Shown: piece by piece, positions 1-39,838 of the stretch | How the letters are laid out: each line of letters starts with the position of its first letter | How positions within the stretch are numbered: the first letter of the stretch is position 1 | DNA from: a virus | Direction: 5' to 3' (one strand) | Virus record (IMG/VR): IMGVR_UViG_3300037104_000186 | Coordinates: 1 to 39,838 of that record | Length of the DNA: 39,838 nucleotides | Made by a program: the position numbers and the translations under genes | The notes under the pieces: model-generated | What the model was told of the DNA's origin: nothing | Seen by the model: the letters and a program-made list of their open reading frames with translations, nothing else | Database searches by the model: none

Positions 1-90
1 CGAGCGCGATTGTCGATTGCCAGCGTTGGAAGGACGCAACTTTATTTGCAGGCGCGGTAACTGTTTACGTGCCAATCGCTGCACTCGAAA
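1..90. repeat. Terminal direct repeat, left copy
   Basis: These 90 bases are identical to the last 90 bases of the window (39749-39838). The reading frame of the gene entering from the right end continues without a break through the repeat into base 296. The simplest reading is a circular assembly (circular or circularly permuted phage genome) with an overlap left untrimmed. A genuine short terminal repeat on the virion DNA is less likely because it would cut a gene in the middle. Confidence 0.95.
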
Positions 91-296
91 AGGTGTGCGT
101 CGCCGCACGCGCAGCACAGGGGATGGCGGAGGAACTCGCGCGGGTGAAGGGTGAGCGGGACAAGCTGGCAGGCGCCATGCGGTTCATTCTGGCGTTCTAC
201 GAACCGGGGCAGACGTACCTAGACACTGAAGCTTGGAAAGTAGCGGAGGCCGGTGCTCGCGCTGCTCTCGCCGCACTCTCGAAGGAGCAAACGTGA
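1..296 (+). CDS. 3' part of junction-spanning hypothetical protein
   Basis: This is the C-terminal part of the gene that starts at 39181. Joined across the circle (39181-39748 plus 1-296) it encodes 287 residues. The part here is helical and charged, with a coiled-coil-like stretch around MAEELARVKGERDKLAGAM, and ends in an alanine-rich helix and KEQT. The frame is open from base 3 with no stop before 294-296, so the GTG at 69 is not a real start. The stop overlaps the next gene as GTGA. The N-terminal part is described at 39181. The function is not recognised. Confidence 0.85.
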   Translation, partial: SAIVDCQRWKDATLFAGAVTVYVPIAALEKVCVAARAAQGMAEELARVKGERDKLAGAMRFILAFYEPGQTYLDTEAWKVAEAGARAALAALSKEQT

Positions 297-499
297 ACGC
301 ACCGGAGATTCGCCGGGCTGCGGAAGTGCTGCGTAGGTACGCGGACGATATAGAGAGAGCCAACGAGGTCGGCGGCGTGCTGTGGCAGCCACCCAATGAC
401 GCCATCATGCTGATGGACAAACGCGATCACGCAGAAATGATCGACCTCGCCGGCAAGCTGGAAAAACTGGCACGCAAACGAACCAATGCGAAAACTTAA
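293..499 (+). CDS. Small hypothetical protein
   Basis: A 68-residue protein starting at a GTG that overlaps the stop of the preceding gene (GTGA, 293-296). It opens NAPEIRRAAEVLRRYADD and continues as a charged, mostly helical protein with a central PNDAIMLMDKRDHAEMIDLAGKLEKL segment. No signal peptide, membrane segment or cysteine motif is visible. It is the kind of small accessory gene found in rows in phage early arms. The GTG is preferred over a start further upstream because that would lie deep inside the previous gene. The function is not recognised. Confidence 0.7.
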   Translation: MNAPEIRRAAEVLRRYADDIERANEVGGVLWQPPNDAIMLMDKRDHAEMIDLAGKLEKLARKRTNAKT

Positions 500-556
500 T
501 ACCGTCGAGCCACCCGCGCAGATCAGCGGTGTGCCGATGTCACCCAAAGGATAGAC

Positions 557-1873
557 ATGACCAGTATTGTGCTAACGCCTGACCAGGTCGCGCAAGTCAT
601 CGCGCAGAATCCGGTTGTTGTCCCGCCCCCTGTTGTCGTGCCGCCTCCTGTCGTGGTGCCGCCCGTTGTAGTGCCGCCAGCAAGCGCCCTTGTCGTGCAT
701 ACCGCTCCCAACGTTGCCAGCACCGTCTACCGCGACGAGTCGGTGCGCATGCATTGGCTGAAAGCCGGTGGCGATTGGGTCGATGCGACCGGGGTTGTGA
801 ACGGACCCGCGCCGACGTTGCAGGCGAGCGGCAAAGTAGCGACGATCGATATTTCGCGCTTCCCCTGCGAAATCATGATCCAGAATGCAAACTGGATTAC
901 CGCTGTTTCGATTGACGGCAAAGACCCGAGCGCGTTCTTTACCGATCCCACCAGCAACAAATGCTTCCTGTTGCCGAGCACGAACCCACACCACGCAAGC
1001 CAGCCTGTCATCGTGCCGAACGTCGGTGGTAAGTCGATGACGGTTACCAGCAGCGGGCAAGCGTTCCGCGTCGATGCCTTGTACCTGCCGCCGGTGCCGG
1101 CTTATTCGGTAATGGGTGCGCGTACTGAGCCTGACATCCGTAGCGTGGATTGTTCGAGCCTCGCGGGGATGCTTTCCGGCACGCCCACGCCGGTTCCCGA
1201 CAACGGCAACGCCGTGCCCGGAACATCGGAGTTCGGCGTGTTCAACGGCATGAACTACCTGCGGTGCGGAGACACTGCGGCGGGCGATGGCCGCATCGTC
1301 AACATTCACTATGGATTTGGTAAGACGCTTGATGAGGTCTATGCGGGCTACGCGCTCTACATCGAGGATGACGTATGGCCCGCGCTTAATGATCTTGGCG
1401 TCAAGCTGTCGGGATTCAGCATTGCGAAAGTGCCTTACACGCCTAACACGTCGGGTGCGTGGTTTGTCGGTGAGCAATCGGGGATTTACTACGGTGCACG
1501 CAATCCGCTCAATCGCAACATATTCGGACTTGATCCATATATCCGCGATGCCGACACCGGCTCCGGTGCGATAACTGATGCACCTAACGCTTATGCCGTG
1601 CTGACATCGGGGCGCTGGTACTGGATGGAAATGTATCTAAAGATGAACACGGTCGGGCAGAAGAACGGCATCGCGCGCCACTGGATAAATGGCAACTTGG
1701 TGTTTGAGCAATTGGCGCGCAACTGGCGCACGGACCCCGCCGTGGGTGCGGTCGAGTTTGATCTACAGATTTACCACGGCGGTGTCGCCCACTGGATTGG
1801 CCCAGCTCACTATCGTATCGGCGCTATCGGAGTTTCGTCGAAGCCCATCGGCGCACCTGCTGCATTTAGGTAA
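557..1873 (+). CDS. Polysaccharide lyase-like (jelly-roll) protein with PV-rich linker
   Basis: A 438-residue protein with ATG at 557 and an AAAGGA ribosome site just upstream. Residues 1-19 form a short helix-like start. Residues about 20-42 are a repetitive Val-Pro tract (VVVPPPVVVPPPVVVPP) that looks like a stiff linker. The rest reads as one large beta-rich domain. Its C-terminal half (RWYWMEMYLKMNT, then a W-I-N-G-N element, then DLQIYHGG) resembles the concanavalin-A-like jelly roll of PL14-type alginate and polysaccharide lyases. From family knowledge it could cleave capsular or slime polysaccharide, but I cannot identify catalytic residues with certainty. There is no signal peptide. 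It lies in the rightward arm, away from the tail genes on the other strand. It could instead be a non-catalytic sugar-binding protein. Confidence 0.65.
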   Translation: MTSIVLTPDQVAQVIAQNPVVVPPPVVVPPPVVVPPVVVPPASALVVHTAPNVASTVYRDESVRMHWLKAGGDWVDATGVVNGPAPTLQASGKVATIDISRFPCEIMIQNANWITAVSIDGKDPSAFFTDPTSNKCFLLPSTNPHHASQPVIVPNVGGKSMTVTSSGQAFRVDALYLPPVPAYSVMGARTEPDIRSVDCSSLAGMLSGTPTPVPDNGNAVPGTSEFGVFNGMNYLRCGDTAAGDGRIVNIHYGFGKTLDEVYAGYALYIEDDVWPALNDLGVKLSGFSIAKVPYTPNTSGAWFVGEQSGIYYGARNPLNRNIFGLDPYIRDADTGSGAITDAPNAYAVLTSGRWYWMEMYLKMNTVGQKNGIARHWINGNLVFEQLARNWRTDPAVGAVEFDLQIYHGGVAHWIGPAHYRIGAIGVSSKPIGAPAAFR

Positions 1874-1936
1874 CCAAGGATACCCAGAACTCAGCCCCGA
1901 GCAGGTCGACCCGGCGTTCCTGCCACTGCTGGCGGT

Positions 1937-2182
1937 ATGAATCTACCGATTCTCCAAGTAACGTTGAACGACGGCGATCAGCCGGATTATCTGCTACGCG
2001 TGTCGCCGCTCGACACGAAAGCGTACGGCATCCTGCTGGCGACGCTCGCGCGACAGGTCGGCGCGATGATGCAGTTGGAGGGTGGGCATCCGCAGCAGAA
2101 GGTCATCGATGAAATCGTCGCATTCTTCAATGCTGAAATCGCGCAAAGCGTCGCCGATGTCGATATTCATAGGCTGAATTGA
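1937..2182 (+). CDS. DUF5076-like small protein
   Basis: An 81-residue protein (MNLPILQVTLNDG...) with ATG at 1937. The middle (AYGILLATLARQVGAMM) followed by a helical IDEIVAFFNAEI segment resembles the DUF5076 family, for which no function is known to me. The start overlaps, as ATGA, a TGA that closes a different, coding-looking frame without its own start codon (about 1863-1940; see findings). It is joined to the next gene by TGATG (2180-2184). The family match is from memory of the pattern and is only moderately sure. Confidence 0.6.
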   Translation: MNLPILQVTLNDGDQPDYLLRVSPLDTKAYGILLATLARQVGAMMQLEGGHPQQKVIDEIVAFFNAEIAQSVADVDIHRLN

Positions 2183-3093
2183 TGCAAACATTCCGCACCG
2201 ACAATATCGAAGGCGCGATCATGGAATTGTCGCGTCATCACTACCGGACGCTGGTGCGCTGCGATTGCCGACTGCACAAGCCCATCCGCGTGCGCGCGAA
2301 GCTGATCGGTGCGGCGAACGCCTACATCGTCAAGTGGAACACCGGCGACTCGCAGATTGACCTCTGGCATCGGCTGGGCGGCGTGTTGCTCGACTACGTT
2401 CCGCCGAATCTGATGGACTTGCGGCCGCTGCACGAGGCGCAGGTGATCGTCGAATGCCCGATGTCTGTCACGCGCATCCTGACGGCGATCAAGCGAACCG
2501 AAGCCGTCGCGGTCGTCTATAAACCGCCGACGTGGGCGGGACATCGGGAACTGGCGCTCGACCGCTATCCGACCGTCGAAAAGTGTCAGGCGTTCTGGTC
2601 AATGGTGCAGGACATGGGCCCGCGGCTTTCCGACGATGCGGCGCGCAACGCGCTATCGCTGCGCACCGACCAATTCAACCGGATACGGCGCACGGTGTTT
2701 GATACCACCTGTTACGACAGCGTCGCCAAGGTGCGCCTGCGCGTGCCGCCAGCGCCGGGCATCCTGCTCGACGTCTATGCCGCGATCGGCAGGTTGCCAG
2801 AAGAGGACGGCGTGCATCTGATCGAGGATGGCGCGCTACAGGTGACGGCTAAGTTCTGGAAAGCGCAGTTGCGCATCCTGCGAAAGCGCGGGCACGTCCT
2901 GCTGACGGACACGCTGACGACCTACCGGGTGCCGGCCAAGCTGCCGAACTGGCCGCGCATCGCCAAGGCGTGTGCGGCGGCGCAGCATGATATCGACCGA
3001 CTGATCGACTACGTCGAGGCTATACCCGCGATCCCTCTATCGGCGGATGTTCCGGCTGCTCGAATTCAATCACGCGTTCCCGCACTGACTTGA
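2182..3093 (+). CDS. Hypothetical protein, last gene of the rightward arm
   Basis: A 303-residue protein starting at ATG 2182, which overlaps the upstream stop (TGATG). The TTG three bases earlier is less likely. The N-terminal third (to about residue 110) is mixed alpha/beta with a cysteine-bearing RCDCRLHKPIRVRAK segment. The rest is largely helical with a possible beta-wing near VLLTDTLTTYRVPAK, which could be a winged-helix-like DNA-binding fold, but this is only an impression. The 3' end runs 74 bp into the oppositely oriented gene at 3020-3538, so the two transcription units converge here with overlapping coding sequence. The function is not recognised. Confidence 0.65.
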   Translation: MQTFRTDNIEGAIMELSRHHYRTLVRCDCRLHKPIRVRAKLIGAANAYIVKWNTGDSQIDLWHRLGGVLLDYVPPNLMDLRPLHEAQVIVECPMSVTRILTAIKRTEAVAVVYKPPTWAGHRELALDRYPTVEKCQAFWSMVQDMGPRLSDDAARNALSLRTDQFNRIRRTVFDTTCYDSVAKVRLRVPPAPGILLDVYAAIGRLPEEDGVHLIEDGALQVTAKFWKAQLRILRKRGHVLLTDTLTTYRVPAKLPNWPRIAKACAAAQHDIDRLIDYVEAIPAIPLSADVPAARIQSRVPALT

Positions 3094-3538
3094 TGCGCGG
3101 GGCGTGGCGGTGATAGTCCTCGTTGAGTGCGGCAAGCGTCTGCGCAAAGTCGCTGCCGGATGCCACTTCAGGCGAGCCGGCCAAGCGCTGCGCCGCCGCC
3201 AGCTTCACCTGGTTCTGCATCGGGTTCGGCGACACTTCCATCATTGCAAGATCGTGAATCGCGGTCAGCGCATCGGAGCGGTACAGCGTGAGGCGGCGCA
3301 CGACCGACTGCTCGACCTGCTCACGCGACATGCGGTCGTACACTTCGGACGCCTTGACCTCGCGGATGGCGGTGAACACGTTTTGCAGGTGCGCGCTCGA
3401 GCGGATCATGCGGTCGAGCGTATAGGTGCTGACGTGGCCGAGGGCGGACGCTGCGATGAACAGGTCGCCGTGCGAATCCTTGAGCGCCTGCTCGATCAAC
3501 GTTTCGGTCATCGGCGGGCGGACGACGTCGGGGATCAT
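3020..3538 (-). CDS. Possible terminase small subunit-like HTH protein
   Basis: A 172-residue protein (MIPDVVRPPMTETLIEQ...). The start at 3538 overlaps the upstream stop as ATGA, so the longer in-frame extension is rejected. Residues about 10-60 (ALKDSHGDLFIAASALGHV, then DRMIRSSAHLQNVF) look like a helix-turn-helix of the type seen at the N-terminus of phage small terminases. A long helical part follows (MQNQVKLAAAQRLAG), which could oligomerise. A small terminase would bind the packaging site and hand DNA to the large subunit (27542-29569). It is the last gene of the leftward block and far from the large subunit, so the assignment is tentative; it could be another DNA-binding protein. Confidence 0.5.
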   Translation of the reverse strand: MIPDVVRPPMTETLIEQALKDSHGDLFIAASALGHVSTYTLDRMIRSSAHLQNVFTAIREVKASEVYDRMSREQVEQSVVRRLTLYRSDALTAIHDLAMMEVSPNPMQNQVKLAAAQRLAGSPEVASGSDFAQTLAALNEDYHRHAPRIKSVRERVIEFEQPEHPPIEGSRV

Positions 3539-4878
3539 GGTTTGAAGTTGAGCGCGAAGCCGTTTTTCTGCGCGCACTCCAATTGCTTGCCCATGCGGCC
3601 GGCGCCGATGTCGGTGCGATAGAACGGTTTGGTGGGCATCCGCACCTTTTTGACGGCGGTGTAGGCGCTGCGCCGCGCCGCCTTGATGGTGTCGCCGCAG
3701 CCGGTGACCACGGCAACGTAGTCGCCGCAGCTCACGTAATGAGGAATTCTGATAGGCTGATCACCGACCTGTGCGAGGACATCATCGGCCAGCATCGCCT
3801 CACAGAGATGGACATGCTCAAGATCGGTAGCCCCGTATATTGGAATGTCGGAGACTTCCTTGTTCGTCATATGGCCATAGGGGAAGTCGCCGGTAACAAG
3901 CACCACCGAAACGCACGCTACATTTTCCTTTACGTGCAGGGTATCCCTGCCAAGCATGAGGTCGAGCATCCATTGCGCGGGGTCTCCGTCGTGCGTGGCA
4001 ATCTGATTGTGGAACGTCGGCCAACCCGGCCGCATCGTGTATTCAAAAGGGTAGAACCCGCCGTCGTCACTAATCATCCCTGCAATATCGATGAAGCCGA
4101 CATAGTCCAGCTTGCGCAAATGGGCTTCTATTGGTTTAAGAGCCACATCTGCCAGCTTGGATCTTTTCACGTACATGGACAGCGTACCCATCTCCCCTGT
4201 GTTTGGGCCAAGATCACCAACCATGAGCGGTTTGTATTCGAAGTTCTCGTAGAAGTACCGCGACCATCCGGCGGGCCCGAACCAACCACCTACGGCCATC
4301 TCACAGCCGGCGATCTTCTCCTGCAATATGAAACCGTGCTTACGCGCATCACTTCGGTACTTCGCATTCTTTTTCCAACGATCGAGCAGCATGTGCATGA
4401 GACTGGCCGCATCATCAGCGACGAATGACAGCGCCTTGTCGGCGTCGCCGCTGGGCTTGCTGACGAGGAACGTCGGATTTTTCTCGACGAAGCGCGCGGC
4501 ATCATCGTAGTCGCGGAATTCGATGCCGGGGATGATCTTGAGCCCGGCCGCCTTCATGGCCTTCTGGCCGACCGCGCGATCGAGCTCTAGTTCCGCCGCC
4601 TCTTTCGTCGGTCCGAAGATCGGATAGCCCTGCTCGAAATACGGCTGCAGGAAGTCGAGATAGGCGACGTTGTCGGGGAGCCAAATGAGGTCAGCCCAGT
4701 CCATGTAGCGCGGCACCATCTCCCACTTGACGAGCTTCGGCACGATGCCGCGACCGGACATGCGCTGTGTCCCATCCTTGCGCGGTCGGTCCCACCAGAT
4801 GACTTCGTGGCCGGCGAGCTGGCAGCGCATGGCGAAGTCGAGCGCATTGCTCGCCACGTCGAGAATCAGGATCCTCAT
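3535..4878 (-). CDS. PurD-like ATP-grasp ligase
   Basis: A 447-residue protein starting MRILILDVASNALDF. The start at 4878 overlaps the upstream stop (ATGA); the longer open frame above it is a shadow of the neighbour. It has the layout of phosphoribosylamine-glycine ligase: a Rossmann-like N domain (1-80), ATP-grasp core (about 88-310) with IFGPTKEAAELELDRA and DLGPNTGEMGT, and a C domain (about 320-425) with GCGDTIKAARRSAYTAVKKV and FYRTDIG. PurD joins glycine to phosphoribosylamine using ATP. Two sites differ from normal PurD as I know it: the usual VVVKADGLAAGKG loop reads FLVSKPSGDADKA (about 138-149), and the metal-binding EFNxRFGDPE segment reads FEYTMRPGWPT (278-288), keeping Glu279 but not the Asn. 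The substrate may therefore differ. No other purine gene is nearby; it sits among virion genes. Confidence 0.8.
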   Translation of the reverse strand: MRILILDVASNALDFAMRCQLAGHEVIWWDRPRKDGTQRMSGRGIVPKLVKWEMVPRYMDWADLIWLPDNVAYLDFLQPYFEQGYPIFGPTKEAAELELDRAVGQKAMKAAGLKIIPGIEFRDYDDAARFVEKNPTFLVSKPSGDADKALSFVADDAASLMHMLLDRWKKNAKYRSDARKHGFILQEKIAGCEMAVGGWFGPAGWSRYFYENFEYKPLMVGDLGPNTGEMGTLSMYVKRSKLADVALKPIEAHLRKLDYVGFIDIAGMISDDGGFYPFEYTMRPGWPTFHNQIATHDGDPAQWMLDLMLGRDTLHVKENVACVSVVLVTGDFPYGHMTNKEVSDIPIYGATDLEHVHLCEAMLADDVLAQVGDQPIRIPHYVSCGDYVAVVTGCGDTIKAARRSAYTAVKKVRMPTKPFYRTDIGAGRMGKQLECAQKNGFALNFKP

Positions 4879-6215
4879 TGCGGAGGCGGAGCGACGGCCT
4901 GCGCGGTAGTACCGACGCCAGCGATAGGCGGCAGCATCCCGAGAGAGGCGACGGCGGGCGGTGGCGCGGACGCCTTGTTGAGCATGCGCGCGACCAGCGA
5001 CTTGAATAGACCGCTGCGGTCGGCCATATAAGCAGCGAATTTTGACGGACTGGTCGTCAGCCATCCTAGCCCGGCAGGATTTTTGTTAGCTTCCATGAGC
5101 ACGCGACGTTCAACCATCGACAGCCCGTTGATCAGTTTCGACTCTGCGGCGTTGAGCGGGTGCACTTCGGGAACCGCTTTGGCGATTTCCTCTTTGAGCC
5201 CGCGCGCGAGCGTTTTCTGCGCTTCGATGTCGGCGCCTTTCAGTTCCCCGTAGGCTTTGCCGCCGATCGCCTTGTAGGTTCCCTGCTTGAGCATCTGCGC
5301 GTCCTGCACCGATATCTTGTCACCTTTGATGAGCGGATGGGCAAGGAACTCATCCCATGCCTTCTGTATCGAGCGAACGTCATCGAGCGGGGTCACCTGT
5401 TTCTCGAACTTGCTAACCGTCTCCTTGAGGCGTGAGGCGACAGCGTGCTTGTCAATCACGGCCGGCGAGTCTGCGATCGCAGTCGTTATTCGGTCGTTCA
5501 GGTCGCTGATTTTCCCGCGTAGCTTCTCAAGGCCGGTCGTATCGACGTTGATGCCTTCGTCGAGCATCGTATCGATGCCCTTGGCGGCCTTGCCCGATTT
5601 GAGGTCGGCGAGAGTGGGTTTTAGCGCGCTCTGCATCATGCCGCGCGCCCCGGACTTCAGCGCGCCGGATGCCGCCTCGCCGAGCGCCGGTGCCTTGATG
5701 CCGGCGAGCGCCGGCAATTGCTTGAACGCTTCGGCGGTGCCGTGGCCCAGCGCGCTACGGACCTCGCCAGAGCCGGGCGGCGCGACTACGCCGCCCAAGT
5801 AATCGCCAGCCTTGCCGATGCCGCGACCGACATAGCCCAGCGTGTCATCGATTCCCTTGCCGATGCGCCCCTTCGGCTGATAGTCGAGCGCATTCTGAAT
5901 GCCGGCCTTCACATCTTCCGGCGTCGATTTGATGAGTCCCGCAGCGTGCATGGGGATAGCGCCAAGCCCGGCTACATTGCCCAGCGCCGCGCCAGCCATC
6001 TTTCCGGCCATGCTCAACCCCGCCTCCGGCAGTCCGCCGTACATTTCGGACGCGCGCGAGAATGGGGTGTCGGACGGCGGGGGTGGCGTGGCGGCTTTCG
6101 GCGTGACTGGCGCAGCGGGTGCCGCATCCACCGGCTGCGCCGACGAAAGGTCGAATCCGCCGGACGAGCCGCTGTCAGGCTCGACGGGTTTCGCGGATGA
6201 GAGGTCGAAATCCAT
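4875..6215 (-). CDS. Putative internal virion / ejection protein
   Basis: A 446-residue protein. It begins with two copies of a nonapeptide-like element, FDLSSAKPV and FDLSSAQPV (residues 3-11 and 21-29), then a Pro/Ala-rich linker to about residue 50. A glycine/alanine-rich stretch with membrane-like helices (AGLSMAGKMAGAALGNVAGLGAIP) follows, and residues about 200-400 are long charged helices. The C-terminus is again Pro/Ala-rich. This composition and its position after tail and lysis genes fit internal core or DNA-ejection proteins of podoviruses, but I see no family signature. The start overlaps the upstream stop (TAATG at 6217-6213). Confidence 0.6.
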   Translation of the reverse strand: MDFDLSSAKPVEPDSGSSGGFDLSSAQPVDAAPAAPVTPKAATPPPPSDTPFSRASEMYGGLPEAGLSMAGKMAGAALGNVAGLGAIPMHAAGLIKSTPEDVKAGIQNALDYQPKGRIGKGIDDTLGYVGRGIGKAGDYLGGVVAPPGSGEVRSALGHGTAEAFKQLPALAGIKAPALGEAASGALKSGARGMMQSALKPTLADLKSGKAAKGIDTMLDEGINVDTTGLEKLRGKISDLNDRITTAIADSPAVIDKHAVASRLKETVSKFEKQVTPLDDVRSIQKAWDEFLAHPLIKGDKISVQDAQMLKQGTYKAIGGKAYGELKGADIEAQKTLARGLKEEIAKAVPEVHPLNAAESKLINGLSMVERRVLMEANKNPAGLGWLTTSPSKFAAYMADRSGLFKSLVARMLNKASAPPPAVASLGMLPPIAGVGTTAQAVAPPPQ

Positions 6216-7984
6216 TATTGCGCCGCGACGGCCTCGTGCTGCGTGCGATCGGGCGACACGTAGGCCATATTGCCGTGCTTGTCCTTCATGAGTTTCCAGC
6301 CCTTGCCGTTGGTCGACGGTGGCTGCGCGGCGTCGCCCTTGTTGCCCGGCCGTTTGGACATATTCGCCTTCATTTCAGCGACCTCGTCGCGGCCAGCTTT
6401 CACGGCGTTATCGGCTTCCTCGCGCATTACCTTGATCGTGGCGGCCATTTGCGCGGCGGTCTGGTTCTTATTCAGTAGTTCATCGGCGGTCTGCTGCGCG
6501 GCGGCATGGAGCTGTGCGTTCGAGGTGACGCCGGTGACGATGCGCTGGTGCTCGCGCGCCAAGCCACGGAGCGCGGTGTCGAGCGCCGACACGTCGGGAT
6601 CCCCAGCAACCTGCTGGCGGCCTGCCTGAATCCACTTATTGAGCGCCGGTACTCCGCCGGCAGTTCCCTTCGTCATGTACTTTTCGACGAGGTCCGCTTG
6701 TGAGCTCATGTTTTTCACGAACTGGTTGCTGGCAGCGACGAACTTCGTCCGATCGGCGAGCGCCTTGGTCTGAGCCGCCATGCCAGCGCGGTTCGCGACG
6801 CCGGCCTCCGGCGTAAGCCCGGATTCTTCGGCGAGCGCCGGCACGCGGTTTTCAACCTGCAGAATCATCTTTGTGCCACCGCCCCCGCGCGCGAGTCCGG
6901 TTTTCCAAGAGTAATCGCCGGCGAGCGACTGGCGCGCGTAGTAGTCGACCCGCTTCTTATCAGCGTCCGACAGTTTGTCGTATCCGTCTCCGGTCGTCGC
7001 GCTGGCGCCACCGCCGCCTGTTCGGTTGGCACGGATCATCGCCGCCTTTTCCATCGCGCGGTCGTGCGTCGAGCGTTCCTCAATGCCGGCCTCTCCCTGC
7101 TTCAACCGTTGATCGCCCTGATCGACCTTGTGCTGCTCCTGATCCTCGCGCATGAGCTGCTGGCGATACTTGACCACGTCCTCGGCCTGTTTCGTGGCGC
7201 GGGTATAGGCATCGACGGCCGACTTGTTCTGCGCGTCAATCATCGGCCACATCTGCTGCAGCATCAGCGCGCTTTGGTGCGGCGTCATGCCCGGATTGGC
7301 CTTCATGAGTGTCGCCGCCATCTTGAAGGGGTCGATGATCTTCGGCGCCTCGATGCCGCTCGGATTGCCGCTGCCCATGCCGCCCGGAGGCGCGCCAGCG
7401 CCCGGTGCGCCACCCGGCATCGGCGGTGCGCCACCCGGCGCAGGAGCAGCCGGCGGCGGTGCCGCTCCGGCTTGAGGGGGTGGCAGACCGCCCGCAGGTG
7501 ACGGCATACCGGAGGACGGGCCGGGTTGCGCGCTTCCCTGCGGGGGTCCGCCAAGGTGAGGGGGTGCTGCGGGGCTCGATTTCCAGCCCTGTGGCGGCAT
7601 CGGTGCAGCAGCAGGTGCGGGCATACCACCCTGCGGCGCTGGTGCGCCTGGCGGGGCCATTCCTGCGGTCGGCGGAGGCATGCCTCCGGGCGGCCCAGCC
7701 ATCGGCGGCGGTGCCGCGCCGGCCGGAGGCGGCGTCATCGGTTGCGACGACTGGCCGGGCGGCGGCGGTTGCGGCCCATCGGGCTGCGGCGTCTGCAACA
7801 GCGGGAGACTCGTGACGAGTGCCTTTTCGGCGGCCGTCTGGTCCTGCTTGTCCTGCTGCTGCTGCTGGAACGTCAGCGCCTTTTCGGTCATCGACTCCAG
7901 CATCGTCTGCTGTTGTGTCTTCTGGAGATTGCGCGACGAGATGTCGTTCAGCGCGCTGGTATAGCCTCCGGTGTAGTCGGGCAT
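6215..7984 (-). CDS. Putative internal virion protein, Pro/Gly/Met-rich
   Basis: A 589-residue protein with a GGAG ribosome site before ATG 7984. Residues 1-60 are Gln/Thr-rich helix (NLQKTQQQTMLESM and FQQQQQDKQDQ). Residues about 65-215 are low-complexity Pro/Gly/Met/Ala. Residues about 220-589 are charged helices with long coiled-coil-like runs. This matches the look of large internal or ejection proteins in podoviruses and probably works with the neighbour at 4875-6215. The low-complexity part creates long false open frames on the other strand. No enzymatic motif is visible. The exact role is unknown. Confidence 0.6.
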   Translation of the reverse strand: MPDYTGGYTSALNDISSRNLQKTQQQTMLESMTEKALTFQQQQQDKQDQTAAEKALVTSLPLLQTPQPDGPQPPPPGQSSQPMTPPPAGAAPPPMAGPPGGMPPPTAGMAPPGAPAPQGGMPAPAAAPMPPQGWKSSPAAPPHLGGPPQGSAQPGPSSGMPSPAGGLPPPQAGAAPPPAAPAPGGAPPMPGGAPGAGAPPGGMGSGNPSGIEAPKIIDPFKMAATLMKANPGMTPHQSALMLQQMWPMIDAQNKSAVDAYTRATKQAEDVVKYRQQLMREDQEQHKVDQGDQRLKQGEAGIEERSTHDRAMEKAAMIRANRTGGGGASATTGDGYDKLSDADKKRVDYYARQSLAGDYSWKTGLARGGGGTKMILQVENRVPALAEESGLTPEAGVANRAGMAAQTKALADRTKFVAASNQFVKNMSSQADLVEKYMTKGTAGGVPALNKWIQAGRQQVAGDPDVSALDTALRGLAREHQRIVTGVTSNAQLHAAAQQTADELLNKNQTAAQMAATIKVMREEADNAVKAGRDEVAEMKANMSKRPGNKGDAAQPPSTNGKGWKLMKDKHGNMAYVSPDRTQHEAVAAQ

Positions 7985-7994
7985 GGCCGCGCTC

Positions 7995-8522
7995 CTAGAA
8001 CGCCTGCATCTTGTTCGACTGGGCGCTGGCGCCCGGCATCGCGTTCATCCACGATCCGGCGCCGCTGCCGGGGGTGGAGCCGCCGCTGCTGGCGAACTGG
8101 CCGCCCGGGACCGCGTTCGGGTCGAAGGACGCCGGTTTCGTGGTGGCGCCGAACCCGGGCGCGCCGGACGGGCCCATCTGCCCACCGCCGCCCATGATCT
8201 GCTGCATGATTTGTTGCAGCGCGGGGCCGCTCGGCATTCCGCCGCCACCGCCCGCGACCTGTTGCATCTGCTGCGGCGACATGCCGACGTTGGCTCCCGC
8301 GGGCATACCGCCCGGCGCTGGCGATGCGCCTGCGCTCAAGGGAATCACCGGGCCGGCGATCTGGCCCCCCGTCATCACACCGGGCTGCGCGGCACCCTGC
8401 TGCCCCTGTTGTTGCTGCTGGAACCATTGCTGCAACTGGGCCATGAAGTCGCCGCCCGCGCCGACCATCGATGACGGCATGGGGGTGCCGTACGGATTCA
8501 TCCCCTGATTCATATCCATCAT
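7995..8522 (-). CDS. Low-complexity Gly/Met/Gln-rich virion protein candidate
   Basis: A 175-residue protein starting MMDMNQGMNPYGTPMPSS. Almost all of it is Gly, Met, Gln, Ala and Pro, with a Gln tract (FQQQQQGQQG) near residue 35 and two QQIMQQIMGGGG-type elements. No fold can be inferred. The start at 8522 overlaps the upstream stop as ATGA, which selects the first of three nearby ATG codons. It sits between two other repetitive virion-type proteins and is probably co-translated with them. It may be structural or an assembly factor; nothing in the sequence decides this. Confidence 0.6.
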   Translation of the reverse strand: MMDMNQGMNPYGTPMPSSMVGAGGDFMAQLQQWFQQQQQGQQGAAQPGVMTGGQIAGPVIPLSAGASPAPGGMPAGANVGMSPQQMQQVAGGGGGMPSGPALQQIMQQIMGGGGQMGPSGAPGFGATTKPASFDPNAVPGGQFASSGGSTPGSGAGSWMNAMPGASAQSNKMQAF

Positions 8523-9505
8523 GTGCCGTACCCCGTTCCGTAGCCGCTGGAGTCGAAACTGCTACCGCCGTAGGTCGTCGACGGCCCGCCGCCACCGCCG
8601 CTGAATATGCCCTGCAACAGCGGTGAGTTGCCGAGCGTATTGAGGCCGCTGGTCAGGTTGTTGAGGCCGACCTGCCCCTGATTGAACGCATTGGTCCCGC
8701 CCTGCTGGCCGATCGTCAGGTATTGCCCCGTTTGATTCGATCCCTGCGTCAGCGGGTTGTAGATGCCGGTCTGCGCGAGGTTCGCTCCCGCCTGTCCAAG
8801 CTGGTATGGCGACATCGCGCCCTGGTTGAGCGTGTTGACGCCGCCCGTCAGGTCGTTGAAGCCCTGCGCATTCAACTGGCCGGCCGTGCCGGACGCACCC
8901 TGCAATCCGGCCACACCCTGCGCTTGGCGTTGCAATTGCTGGTTCTGCCAGTTGGTCAGGAAATTGGAGTCCGCCTGATTCGACAGCCCCGCCGCCTGCG
9001 CGCCCATGCCGATGCCACGCATCGAGGAATTCGCGTTCGCGGCATCAGCGACCTGCTGGCGCTGCTGGTTGAATAACGTGTGCTGCGGGTCAAGCGAGGT
9101 CTGATAAAGCTGGTTGCCGGCGTTCAGTAGGCCCTGCTGCGCGCCTTGCATGTTGCCCGCCTGATTGATGAGCGCGTTGCCGACGTTGGAGGTCGTCTGA
9201 CCGTTGTTGGCGAACATCCCGCCCGGCGCCGTCGCCTGCTCTGCCGCGGTGAGCGCGGCCTGCATGTTCCCACCGTTCGCCTTGAGCGCCTGCTGAAACT
9301 GCGTCATGAAGTTCTGGTAGTCGGTGTCCGCCGTCCCCTGCGCCTGCGGGACGTAGCCGGTCGAGCCGCCGCCGCCCCCACCGCCAGAACCGCCGCCGAG
9401 ACTGTTGGCGATTGAAAGCCCGCCGCCGACGATGCCGACGACAGAGGCGACCGTGCCGAGCGTGGGGAGCGTCAGGAAAGCGCGCAAGCGTTGGACGATG
9501 TTCAT
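8519..9505 (-). CDS. Virion protein with shared N-terminal leader
   Basis: A 328-residue protein starting MNIVQRLRAFLTLPTLG, one of the shared leader peptides found on at least seven proteins of this phage. A hydrophobic glycine-rich segment (VASVVGIVGGGLSIANSL, about residues 18-37) and a poly-Gly run follow. The remainder is a repetitive Asn/Gln/Gly/Leu protein with recurring LNQG, LTSG and NALINQAGN elements. It could be a membrane-penetrating internal protein like the smaller ejection proteins of podoviruses, because it has one membrane-like helix and sits next to the other internal-type proteins. That is inference from context. ATG 9505 overlaps the upstream TGA. Confidence 0.65.
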   Translation of the reverse strand: MNIVQRLRAFLTLPTLGTVASVVGIVGGGLSIANSLGGGSGGGGGGGSTGYVPQAQGTADTDYQNFMTQFQQALKANGGNMQAALTAAEQATAPGGMFANNGQTTSNVGNALINQAGNMQGAQQGLLNAGNQLYQTSLDPQHTLFNQQRQQVADAANANSSMRGIGMGAQAAGLSNQADSNFLTNWQNQQLQRQAQGVAGLQGASGTAGQLNAQGFNDLTGGVNTLNQGAMSPYQLGQAGANLAQTGIYNPLTQGSNQTGQYLTIGQQGGTNAFNQGQVGLNNLTSGLNTLGNSPLLQGIFSGGGGGPSTTYGGSSFDSSGYGTGYGT

Positions 9506-10026
9506 TTGCTCTCCAGTGCCTTTTGCCGATCGCCGAGCAGGAAATCCTCGTACGACGGCGCAATCAGATACGTTTCCAGCCGATCGACGTCGCGTTCGTC
9601 AGTCGGATTCGCGTGAATCGTCGTCCAAAGCGTGTCACGCAGCGCATATCCGGCCCGTTTCGTGCCCGGCAGCGACTCGAAAGTGCACGGGCCGACAATA
9701 CGCTTGTGCCCCGCTTCTGTCGCCACTTCAATCTCGCCGAACTGGACGACGTTGACGCAGGCATGGCGGTGAATGTGTCCGACGATCGCCACACCCTGCG
9801 GGATCAGCATCGATCGCACGTAGACGCCGGCCGCAAAGTGATGCGTCAGCGGGCACTCGAATGGCTCGAGCAGCCGCAGCTCATCCTCGAGCCGGTACAG
9901 CGCCGCGCGCCGATCAGCATTCGGCAGCGTCGGCGCCGCCCGCGGCACGACATAGCTCGCGATCGGATCACCGTAAAAGTCGGTTTCGATCACATACGGC
10001 CGCTCGGTCTGGATCAAATGCCGCAT
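9502..10026 (-). CDS. Cupin-like small virion-associated protein
   Basis: A 174-residue soluble protein. After a Tyr/Pro-rich start, residues about 60-150 read as a compact beta barrel: LTHHFAAGVYVRSMLIPQG, then GHIHRHACVNVVQFGEIEV, then glycine-spaced strands. The HIHRH cluster and the G-x-I-x-V spacing are like a cupin metal-binding site, but no substrate can be inferred. It lies between the lysis genes and the internal virion proteins, starts at ATG 10026 and ends in an ATGA overlap with the next gene. It may be an assembly protein or a minor virion component rather than an enzyme. Confidence 0.55.
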   Translation of the reverse strand: MRHLIQTERPYVIETDFYGDPIASYVVPRAAPTLPNADRRAALYRLEDELRLLEPFECPLTHHFAAGVYVRSMLIPQGVAIVGHIHRHACVNVVQFGEIEVATEAGHKRIVGPCTFESLPGTKRAGYALRDTLWTTIHANPTDERDVDRLETYLIAPSYEDFLLGDRQKALESK

Positions 10027-10029
10027 TTA

Positions 10030-10203
10030 TTACGCCCGATTCGGCATGAAATAGCCGGCCAGCACGCTGATCACCGTGCTCATCGCCAGCGCCACGTCAG
10101 CAGGCACGGTTGCGCCGGTGAATGTCTGGATGCCCCAGACGATGATGGTTACGGCCGCACCGGCCGCGCCGACGGCGTAAATCTTGTTGCTGGGCGCGTT
10201 CAC
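10030..10203 (-). CDS. Putative holin (two TM)
   Basis: A 57-residue protein starting at GTG 10203, which overlaps the preceding stop as GTGA. It has two membrane segments, YAVGAAGAAVTIIVWGI (about 9-25) and VALAMSTVISVLAGYF (about 38-53), joined by a short TGATVPAD loop. Size, topology and position beside lysozyme and lipoprotein genes fit a small class II-type holin, which would make lesions in the inner membrane for endolysin release. The longer open frame upstream of the GTG is a shadow of the lipoprotein gene. Holins share little sequence, so this rests on topology and context. Confidence 0.65.
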   Translation of the reverse strand: MNAPSNKIYAVGAAGAAVTIIVWGIQTFTGATVPADVALAMSTVISVLAGYFMPNRA

Positions 10204-10550
10204 GGTTTCACCGCCGGAGTCGGCGTCGTGGCCGCGCAGATGATCTTTTGCGCCTTCGACAATTGTTGTGTGGCGGCAAGCACAGCCTGACCCGCCAGGC
10301 ACGCCTGCACTGCGGCCTGTACGTCAGCCGCGGTCGCGGTCGCAGGAAGCTGCTGACAGATGGTCGCCGGGTCCACAGGCAGCGTCGGCAGCGTCAGGCA
10401 ATTGCCCGCTGCGACCGCGTTGATCTGGCTGGCCACGCCCATGAACACATTCGCCACCGCCACGTTTGGGGAACCTCCGCTCGCGGTCGGCAACAGTGAA
10501 CACGCGGATAGGGCAACGGCTGCGACGATGATGGTGAATATTCGCTTCAT
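10200..10550 (-). CDS. Lysis-cassette lipoprotein
   Basis: A 116-residue protein with a clear lipoprotein signal: MKRIFTIIVAAVALSAC, where LSAC is the lipobox and Cys17 would be the lipidated residue. The mature part is Ala/Thr/Val-rich with three more cysteines and a Pro-rich end (TTPTPAVKP). A GGAGCATCAA ribosome site precedes ATG 10550. In this position it may act in outer-membrane disruption, like an Rz1 or unimolecular spanin component. It is longer than typical Rz1 and lacks an obvious C-terminal membrane helix, so it may instead be a host-envelope lipoprotein of other function. Confidence 0.65.
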   Translation of the reverse strand: MKRIFTIIVAAVALSACSLLPTASGGSPNVAVANVFMGVASQINAVAAGNCLTLPTLPVDPATICQQLPATATAADVQAAVQACLAGQAVLAATQQLSKAQKIICAATTPTPAVKP

Positions 10551-10563
10551 TTGATGCTCCTTT

Positions 10564-11016
10564 TCATTTGACTTCGGTTAACGCACTCAATACCAGAATC
10601 AGGTCCGGCGGAGTAATCTTGTTGGAAGTCGATGCGAGCGGGAATCGAAAATAGCCCGATTGTTGCAGGCCCGCAGCAACAAGTTCCGAGCAGAACCAGC
10701 TTTCCGGGTCGCTCCAGTCGCGCCCCAGCACGAACGCGAGGATCCCCTCGCAGTCGTACGGCTTCCCCAACTGGCTGTTGAGAAATGCGTAGTACGACGC
10801 CGTTATCGCATCGCTGCAGGGAATCGATATTTTCAAAGTTTCCTGCGTTCCCGTATACGCCGCATCCCTCACCCTCACGCCATCCGGAAGCCGCGATCCG
10901 AGCAGCGTCCCGTCGGGCATAACCGTATCGACGTGCGAGTAGCGCGGACCGCCGCCGTACCATTCGATCAATTGCGAGTCGAGGCCGGTGCCCTGTAGGA
11001 ATTGCAAGGTGATCAT
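10564..11016 (-). CDS. Permuted papain / NlpC-P60-like peptidase
   Basis: A 150-residue protein starting MITLQFLQGTGLDSQLIEW. Two motifs stand out: RYSHVD (His28) near the N-terminus and WFCSELV (Cys109) near the C-terminus. His before Cys is the circularly permuted order of the YaeF/YiiX-type NlpC/P60 superfamily, whose members cleave amide or ester bonds in peptidoglycan peptides or lipids. KPYDCEG (about 85-91) is also typical. It sits directly after the lysozyme gene, so an accessory role in cell-wall lysis is plausible. The start at 11016 overlaps the lysozyme stop (ATGA); longer frames are shadows. No signal peptide is visible, so export would need the holin. Confidence 0.7.
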   Translation of the reverse strand: MITLQFLQGTGLDSQLIEWYGGGPRYSHVDTVMPDGTLLGSRLPDGVRVRDAAYTGTQETLKISIPCSDAITASYYAFLNSQLGKPYDCEGILAFVLGRDWSDPESWFCSELVAAGLQQSGYFRFPLASTSNKITPPDLILVLSALTEVK

Positions 11017-11474
11017 GGGCGCCCACTGTAAACCCCGTAGTCGTACATGCGCAATTCCGCCGCGCGCCGATTCTTCAACCCGCCATCCTTGACGGCTCCG
11101 ACGTAGACCCATTGCGGGAACCAGGTATTCGCCGCTGTCTCCGCGTCGCCATCATTGATCATCGTCAGGAGGTGCGAGCCGCGAAACGCGTTGGCGCCCT
11201 CGTTGTAGGTGAAGCTCGTCAGCGCGTCATGCTGGCATTGCTCGATCTGCACGTTCACGCACTTGTCGACCACGGCGCTGAATTCGTCGACCTCATCGGT
11301 AAGCCACTGGTCGGCCTGCGCGGGCGTGCAGGTGTCGCCCATCTTGACATCGGCGGTGTGGCCGAAGCCGAGCGTCGGCGTGCCGCCACCGTCGCGGTAG
11401 GCCACGAGCGCCGGCAGTCCGCCGCGCCCTTCCCACCAGCGCATGAAGTCCATCAGGTCCGCGGTCACCGTCAT
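11013..11474 (-). CDS. GH24 (T4-type) lysozyme, endolysin
   Basis: A 153-residue protein starting MTVTADLMDFMRWWEGRGG. Glu15 in WWEG, Asp28 in AYRDGGG and Thr34 in TPTLGFGHT line up with the Glu-Asp-Thr triad of T4-type lysozymes; the Asp-to-Thr spacing of six matches T4. The LTSFTYNEGANAF segment (about 85-97) is the usual second conserved region. It would cleave the glycan backbone of peptidoglycan. There is no signal peptide or SAR helix, so release should depend on a holin. The start at 11474 overlaps the upstream stop (ATGA). Neighbours on both sides are lysis genes. Confidence 0.92.
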   Translation of the reverse strand: MTVTADLMDFMRWWEGRGGLPALVAYRDGGGTPTLGFGHTADVKMGDTCTPAQADQWLTDEVDEFSAVVDKCVNVQIEQCQHDALTSFTYNEGANAFRGSHLLTMINDGDAETAANTWFPQWVYVGAVKDGGLKNRRAAELRMYDYGVYSGRP

Positions 11475-11737
11475 GGCTTGAAATGAATCACGGTGAGGAA
11501 GGCCGCCCATGCGGTAATCAACGCTGACCCGACAATAGCTAACCACTTGAATGCGCCGCCGCCGAATTTTGCCGCTTCCGTCCACACGACGATAGAAGCA
11601 GTATCCGATTTCACGCTATTGGTCAGACGCGTGTTCTCGTCGACCTTGCTATTTAGCGTCTGGATTCTGCTGATGGCGTCCATTTTGAAAGCCTCCAGTT
11701 TCCTGATTCTCTGCTCGTGTTCATTTAGGGTCGCCAC
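11471..11737 (-). CDS. XhlA-like coiled-coil membrane protein
   Basis: An 88-residue protein, taking GTG 11737 as start. GAGG lies about six bases before it, and an ATG at 11782 would give a longer overlap with the upstream gene. Residues 2-45 form a coiled coil (LNEHEQRIRKLEAF, SRIQTLNSKVDENTRL), and residues about 64-85 a single membrane helix (KWLAIVGSALITAWAAFL). This coiled-coil-then-TM layout is that of hemolysin XhlA-type proteins, which act with holins. It is directly coupled to the lysozyme. It may be the holin or a holin partner of the two-TM protein at 10030-10203. Confidence 0.65.
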   Translation of the reverse strand: MATLNEHEQRIRKLEAFKMDAISRIQTLNSKVDENTRLTNSVKSDTASIVVWTEAAKFGGGAFKWLAIVGSALITAWAAFLTVIHFKP

Positions 11738-12447
11738 ATTCGCCTCACGTCGCCATTGGTCATGTTTACGCACCAGATGCACTCGCCGAGGTCAGTGCGC
11801 CACCAGCCTGCGTATCCGGTTTGCGGGTCGAACTTCTGCACCACGCGACCGCTCAATTCGTAGGCCATCGCCTCGCCGCCGGGCATGCGAAAGCACGCGA
11901 TCGTGCAATGAATTTGCGTGTCATATGCAACGGCGATGTCCACGTACGGTGCATCCGCAAAATTCGCGTTGACGAAGAAACCATTGAGCGCATGCGCCAC
12001 GCGGTGATCGGCGGGGTCGCGGATCGGCGACAGCGGGTTCGCACGCCCGACTACCACGCCGACGCCATAGCCCTTGGTCTGACCGCCTTCCGGGGCCATC
12101 AGGTCGACCTCGAGACCCCAACAGGTACTGGATACCAGCGAGATGCACTGCGACTCGAACACGCCGGCCCACGTTGCGCCTTGGCCGTATTGATTCGCCT
12201 TGACGTAGAGCCCCACGTTTTCACCGGCGTCGCCGTAGTTGTCGAGCACGCCGAAGATGTTCCAGTCGAACGCGTTGTTATTGCCTTGCTGCACCAGCGT
12301 GCGCGCGAACAAGGCGCTATCGATCTGGCTGACTGCGTGCACATTCGCTACGCGATCAAGCACGAGGCCGCCCTGCGGCGGCAACGGTGTAACCGTCTGC
12401 GCAACGGCAACGGATGATGCGAACCAGAGGAGCGCGAGTATTCGCAT
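11725..12447 (-). CDS. Fibre-type protein with signal-peptide-like N-terminus
   Basis: A 240-residue protein. ATG 12447 overlaps the preceding TGA (TGATG). The first 17 residues (MRILALLWFASSVAVAQ) look like a secretion signal with a cleavage site after Ala-Gln, though they also resemble the shared virion leader. The rest is beta-rich, with WAGVFESQCISLV, WGLEVDLMAPEGG and YGVGVVVGRANP, a pattern I associate with C-terminal receptor-binding regions of tail fibres. It is the last of five consecutive fibre-type genes. Whether it is exported, or is a virion protein carrying a leader, cannot be settled from sequence. Confidence 0.55.
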   Translation of the reverse strand: MRILALLWFASSVAVAQTVTPLPPQGGLVLDRVANVHAVSQIDSALFARTLVQQGNNNAFDWNIFGVLDNYGDAGENVGLYVKANQYGQGATWAGVFESQCISLVSSTCWGLEVDLMAPEGGQTKGYGVGVVVGRANPLSPIRDPADHRVAHALNGFFVNANFADAPYVDIAVAYDTQIHCTIACFRMPGGEAMAYELSGRVVQKFDPQTGYAGWWRTDLGECIWCVNMTNGDVRRMWRP

Positions 12448-13187
12448 CACTCGATCCACTGCACGAGGCAATAGCCGGGCGCACCATCGCCGCCGAGTCG
12501 ACCTGCGTGCGACGCGCCTTGGCTTCCACCACCACCACCGCCTGCACCGTAGTGAGTTGCGGCTACAGCGGGCGCATCAAATCCGCTATTCGCGCCACCA
12601 CCGCCATCGCCATATACGGAAGCCGCGCCGCCGCTGCCGCCGGCGCCAAACGCGCTTAATGTGCCCCCGATCCCACCGACGTGCCCAGGAGCGTCCCCGC
12701 CAGCTCCGCCGGCCCCGCTGTTACCGCTTCTGCCGCCTTCGCTCCCGCCGAAAAAACAAGAACACTCGAGCGCGCCGTTGAGGCCCTTTGTAGTCGTTCC
12801 CCCTCCGTTTCCAATCGCGCCTTTGACCCCACCACCGCCCCCCGATGAGCCGCTGCTGAAGGATGCCCCGGCGGAGCCGAAAGCCCCGGGAGCGACGCTG
12901 ACGTTTGCAAAGCTGGTCGCCGTTCCTGAAGTCCCGTTAGCAGCGGCGCCGCCGCCCAATCCCTTGGCCCCCACCGTGACGGTTACTGACGATCCAGAGA
13001 CAACCGACACGGTCAAGTTTTCGCAGAATTCTCCTGAGCCTCCGCCGCCACCGGCGGATGGGACCGAACCCATTGATCCGCCCCCGCCGCCGCCGCCGCC
13101 GATCATTGACAGGAGCACGCAAGTAACGCTGCTCGGCACGGTGAATGTGCCCGAGATTGTGAACTCTTGGCCTTGGAGATCAGGCAT
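12447..13187 (-). CDS. Glycine-rich tail fibre-like protein 2
   Basis: A 246-residue protein (MPDLQGQEFTISGTFTVP...). After one short beta module ending in CVLLSMIGGGGGG, the rest is a glycine-rich domain of alternating GGG runs and short hydrophobic pieces, closing with PGYCLVQWIE. The same module, with the same order, forms the C-terminal 240 residues of the next protein (13187-14413), so the two are paralogous modules. Glycine-rich fibre tips of this kind are known as adhesins on phage tails. The start at 13187 overlaps the upstream stop by one base. High Gly content gives false proline-rich frames on the other strand. Confidence 0.75.
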   Translation of the reverse strand: MPDLQGQEFTISGTFTVPSSVTCVLLSMIGGGGGGGGSMGSVPSAGGGGGSGEFCENLTVSVVSGSSVTVTVGAKGLGGGAAANGTSGTATSFANVSVAPGAFGSAGASFSSGSSGGGGGVKGAIGNGGGTTTKGLNGALECSCFFGGSEGGRSGNSGAGGAGGDAPGHVGGIGGTLSAFGAGGSGGAASVYGDGGGGANSGFDAPAVAATHYGAGGGGGGSQGASHAGRLGGDGAPGYCLVQWIE

Positions 13188-14413
13188 CAGCCCACCCACT
13201 GCACGAGGACATACCCCGCACAGCCATTGCCGCCGCCAATCGTCGTTGTTGCGTGGCCACCACCACCGCCGCCGCCAGCACCGTAGGAGGTCGATGCGGC
13301 ACTCGCGCCGATCACCCCCCCGTTACCACCTGCACCACCGACGCCATAGACCGTATTCGCACCACCACCACCGCCGCCTTGCGAACTCGCCGTCGCACCA
13401 GCGGCAGCACCTATCGGATATCCCGGAGCCCCTGAACCTGCGCCACCCGCGGCGCCCACCACGCTTGACCCACCGCCTCCAGAATTGCCGCCGAAATAGG
13501 TGGGCGCTTCGGCCGCACCCAGCGTGCCAGCGTTTCCAGGATTCTGCGCAGATTTCGCAGCACTCCCACCGATGCCGCCACCGGCCCCCGAAGTTCCAGA
13601 AGTCGCCGCGCCGAAACCACCCTTCGCGATGTATTGGGTGCCGAATGACGTATCGCCACCGGGTGCTCCCACTTGCGCGGTGGACTGCGATGCAGTCCCT
13701 CCAGCACCCGCAGCGCCGACCGTAACCGTGACGTTGCCGGACACGATGACGGCGAGGTTCTCCACGAGTTCGCCGGAGCCACCGCCGCCCCCACCAGTCG
13801 CCGCGAGAATAGTTGTCGATCCACCACCACCGCCGCCGATCATTGAGACAATCACCGATGTCACGCCGGCAGGCCGCGTCCACGTTCCCGACGAGGTGAA
13901 TTCCTGCGCCTGTAACGAACCCGACGCCGGCACGCTCTCCCACGTCCCGTCGGCCTTGAGAAACTTGAGGGCGGCCGCGTCCCCCGCACCAGGCGCGGGC
14001 ACAAGGCCGTGCGTTCCGCCCGACCCGGTATCGCCGACCATGTTGTTCGGCGTGGCGACGACAGCTCCCGTCGTCGGTGTGATCGTCAGCGCAGGATCGA
14101 TGCTGCTGACGCTGGAAACAGCACCGCCGCCGCTGCCGTTCGCCGCCGCCGTGATGCGGCCCTGCGCGTCAACCGTTAGATTGGTCGACGTGTACGATCC
14201 CGGCGTGACGGCGGTGTTCGCCAGCTTCGCATCGATATTCGGCGTCGTCGTCGAATTGGTAACCGTCAGTACGACATTCCCGTCGTTGGTTTGCGTGACG
14301 GTCGTGACAGTTCCCCCACCGGGCCCCAGCCCATTGATGAGCCCGAGCAGATAGACGAGATCGCCGCGAATGTTGTTATCGACGACGTTGAATGGGAAGG
14401 GGCCGAACGGCAT
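13187..14413 (-). CDS. Glycine-rich tail fibre-like protein 1
   Basis: A 408-residue protein. Residues 1-170 carry common tail-fibre repeats: NTAVTPGSYTSTNLTVDAQG, then THGLVPAPGAGDAAALKFLK and ADGTW. From about residue 170 comes QEFTSSGTWTRPAGVTSVIV and a long glycine-rich adhesin domain ending GYVLVQWVG, paralogous to the whole of the next protein. It likely forms part of the receptor-binding apparatus. The start at 14413 overlaps the stop of the S74 fibre gene (TAATG). The downstream paralogue may be a duplicated tip that can vary independently. Confidence 0.8.
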   Translation of the reverse strand: MPFGPFPFNVVDNNIRGDLVYLLGLINGLGPGGGTVTTVTQTNDGNVVLTVTNSTTTPNIDAKLANTAVTPGSYTSTNLTVDAQGRITAAANGSGGGAVSSVSSIDPALTITPTTGAVVATPNNMVGDTGSGGTHGLVPAPGAGDAAALKFLKADGTWESVPASGSLQAQEFTSSGTWTRPAGVTSVIVSMIGGGGGGSTTILAATGGGGGGSGELVENLAVIVSGNVTVTVGAAGAGGTASQSTAQVGAPGGDTSFGTQYIAKGGFGAATSGTSGAGGGIGGSAAKSAQNPGNAGTLGAAEAPTYFGGNSGGGGSSVVGAAGGAGSGAPGYPIGAAAGATASSQGGGGGGANTVYGVGGAGGNGGVIGASAASTSYGAGGGGGGGHATTTIGGGNGCAGYVLVQWVG

Positions 14414-15678
14414 TACGCAGCCTTATCCTCAAGGGCGGCGACTATCGCAGTCAATTCCTGAATCGCCTTGATGAGCGGCGCAATGAGTTCCGTGTAGCCG
14501 ATCGACAGCACGTCGTGCCCGCCCTTGATGCTGTGATCCTGCAGACCACCGAAATCGTTGCGGAGCGCGGCGACTTCCTGCGCGATTAGGCCATGGTGGA
14601 AACGCACGCCAGGTCCGCTGCCGCCGCGATAATTCCAACGGAAGTCAACCGGGCGCAGCGCATTGATGAACGCGAGGCCAAGCTGCGTGTCGCGCACATC
14701 CGTCTTGTCGCGCACGTCCGAACGGTTCTGCACCGCGCCGTAGGCATACGTCGTTGTCGATGAGTCGCCTAGCTGAACTTGATTGCTGGCGGTGACGGCC
14801 GACGCCGACCCGAGACCCGAGCAATTGCTGAACGATATGTTGGCGGACAGCGCCTGAAATCCGACGGCCGTGTTGTTGGTCCCACTGGTCAGGCTTTCCA
14901 GCGTCGCCACACCGACGCCAACGTTATCATTGCCGGTAGCGGTGAGCATCGAATTGAAGCCGATGCTGACGCAATTGGTGATCGCCGTTCCAGTCGAATT
15001 CATGGCATTGCCGCCAATGGCAACGTTCTGTGTACCGGTAATATTGGTTGCCAGAGCGTTGCCACCAATGGCAACGTTCACGCCGCCGGTCGTCGTCGCC
15101 CCAAGCGAACTTGCGCCGATCGCTATATTTCCTGACGCCGTGGTGTTGGCCGCTGCGGCGTTATCGCCGACGGCAACATTGAACGCGCCGCCTGTATTCG
15201 CCAATAGCGCCGCCGCTCCAACGGCAACATTTTGCGATGCGGTCGTCCTCGCAAGAGCATTGACGCCTACGGCTATGTTTTGAAATCCCGTAACGTTCAA
15301 TGCAAGAGCATTGCCTCCGATCCCTATGTTGAACGTTGCGGTCGTCTGCGATGAGCACGCAGACGCGCCTATCGCTACATTCCCGCTCCCCGACGTGTTG
15401 ACCAACAGCGCCTCATATCCCACGGCAACATTTACTTGCCCTGTCGTTACGGGCATTGCGTTGTAGCCGAATCCGGTGTTTTGCAGCGCAAGGCTGGTTG
15501 ATGCGTTGCCCGTGTTGTATCCGAAAAACGTGTTCGTGTTGGTGACCGGAGGCGGCTGCACGCCGTTGGTGTTCACCTGGTTGGCGATGTAGTTCAGGTT
15601 TCCCATCACCGGCGCGGCATCGTTCACCTGACCATCGGCGATTTGAAACGGCAGCGGAAGGGGGACGATCGCAGTCAT
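14413..15678 (-). CDS. Tail fibre/spike with S74 intramolecular chaperone
   Basis: A 421-residue protein. Residues 1-45 include DGQVNDAAPVM and YIANQVNTNG, a module shared with the next gene upstream. Residues about 55-305 are many approximately 20-residue repeats with G-x-N-V-A-x-G-x-x-A-L spacing, as in beta-helical trimeric adhesin heads. Residues about 318-421 are a peptidase S74 (intramolecular chaperone) domain: NRSDVRDK, AFINALRPVDFRWN, GLIAQEVAAL and IGYTELIAPLIKAIQEL. Ser320 and Lys325, five apart, match the self-cleavage dyad known in this family. The domain would fold the trimer and then cut itself off after residue 319. Confidence 0.9.
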   Translation of the reverse strand: MTAIVPLPLPFQIADGQVNDAAPVMGNLNYIANQVNTNGVQPPPVTNTNTFFGYNTGNASTSLALQNTGFGYNAMPVTTGQVNVAVGYEALLVNTSGSGNVAIGASACSSQTTATFNIGIGGNALALNVTGFQNIAVGVNALARTTASQNVAVGAAALLANTGGAFNVAVGDNAAAANTTASGNIAIGASSLGATTTGGVNVAIGGNALATNITGTQNVAIGGNAMNSTGTAITNCVSIGFNSMLTATGNDNVGVGVATLESLTSGTNNTAVGFQALSANISFSNCSGLGSASAVTASNQVQLGDSSTTTYAYGAVQNRSDVRDKTDVRDTQLGLAFINALRPVDFRWNYRGGSGPGVRFHHGLIAQEVAALRNDFGGLQDHSIKGGHDVLSIGYTELIAPLIKAIQELTAIVAALEDKAA

Positions 15679-15686
15679 GGCAATCC

Positions 15687-16529
15687 TTAAACGGTGTACC
15701 AGCCGGAAAATGCGAAGTCCGAATTGTTCGCAAAATCCGTGTTCAGAAAATTGGAGACCGAAGACCCCGACGTGACGTGCAGCATCCCCGCCGTCGAGGT
15801 GCCGGTATTCATGCCTACGCTGTAGGTGCCGGTGAATGTGATGTTTTCGATGAAGCCTGAGGCACCGCCCGAATTCGCGCCGACACTCGCATTGGCGACA
15901 AACGGGAACCCCGTGATCGCAGCCGCCCCGGTGGACGACCCCTTGTTCGTCAACGCGATGAACAGCGTCCAGAACACGAGATTGGAAATCTTCACATAAC
16001 GCCCGAGCTGCGACGAGTAGGTGATGCCTACCGATGCGCCCCCGAATGTGAGTGCAGGCGTGAAATTTCCGAGCGCCGTTCCTTGCGCCGAGTTCACAAG
16101 CTCGTAGTTCGTTCCATTGTCCGAAATGTCGTAGATGCCGCCGGCGATGAATTCGCCACCCGTCAGCGCAGCCCCCGCCGAGGTCGTCACCGCGCGCGTG
16201 CCGAGTCCCGATGTGTTGATCGTTACCGCGCCCGTATTCGTGAATGCAGCAGGAAATCGATACGACTGGCCGGCGGTGTATCCCGCATTCGCAGGTGTCG
16301 GCGTCAGCGTGATTGCGTTCACCGATCCGCCCACCGACCCCGCCAATACGAAGATGAACCCGCTTTGCAGCGTATTGATGAGTGGCGGAACATTGCTGTT
16401 CACTTGTGATGCAATGAAGTTGAACAGCGTCATCACCGGTACCGCATCCTCTGGCTGACCATTGAGGATTTGCGTCGGGAACGTGCCGACGATCACCGGG
16501 AGTTGTAGAAAATTACGCAGTCGATTCAT
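15687..16529 (-). CDS. Tail fibre-type protein with shared leader
   Basis: A 280-residue protein starting MNRLRNFLQLPVIVGTF, a clear copy of the shared virion leader. It is followed by NGQPEDAVPVM and NFIASQVNSN, which match the N-terminal module of the S74 fibre next to it; that fibre has no leader. Residues about 60-150 contain a beta module (YTAGQSYRFPAAFTNTGAVTI). The C-terminal part (YVKISNLVFWTLFIAL, then GFPFVANASVG) resembles globular heads of tail fibres. It probably belongs to the tail adsorption apparatus. ATG 16529 follows the upstream stop by one base. Confidence 0.7.
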   Translation of the reverse strand: MNRLRNFLQLPVIVGTFPTQILNGQPEDAVPVMTLFNFIASQVNSNVPPLINTLQSGFIFVLAGSVGGSVNAITLTPTPANAGYTAGQSYRFPAAFTNTGAVTINTSGLGTRAVTTSAGAALTGGEFIAGGIYDISDNGTNYELVNSAQGTALGNFTPALTFGGASVGITYSSQLGRYVKISNLVFWTLFIALTNKGSSTGAAAITGFPFVANASVGANSGGASGFIENITFTGTYSVGMNTGTSTAGMLHVTSGSSVSNFLNTDFANNSDFAFSGWYTV

Positions 16530-16530
16530 G

Positions 16531-18225
16531 TCACATTCCCAATGTCATGTAGCCGGTTTTCTGATAGCGCGCGTAGAACGTTCCGATGCCCACGTTCGCC
16601 GAAGCGGTCGCCGCAATGTTGAGTTGCATCTTCTCGAACACGAACGGCGCATCCCACGATACGGGGAACGTCTCCGGCACCTGCTGACCCGATTGCCAGA
16701 TGCCGCCTGAACCGCCCTCCGCAATCGTGCCCCACACGCCGCCACCGCCCCATACATTCGAGTGCGCCCACGTTGATGCTCCCCAAAACGTTCCGCCCCA
16801 CGTCGAGCCGAACTTGTTCACGGACAACACGACACTGTCGAGCGTGTTGTTCTGCTCGTCCTGCGCGGTGATCGTGTAGGTGACGGTGCCACCCGATGCC
16901 GACAATTCGATCTGCGATTCGGCGACCTGCTTCATGCACATATCGCTCGTCTTCGGAAACGTCGAGCTTTGCAACAGAATGCTGATCGAAGTGCCCAAAT
17001 CGGTGAATATGCTGCCGATCGTCTGGTTCGGCGTTTGCTGCAACAGCAAGCCGGGTGAATTCGCCGACGACAGAACGAAATATCCATTCACCGCGGTCGC
17101 GCAGTCGTATCCGAACGTGTGCGGCCCCGTCCAGCGGCGCTTGTGTTCATCGAACCAGTAGTCACCGATGATCTGTTGACCGTGAATGATCGTCGGCCCG
17201 CACACGCGATAGATGCTCGAGGTGAACGCTCCCGCCCAGCGCGTCGGCGTCACCGCATTCTGGAACGGGGCCAGAATGTCGGGATTGAGCTTGTCGAGTC
17301 CCGAGGTCAGCGAGCGCAGCGTGCCCAACTGGTCGATCATGTAGGGACCGCCGCTGCCCATGAAGTAGACGCCAAGCGTGGACTGCACGACGCTGCGCGG
17401 CGCCGTCGTGCCGATCGACAGCGACATATATTGTTCGGAAATGTTGCTGAACGTCGGATCGCCCGCGATCTGCCACACCTGCGATATCTTGAACACCGTC
17501 AGCGTCGCCAGGATGCCGCTCGAGGTCGTCTGTAGCGGCAGGCCCGACAGCGCGTTGATCACCTGCGAATCGCCGATCGTCAACGCCTGATTCGCGTTCG
17601 TGATCGTCGGCGGATTGGTCAGCACGTCGGTGAACTCGAGCTGATTGCCGACAGCGAAGTACGCGCGGTTGTTGAAGTTCGCCACCGCCTGCGGCGTGCC
17701 CGTCAGCCCATTGGTCGCGGTATCGCCCGCGTGCCACACCGGCGAGGCCGGCGTCGACACGTCGAACCATCCGAATTTCGTGCCACCACCCGGGAACCCC
17801 GGATGCGTGACGATCACCATGACACCGATCGTTGCGATCACCGGCGGCACCCAGTCCCCCGTCGTCAGCGGGGACAGCGGACACAGGCTGCCGGTGATGC
17901 CGCTGACCGGAATGAACGCGCCCGTCGCCGTCTCATAGACGAAAGGCTCATCCTTCCCAGCATTGCGACCGGTGGCAATCATCCCGTAGATGCGCGTACC
18001 GATGCCCACCTGAATGCTGATGAACCCCGGCGTCACGAATCCCGCCTGCGTGAACGATGCCAGCGTGAGCACGCCCGGTCGCGAGACGACGAGCTCGGGA
18101 TTGGACTGGTCGAAAACGAGATTGACGAGCTGCTGGCAGGCGCCGGGGAAGGCGTCCGTCGCATCGAATGCGTCGGTCAGGCCGCGGGGCGTGAAGCGCA
18201 TGGGCTGGCTGCTGTTGATCGCCAT
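16531..18225 (-). CDS. Tail nozzle / tubular protein (P22 gp10- or T7 gp12-like role)
   Basis: A 564-residue protein beginning MAINSSQPMRFTPRGLTDAF. The middle is beta-strand-rich, with repeated V-Y-F-x-V-G-N and G-V-Y-F-M-G-S-G-G-P blade-like elements that suggest a beta-propeller. The C-terminus has W/G-rich strands (STWGGTFWGASTW). Size, fold impression and position directly after the tail adaptor gene match podovirus tail nozzle proteins, which form the short tail tube end and bind fibres. No sequence-level match to a named family can be proved here. It follows the adaptor after six bases and precedes the fibre genes. Confidence 0.75.
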   Translation of the reverse strand: MAINSSQPMRFTPRGLTDAFDATDAFPGACQQLVNLVFDQSNPELVVSRPGVLTLASFTQAGFVTPGFISIQVGIGTRIYGMIATGRNAGKDEPFVYETATGAFIPVSGITGSLCPLSPLTTGDWVPPVIATIGVMVIVTHPGFPGGGTKFGWFDVSTPASPVWHAGDTATNGLTGTPQAVANFNNRAYFAVGNQLEFTDVLTNPPTITNANQALTIGDSQVINALSGLPLQTTSSGILATLTVFKISQVWQIAGDPTFSNISEQYMSLSIGTTAPRSVVQSTLGVYFMGSGGPYMIDQLGTLRSLTSGLDKLNPDILAPFQNAVTPTRWAGAFTSSIYRVCGPTIIHGQQIIGDYWFDEHKRRWTGPHTFGYDCATAVNGYFVLSSANSPGLLLQQTPNQTIGSIFTDLGTSISILLQSSTFPKTSDMCMKQVAESQIELSASGGTVTYTITAQDEQNNTLDSVVLSVNKFGSTWGGTFWGASTWAHSNVWGGGGVWGTIAEGGSGGIWQSGQQVPETFPVSWDAPFVFEKMQLNIAATASANVGIGTFYARYQKTGYMTLGM

Positions 18226-18231
18226 GATGCG

Positions 18232-18930
18232 CTAGTACGCGGTTGCTTTTGTCGGCTTAAGCCCCCGCTGGAAATGAAAATGACGAGGATCAAGCTTCAC
18301 ACGCTGTACGGTCGCCTGTTCATCACCCTCCATGATCAGGTGCGGGCGCAGCATTTCGAGACTCGACTCGCGGTATTCCTTTTCTCGATCATCGCCGGTG
18401 ATGCCCATGAGCCGCGACGCCGTCATCCGCACGAGGTAGTCGTCGTACGCAAACCACGGTGCCTGCGTGCTCGACTCCGGCGCGACCATGTCGGGCTGGT
18501 TCACCATGTAGCGGTGCGTCAGGACGATGTTGCCGCTCGATTGCGGGTAGACAAACAGATTGCCCGCCGAGACCAGCGTGCCGTTACCCTGCGTGCCGCC
18601 CGACCACACCTGCGCCTGCGTCGACAGGTCGGTGGCGAACTCGTACGGATAGTTGGCGGTCGATGGATCCTTGAATTCCTCGTCCAACTGTTCCATCGTC
18701 ACCGGACGCAGGAATTGAGGAATTCCGTTCGCTTGTGGCTGCGTGACGCCAGAAGTCGGCAGCGGATAGAACAGGTCGTATGTGCGAAGGTAGTCCGGCT
18801 CGAGCGCGTAGGGCCCGTAGCTGGCCGGCCCGATGGTCACCAACTGCGTGACCCGATTGACCTTCAGATTTTTGTTGAGGACGAGGTCTTGCAGAACGAG
18901 ATTGAGCATCTGCCCCGCGAGCGCGACCAT
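18232..18930 (-). CDS. Head-tail adaptor / tail tubular A-like protein
   Basis: The open frame from ATG 18930 gives 232 residues (MVALAGQMLNLVLQDLVL...). The first helices, YGPYALEPDYLRTYDLFYPL and a C-terminal helical part resemble P22 gp4 or T7 gp11-type adaptors that join portal to tail nozzle. AAAGGCGG lies seven bases before ATG 18930. However, the coupled ATG for this gene should be at 18992, where it overlaps the upstream TGA (TGATG) and opens the shared leader peptide, but in a frame shifted by one. The open frame of this CDS continues upstream of 18930 without a stop (ASAICLLASRIAKGGTG). So the true protein may be made by a -1 shift, or the sequence has lost one base. Confidence 0.75.
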   Translation of the reverse strand: MVALAGQMLNLVLQDLVLNKNLKVNRVTQLVTIGPASYGPYALEPDYLRTYDLFYPLPTSGVTQPQANGIPQFLRPVTMEQLDEEFKDPSTANYPYEFATDLSTQAQVWSGGTQGNGTLVSAGNLFVYPQSSGNIVLTHRYMVNQPDMVAPESSTQAPWFAYDDYLVRMTASRLMGITGDDREKEYRESSLEMLRPHLIMEGDEQATVQRVKLDPRHFHFQRGLKPTKATAY

Positions 18931-18992
18931 CCCCGTACCGCCTTTGGCGATACGGGAGGCAAGGAGGCAAATCGCTGAAGCTTGGATAGCAT
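18864..18992 (-). other. Leader start out of frame with the tail adaptor
   Basis: ATG 18992 overlaps the stop of 18992-19402 (TGATG), as for almost every gene here. It reads MLSKLQRFASLPPVSPKAVR, which fits the shared leader, then runs to a TGA at 18866-18864 (42 residues). The adaptor frame is -1 relative to it. A shift just after LPPV would give a leader followed by IAKGGTGMVALAGQ. GCCAAAGG and a Shine-Dalgarno-like AAGGCGG are in the overlap zone. Programmed shifting, a true mutation, or a one-base assembly error are all possible. Confidence 0.6.
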
Positions 18993-19402
18993 CACCCCGT
19001 TCCGAGTTTCTTTTCGCCCGCTGCGATCGCAGCCTCGAGGCTGGCGATGTTGTCGACCGCTTCCTTCGTCTGCCGACCGTGATTCGACATCGCCATGATC
19101 TCCGAACTGTTCAGCTTCTTGCCAGCGCGCTTCTTGTCGGCGAGACCCTCGTACGCATTCTTGAGGTTGACCAGATGGGCATGCATGCCGTCGATCTGCG
19201 CGCGCTTGTTGACCAAGTCCGCGCGAATCGCCTGACGGTCAAGCACGTCCTGCATTTGATCGATGCGCTTGTTGATCTCGGCCGGCGTGTCGTCGCTGTA
19301 CATGTAGGCCGCCATCTTGATGCCGCGACGATCCGACAGGTTCAGCGTGAGATCGAACGATCCCGCGAGTTGTCGCGATGTGGTCACCTCGGCGTCCATC
19401 AT
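18992..19402 (-). CDS. Small helical virion-module protein
   Basis: A 136-residue protein starting MMDAEVTTSRQLAGSFDLTL. The first 30 residues are beta-like, and the rest forms two to three long helices with coiled-coil spacing (AEINKRIDQMQDVLDRQAI, then KEAVDNIASLEAAIAAGEKK). The start overlaps the upstream stop (ATGA at 19402-19399). It lies between the major capsid gene and the tail adaptor. Genes here in similar phages often encode head-completion or assembly factors, but I do not recognise the family. Confidence 0.65.
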   Translation of the reverse strand: MMDAEVTTSRQLAGSFDLTLNLSDRRGIKMAAYMYSDDTPAEINKRIDQMQDVLDRQAIRADLVNKRAQIDGMHAHLVNLKNAYEGLADKKRAGKKLNSSEIMAMSNHGRQTKEAVDNIASLEAAIAAGEKKLGTG

Positions 19403-19959
19403 CGCCGCCCAGCGCCGGAAAGCGTGCGATTCGTCGGCTTGCGATAGGCGTTCTCATCGGAACCGTGAATCTCGGCGTCATGTTTCCAGCAGCGAAATAC
19501 CATATCCTTGATCGAACGCAGCGAATCGACATCGCACTCGACGACGACGCCGTGATAGAGCTCGTTGCCGTTGACCGTCATGTGCGTGCCGCCGCAGGGC
19601 GGAAGATCGATCTTGTAGTAGTAGGTCTCGACTTCGACCTGCTGGAAAACGGGCTTCAGGATTTCACGACCGTCATCCTTGTGGCCGACCACCTTGTAAC
19701 GCTTCAGGTGCGGGACGCTGATTTTCTTGCCGGACGGCACCTCGTGAATCTCGCGCTGCATCAACATGCCCTGCGCCTGCGCGGCCTCCAACGCGGCCTG
19801 CTGCGCGACCGTGCGCTTTTCCTCGGACTCGGCGAGTTGCGCCTGCAAGCCCTCGATCTGCGCGAGCAGCGATTTCACGTCCTGCGGCGAAGCATCCGCC
19901 ACCGACGCGATTTCGACGTGCCCCAGCTTCACATCCTTGTCGTCGTCCTTTTGCATCAT
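19399..19959 (-). CDS. Coiled-coil head-module protein
   Basis: A 186-residue protein with an acidic-basic start (MMQKDDDKDVKLG). A coiled coil runs from about residue 25 to 65 (KSLLAQIEGLQAQLAESEEK). A compact beta part follows (ETYYYKIDLPPCGGTHMTVN) and a basic tail (NRTLSGAGRR). The coiled-coil part could bind another virion component. It is the first gene after the terminator-like hairpin behind the major capsid gene, so it may be expressed at a lower level than capsid. The function is not recognised. ATG 19959 has a GG-rich upstream stretch. Confidence 0.6.
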   Translation of the reverse strand: MMQKDDDKDVKLGHVEIASVADASPQDVKSLLAQIEGLQAQLAESEEKRTVAQQAALEAAQAQGMLMQREIHEVPSGKKISVPHLKRYKVVGHKDDGREILKPVFQQVEVETYYYKIDLPPCGGTHMTVNGNELYHGVVVECDVDSLRSIKDMVFRCWKHDAEIHGSDENAYRKPTNRTLSGAGRR

Positions 19960-19974
19960 CTACCCCACCATTGA

Positions 19975-20000
19975 GGAAAGGGCCCGAAGGCCCCTTCCGG
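19975..20000 (-). terminator. Terminator-like hairpin after the capsid gene
   Basis: Read leftward, the capsid stop TAA (20003-20001) is followed by CCGG and a GC-rich hairpin, AAGGGGCC-TTCG-GGCCCTTT, with a TTCG tetraloop and one bulged G, then TCCTC. The stem is seven pairs plus the bulge. The U-run is short, so it is probably a partial terminator or a 3' end stabiliser that sets capsid expression above the genes that follow. Confidence 0.55.
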
Positions 20001-21416
20001 TTAGGAAATGTCAGGCATCGTTCCGGCGTTGTAGCCCGCGCTGAATGCGCTCGACGATTCGAGCCTGACCAGAAACGCCTGGTTCAGGATGATCGAACCG
20101 TAGAACACCTTCCACGCCACCGACCGCGTCTGATTCAGCGGGTCCGACTTGTCGGCGCCGGTCAGGTAGAAAAACTCCGGGTTTTCCAGCAACACCTGTC
20201 CGTAGCTGTGGTTGGCGATAAAAATCGTCGGGAACACGGACACACCGGTCGCCGGCGCGGCAGGAGGTGTTTGGGACACGCCGATGCCGGTGAGCACGAC
20301 AGTCGCCCCCGACGGAAGCTGCGTCGCCATGCCGGCCAGCGGCCCAGTCGTCGGGCCCGAGGTCGTCACGCCGAGATTGACGGGCGATGCGCTCGTTCCG
20401 ATATAGACGCTGAACGTGTACCCCGGCTTGGATGGCAGCGTGACGGTTAGCGAGCCGGTCGGCCCGGTCACGCTCAAGTTGCCGGACACCTGATAAATCT
20501 GCTGCTCGACCGAGGTCTGCACCGGCGAGGCGGTGACCTGCACGTTGTACGTCGCCGACGTGGCGAGGTTGCCACCCGACGTCGACGGCGTGCCGGAGAC
20601 CAGCGCGTTTCCGACCCAGTACGGCATCATGTTCGTTTCGACTGAGCGCACACCGCCCCACTGACCGAGCTCGGCGTTGTACAGGCGATTCACGTCCGAG
20701 AACGCCCACGCGGTATTGATCTGCGCGTTCTCGCGCATGTCCATCGCGGCCAGCGGGTGAATCAGCGCCACGAAGTGCGGCGTCGACGCGGGCGACTTCG
20801 ACGGGTCGCGGTAGGCACCGGCCTCGATCATCATGTCCTCGCGCTCGTCACCGTCGAAGCGCGGCGCGCCGTACGTCGTCAGCGAACCGAAGATGCGGTT
20901 GTACTCGTGCGGCGAGCACACGTCCGTCGCCACCAGCAGGGCGCGCGAGGTGCGGCCGTTGGCATAGTTCACCTGATTGGCCGATAGCAGCGTGTTGAGC
21001 GTGTTTCGCTCGAGCGTTTCCGGCATCTGCAAGCCGATCAACTGAATGGCTTGCTGGAAAATCGGGTGCTTGATGGTCAGGTTCGCCACGTCGGAGACGA
21101 GCACGCGATCACCCCATTGCTGGGCGGTCGCCGAAACCTGCACCAGCGTGATCGCCTCGCCGAGAGGTGCGATGCCTTCCTGCAACGGCGCGAATGGCAG
21201 CGGGATGCGCTCGAAACGCGTCGCGGTATAAGTGACGCCGCGATTGACATCGAGGTGCAGCGGCTTGCCGAACTGATACGCGACGAGTTGCCGACGCGCG
21301 AGCGGTTCGACTTCCTCTTGAATGTAATTCTCGATGTCCGACTGGAACCCCGCACCTTGAGAGGTGTTCACGACGGGGAGCGTGAGGAACGCGAACAGCA
21401 GGTGCAGGAATTTCAT
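20001..21416 (-). CDS. Major capsid protein, N4-gp56-like, with leader and Ig-like insert
   Basis: A 471-residue protein. ATG 21416 is chosen because GGAG lies eight bases upstream and because it opens the shared leader (MKFLHLLFAFLTLPVVNTSQ). Residues about 24-275 match the N4-gp56 capsid pattern: helix DIENYIQEEVEPLARRQL, FGKPLHLDVNRG, LQEGIAPLGEAIT, QQWGDRVLVSDVANL. Residues about 280-392 are a Thr/Ser/Gly-rich beta domain absent from the core pattern, probably an Ig-like surface insert. Residues 395-471 return to the core fold. It builds the head shell. A putative scaffold lies just upstream, and a hairpin follows the stop. Confidence 0.88.
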   Translation of the reverse strand: MKFLHLLFAFLTLPVVNTSQGAGFQSDIENYIQEEVEPLARRQLVAYQFGKPLHLDVNRGVTYTATRFERIPLPFAPLQEGIAPLGEAITLVQVSATAQQWGDRVLVSDVANLTIKHPIFQQAIQLIGLQMPETLERNTLNTLLSANQVNYANGRTSRALLVATDVCSPHEYNRIFGSLTTYGAPRFDGDEREDMMIEAGAYRDPSKSPASTPHFVALIHPLAAMDMRENAQINTAWAFSDVNRLYNAELGQWGGVRSVETNMMPYWVGNALVSGTPSTSGGNLATSATYNVQVTASPVQTSVEQQIYQVSGNLSVTGPTGSLTVTLPSKPGYTFSVYIGTSASPVNLGVTTSGPTTGPLAGMATQLPSGATVVLTGIGVSQTPPAAPATGVSVFPTIFIANHSYGQVLLENPEFFYLTGADKSDPLNQTRSVAWKVFYGSIILNQAFLVRLESSSAFSAGYNAGTMPDIS

Positions 21417-21432
21417 TGTGTGCTCCGTGGTT

Positions 21433-22251
21433 TCAAAGGGGTACGTTTTCCAGCTTCGCGCGCAATTTGTCATGCGCTGACTGGGCTCCGCGGCGGGTAT
21501 CCGTGCGCGCCCCCGGAAGCGCGCCGCGGTCTACTTTTTGCGAGCCATCCGCCGCCGGCGCCCGCTTCGTGCTTTTCGTTTTCACCTTGCCGTCCATGAT
21601 GTCCTGTCCGATGAGGAGCCGCAGGATCGCACCGCGCGGTGCGTTCTGGCCGGCCTGACGTGTTTGGGCGAGCGCCTGCTCGACCCGCTTTTCGTACCGC
21701 TTGAACACCTTGGGGTTGGTCACCTCGAGGCGCTGGAATGTGGTGAGATCGCGCATGTCATCCATCGTACGCAGTGCCGCCTGTGAGGCGTTCGTGGCCT
21801 GCCGCGTTGCGCGCTGCTGATTGACGTACCACTGCGCTTGCTTGAATGCGTCCGCATCGCCATTCTTGCGAACGTTCTCCAAATAGGCGTTTTCTTCCTC
21901 GACCTGCGGATCAATGAGGGTGCGCGGATCCGCTGGCGGCTGATTGCGCCTCGCTGCGGCGCGTTCGATCTCCAGCTCGCGTTCGGCGCGTTCCGCGCGC
22001 TCGCGTTCGCGCTTGACGGCCGGCGCAACCGGTTTTCGCGTGGCGAGTTCGCCGTCATCCCCCTCCAGACTCGTATTCTCGAGCAGGTCGTCGAGGGTGC
22101 CATCGTCATCACCACCCTCGTCCTGATCGCCTTCCGCATCCTCGCCGTCGGCTGCGTCGACGCCTTCCGGCGGATCATCGCCTTCGCTCTCGTCGCCGAC
22201 GGCGCATAGTGCTAGGAAGGCAAGGAGCAGGTGAAGGTATCGCTCGATCAT
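21433..22251 (-). CDS. Putative scaffolding protein with shared leader
   Basis: A 272-residue protein. It begins with a leader-like peptide, MIERYLHLLLAFLALCAVGD, the most hydrophobic copy. A strongly acidic region follows (about 20-70, Asp/Glu/Gly), then long charged helices: REREREAERAERELEIER-like runs around 85-100 and KRYEKRVEQALAQTRQ near 185-200. The C-terminus is basic (KVKTKSTKRAPAADG, HDKLRAKLENVPL). Acidic helical proteins encoded directly before the major capsid protein are normally scaffolds that guide procapsid assembly and bind the shell through a basic C-terminus. An AAGGAC ribosome site precedes ATG 22251. Confidence 0.75.
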   Translation of the reverse strand: MIERYLHLLLAFLALCAVGDESEGDDPPEGVDAADGEDAEGDQDEGGDDDGTLDDLLENTSLEGDDGELATRKPVAPAVKRERERAERAERELEIERAAARRNQPPADPRTLIDPQVEEENAYLENVRKNGDADAFKQAQWYVNQQRATRQATNASQAALRTMDDMRDLTTFQRLEVTNPKVFKRYEKRVEQALAQTRQAGQNAPRGAILRLLIGQDIMDGKVKTKSTKRAPAADGSQKVDRGALPGARTDTRRGAQSAHDKLRAKLENVPL

Positions 22252-22273
22252 GATGGTTTCGTCCTTTCAGGGA

Positions 22274-22780
22274 TTACAGGCCAGCCGTGCCGATGTTCAG
22301 CATGGTGACGGTCGCCGCGCCCGGATTCACGGACACAAGGAACGTGCGCGCGGTATTGGTGGCGATCGTGTTGTTGCCGAGCACGGTGACGCCAGTGCCG
22401 CCGGTCAGCGTCGTCGTCTGTCCCGTCCCGTCGTTGATGATGGTCAGAGGTAAATTGAAGCCAATGGATGGCATGGTCGAAGGGCAGGCGGCGATGATCT
22501 GCGCCGCCGTCGGCGTGGTCAGGGCGAGCACACCCGACCCCGACAGGTCGATGTAGTTGTTGAAGAATTGAGCGCCCGTCAGCGTCAGCGTTGTCGCCGC
22601 CCCGTAGGCGATGGCGACCATGTCGTAGTCGATCGCATCGATGTTGGCCTGCAATGCGCTCATACCGAACAGCGCGGCCGTGTCCGGGACCATGCCCGGC
22701 GTGACATTGACGAGCGAGCCTTGAAGGCTCGTTGTCGTGACGACCGGCAGTTGCAGGAATCGAAGGAGGCGCTTCAGCAT
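22274..22780 (-). CDS. Head decoration-type protein with shared leader (1)
   Basis: A 168-residue protein starting MLKRLLRFLQLPVVTTTSLQ, the best example of the shared leader. After it comes VTPGMVPDTAALFGM, a helical turn, and a beta domain with TLTGGTGVTVLGNNTIATNT and RTFLVSV, a pattern I associate with small head-decoration or fibrous surface proteins of phages. The larger neighbour at 22790-23602 has a similar plan. A perfect GGAG ribosome site lies seven bases before ATG 22780, suggesting strong independent translation. The virion location is inferred from the cluster. Confidence 0.65.
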   Translation of the reverse strand: MLKRLLRFLQLPVVTTTSLQGSLVNVTPGMVPDTAALFGMSALQANIDAIDYDMVAIAYGAATTLTLTGAQFFNNYIDLSGSGVLALTTPTAAQIIAACPSTMPSIGFNLPLTIINDGTGQTTTLTGGTGVTVLGNNTIATNTARTFLVSVNPGAATVTMLNIGTAGL

Positions 22781-22789
22781 GACCGCTCC

Positions 22790-23602
22790 TTAGACGACCG
22801 CGGCCGACGACGCCATGGCGGTGATGTTGAGCGTCGGCGAGTACAGCCCCGGCAGACCCGGCGTGTACGCGGAAGTCGGAACGGTGATCGTGCCGGGAAC
22901 CGTGCCGGCGGTCGCCGTCCACGCGGTACCGGCGGCAGGGGCCGCGATCACGAACGAGGTCGCCGAGGTCACCTTGTTGATCGGATACCAGCCCGACGGC
23001 AGCGTGCCCGTTGTGACGGTCAGGAAAAACGCCTGTCCGACGACGGGCACCAGCGCATTGGTGCCGAGCGCCACCGTGTAGTTGTTCGTGGTGCCGACCT
23101 GCGTCAACGAGGTGAACGTCGTGCCGACCGTCATCGGCGCGCCCACGGTCGTCGACAGTTGCGTGATCTGCCCCTGATACGTGCGCACGTTGCCGGCGAC
23201 GATCGAGGTCGTGCCGACCAGCGTGACCACCGTATCGGACAGCGTCGGCGTGGCAACGGTGCCCGCGCCCGACGAGAAAACGGAGAACTGGAACGTCTGG
23301 CCGGTGTAGGCGCTCGGCATCGTCGCAACGATGTTGTAGGCCGAGTCGATCGTCACGACGACCGCGCCACCGTTGGTGAGCTTCTGGAAAAGCTGCTGAA
23401 GCGCGGTGAGCGTGATCGCCGCGCCTGCGCTTGATTGGAAATTGTCCTGATTCGCGGCCTGCTGGTAGGCGATTTGATTCGACAGGGTGCCGATGAACGA
23501 GGGTCCGTCCACCGATCCGCCATTGAGTTGCAGACTTGTCGCCAGGCTCGGCAGCGGCACGCCAGCGGGAAGGGTCAGGAATTCCTTGAACAGGTTTTTC
23601 AT
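22790..23602 (-). CDS. Head decoration-type protein with shared leader (2)
   Basis: A 270-residue protein. ATG 23602 (GGAG eight bases upstream) is preferred to the longer frame, because it opens MKNLFKEFLTLPAGVPLPSL, a copy of the shared leader. Residues 30-85 are helical (IAYQQAANQDNFQSSAG, LTALQQLFQKLTNGG). From about 85 the protein is beta-rich Thr/Val/Gly, with TVVTLVGTTSIVAGNVRTY echoing the decoration domain of the smaller neighbour. It is probably a surface or accessory head protein. No catalytic motif is visible. Confidence 0.65.
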   Translation of the reverse strand: MKNLFKEFLTLPAGVPLPSLATSLQLNGGSVDGPSFIGTLSNQIAYQQAANQDNFQSSAGAAITLTALQQLFQKLTNGGAVVVTIDSAYNIVATMPSAYTGQTFQFSVFSSGAGTVATPTLSDTVVTLVGTTSIVAGNVRTYQGQITQLSTTVGAPMTVGTTFTSLTQVGTTNNYTVALGTNALVPVVGQAFFLTVTTGTLPSGWYPINKVTSATSFVIAAPAAGTAWTATAGTVPGTITVPTSAYTPGLPGLYSPTLNITAMASSAAVV

Positions 23603-23673
23603 GGAGTGCTCCGAAGGGGTGCGCGGGGAAGAATGCTTCCGGTTATGGATCATTGTCAAGTAATAGACTCAGG

Positions 23674-24192
23674 TTATCGGGCCCGCCTTGCCCTCAACGT
23701 TCCGTACGCACTGATGGTCGAAAGGGTGAACGTATCATTCGCCACCAGGAAAACCGTCGTCGTGGCGGCGATCGAAAGCCGCACGGGACCGATGTCCGTC
23801 GTCACCAATCCGCCAAAGACTGTCGCCGGGTAGTTGTCCACCGCCAGCGGGTCGGTGCCGAGTCCGGCGCCACCTGCCTGCGTCGGCAGCGTGCCGGTCG
23901 TCAGCGAGATCGCCGCCGTCAGGTTCGTCACACTGGTCGTCGCCGCGATGTTGTGATCGACCACCGCGGCGATGTCCCAATCGCCCGCCGTCAGGCTGAT
24001 CGAGGTGACGTTAGAGGTGACCGTCGAGGTGAGCGGGACCGCCGAACCGACCGCTACGGTCGCGGTAACGAACTCGCCGACGACGCCGGCGGCCGCGTTG
24101 TCATTGGTCGCGGTGCCCTTGACCTGACTCGAATTGATCGATCCGGTACCCTGCGCAACGCCGGGGCTGAGTGTCTGGATGTCGCCGGTCAT
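23674..24192 (-). CDS. Jelly-roll surface protein (C1q-like fold type)
   Basis: A 172-residue Thr/Val/Ala-rich protein. Motifs GEFVTATVAVGSAVPLTS, SNVTSISLTAGDWDIAAVV and VRLSIAATTTVFLVANDTF followed by STISAYGTLRARRAR match a jelly-roll domain often found at the ends of phage fibres or as stand-alone decoration proteins. It has no leader peptide. It probably trimerises on the virion surface. The start overlaps the upstream stop (ATGA, 24192-24189). About 70 bp without a gene separates it from the next gene, containing a TTGACA on the leftward strand (23659-23654) but no convincing -10. Confidence 0.65.
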   Translation of the reverse strand: MTGDIQTLSPGVAQGTGSINSSQVKGTATNDNAAAGVVGEFVTATVAVGSAVPLTSTVTSNVTSISLTAGDWDIAAVVDHNIAATTSVTNLTAAISLTTGTLPTQAGGAGLGTDPLAVDNYPATVFGGLVTTDIGPVRLSIAATTTVFLVANDTFTLSTISAYGTLRARRAR

Positions 24193-24536
24193 GGCGCGTA
24201 GTAGCTGACGTCCAGCGTGCCGGTAGCGCCCACCTGGATGAACCGGAGCGCCTTGAAGTCGCCGACGTAGTCGAGCTCTCCGCCCACAGGGATCGTCATT
24301 CCGACGCCAGCGGTCGGCGCAACCCCATCATCGCGCCAGCGCACCGCTGCCGAACCACTGTTCTGAATCACGACATAGCCGACGTTGTATCCGGCGATCA
24401 CCGCCGGTAACGTAAGCGCCGTCGAGGATGTGAGCACCGTGATCTGCTGATAGCCCAGCGGTCGACGAATGCCGGTGACGGTGGCCTGATTGGCGACGAC
24501 GCTGAGAGCGAGAAACCTAAGCAGCCTGAAGTTCAT
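24189..24536 (-). CDS. Small virion protein with shared leader
   Basis: A 115-residue protein starting MNFRLLRFLALSVVANQ, the shared leader with Pro replaced by Ser. The body is one small beta domain: ITVLTSSTALTLPA, YVVIQNSGSAAVRWRDDG, IPVGGELDYVGDFKALRF. This pattern is common in short phage head or tail proteins of unknown role. The gene starts 20 bp inside the preceding metallopeptidase gene, in a different frame. Its position between metallopeptidase and capsid genes makes it a candidate protease substrate through the leader. Confidence 0.65.
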   Translation of the reverse strand: MNFRLLRFLALSVVANQATVTGIRRPLGYQQITVLTSSTALTLPAVIAGYNVGYVVIQNSGSAAVRWRDDGVAPTAGVGMTIPVGGELDYVGDFKALRFIQVGATGTLDVSYYAP

Positions 24537-24990
24537 ACAGCTTCTCCATCACTACGCGCAAAATGCGCGCGGCGCGCTCATCGGGGTCCGGGTGAAATTC
24601 ACTTTTCGTTCCGTACTTGCGCAAGAATTGCACGAACTCTAATCCGTATCCGCGCTTGGCTGCAAATAAATCTGCTGCAAATTCATGCTCACGCGCCCGC
24701 GAGCGCGCCCATGCCGTCCAGAACATCGGCACCACCAGCAGCCGTTGTTCCATGTGAAACATTTTGCAGTGCGCGTACTCGTGCAGCAGCACCGCCTGCT
24801 GCTGGTGACGATCGAGGTTGAACCACATGTCGCCGACCGCGATGCGTTTCCACCGGAATAGACCGATCGCCTGCGCCATGCCCACTTTGGGCCGATACAC
24901 CAGTGGCACGCCGAGGAATGTTTCGCCCGGCATCAGGTATTGAATCCCGCCCATCGGCGGACGCTCGTTCCACTGAATGCCGCGCCTCAC
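24517..24990 (-). CDS. M48-like zinc metallopeptidase, candidate head maturation protease
   Basis: A 157-residue protein taking GTG 24990, which overlaps the portal stop as GTGA; the long frame above is a shadow of the portal. The zinc motif is HEYAH (70-74), with the third ligand in EFAAD (103-107) and a late FHPDPDER (132-139). HExxH, ExxAD and a late HP-x-x-x-R are the order seen in M48 peptidases. A hydrophobic stretch (LLVVPMFWTAW, 84-94) follows the zinc motif. There is no signal peptide. It lies directly after the portal, where head maturation proteases are usually encoded, although those are normally serine-type. It could cut scaffold or the shared leaders, but a host-directed role is also possible. 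Confidence 0.75.
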   Translation of the reverse strand: MRRGIQWNERPPMGGIQYLMPGETFLGVPLVYRPKVGMAQAIGLFRWKRIAVGDMWFNLDRHQQQAVLLHEYAHCKMFHMEQRLLVVPMFWTAWARSRAREHEFAADLFAAKRGYGLEFVQFLRKYGTKSEFHPDPDERAARILRVVMEKLYELQAA

Positions 24991-27149
24991 CCGCGCGCTC
25001 CCGCCGATCCATCCTGGACTTGATCGGTATGTATCGCGCCCGGCGGCTGCTGGCCGCCCGGACGCTGCGGCCCCGGCATCGCACCCGGCCGCGGCGCGCC
25101 GGCAACGCCGGGGCCTGCACCGCCCGGCGCGCCCGGCTGACCGGGCTGCGGTTGCTGCGCCGCCATCTGCATCTCGCGCTTTTTCTGCATCTGCTGCATG
25201 TGGCCGGCCATGTGGGTCTTGTACAGGCCCGTCGGGTCGCCATTGGTGGCCGCCGCCTTCATGTGCGACTGGATGTGTTCGGGGTCGTTGTCCGCTTCGT
25301 GCGTTTTCACCTCGAACCCGTTGTGCATCATCTCGTTCTCGACATCGGGCTCGATGGTGAACATATTGCGGTTGTCGACGAGGATCTTCGGCGCCAGTTC
25401 CGGCCCGAACATGGATTCGGTGCCCGCCTCGATGATGGGCGTCACGTCGAGCGACTTGCCGTTCATCTGCGCCGGCGGGATGCCCTTGAGCACATTCATC
25501 CACGCGATCTGTTGCTGCATGCGCTGCACGCCCGCTTGGAATTCGGTCCCGCACCAGCGGAAGAAATAACGGTTCTCCCATTCCTGCACCGGGATCGTTT
25601 TCAAGGCCGCTTTCACGCCGATCTCGCCGCGCGACTCGACCATCAATTCCTTCGTCCGAAACTGCTGATCGAGCTCGAACAGAAATTCCATGAGCGGGTT
25701 GAGCATCACGTCCTCGTATCTCGAGGCGTGATCGATGATGTTGATCTGCTGTTCCTGCTGCATCGCGCCAAGTTGCCCGGCGTTCTTCCGCCCCTGCGGC
25801 ATCTTGCCCATCATCGCCTCATTGACGTCCATCGATTCCCATATCTGTCGCTTGATGGTGTCGCACATCGCCGCCGCGTCCTTCCACAACTGCGGCTGCG
25901 TGATCGACTTGACCCCCGTCGGCGCGACCGGCCACACCGCGGCGAGTCCGATCGTGAGCTGCGACCATTGCGGTGTCGCCAGCGGGTCGACGGCGAACAC
26001 CGGCAGCAATGAGTACATTGCCGAGTCCTGCCCCATGTTCCAGAAGTCGGTCAGTTGCCATTGCAGGAACTTGACCGGCTCGATCTTCGATTTGCCGAAA
26101 AAGCTGCCTTCCATCTGCTCGACCGGCGCCGACAGCACGGGAACCTTGGCGCTCCACAGCGGATTCTTGATGAGCCCGACGATCTCCGACGGGCTCGAAT
26201 AGAACACGATCGCCGATTCCTTGTGCTCACCGCCAAGATCCAAGTGCTCGTAGGCCATGTAGATGACGGCGTGCTTGTAGGTGCCTTCCGTTTTCACGCC
26301 GGCATCGGAGGTCTGCTTCTTCGCGGGATTGCGCTTGTCCTTCGACTTATCGGGCTCGCAGAATTGATCGATGTCCGAGCCCTTCGGCAGGATGAACACG
26401 CCCTCGTCCTCGAGCTCGCGCACCTTGTCGGGCGACAGGCGCAGGCGGATCACGACCGCCTTGGCCTTCTGCAAATCCGTGCAGGTGGGCGGGATCACGA
26501 CCAAGTCCTCGGTCGCAAACGGCACGATCTCCGGTCCTTCCTCGATGATCTTTTCTTCCTCGGTATCCTCGTACTCATCGGTCGGGTCCTCCATCTCCAT
26601 GTCGGACACGTCCTCGCCGTCGATTTCGGTGATTTTCGGGTTTTTCTTGATGAGCCGCGTCAGGTAGCGCGTGGACTTCGTCCAGTCGATCATCAGGTTC
26701 CATTGCCCCGTCACGTCGCCCGCGATGAGGTCGGTGCGGCAAATGGACTTGAGATTGAGCTTGCGGATGTAGTAGGTCAGCAGCGCCAACTGGTCGTTGG
26801 GCGGCTCGCCGTCGGTGCCGAGCCCGTCGACGTACTTGTTGTTGGCAGGAAAAAGCTGCTTTAGCGCGCGCTTGGCGCGGGCATGGATGGCGTCGCGGAC
26901 GGCGGGGATGTAGCCCTGCGAGTTACCGGCATATTGCTGGTTCTCATCCGGATTGGCGTTATAGATGTCCCAATACTCTGAAATCGCGTCCGACTGTTCT
27001 TCCTTATTCTCGAACGCCTTCTGAATCGTCTTATACAGCTTCAGCGCAGCGACGTGCGCCTTCGATTCAGGCTTGTCCGCCCAATTTTTCTGTGGGTCGG
27101 CGAGCGTGTCCTGAGTCGCGCTCGGCGGCTCCTTTTTTTTCTTCGCCAC
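24987..27149 (-). CDS. Portal protein
   Basis: A 720-residue protein starting at GTG 27149 (MAKKKKEPPSAT...). Size and features fit podovirus portals: a helical N-terminus, SEYWDIYNANPDENQQY, a VFYSSPSEIVGL and VPVLSAPVEQMEGSFFG core, and then long helices ending in EHIQSHMKAAATNGD. An acidic insert lies near 185-205 (EDTEEEKIIEEGPE). The last 60 residues are Gln/Pro/Gly-rich and probably disordered. It would form the dodecameric ring for DNA entry and the tail joint. The next gene, the metallopeptidase, starts in a GTGA overlap. Confidence 0.88.
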   Translation of the reverse strand: MAKKKKEPPSATQDTLADPQKNWADKPESKAHVAALKLYKTIQKAFENKEEQSDAISEYWDIYNANPDENQQYAGNSQGYIPAVRDAIHARAKRALKQLFPANNKYVDGLGTDGEPPNDQLALLTYYIRKLNLKSICRTDLIAGDVTGQWNLMIDWTKSTRYLTRLIKKNPKITEIDGEDVSDMEMEDPTDEYEDTEEEKIIEEGPEIVPFATEDLVVIPPTCTDLQKAKAVVIRLRLSPDKVRELEDEGVFILPKGSDIDQFCEPDKSKDKRNPAKKQTSDAGVKTEGTYKHAVIYMAYEHLDLGGEHKESAIVFYSSPSEIVGLIKNPLWSAKVPVLSAPVEQMEGSFFGKSKIEPVKFLQWQLTDFWNMGQDSAMYSLLPVFAVDPLATPQWSQLTIGLAAVWPVAPTGVKSITQPQLWKDAAAMCDTIKRQIWESMDVNEAMMGKMPQGRKNAGQLGAMQQEQQINIIDHASRYEDVMLNPLMEFLFELDQQFRTKELMVESRGEIGVKAALKTIPVQEWENRYFFRWCGTEFQAGVQRMQQQIAWMNVLKGIPPAQMNGKSLDVTPIIEAGTESMFGPELAPKILVDNRNMFTIEPDVENEMMHNGFEVKTHEADNDPEHIQSHMKAAATNGDPTGLYKTHMAGHMQQMQKKREMQMAAQQPQPGQPGAPGGAGPGVAGAPRPGAMPGPQRPGGQQPPGAIHTDQVQDGSAGARG

Positions 27150-27158
27150 AGTGCACGG

Positions 27159-27302
27159 TCAAATAACCACGCCTTTGAGCTTCTTCTTCAACATCGAAGG
27201 ACCGCCGGGCCCGCCCATGCCCATCTTCGAGTCGTTCTTTTTCCGAAATTCCTTCTTTTTGGACGCCGTCGGCATCGGCATCTTGCCCTTGTGCTTTGTC
27301 AT
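27159..27302 (-). CDS. Small basic protein (47 aa)
   Basis: A 47-residue protein (MTKHKGKMPMPTASKKKEF...) rich in Lys, Met and Gly. The ATG at 27302 overlaps the stop of the 57-residue gene upstream (ATGA). About a third of the residues are Lys or Arg, so it may bind DNA or the acidic scaffold. A longer frame that includes it starts inside the upstream gene and is rejected. Its place between terminase and portal is typical for tiny head-assembly genes. The function is not recognised. Confidence 0.65.
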   Translation of the reverse strand: MTKHKGKMPMPTASKKKEFRKKNDSKMGMGGPGGPSMLKKKLKGVVI

Positions 27303-27472
27303 TTTGCCAAATCCTTGCGACCGTAAATCTTCTCGCGCATCGGGCCGCCCTTGATGCGCTCGGGCGTGGTGTAGCCGGTGTTGCCGGTGTTGCCACCCGA
27401 CTGCTTGCCCTTGAAAAAGGCGACGGGATTCTGTGACGCTGACTTGCGGGAGATCGTACGGCTGACGGCCAT
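27299..27472 (-). CDS. Small basic protein (57 aa)
   Basis: A 57-residue protein (MAVSRTISRKSASQNPVAF...) with GGAG eight bases before ATG 27472. It continues FFKGKQSGGNTGNTGYTTPE and ends KIYGRKDLAK. It is basic with a Gly/Asn/Thr-rich middle, probably unstructured. It is coupled to the 47-residue gene by ATGA. It stands first after the terminase with a 69-bp gap that holds no recognisable promoter. The function is not known. Confidence 0.65.
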   Translation of the reverse strand: MAVSRTISRKSASQNPVAFFKGKQSGGNTGNTGYTTPERIKGGPMREKIYGRKDLAK

Positions 27473-27541
27473 GATTGGGCTCCGTGGTTGAACGAATAGA
27501 CAGTTCGCCGGCGGGAGTGTGCGGTGCTGCGCCGCGCAAAG

Positions 27542-29569
27542 TCAAGCGCGCGAACGCGGATTGGCAGAAACGTACTCGATGCCCTGCGGGTTGCGCGAGA
27601 CGTTGGCGCCGGCCGGGATGCCGAAAGTCTCACCGACGCGGTCCACCATCGCGATCGTGCATTCGATCGCCTCGGCGATGAGTCGCGAGACGCCCTGTTC
27701 GGGTTCCTGCCCGCGCGCGGTGGCAGCGCGCTCGGCCGGCAGCGCATACCCCGCCGACAGGGCATTGAGCGTCAGCGGCGCGTTGCGGTCGACGCTCAAC
27801 AGGCGATGGTTGTGCCAGACGGTGCGGATGCGGTCGGACAGGCACCCGCGGGCGACGGCTTCGTGTTCGCCACGGTAGGGGTGCAGCTTTTCGACGCGCA
27901 GGGCGGGGACGAGGGCGATGCGCTGCCACTGGTCATATACTCCGGCAGGCACGTACACGGTGACGGGATTGCGCGGCCACGTGGCGCGAACCTCATGTGC
28001 CAATGTGCGGATGCAGTCGGATACAGGACCGGACACGCTCCAGTCGCGAGCCACACAAAAACGGCGTTGCGCTCGCACGATCCCAACGCATACCGCCTCT
28101 GAAGGACTCGCATTGAAGGCCACATAGACCTCCTCCCCTCGGTTGGGCTCCGGCGCGTCCTCGACGTTGGCGCCGGAAAAATCCTCGTAAACGGGCAATC
28201 CAGCGAACATGCGCAGACTGTACGCCAGCGCATTCATGACGTCACGCGTCCCGCTCGGGAAGTTGCACCATTCGGCGACGAGCTCGGGGTGCGCCGCCTT
28301 GCCGCCGATCAGCACCACGTCCTTGGCGATGGCGAACGGCTGCAGCCCCATGATGAAGTCCTCCTTCGACCGGTCCTGCGGGGCGTTGAGCGCCACAATC
28401 GGCAGCGCCACCCCGCGGCGCAGCATCTCGATGCGGATCGGCTGCAGCAGCCAGTCGTCGAGCGAATTCTTTTCCACCCCGATCTTCGCCGGACGGTGCT
28501 TTTCATTGCAGGCAAAGATGTCGGCCAGGAACTCGTCCGGCTTCATGTACGTCCCGCTCGACTCGTGGACGAGGATGCGGCTACCCATGCGGGAAACGAC
28601 GACCTTGCCGAAGCGATCGCTGCGCTGTTGCGTGCGGGTGCGCTCGCGGTTGCTGGTGCGGGCGGGATCGTAGATCGCGAATCGCGGCATCCACGACCAC
28701 GGCGACAGGTCGGCCGATGAGAGCCATTCCTCCTTGAACGGCTTGGACGCCGCGTCGACGACCTCGAGCATGTAACTCTGCTTGAATTCGCCCAGCATCC
28801 CCGCCGCCTGGTAGCGGTCGCGCTCGGCGCGGATCCACGCCATCGGGTAGCGCGCCGGCCAGTTCGACTTGGTCGTCGGCGCGTCGACATCGCCGTCGCA
28901 GATGGGCACGCCCATGTAAACCCATTCCCGCGAGGCGGCGAAGCGGGTCACCATGCAGTCCTCCGCGCGGCGCGTCTGCCCGTAGCGGATGCGCCGGCGC
29001 GTCTTGTCCATCGCCGGCACGAGCTCCAGCCAGAACTTGCGCATCGAGGCGTCCACCGCCGCGGCGTCGCGGACGCGCTCCTGATTCTCGACGTCGTCCA
29101 GATAGGCTCCGTCCGGCCGCGAGTCGTGGTATTTAAAGGATTGGAGCTCCTGCTCCCACCCCCACGCCTCGATCATGGCGCCTGACTTGAACCAGACGCG
29201 GTTTTCGATGGATTTGCGGGCGAGCACCTCGCCACCAAAGAGATTACGCAGCTTGACGTTGGTGCGCGCTTCCTTATCAATCGCCTCCAGACGCTGGCAC
29301 GCCTTGCTGTAGGTCTCGCCGATCAATAGCTGATAGCGGAAGTTGCCGAAGGACCCCTCGAGCAACAGGTGCTCTTCTGCCACCGTCGTCTTGGCACCCT
29401 CACGATAAACCTCGAACAGGACGAATTCTGACGCTGAGCGCCAGATGTCCATCATCTTGACGTGATAGTCGGCACTGTCCTGCGGGTGCCGATGTGCAAA
29501 CAACATCGCTGCGGCGAGCGCCCGGTCCTCCGAGACCCGCCACAGCAGGTTGTGATCGAGTTCAGCCAA
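27542..29569 (-). CDS. Terminase large subunit with extra C-terminal domain
   Basis: A 675-residue packaging motor protein. ATPase: Walker A-like REGAKTT (56-62) and Walker B-like AYLDDVEN (155-162). Nuclease (RNase H-like): Asp301 in FAIYDPARTS, Glu366 in IGVEKNSLDDW and Asp443 in GTRDVMNALAY. These two domains end near residue 460. About 200 more residues follow, starting VYVAFNASPSEAVCVGIV and ending before a helical IAEAIECTIAMVDRV; the spacing looks like a second, degenerate RNase H-like fold. The start is TTG 29569, directly behind two in-frame stops (TGA TGA TTG) and three bases after the upstream gene. It would drive ATP-dependent DNA packaging through the portal. Confidence 0.9.
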   Translation of the reverse strand: MAELDHNLLWRVSEDRALAAAMLFAHRHPQDSADYHVKMMDIWRSASEFVLFEVYREGAKTTVAEEHLLLEGSFGNFRYQLLIGETYSKACQRLEAIDKEARTNVKLRNLFGGEVLARKSIENRVWFKSGAMIEAWGWEQELQSFKYHDSRPDGAYLDDVENQERVRDAAAVDASMRKFWLELVPAMDKTRRRIRYGQTRRAEDCMVTRFAASREWVYMGVPICDGDVDAPTTKSNWPARYPMAWIRAERDRYQAAGMLGEFKQSYMLEVVDAASKPFKEEWLSSADLSPWSWMPRFAIYDPARTSNRERTRTQQRSDRFGKVVVSRMGSRILVHESSGTYMKPDEFLADIFACNEKHRPAKIGVEKNSLDDWLLQPIRIEMLRRGVALPIVALNAPQDRSKEDFIMGLQPFAIAKDVVLIGGKAAHPELVAEWCNFPSGTRDVMNALAYSLRMFAGLPVYEDFSGANVEDAPEPNRGEEVYVAFNASPSEAVCVGIVRAQRRFCVARDWSVSGPVSDCIRTLAHEVRATWPRNPVTVYVPAGVYDQWQRIALVPALRVEKLHPYRGEHEAVARGCLSDRIRTVWHNHRLLSVDRNAPLTLNALSAGYALPAERAATARGQEPEQGVSRLIAEAIECTIAMVDRVGETFGIPAGANVSRNPQGIEYVSANPRSRA

Positions 29570-29572
29570 TCA

Positions 29573-29887
29573 TCACGCCGCAGGCGCCGCCGGGGTGTTC
29601 GCCGCCACCGCATTCGACATCGCCGTCGCATTCGCCGTGATCTGCGCCGCCAACGCATCGATCGCCGGCTGCTCCAGCGGCAACGCCGCCACCTGCGCCG
29701 CCAACTGCGTCAGCAACGTAATCACCGATTGCTCCACCGTCGTTTCATTCGCTACAGCCGCTTGCAGCGCAGTCAGATTCGCCATGATCTTTTCTCCAAT
29801 GTTGATGAGATGCTTCAGTAACGCCTCGATCCGGTCAAGCTGATGCCGCTCGCCGATCTCCGCAAATATGCTCTCCAGCAATGTCAT
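29573..29887 (-). CDS. Small helical protein upstream of terminase
   Basis: A 104-residue protein from ATG 29887 (MTLLESIFAEIGERHQLDR...). A GTG at 29902 would add five residues. An internal ATG at 29785, with a good GGAG eight bases upstream, would give a 70-residue form (MANLTALQAAVANETTVEQS). Both parts look coding, so two nested products are possible. The second half is a helical repeat of hydrophobics ending in an Ala/Pro-rich tail, a kind of small protein often found in phage structural clusters. As first gene of the late operon it could also be a small terminase candidate, but no DNA-binding motif is visible. Confidence 0.6.
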   Translation of the reverse strand: MTLLESIFAEIGERHQLDRIEALLKHLINIGEKIMANLTALQAAVANETTVEQSVITLLTQLAAQVAALPLEQPAIDALAAQITANATAMSNAVAANTPAAPAA

Positions 29888-30138
29888 CGCCGAAGTATCC
29901 ACTCACCACTCACCCTGTCAATCCACCACCCTCACAGTAAACCATTCCGTTAGCAGGAGGGCAAGACATATTTGCGGCGGATGGGGAAGCTTTTGCGCGA
30001 CCCACCCGTCGGGGGAGGGAGGGGGTCCCCGAGTAGGCGCCAGGCAGGCCGGCCAATGGATTGCTGCATCGCACACTAGGACAGTCAACGATCTTCATCG
30101 TTTTACATTGCATTGCAGCGTAAGTTTACATAATGGAT

Positions 30139-30144
30139 ATTATA
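30139..30144 (-). promoter_or_regulatory. Possible leftward -10 element
   Basis: Read leftward this is TATAAT, an exact sigma70 -10 match, in an AT-rich stretch about 250 bp before the first leftward gene. No -35 hexamer close to TTGACA is found at 16-18 bases spacing, so it would need an activator or an extended -10. Confidence 0.3.
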
Positions 30145-30257
30145 CGAAGTGGAGTACATAACCCATTGATTCATATGAATTCACAGTGTCCAGCAGGCTC
30201 GCTCGAACGCCTGGCTGACGACAAACGGCGGTCGATACCCCCCCTCTCTTATAGTAT

Positions 30258-30289
30258 AAGACTATCGACGTTGTCATTTCCATAGTCTT
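30258..30289. repeat. 8-bp inverted repeat, operator-like
   Basis: AAGACTAT (30258-30265) and ATAGTCTT (30282-30289) form an exact 8-bp inverted repeat with 16 bases between. A second, partly overlapping ATAGT/ACTAT palindrome lies at 30251-30265. This is typical of a dimer-binding site in a promoter region. Confidence 0.45.
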
Positions 30290-30317
30290 TGACTAAAGGG
30301 ACATGCTCAAGGGGTAA

Positions 30318-30454
30318 CGTTCGGTCGTAGGACAAACGAACGCATGCGAACGCATTCGAACAGTTCATTCGGCCACTTGTAGGACAAACGAACGCCCCCT
30401 ACCCTAAGAAGGGGGCTGTTCGTTTGCCGTTCGGGGCCTGACCTCGGGCGTTCG
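30318..30454. repeat. Iteron-like CGAACG/CGTTCG cluster with 17-bp direct repeat
   Basis: The hexamer CGAACG or its complement CGTTCG occurs at 30318, 30337, 30347, 30389, 30428 and 30449. Two copies sit in an exact 17-bp direct repeat, GTAGGACAAACGAACGC, at 30327-30343 and 30379-30395, 52 bp apart (about five helical turns). Six hexamers in 137 bp is far above chance. It may be an iteron array for replication initiation or a multi-site operator. Confidence 0.6.
30385..30425. repeat. Long hairpin
   Basis: The left arm 30385-30400 (CAAACGAACGCCCCCT) pairs with 30410-30425 with one bulged base, leaving a 9-base loop. The arm overlaps the second 17-bp repeat. It could be a bidirectional terminator insulating the divergent arms or a cruciform at an origin; there is no clear U-run. 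Confidence 0.55.
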
Positions 30455-30521
30455 TCTGTTGCGTGCTGCAGGCGCGACGCGTACACTGCAAACACGTCAA
30501 CAACATATAAGGTACGCGAAA

Positions 30522-30758
30522 ATGAACGATGTCATTCATGTCGACGCCGATCGTCCGGTGCCTGCTGCTGCGCGCTGTGCTACGGCTGCATATCCGTGGC
30601 GAACGATTGCTGTCGGCGAATCATTCCTGTTGCGCGATGGCGTCATTCACCGCTCCGCGATTTGCATGTGCGGTAGCGCGGCGCGGTCCATTGGCGCCGG
30701 CGTCCGGTTTCGATGCGCCAAGGACGGCGAGCGCATCCGCGTCTGGCGCATCGAGTGA
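30522..30758 (+). CDS. Small conserved-looking phage protein (YPW-VGESF type)
   Basis: A 78-residue protein starting MNDVIHVDADRPVPAAARC. The start is ATG 30522; the longer frame upstream runs into the repeat region. It has the pattern YPWRTIAVGESFLL, then a run of small and basic residues, then GERIRVWRIE, which I have seen in many small phage proteins of unknown role. The cysteines (CMCGSAARS) replace the usual Ser/Ala. It is the first gene of the rightward arm. It may bind nucleic acid; no experiment known to me shows this. Confidence 0.65.
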   Translation: MNDVIHVDADRPVPAAARCATAAYPWRTIAVGESFLLRDGVIHRSAICMCGSAARSIGAGVRFRCAKDGERIRVWRIE

Positions 30759-30773
30759 GCCGACGGACGGTAG

Positions 30774-30801
30774 TTGACATCCTATGACACTGTGACATAA
30801 T
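30774..30801 (+). promoter_or_regulatory. Sigma70-type promoter
   Basis: A perfect -35 TTGACA (30774-30779) and a -10 CATAAT (30796-30801) are 16 bases apart, about 55 bp before the ATG at 30856. A TGTGAC half-site (30791-30796) overlaps the -10; the same hexamer forms a palindrome at 31297-31315, so repression at this promoter is plausible. Confidence 0.7.
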
Positions 30802-30855
30802 AGGCACATCGGATAGCCGATAACCGCGCCTCGGGAACAGGGGCAGGAGACAAAA

Positions 30856-31068
30856 ATGAGCAACCACCCGAATCGCAGCGCGTACAGCATCGGCTTCTCG
30901 CACGGCAATCAAGCCGGCGGCACGCACAACTGGAAGCCGGGTAATCGCACTGTTAGCCTCGCCGAGTACAACCGCGGATTCCACGAGGGCATGCACACCT
31001 ATCACGTCGCATCCCTGCCGCGCGAACGCGAACTTGCGAAACTCAATCTCCCGCGTTCGCAACGTTGA
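30856..31068 (+). CDS. Small hypothetical protein
   Basis: A 70-residue protein (MSNHPNRSAYSIGFSHGNQ...) with GGAG before ATG 30856 and a strong promoter about 55 bp upstream. It is rich in His, Asn and Gly, with an aromatic pattern SLAEYNRGFHEGMHTY, and ends basic (LNLPRSQR). No domain is recognised. It is the first gene of a short operon whose second gene is an HTH regulator, so it may be an early host-directed or regulatory protein. Stop and next start overlap as TTGA. Confidence 0.65.
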   Translation: MSNHPNRSAYSIGFSHGNQAGGTHNWKPGNRTVSLAEYNRGFHEGMHTYHVASLPRERELAKLNLPRSQR

Positions 31069-31256
31069 TCCCCACTCCCGACGAAATCCGTGCATGGCGG
31101 CGACAGACCGGACTCTCGGCTGCCGCTGTCGCGCGACTGGTGTATGTGTCTGCGCGCTCGTGGCAGCGGTGGGAATCCGGCGAGCAACCGGTCTCGCTCG
31201 CGCACTGGGAATTGGCGAAAATAAAATCATCTCGCCGCGCTCCAGTAAGTGATTAG
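31065..31256 (+). CDS. HTH transcriptional regulator (XRE-like)
   Basis: A 63-residue protein starting at TTG 31065, overlapping the upstream stop. It is nearly all one helix-turn-helix: EIRAWRRQTGLSAAAVARLV, then SARSWQRWESGEQPVSLAHW, with the GLS-x-x-x-V-A turn and RSWQRWESG recognition helix typical of XRE-type phage regulators. It would bind DNA as a dimer. Candidate operators are the TGTGAC sites in the promoter before this operon (30791) and the palindrome just after this gene (31297-31315), suggesting autoregulation. That link is inference. Confidence 0.75.
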   Translation: MIPTPDEIRAWRRQTGLSAAAVARLVYVSARSWQRWESGEQPVSLAHWELAKIKSSRRAPVSD

Positions 31257-31296
31257 GGTTGCGCATCACATTCACGTTTGCTCCTTCGCGGCACAT

Positions 31297-31315
31297 TGTG
31301 ACCTCTGGCGTCACA
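31297..31315. promoter_or_regulatory. TGTGAC palindrome, possible operator
   Basis: TGTGAC (31297-31302) and GTCACA (31310-31315) form an exact 6-bp inverted repeat with 7 bases between. It lies in the 159-bp stretch without a gene between the HTH gene and the gene at 31416; I see nothing else in that stretch. Confidence 0.4.
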
Positions 31316-31415
31316 TCCGGTCGGGCGGCGTGGCGTTGGGAGGGGATGGCGGCGCTGGCACGGTAATCGCTTTGGTTATCGTACGGCGACGTGCCGTGAC
31401 GACCAAGGAACCGCA

Positions 31416-31589
31416 ATGTTCAGGACCGAATGGGAAGCAAACGAAGCCGCGACGCGATTCTGCCGGATGCAGGCGGCGCGGGCGCAAGCGGGATTTTCGC
31501 GGGGCTGGCTGCTCGTGCTGGTCAGTGTCGGCGCCGCCTTGGGCGTGCTGGCGTGGTCGACGATGCGCCTTTTGGCGGTGATGTCATGA
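31416..31589 (+). CDS. Small single-TM protein
   Basis: A 57-residue protein (MFRTEWEANEAATRFCRMQ...) with AAGGA eight bases before ATG 31416. Residues 1-30 are a charged helix; residues 31-49 (WLLVLVSVGAALGVLAWS) form one membrane helix, followed by a short tail. Other frames over this region are shadows. It is coupled by ATGA to the next gene. Early phage membrane proteins of this size can act in superinfection exclusion or host takeover, but nothing here points to a specific role. Confidence 0.6.
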   Translation: MFRTEWEANEAATRFCRMQAARAQAGFSRGWLLVLVSVGAALGVLAWSTMRLLAVMS

Positions 31590-31729
31590 GCGCGTACGTT
31601 GGATGGTGGATGTGCCGGCACTTCGGCAGATTGGCGCGCGAGGGTGGCGTGGCGCCGATCGCGCGGCGACTGCGCAAGCAGGGCGTGCCGCTGCACGTCG
31701 CGCTGCTGATCCTGACGAGGTCGCCATGA
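31586..31729 (+). CDS. Small hypothetical protein (47 aa)
   Basis: A 47-residue basic protein (MSAYVGWWMCRHFGRLARE...) whose start overlaps the upstream stop (ATGA, 31586-31589). It has a Trp/Met-rich N-terminus and a C-terminal hydrophobic helix (VPLHVALLILTRS). It is too short for domain assignment. It ends in another ATGA overlap at 31726. A longer in-frame version beginning at 31430 would lie across the previous gene and is rejected. The function is unknown. Confidence 0.55.
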   Translation: MSAYVGWWMCRHFGRLAREGGVAPIARRLRKQGVPLHVALLILTRSP

Positions 31730-31947
31730 GCTTCGATTTCACGCTCGAGGATGCGGGCGACCGCGCTGTCGTTGTGCCGTTGAACCCGATCGCCCTTGCC
31801 GAGCTCACGCGCCTATCGTTTCAACGTTTCGCCATTCTCTACCGCGGGCAGCTCGACGTCGCCTGGCCGGACCTGCACGCCGTCGTGCAGCGATTGGTGA
31901 CGTGGGGCCATACCGTCGACGACTTCAGGGCGCCGGTTACTCGGTAG
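31726..31947 (+). CDS. Small hypothetical protein (73 aa)
   Basis: A 73-residue protein (MSFDFTLEDAGDRAVVVPL...) coupled to the previous gene by ATGA. It reads as a compact alpha/beta protein: AELTRLSFQRFAILYRGQLD, then VVQRLVTWGHTVDDFRAP. No family is recognised. It is the last rightward gene before the leftward RusA-helicase cluster; the two converge with an 11-bp coding overlap (31937-31947), and no terminator is seen between them. Confidence 0.6.
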   Translation: MSFDFTLEDAGDRAVVVPLNPIALAELTRLSFQRFAILYRGQLDVAWPDLHAVVQRLVTWGHTVDDFRAPVTR

Positions 31948-33097
31948 GCCAACAGAACGGCGATGCGATCTTGACCTTGCCGGCGTTGACGAGCTTCATG
32001 CGCTCGCGCCGAAAGACCACTTTCGCATTGTCCGCGCTGGCGTAGTCGTTGCCGGTACGCAGCACGAACCGATGCAGCCAGTATTCCATCCTGACCACGC
32101 GCACGCCGCCGGGCAAGGTCGACGTCGCCGGCGCAACTTCGCCGTGTTCGTCGATCGACTCGCGCAGCGCCTCGAGACAGACATCGCGCTTTTTGTCCGG
32201 TTTGCGCGGCGCACGCGCTTCGGTCTGCTGGACGACGCACGAGCTCACCCGCTCGCCCACCTCGGCGTCAGGGTCCGCGGACTCGCCTAAATCGACCGCT
32301 ACGAGCTTGAACGCGTATTCCTGCCCCGTTTCCCCATCCCTGACCTTCTCGACGCGTACGGATCGATCTGGGCCGGTTTCCGTCGATTTTACGAACAGCT
32401 CGGAGTCGACCGCCGCTTTGAGCGACGAATGGCCACGGGCGCCGCGCGCCTCATCCTTGCCGCCGTGATGCACGAGGATCACCGCGCAGTTGAGCGCGAG
32501 CATGATTTTCCGCGCTGCAGCAATCATCCGCCCCATATCCTCGCTGCTGTTCTCGTCGCCGCCCGGCATCATGGCGTTGAGGGTGTCCAGTACAACGACC
32601 TGCACGCTGTCGAGTGTCTTCGCAGCTTCCTCGAGACCGGCGAGGAGCGGCAACATGTCGGCCGCAGGATCCAGCAGGTTGACGCTCGCCGCCACGATGC
32701 GCATCTGGTCCAAGTCCCCGTCGCCGACTTCGTGCTGCTCGCAATACGCGTCGAGCCGGAACTTCAGGTGTCCTTCGCCCGCGATGTAGATCACGCCGCC
32801 TTGGCGTACGCGATTGCCGAACCAGTTACGCCCGCGCGCCACCGCCATCGCAAGGTCGAGCGTCAGGAACGTCTTACCGGAGCCGGACGCGCCCCATATC
32901 AGGATGAGCGATTGCGACAGGGCGATATTGCGCACGAGCCATCGCGGCGGCTTCGCGGCGCGCACTTCGGAAACGGTGCGCGGGCGCAGGCGCTCGACGG
33001 CCGCGGCGCGCTCATCGGCGGACGCGGGCGACATCGCGCCTTGGCGAAAGGCGGCGATCTCGTCGGCGCTGCCGCGGTCATCGCCCTGAAAGCTCAT
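31937..33097 (-). CDS. RepA/DnaB-like replicative helicase ATPase
   Basis: A 386-residue protein with a RecA-type ATPase core. Walker A is GASGSGKT (69-76), Walker B is VVVLDT (167-172), and the motif around VHHGGKDEARGARGHSSLKA (209-228) is typical of RepA-like hexameric helicases and related AAA_25 proteins. The N-terminus (1-60) is charged and helical. The C-terminal third carries a helical region with RMEYWLHRFVLRTGNDY, possibly DNA-binding. It probably opens or loads at the phage origin, using host polymerase. It is encoded last in the leftward early cluster, and its start overlaps the upstream stop (ATGA). Confidence 0.8.
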   Translation of the reverse strand: MSFQGDDRGSADEIAAFRQGAMSPASADERAAAVERLRPRTVSEVRAAKPPRWLVRNIALSQSLILIWGASGSGKTFLTLDLAMAVARGRNWFGNRVRQGGVIYIAGEGHLKFRLDAYCEQHEVGDGDLDQMRIVAASVNLLDPAADMLPLLAGLEEAAKTLDSVQVVVLDTLNAMMPGGDENSSEDMGRMIAAARKIMLALNCAVILVHHGGKDEARGARGHSSLKAAVDSELFVKSTETGPDRSVRVEKVRDGETGQEYAFKLVAVDLGESADPDAEVGERVSSCVVQQTEARAPRKPDKKRDVCLEALRESIDEHGEVAPATSTLPGGVRVVRMEYWLHRFVLRTGNDYASADNAKVVFRRERMKLVNAGKVKIASPFCWPTE

Positions 33098-33402
33098 AGC
33101 GAGACGATGCGCCCGTCAGCAATCCCTGCAATCTCGCGGGCCCGATACGCTCGCACCGCCTCGGCGATCGCCCGCACCCGCTCCGCGCTTGCCGCGATGA
33201 TCAGCACGCCAATCCCCGCCACGAAGCCGAAGTCCAGTGCCGCCGGGTCCTGCGCCGGCTTCACGATCACGCGCCACGGGCTGAACATGCGCGCCATGTC
33301 CCAATCGTCGACGATGCAGACCGTGCGGTTAGCGGGCACGAGACCACGGATGCGCCGCAGCAGCAGTTCGCGACCGTGCGCCGGCAATGGTTTACTTTTC
33401 AT
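33094..33402 (-). CDS. Hypothetical protein (102 aa)
   Basis: A 102-residue protein. ATG 33402 (MKSKPLPAHGREL...) is chosen because the longer frame crosses the zinc-ribbon gene, which it overlaps by 11 bp. The sequence reads as an alternating beta/alpha domain: VCIVDDWDMARMFSPWRVIV, then FVAGIGVLIIAASAERVRAI. The layout resembles a small Rossmann-like or nucleic-acid-associated fold. No catalytic motif is recognised. It is encoded between the zinc-ribbon protein and the helicase, so a replication-accessory role is possible. Confidence 0.6.
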   Translation of the reverse strand: MKSKPLPAHGRELLLRRIRGLVPANRTVCIVDDWDMARMFSPWRVIVKPAQDPAALDFGFVAGIGVLIIAASAERVRAIAEAVRAYRAREIAGIADGRIVSL

Positions 33403-33565
33403 CGACACGCCGCTTGAACATCTGCCCGTACGCATGCGCCTTGCGGTCGGCCGTCGACGGTGGCGCGTAACTCGAGCAGCGGCGGTTGTCGCAGCGGGCG
33501 ATGCCGCGCTTGTCCCGTCGCATGGGTTCGCCACAGGACCCGCAGCGCGGCGCGTCAGCCGTCAA
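33392..33565 (-). CDS. Zinc-ribbon protein (57 aa)
   Basis: A 57-residue protein from TTG 33565, inside the last codons of the upstream gene. The first residues are TADAPRCGSCGEPMRRDK, then RCDNRRCSSYAPP: two Cys pairs, CGSC and CDNRRC, forming a typical treble-clef or zinc-ribbon knuckle. An ATG at its 15th codon would lose the first Cys pair, so the TTG is preferred. The C-terminus is basic (QMFKRRVDEK). Small zinc-ribbon proteins next to helicase genes often bind DNA or RNA. It overlaps the following gene's start by 11 bp. Confidence 0.6.
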   Translation of the reverse strand: MTADAPRCGSCGEPMRRDKRGIARCDNRRCSSYAPPSTADRKAHAYGQMFKRRVDEK

Positions 33566-33755
33566 AGTCGGGCTCCCGTTGGCAGACGAGGTGAGGATCG
33601 GCGGGCACTTCGCCGCCGGTATAGTCGTCGATCTGAAGCTGGCGCAGGTCGGGCACGTAGGCGCCCCAGCCCGACACCGCTTGCGATGTCAGGCCGAGCG
33701 CCGCCGACAATGCCTTCACGCTGCCGAACCATGCGACAGCGTCCCGCGTAAGCAT
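33555..33755 (-). CDS. Cro/YdaS-like repressor
   Basis: A 66-residue protein (MLTRDAVAWFGSVKALSAA...). Residues 4-40 are a helix-turn-helix with the Cro pattern: DAVAWFGSVKALSAALGLTS, then QAVSGWGAYVPDLRQLQI. Small Cro-like proteins with the F-G-x-x-x-x-L and A-V-x-x-W-G signature are common in lambdoid and related phages. ATG 33755 is chosen; a frame further upstream crosses the previous gene. It is part of the leftward early cluster, so it may repress the rightward HTH gene (34857) or its own operon. There is no integrase nearby, so a lysogenic switch is uncertain. Confidence 0.75.
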   Translation of the reverse strand: MLTRDAVAWFGSVKALSAALGLTSQAVSGWGAYVPDLRQLQIDDYTGGEVPADPHLVCQREPDFDG

Positions 33756-33772
33756 GCTGATATTTGCTGCGG

Positions 33773-34024
33773 TTAGGTGGCTGCGGGCGCGGGCTCGCCG
33801 ATCATCTCGCGCACCGCCGGCACGTTCTCCCATTCGGTCCAGCGCGTCGTCTGCGCACCGTTGAGCATGATGCGTTCGCGGTAGCGCGTCTGCAGCACTT
33901 GCGGTCCGAGGAGCTCGACGGGCGCGCCAGGTGCGGGGGCGAAGCGTATCGGCTGGATGCCCTTGCGAGCATCGTCGAGGGTGTACAGGGGGCTGTAGAA
34001 GCGGACTTCAAACGGGGCGCTCAT
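33773..34024 (-). CDS. Hypothetical protein (83 aa)
   Basis: An 83-residue protein (MSAPFEVRFYSPLYTLDDA...), beta-rich with ELLGPQVLQTRYRERIMLNG and a Pro/Ala-rich end (IGEPAPAAT). ATG 34024 overlaps the upstream stop (ATGA). No motif is recognised. It sits in the early leftward cluster between a helical protein and the Cro-like repressor. Its compact, single-domain look suggests a small binding protein. Confidence 0.6.
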   Translation of the reverse strand: MSAPFEVRFYSPLYTLDDARKGIQPIRFAPAPGAPVELLGPQVLQTRYRERIMLNGAQTTRWTEWENVPAVREMIGEPAPAAT

Positions 34025-34293
34025 GCGTCCGCCCGATCGAGAAGGCGTTCGAGGTCGTGCAATTCGACGCGAGCTTCCTTGATCTTGTCGCCATCGACGG
34101 CCGCGACGTAACGCTTCAGCGCGCCCGGCTTCAGTTTATGCTTTTCGGCGACGCGCTTGATCGCGCGGGCGTAGTCGGCGCCAGCGGTTCCGCAGCGCGT
34201 GCGCAGCACGATCAGTTCGCCGATGACGTGCTCGTTGGGAATGTTTGTGGCCGACGTTGCTTCGAGCGTTAAATCAGGTCTTTCGTCCGGCAT
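34021..34293 (-). CDS. Small helical protein (90 aa)
   Basis: A 90-residue, mostly helical protein starting MPDERPDLTLEATSAT. Helices run from about residue 20 (NEHVIGELIVLRTRCG) through DYARAIKRVAEKHKLKPGAL and KEARVELHDLERLLDRAD. The basic middle helix and acidic end give it a bipolar charge, as in small DNA-structuring or assembly proteins, but no family is certain. It starts 25 bp inside the RusA gene and ends in an ATGA overlap. Confidence 0.6.
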   Translation of the reverse strand: MPDERPDLTLEATSATNIPNEHVIGELIVLRTRCGTAGADYARAIKRVAEKHKLKPGALKRYVAAVDGDKIKEARVELHDLERLLDRADA

Positions 34294-34817
34294 GATTCGT
34301 CCTTTGCGATGGTTTCAAGGGTGACAGCGACGGCACCTTCGCCGTGCTGCGCGTGGCGACGAACGATCATCACGTCGATGCAATTATCGTCCGCGAAAAA
34401 ATTGGCGTGTTGCAGGGCGTCGATGGCGTGCTTACAGGAATTATCAAGATCTGATGTTCCGCGGCGTCCCACGGGAGGATGCAGATCAAGGCGTAGCTCG
34501 AGCGGCCCCTCAAGCCACGGCCGTCCTAACTGCCATGCGATCACTTCGACCTGCGAGCGAAATGCTTTGTGCTCGTCCGTCAGCAACTTGCCGCCATGAT
34601 AGGCGTTGCGGTAAGCGTGGTTTGCAGACGGCGGCCACGGCAGCACAATGGAGAGCACACCGACCTTGCGTTCGGGTGGCAGCACGGGGTATTCGCGCTT
34701 CTGGCCGACCTTGCGCGGCTTCGTCGGCTGGTCCGTGTTGACGTGCGCACGATTCGTTTTCGCGATAGCGGTGGCGATCTCGGCTTCAGTCCAGCGGCGG
34801 TCGGCGCGTTCGCTCAT
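34269..34817 (-). CDS. rusA: RusA-family Holliday junction resolvase
   Basis: A 182-residue protein. ATG 34817 is used; the longer frame runs into the divergent HTH gene. Residues about 55-165 are the RusA nuclease: VLPWPPSANHAYRNA, GPLELRLDLHPPVGRR and SDLDNSCKHAIDALQHANFF. Asp123, Asp125 and Lys129 and the late FADDN (141-145) match the metal site of RusA, which cuts four-way junctions symmetrically. The first 50 residues are an extra charged extension not present in E. coli RusA. It probably resolves recombination intermediates made by the RecE-like and Sak4-like proteins (35740-37691) before packaging. Confidence 0.9.
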   Translation of the reverse strand: MSERADRRWTEAEIATAIAKTNRAHVNTDQPTKPRKVGQKREYPVLPPERKVGVLSIVLPWPPSANHAYRNAYHGGKLLTDEHKAFRSQVEVIAWQLGRPWLEGPLELRLDLHPPVGRRGTSDLDNSCKHAIDALQHANFFADDNCIDVMIVRRHAQHGEGAVAVTLETIAKDESCRTKDLI

Positions 34818-34819
34818 GG

Positions 34820-34849
34820 TTGCGCAAGGGTATCGTACTGGTTTATAGT
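34820..34849 (+). promoter_or_regulatory. Possible rightward promoter before HTH gene
   Basis: TTGCGC (34820-34825) and TATAGT (34844-34849), 18 bases apart, lie in the 39-bp gap between divergent genes. The -10 is seven bases before the ATG at 34857, giving a very short or absent leader. The -35 is weak. Confidence 0.4.
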
Positions 34850-34856
34850 TGTCCAC

Positions 34857-35072
34857 ATGAACGAAAAAGAATTGCTGGCTGAACTGCGGCGCCTGTGCGA
34901 TGCGGAAGGCCGTCCCGCGGTCGCTGCGCGCTTCGGCGTGTCGCGGGTATACCTGGGCCTCGTTCTAGCGGGCAAACGCGCCATCGGCCCGTCGATCCTG
35001 CGCGGCATGGAAGTGGAGGGCCGCATCGTCTACCTGCCGGCCGCCAAACAGCCGTCCGCAGAAAGTGCTTGA
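34857..35072 (+). CDS. HTH DNA-binding protein (71 aa)
   Basis: A 71-residue protein (MNEKELLAELRRLCDAEGR...). It is mostly one helix-turn-helix: RPAVAARFGVSRVYLGLVLA, with a GKRAIGPSILRGM helix and the GRIVYLP strand after it, as in small phage repressors and YdaS-like proteins. It is transcribed divergently from the RusA-Cro-helicase cluster, with only 39 bp between start codons. The pair of opposed small HTH proteins looks like a regulatory switch, but without integrase it may only time early transcription. Confidence 0.7.
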   Translation: MNEKELLAELRRLCDAEGRPAVAARFGVSRVYLGLVLAGKRAIGPSILRGMEVEGRIVYLPAAKQPSAESA

Positions 35073-35097
35073 CACCTTGTAAACTGTTCGGTTAGTG
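35069..35097 (+). promoter_or_regulatory. Possible promoter for the recombination operon
   Basis: A perfect -35 TTGACA (35069-35074) is followed at 17 bases by TTAGTG, a poor -10. It lies over the end of the HTH gene and before a strong GAGGAGG ribosome site and ATG 35135. It is weaker than the 30774 promoter. Confidence 0.35.
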
Positions 35098-35134
35098 TGG
35101 CGCCCGTTGGTCAACCCTTTCGAGGAGGTCTCAA

Positions 35135-35326
35135 ATGCCGCAGCACTTCGCGACGTGTTTCTGCGAACGGTTCCCCTTCCCCCACCATGGCGGCATCAAG
35201 TGCGAGCAATTCGCCGCACTGGCGGCGCGTGAGGCACGCGAGATCGACGAGTCGGACGAGGAGTATCTCGCCGACTTCAACCGCACCGAAGCCGACGCCC
35301 TGAACAGACTTGCGGGGCGCGAATGA
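35135..35326 (+). CDS. Small acidic protein (63 aa)
   Basis: A 63-residue protein (MPQHFATCFCERFPFPHHG...) with a GAGGAGG ribosome site. The N-terminus has CFCERFPFPHHGGIKC, a Cys/His cluster (Cys8, Cys10, His17, His18, Cys23) that may hold a metal. The rest is an acidic helix (AREAREIDESDEEYLADFN). It leads the rightward operon that contains the recombination genes, and is coupled to the next gene by ATGA. The function is not recognised. Confidence 0.6.
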   Translation: MPQHFATCFCERFPFPHHGGIKCEQFAALAAREAREIDESDEEYLADFNRTEADALNRLAGRE

Positions 35327-35466
35327 TCCGCCTCGGGCAACTGCTCACCAGCATTCCCTGTTTCGTCGACATGATCGGCTTCGCGCGCGTCGGCACGGGA
35401 TTCGGCGTGTTCGTGGCGATCCTGTCGCTCGCGGCACTGGTGCTGATCTGGCGGTGGCCGCAATGA
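35323..35466 (+). CDS. Small membrane protein (47 aa)
   Basis: A 47-residue protein (MIRLGQLLTSIPCFVDMIG...) whose start and stop both lie in ATGA overlaps. The second half, GFGVFVAILSLAALVLIWRW, is one membrane helix; the first half is a moderately hydrophobic amphipathic stretch. Such tiny membrane proteins in early operons may affect host membrane or superinfection, but nothing specific can be said. Confidence 0.55.
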   Translation: MIRLGQLLTSIPCFVDMIGFARVGTGFGVFVAILSLAALVLIWRWPQ

Positions 35467-35633
35467 TCCGGCCGCCGAAGTCCCTGCTCGATCCGACCTT
35501 CAAATACACGAACAGCAGCGCGACCGACGTCGCGAAGACATTCGCGCGCATCCGGCGTGAGATGAAGTCCGGCGAACCCAAGCCACCCGAGCCGCCGGCG
35601 AACGTGCGGATACTTCAGCGGAGGAAAGCATGA
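35463..35633 (+). CDS. Small conserved-looking phage protein (56 aa)
   Basis: A 56-residue protein (MIRPPKSLLDPTFKYTNSS...) with the pattern RPPKSLLDPTFKY, then TDVAKTFARIRREM, which I recognise as recurring in small proteins of many phages, without known function. The C-terminus is basic (NVRILQRRKA). It is coupled on both sides by ATGA overlaps. The longer frame upstream crosses the membrane protein and is rejected. Confidence 0.65.
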   Translation: MIRPPKSLLDPTFKYTNSSATDVAKTFARIRREMKSGEPKPPEPPANVRILQRRKA

Positions 35634-35740
35634 ATTGCGTCCCCATCCTTGGGATCCTCCTGATCGTCGGGTGTTTGACGGTCATCCCGGCGTGCATCTT
35701 AAGGTTCGCTACTGGCTGGTGGCCGTGGGAGCGTCTGTAA
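35630..35740 (+). CDS. Tiny membrane protein (36 aa)
   Basis: A 36-residue protein (MNCVPILGILLIVGCLTVI...) with a GAGGAAAG ribosome site, an ATGA overlap with the previous gene and a TAATG overlap with the nuclease gene. Residues 4-23 form one membrane helix, followed by ACILRFATGWWPWERL with several Trp. It was accepted because both couplings and the helix are clean. The function is unknown. Confidence 0.5.
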   Translation: MNCVPILGILLIVGCLTVIPACILRFATGWWPWERL

Positions 35741-36636
35741 TGGCGCCCGGCGTGTACCCCGGCCTATCGATGGCCGAATACCTCGCGATTCCTGCGCTGT
35801 CGTCCGGCGTGGCGCGCGACATGGTCGACCAGTGCCCTGCGAAAGCATGGTTTGGTAGCTGGCTGAATCCGCAGCGTGTGCGCGAGGATACGCATGCGAC
35901 TGATCGCGGCACCATTGCGCACGCCGCGCTGCTGGAGGGCTCGTTTGCCGGCGTGGCGGTGATCGACCCGGCCGACCATCCGGCGCAGAACGGCAACATT
36001 CCCGACGGATGGACGAACAAGGCGATACGGGACGCACGCGACAGCGCCCGCGCGGCCGGCAAGATTCCGATACTCAAGGCCGATTTCGCGGAGTGCGAGG
36101 CGATGGTCAATGCGGCAAGCGACTACATCGCCCACGCGGACGAGTCGGAAGTGACGCGACTATTCACACCGGCGTTCGGCGAGTCCGAGGTCACGATGGT
36201 CTGGAAGGAGGGCGAAACGCTGTGCAAGCTGCGCGCGGATCGTATCAGCCTAGACCGCACGATAGTCTGTGATTATAAGACGACCGACGCGAGCGCCGAC
36301 CCGGACCGCTGGGGCCGCACGCAGTTGGTCAACATGGGCTATTATTTTCAAGCGGCGTGGTATCGGCGCGGCGTCGCAGCGTTGAACGATGGGCGGGTTC
36401 CTGCGTTCATCTTCCTCGCGCAGGAATGTAGCGCGCCTTACCTGTGCTCGCTGATCGGCTGCGACCCGGCGATGATTGACGCGGGCGATGCGAAGGTCGC
36501 CGTGTCGATCAAGCGCTGGCAGCGATGTGCGCGAGATCAATCGTGGCCGGGGTATCCGTCGCGGATTGCGTATCCGGAGCTTCCGGCGTTCGAGCTTGCT
36601 CGCGTCGAGGAGATGGAAATCGAGGGCGGACTGTGA
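35740..36636 (+). CDS. RecE-like PD-(D/E)XK exonuclease
   Basis: A 298-residue protein. ATG 35740 overlaps the preceding stop (TAATG); the longer frame is rejected. The region DRGTIAHAALLEG (55-67), Glu148/Glu150, CKLRADRISLD (162-172) with Asp167, and VCDYKTT (176-182) with Asp178 and Lys180 form the PD-(D/E)XK nuclease core of RecE-type phage exonucleases (PF12684-like). NMGYYFQAAWYRRG (198-211) is the usual Q-x-x-x-Y helix. It would resect double-strand ends 5' to 3' to give single strands for the annealing or recombinase partner encoded next (GTGA overlap at 36633). Confidence 0.85.
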   Translation: MAPGVYPGLSMAEYLAIPALSSGVARDMVDQCPAKAWFGSWLNPQRVREDTHATDRGTIAHAALLEGSFAGVAVIDPADHPAQNGNIPDGWTNKAIRDARDSARAAGKIPILKADFAECEAMVNAASDYIAHADESEVTRLFTPAFGESEVTMVWKEGETLCKLRADRISLDRTIVCDYKTTDASADPDRWGRTQLVNMGYYFQAAWYRRGVAALNDGRVPAFIFLAQECSAPYLCSLIGCDPAMIDAGDAKVAVSIKRWQRCARDQSWPGYPSRIAYPELPAFELARVEEMEIEGGL

Positions 36637-37691
36637 GCATCACCTTTCGCCCGGCGGTGCTCGCAAACGTCAACCTGCTGATCGGCTTGGCGGGCGCCAG
36701 CGGGAGCGGCAAAACCTACACCGGGATGCGGCTTGCGTCCGGCATCGCGGGCGATAAGCCGTTCGCGGTGATCGACACCGAAAACGGTCGCGCGAGCCAC
36801 TATGCGAAGCAATTCAAGTTCGATGTCGCTGACCTGCAGCCGCCGTTCACACCAGCGCGCTACGCGGAGGCGATCAAGGCCGCCGACGAGGCGGGCTATC
36901 CGGTGATTCTGGTCGACAGCATGAGCCACGAACACGCCGGCGACGGCGGGATTCTGGATATGCAGGAAGCGGAATTCGAGCGCATGGGCCGCATGGACTC
37001 CAAGAAAATGCTGTCGTGGGCGAAGCCCAAGGCGCAGCACAAGGCGATGATGCAGGTCGTCCTGCGGACCCGCGCGCACCTGATTCTGTGCTTCCGCGCC
37101 GAGGCGAAAATCGACATGGTGAAGCAAGGCGACAAAACGGTGATCGTGCCCAAGCAATCGCTGACCAGCATCGACGGCTGGATACCGATCTGCGAAAAGA
37201 CGGTCCCGTTCGAGCTCACCGCATCGTTTCTGCTGATGCCGGATCATCCTGGCGTGCCGAAGCCGATCAAGCTGCAGCAACAGCACCGGCACCTGTTCCC
37301 GCTGGACAAGGTGATCGACGAGGCGAGCGGCAGCGGTATCGCTGCATGGGCCGCCAGTGGCGCCGCAGCACCGGCCGACTATCTCGCCGAGATCGCGGCT
37401 TGCGCCACGCGCGCCGCGCTGGAGATGATCAAGGATCGCGTCGCAGCGGCCGCGCATTCTATCGATGCGCCGACGCTCGGCAAGATCAAAACGGCGCTGG
37501 CGGCGAAGATCGCGGCGTTCAAGAAACAGCGCGAGGAATCGGCCGAATTGTCGTTCGAGACCGTGCGCGACGCGATAGAAGGCGCGACGACCGCCGAAGC
37601 GTTGCAACTAGCGATCGATCAGATCGGCGCAGCACCGGAAGATCGGCGCGCTGAACTGATGGAGATCGCGGATAAGAAACTTGGGGGCTAG
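36633..37691 (+). CDS. Sak4-like RecA-fold ATPase, recombination partner
   Basis: A 352-residue protein starting GTG 36633 (MSITFRPAVLANVNLLIGL...). Walker A is GASGSGKT (21-28), Walker B is VILVDS (91-96), and DTENGRASHYAKQF (48-61) after the first strand is typical of the phage AAA_24/Sak4 group. Sak4-type proteins are RecA-core single-strand annealing or recombination proteins often encoded beside an exonuclease, as here. The last third (about 240-352) is helical and may bind DNA or partners. It is translationally coupled to the RecE-like gene, so the two form a two-component recombination system. Confidence 0.82.
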   Translation: MSITFRPAVLANVNLLIGLAGASGSGKTYTGMRLASGIAGDKPFAVIDTENGRASHYAKQFKFDVADLQPPFTPARYAEAIKAADEAGYPVILVDSMSHEHAGDGGILDMQEAEFERMGRMDSKKMLSWAKPKAQHKAMMQVVLRTRAHLILCFRAEAKIDMVKQGDKTVIVPKQSLTSIDGWIPICEKTVPFELTASFLLMPDHPGVPKPIKLQQQHRHLFPLDKVIDEASGSGIAAWAASGAAAPADYLAEIAACATRAALEMIKDRVAAAAHSIDAPTLGKIKTALAAKIAAFKKQREESAELSFETVRDAIEGATTAEALQLAIDQIGAAPEDRRAELMEIADKKLGG

Positions 37692-37727
37692 CCAAAGTGG
37701 CGATTAACGAAAACGAGGGAGTCGCAA

Positions 37728-38309
37728 ATGACCATCGAAATTAAGCATCGCATTAGCGGGAAAGTGTTGTTTACGACGGTGGCTGAGACGTTGCGCGACG
37801 CGGACCTGCGCGACGCGGACCTGAGCTACGCGGACCTGCGCGGCACGGACCTGCGCGGCGCGAACCTGCGCGGCGCGGACCTGAGCTACGCGGACCTGCG
37901 CGGCGCGAACCTGCGCGGCGCGGACCTGAGCTACGCGGACCTGCGCGGCGCGGACCTGAGCGGCGCGTACCTGCGCGGCGCGTACCTGAGCGGCGCGGAC
38001 CTGAGCTACGCGGACCTGCGCGACATTCCCGTCATCCCCAACATCGACGCGGCGATCCTTGCCGCAATCGAGGCTGGTGGGAAACTGGACATGGACAATT
38101 TGCACACATGCGAAACGACGCATTGCCGTGCCGGATGGGCGATCGCGCTGGCGGGTGAAGCGGGCAAGGCGCTCGAAAGGAAAGTTGGCCCGAACGCTGC
38201 GGGAGCATTGATCTACACAGCAAGTCGGCCGGGGATGCGCGTGCCGGAATTCATGGCGTCTGATGAAGATGCGATGGCGGACCTGCGTGCTTGTGCTGCT
38301 AATGGATAA
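37728..38309 (+). CDS. Pentapeptide-repeat protein
   Basis: A 193-residue protein, ATG 37728. Residues 1-20 ([20 protein letters not shown]) form a small beta module found before many phage pentapeptide proteins. Residues about 24-100 hold about 15 pentapeptides of the type A-D/N-L-x-x ([15 protein letters not shown]), expected to form a right-handed quadrilateral beta helix. Residues 101-193 are a separate domain with [20 protein letters not shown] and [12 protein letters not shown], known behind such repeats. Pentapeptide proteins can mimic DNA and inhibit gyrase, but that role is not shown for this type. The repeats are almost identical at the DNA level. Confidence 0.85.
37796..38023 (+). 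repeat. 15-bp tandem repeat coding for pentapeptides
   Basis: About 15 copies of a 15-bp unit close to GCGGACCTGCGCGGC, in frame, with a higher-order 45-bp pattern ([15 protein letters not shown]). Synonymous positions hardly vary (GAC CTG in nearly every unit), pointing to recent expansion or frequent homogenisation. Its complement gives a false leftward frame. Confidence 0.9.
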
Positions 38310-38396
38310 CTGCCCGAGTGGCGGGATGGGGAGTGATGGCAACCACAGTCCCTACGTCCACAGGCAGCGACGGAAAAATTGAGTGAGGGAAGCGCG

Positions 38397-38600
38397 ATGA
38401 GTGCAGGATTTCGTCTTACGTTGTCGGCCGAACAGGTCGAATTGATTCTTGGTGCCATCAACTATCTCGGCACCCAGCTCGACGAGGATGTAAACGTGCT
38501 AACTCGTGAGGCGCACAAGCTGTCGGCGCGCATCACTAAGCAACGCATTGCCGAACTGCGCGAATATCTTGTTAACGCAACAGATGTCATTGCACCATGA
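38397..38600 (+). CDS. Small helical protein (67 aa)
   Basis: A 67-residue protein (MSAGFRLTLSAEQVELILG...) with GAGGGA nine bases before ATG 38397. It has a beta-like start, then LILGAINYLGTQLDEDVNVL and an amphipathic helix KQRIAELREYLVNATD. No motif is recognised. It starts a chain of small genes that continues across the circle junction. The 87 bp between it and the pentapeptide gene hold only an 18-codon open frame that I do not accept. Confidence 0.6.
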   Translation: MSAGFRLTLSAEQVELILGAINYLGTQLDEDVNVLTREAHKLSARITKQRIAELREYLVNATDVIAP

Positions 38601-38800
38601 TCGACGACAAGCGGCTGGCAACAATACGGGGTCTCGCGAGTGACTACAGCGTGGCCGCTTACATAGACGAGGCTGAACTCCTAGAGCTGGTGCAGTGCTA
38701 CGAAGCTGCGCGAGCGGTGACGCGAGGCTATGACTCTGATTTATTCGATGCCGCGATGGATCGCATGTTCGCCCTTTTCCCGGAGGCTACCAATGGCTGA
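38597..38800 (+). CDS. Small helical protein (67 aa)
   Basis: A 67-residue acidic protein (MIDDKRLATIRGLASDYSV...), coupled to the previous gene by ATGA (38597). Helices are AAYIDEAELLELVQCYEAAR and SDLFDAAMDRMFALFPE. The N-terminus resembles short phage proteins that begin with a DKRLAAIR-like helix. No catalytic or metal motif is visible. It overlaps the next gene by eight bases. Confidence 0.6.
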   Translation: MIDDKRLATIRGLASDYSVAAYIDEAELLELVQCYEAARAVTRGYDSDLFDAAMDRMFALFPEATNG

Positions 38801-39053
38801 CACCACCAAGATGCTGCCGATCGCGAATTTCACGAAAGTGCCGGTTGCCAAGTTGACGACGCCGCGCAACGGACTGGAATGCCGCGTAAATTATTGGTGG
38901 GCGGTTACCGACGACGATTGCGTCCTGTATTACAAGGGGCATTCGCCGCAATGTAATAGCGATATTCGTGTCGTTGAACACATCGCTCAGTCCATTCCAC
39001 TAACGACGCGGCCCATGCTGCTGCCGGTCGCCTATCTGGAGCCTCGGTCATGA
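38793..39053 (+). CDS. Small hypothetical protein (86 aa)
   Basis: An 86-residue protein (MADTTKMLPIANFTKVPVA...) with CGGAGG nine bases before ATG 38793. It is beta-rich with CRVNYWWAVTDDDCVLYYKG and SDIRVVEHIAQSIPL, probably one compact domain. The opening MADTTK is repeated, as MTDTTK, at the start of the next gene, which may reflect a local duplication of the 5' end. The function is not recognised. Confidence 0.6.
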   Translation: MADTTKMLPIANFTKVPVAKLTTPRNGLECRVNYWWAVTDDDCVLYYKGHSPQCNSDIRVVEHIAQSIPLTTRPMLLPVAYLEPRS

Positions 39054-39184
39054 CTGACACCACCAAGCTGTACGAGGAATTGCGCACGCTGACCGGAACC
39101 TGCGAGCGATGGGGCGACTGGCTTGGTGCTAACCTCCGCGCCCCTGATGCCGAGCCGGTTGCGCAAACGAAGGAACCAACATGA
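39050..39184 (+). CDS. Small hypothetical protein (44 aa)
   Basis: A 44-residue protein (MTDTTKLYEELRTLTGTCE...) in ATGA overlaps with both neighbours (39050 and 39181). It opens like the previous gene (MxDTTK), then has one helix with Trp (CERWGDWLGANLRA) and a Pro/Ala-rich tail. It was accepted for its clean double coupling. The function is unknown. Confidence 0.55.
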   Translation: MTDTTKLYEELRTLTGTCERWGDWLGANLRAPDAEPVAQTKEPT

Positions 39185-39838
39185 ATCAGCAACTGAATCC
39201 GGCGTCTAAGGAACATCTTCGCAAGCGCCCTTTGGTGCGAGCATGGATAGCTGCATACAAAGAGCAGCTTGGCTATTCGCTGCCAGATTGCTCAAGCTGC
39301 GGGTGGCCTCATCACACAAATCTAATGTGTGGTGTCGACTCAACATTCGGCATCGTGTGGTTAGGTGGAAAACCGTGCTACGTAGACACCAGCAACGTTG
39401 AATATTTAGTGTCGCTCACGGAGAACGTGCCGCACGGCTTCCACTGGCGGGACGATATGTATATCTATCGCGATGGTGACGAAGTGGTCATCAACTACAT
39501 CGCTCGTTACAACAGCCACGTCAGCCGGAAAGAGCGCCGAATACCAATCAACGAAGCTGCCAGCCTCGTATGTGCGGCCAGTTTGGGAGGCGAGTCGAAC
39601 GGGCGTTGGCAGGAGGCAATGGAGTTCTTGAATTCAAGTGCAAACGCCGCGATCAACGGCCCCGCTGCTTGCTCACCTCCTAGACGGGCGCCTTCTAACG
39701 AGGACGATGTGAGCGCAGGCAGTGGGGCCACCCTACCGGAAGGGTTGTCGAGCGCGATTGTCGATTGCCAGCGTTGGAAGGACGCAACTTTATTTGCAGG
39801 CGCGGTAACTGTTTACGTGCCAATCGCTGCACTCGAAA
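39181..39838 (+). CDS. 5' part of junction-spanning protein with Cys cluster
   Basis: ATG 39181 (MNQQLNPASKEHLRKRPLV...) overlaps the previous stop (ATGA). The frame is open to the window's end and continues at base 1 to a stop at 294-296, giving 287 residues on the circle. Residues about 30-55 hold LPDCSSCGWPHHTNLMCG, a Cys-Cys-His-His-Cys cluster that probably binds zinc. Then follow a beta-rich middle (YLVSLTENVPHGFHWRDDMY), a low-complexity linker (ACSPPRRAPSNEDDVSAGSG) and the helical C-terminus seen at 1-296. It may be a small regulatory or nucleic-acid-binding protein; the family is unknown. Confidence 0.8.
   Translation, partial: MNQQLNPASKEHLRKRPLVRAWIAAYKEQLGYSLPDCSSCGWPHHTNLMCGVDSTFGIVWLGGKPCYVDTSNVEYLVSLTENVPHGFHWRDDMYIYRDGDEVVINYIARYNSHVSRKERRIPINEAASLVCAASLGGESNGRWQEAMEFLNSSANAAINGPAACSPPRRAPSNEDDVSAGSGATLPEGLSSAIVDCQRWKDATLFAGAVTVYVPIAALE
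39749..39838. repeat. Terminal direct repeat, right copy
   Basis: Identical to bases 1-90. It shows that the window closes into a circle of about 39,748 bp. Genes at the left edge (1-3093) are therefore the continuation of the rightward arm that reaches the right edge. Confidence 0.95.

Follow-up and report, generated by a model that had tools for sequence, protein, structure and literature searches.

A zinc metallopeptidase of the M48 type as the probable head maturation protease of a tailed-phage lineage with a shared N-terminal leader

Among phage head proteases, those that are well studied and of established function are serine-type enzymes. In the viral DNA analysed here (IMG/VR record IMGVR_UViG_3300037104_000186, the whole stretch of 39,838 nucleotides, hereafter the window), the gene that adjoins the portal gene carries the motifs of a zinc metallopeptidase. 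The locus raises the question of whether this enzyme matures the head, and whether a leader found at the start of other proteins of the window is its substrate. The gene and its predicted zinc site are as follows.

24517..24990, minus strand: M48-type zinc metallopeptidase, proposed head maturation protease (157 aa, GTG start)
24769..24783, minus strand: HEYAH, residues 70-74, with two of the zinc ligands plus the catalytic Glu (H70, E71 and H74 invariant in the 39-sequence alignment)
24670..24684, minus strand: EFAAD, residues 103-107, third zinc ligand, the Glu of the ExxxD motif (E103 and D107 invariant)
24574..24597, minus strand: FHPDPDER, residues 132-139, M48-type HP....R motif (P134 invariant, R139 nearly invariant)

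All three motifs were found just where a sequence-only reading of this DNA had put them, and its suggestion of an M48-like protein was borne out by profile search, motifs and structure prediction. The window peptidase matched Pfam PF01435 (Peptidase_M48) with 26.5 bits, the curated cut-off being 20.3, and 36 of 39 family members matched the same profile (E <= 1). The homologues in the 39-sequence alignment are 26-38% identical to the window protein, and H70, E71, H74, R83, E103, D107, G114 and P134 are invariant among them; since the zinc-site residues are kept at this distance, the M48 match goes beyond chance. HExxH was intact in all 50 homologues listed. Searched against the PDB, the family profile found Ste24p (E 7.5e-10) and ZMPSTE24 as the best matches, followed by HtpX, proabylysin and BlaR1. 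The AF2 model of the window peptidase reached a pLDDT of 90.5, and Foldseek again placed Ste24p/ZMPSTE24 first (prob 1.00), with a modest E against the PDB (4e-3) and a TM of ~0.5. As judged from zinc site and predicted fold, the window protein is confirmed as M48-like, a predicted zinc metallopeptidase. Its gene is under purifying selection, with dN/dS of ~0.03-0.2 for the peptidase genes of close pairs (close prophages).

The family, ~115-175 aa in size, was found in Paraburkholderia prophages and in many environmental viral contigs. Its members share the HExxH...ExxxD core with Ste24p/ZMPSTE24, HtpX and the minigluzincins (proabylysin, MJ1213/projannalysin), which gave the best fold and profile matches, but they differ from these in their small size and in their place in a head module. 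The multi-span membrane domain of the M48A/B (Ste24, HtpX) subfamilies is absent from the 157-aa window peptidase, which has only one short hydrophobic stretch, between the HExxH helix and the Glu helix. Pfam and PHROG scans of the peptidase and other window proteins gave no match to a serine-protease domain (S78 HK97-like, T4 gp21-like or ClpP-like), and Pfam scans of 20 window proteins detected no other peptidase. The window peptidase had no clear functional PHROGs family.

When phage records, viral contigs and PDB chains were searched with the single sequence of the window peptidase, no relative was found, and the portal was therefore used as bait to fetch ~230 related loci. The window portal yielded 66 IMG/VR loci (portal 34-67% identity), most of them with a small HExxH protein encoded after the portal. 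Three divergent portal relatives, L066, L072 and L073, have scaffold and capsid homologues in direct succession and no M48; their portals served as second bait and gave 79 further loci. A third, capsid-anchored sample comprised 80 loci and overlaps with the first in some of its contigs. In the phage collection we found no isolated member of the M48-bearing clade, and 148 genomes of the genus Paraburkholderia contained only the three prophages already known.

The window genes around the peptidase were assigned as follows.

27542..29569, minus strand: terminase large subunit (phrog_38, 1.1e-27)
24987..27149, minus strand: portal protein, 720 aa (phrog_1216 portal, 7.4e-11), stop overlapping the peptidase start
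24189..24536, minus strand: leader-bearing small protein, MNFRLLRFLALSVV, start overlapping the 3' end of the peptidase gene
22790..23602, minus strand: leader-bearing head-module protein, MKNLFKEFLTLP followed by AGVPLP; leader-bearing homologues in M48-bearing loci
22274..22780, minus strand: leader-bearing head-module protein, MLKRLLRFLQLP followed by VVTTTS; weak phrog_673 head scaffolding match (1.5e-5), homologues with leaders
21433..22251, minus strand: scaffold-like protein, leader MIERYLHLLLAFLALCA and then an acidic region; sits before the capsid, leader-bearing homologues in 46 M48-bearing loci
20001..21416, minus strand: major capsid protein (phrog_1357 major head protein, 1.9e-31), leader MKFLHLLFAFLTLP followed by VVNTS
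21375..21416, minus strand: capsid leader, 14 aa, predicted propeptide with predicted cut between P14 and V15; precedes the start point of M48-less relatives
15687..16529, minus strand: tail-like protein (phrog_4900 tail protein, 5e-7), leader MNRLRNFLQLP followed by VIVGTFP
8519..9505, minus strand: Gly-rich protein, leader MNIVQRLRAFLTLPTLG / MNIVQRLRAFLTLP, no family match

For the capsid, ATG 21416 (MKFLHLL...) is very probably the true start, and not the upstream ATG 21473. A search of the PDB with the capsid profile gave no significant match, and the AF2 model of the capsid was of low confidence (55.9) and was left unused. Judging by its leader, the Gly-rich protein is possibly an internal (ejected) virion protein.

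We found that the peptidase start and the portal stop overlap as GTGA in the window, which agrees with the coupling proposed before, and that the same kind of overlap occurs in many relatives. In all 46 loci (window included) where homology search detected a scaffold homologue, the peptidase gene lies between portal and scaffold, in some close to the portal and in others immediately ahead of the scaffold, so that its assignment to the slot of the head maturation protease held across the sample. In the M48-less relatives, which have similar portal, scaffold and capsid genes, an M48 gene was present in 0 of the 83 loci examined.

The distribution of the capsid leader follows that of the enzyme. 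In the portal-anchored sample, a hydrophobic N-terminal leader was found on the capsid of 48/48 M48-bearing phages and was absent in 58/58 M48-less relatives; these counts include near-copies, the distinct bodies in the tree being 43 for the M48-bearing and 49 for the M48-less side. In the capsid-anchored sample the leader was present in 80/80 loci, 56 of which contain M48, the remaining 24 being loci without a portal in view; M48 was present wherever portal and scaffold were in view. Each of the 80 capsids has a start that lies 23 or more residues upstream of the anchor. An automatic hydropathy flag had called some of them leader-less, which inspection showed to be wrong, their endings being of the FPGVTN or LGVVN type. 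Phages with the leader and without a peptidase, named beforehand as the case that would count against the proposal, were looked for in these samples and none was found.

One alternative makes the peptidase an accessory gene directed at the host, such as a factor for takeover or exclusion, and many phage metallopeptidases, such as the ImmA/IrrE types, are indeed regulatory. We regard this reading as barely credible, in view of the constant place between portal and scaffold (46/46 loci) and of the exact match between M48 and the capsid leader.

The capsids of the two groups meet at one point. The start of nearly all M48-less capsids lies 11-13 residues ahead of the anchor Asp, most often as M-[AP]-[TVI]-N (MATN..., MAGN... 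and MTTAVN... in L066, L072 and L073), and the leaders of M48-bearing capsids end in PGVTN, LGVVN, LPVVN or similar, so that M-ATN in the one group stands against ...PG-VTN in the other. Across this split the capsid bodies share roughly 53-63% identity, with an invariant Asn in VTN/ATN. Since the M48-less capsids align from the leader end, a cut after the leader would leave the same capsid N-terminus that M48-less phages reach by starting there.

On this evidence we consider it very likely that the zinc M48-type enzyme is the head maturation protease of this tailed-phage lineage and would remove the shared leader as a propeptide. The leader on capsid, scaffold and other virion proteins would gather them inside the procapsid, much as the capsid targeting sequence (CTS) of T4 does; the M48 enzyme would then cut just past the leader, before V-T-N in the capsid, and the mature capsid would keep the N-terminus that protease-less relatives get by translation start. 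What we infer in this scheme is the proteolytic activity, the cut site, the timing and the role of the leader in targeting. The M48-less sister phages presumably assemble without cleavage, by analogy with P22.

The leader is not confined to the capsid. The head genes that follow the peptidase had been described as leader-bearing, and we found the same leader type at the start of seven window ORFs. It spans ~10-25 residues, with a basic start, a hydrophobic or amphipathic part and an end of the form [P/L]-[G/P/A/R]-[V/I/L]. The leader codons differ synonymously between the window ORFs while the residues are kept; because the differences are synonymous, selection acts on the leader peptide, and a DNA repeat or regulatory element was ruled out on the same ground. 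The leader had at first seemed rare in relatives, an error due to too narrow a motif.

The scaffolds of M48-bearing loci carry the leader, whereas M48-less scaffolds mostly start in the acidic region. About nine M48-less scaffolds (L066, L089, L110, L117, L123, L131, L134, L146 and L153) have a different short basic/hydrophobic N-terminus, which often ends in FAP; their capsids are leader-less where seen. The third, and often the fourth, head-module protein is also leader-bearing in M48-bearing loci. When a leader PSSM was run on all other ORFs at score 12, there were 24 matches among 910 ORFs in M48-bearing loci and 4 among 1037 in M48-less ones, and the top M48-less matches resemble membrane or signal-peptide starts. 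The tail-like protein bears the leader in the window and in a few relatives, L060 among them, while most relatives start with MSIIGTLP or similar. The leader on this non-head protein may have been gained or lost as a module.

The hydrophobic character and basic start of the leaders also suit a membrane-linked variant of the main explanation, in which the leader would take the proteins to the inner membrane, assembly would proceed there, and M48 would cut the anchor and free the particles. Ste24/ZMPSTE24, the nearest relatives of solved structure, are membrane enzymes, and the hydrophobic stretch between the enzyme's HExxH and Glu helices is kept. Several leaders, however, are short and amphipathic (MIEFLRLGV, MNRLRNFLQLP), and we hold this variant to be improbable, if worth keeping in mind. 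It is very improbable that a host enzyme such as signal peptidase removes the leader and M48 is a passenger. The leaders look superficially like signal peptides, but signal-peptide cut sites obey the A-x-A rule or contain a lipobox, and FPG/VTN, LTLP/VVN and LSP/ALTN (the slash marking the predicted cut) fit neither; the joint gain with M48 and the conserved active site would also be left unexplained.

If one trans-acting factor reads the leader end, the ends should agree within a genome, and this was seen. They vary between genomes and agree within them: FPGV/FPGV/FPAV in L020, LLPGI/LLPGI/VLPGI in L047, YLSPA/YLSPF/FISPK in L039 and FPRV/FPQV/YPAI in L056. For capsid and scaffold the observed covariation of leader ends was 17.1, against 14.1 in within-lineage shuffles (0/20000), and for capsid and third protein it was 14.8, against 12.9 in shuffles (85/20000). 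A reversed-sequence control was not significant. The leader strings and lineage groups of this test were compiled by hand, a weak point of the analysis. Such covariation is what a common trans-acting factor reading the leader end would produce. G, P, A, R and K all occur at P1 of the predicted cut, a loose pattern for a protease site.

These results bear on a further reading, in which the leader is a permanent assembly helix and M48 acts elsewhere in the head module, for example in scaffold degradation or quality control. Leaders do look like amphipathic or signal-like helices, and the cut is a predicted one. Against a permanent helix stand the leader end, common to the proteins of one genome and covarying among them, the M48-less capsids that begin where the leader ends, and the joint gain of leader and M48; we therefore judge it quite improbable, and removal of the leader by M48 is the reading carried on here.

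In a tree of 92 capsid bodies the M48-bearing phages form a single, fully supported clade, which midpoint rooting places within the M48-less phages. A more distant record, MW202637, has a leader-less capsid start and no protease annotated near the head genes. Most simply, enzyme and leader would have been gained together once and never lost separately in this sample. Because the M48-bearing capsids form one clade, the co-occurrences of enzyme and leader count as one event and not as dozens; the within-genome covariation is independent support. It is fairly probable that a lineage without head proteolysis gained a complete system of proteolytic maturation in one step, with the M48 enzyme and a portable N-terminal tag on capsid, scaffold and other virion proteins, and with a cut motif that drifts in concert among the substrates.

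The proposed system resembles known ones in its logic. Every prohead protease studied removes an N-terminal propeptide of the capsid protein (PMC7411985), and in T4 and SPN3US the head protease cuts N-terminal propeptides, the T4 CTS taking proteins into the head (PMC9958956, PMC7411985). T4 gp21 with the CTS and SPN3US gp245 match the proposed system in that short N-terminal propeptides are cut from capsid, core and internal proteins (PMC9958956; PMC7411985), but these proteases are serine-type with cut motifs of their own, in contrast to the zinc M48 enzyme and the hydrophobic leader, typically ending in [P/L]-G-V, described here. Sister phages such as L066, L072 and L073 have homologous portal, scaffold and capsid, but neither the portal-scaffold peptidase nor the capsid leader.

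The claim that a zinc enzyme in this role would be a new type stands with one qualification. No M48 head protease was found in the open literature; a metalloprotease, the Spartan-like gp46 of Vibrio phage XM1, has been suggested as a prohead protease in one sentence and without a test (PMC10457771). The likeness ends there, since the homology of gp46 is to Spartan and not to M48, and the passage concerned mentions no shared leader (PMC10457771). What is proposed here is a known function with a new enzyme class and a new leader.

If this is true, the head maturation step is open to an unrelated enzyme class, and proteolytic maturation can arise where a lineage had been without it. The sister phages, having neither enzyme nor leader, would be a natural control, so that the contribution of cleavage to head assembly could be tested between close capsid relatives. 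As a portable tag, the leader may also help to load proteins into a small phage head, and a function is suggested for a gene family that is unnamed in the phage library searched.

Three other window genes were observed. The gene at 3535-5064 (minus strand) is of the ATP-grasp type; its matches to the PurD-like (GARS) A and C domains fall just under the Pfam cut-offs, and its product possibly acts in nucleotide or peptide ligation. The 182-aa protein at 10564-11112 (minus strand) matched phrog_1128 (1.1e-18), annotated as enoyl-CoA hydratase-like, a label that may not fit it. An ORF at 37728-38309 (plus strand) has pentapeptide-like repeats in its translation.
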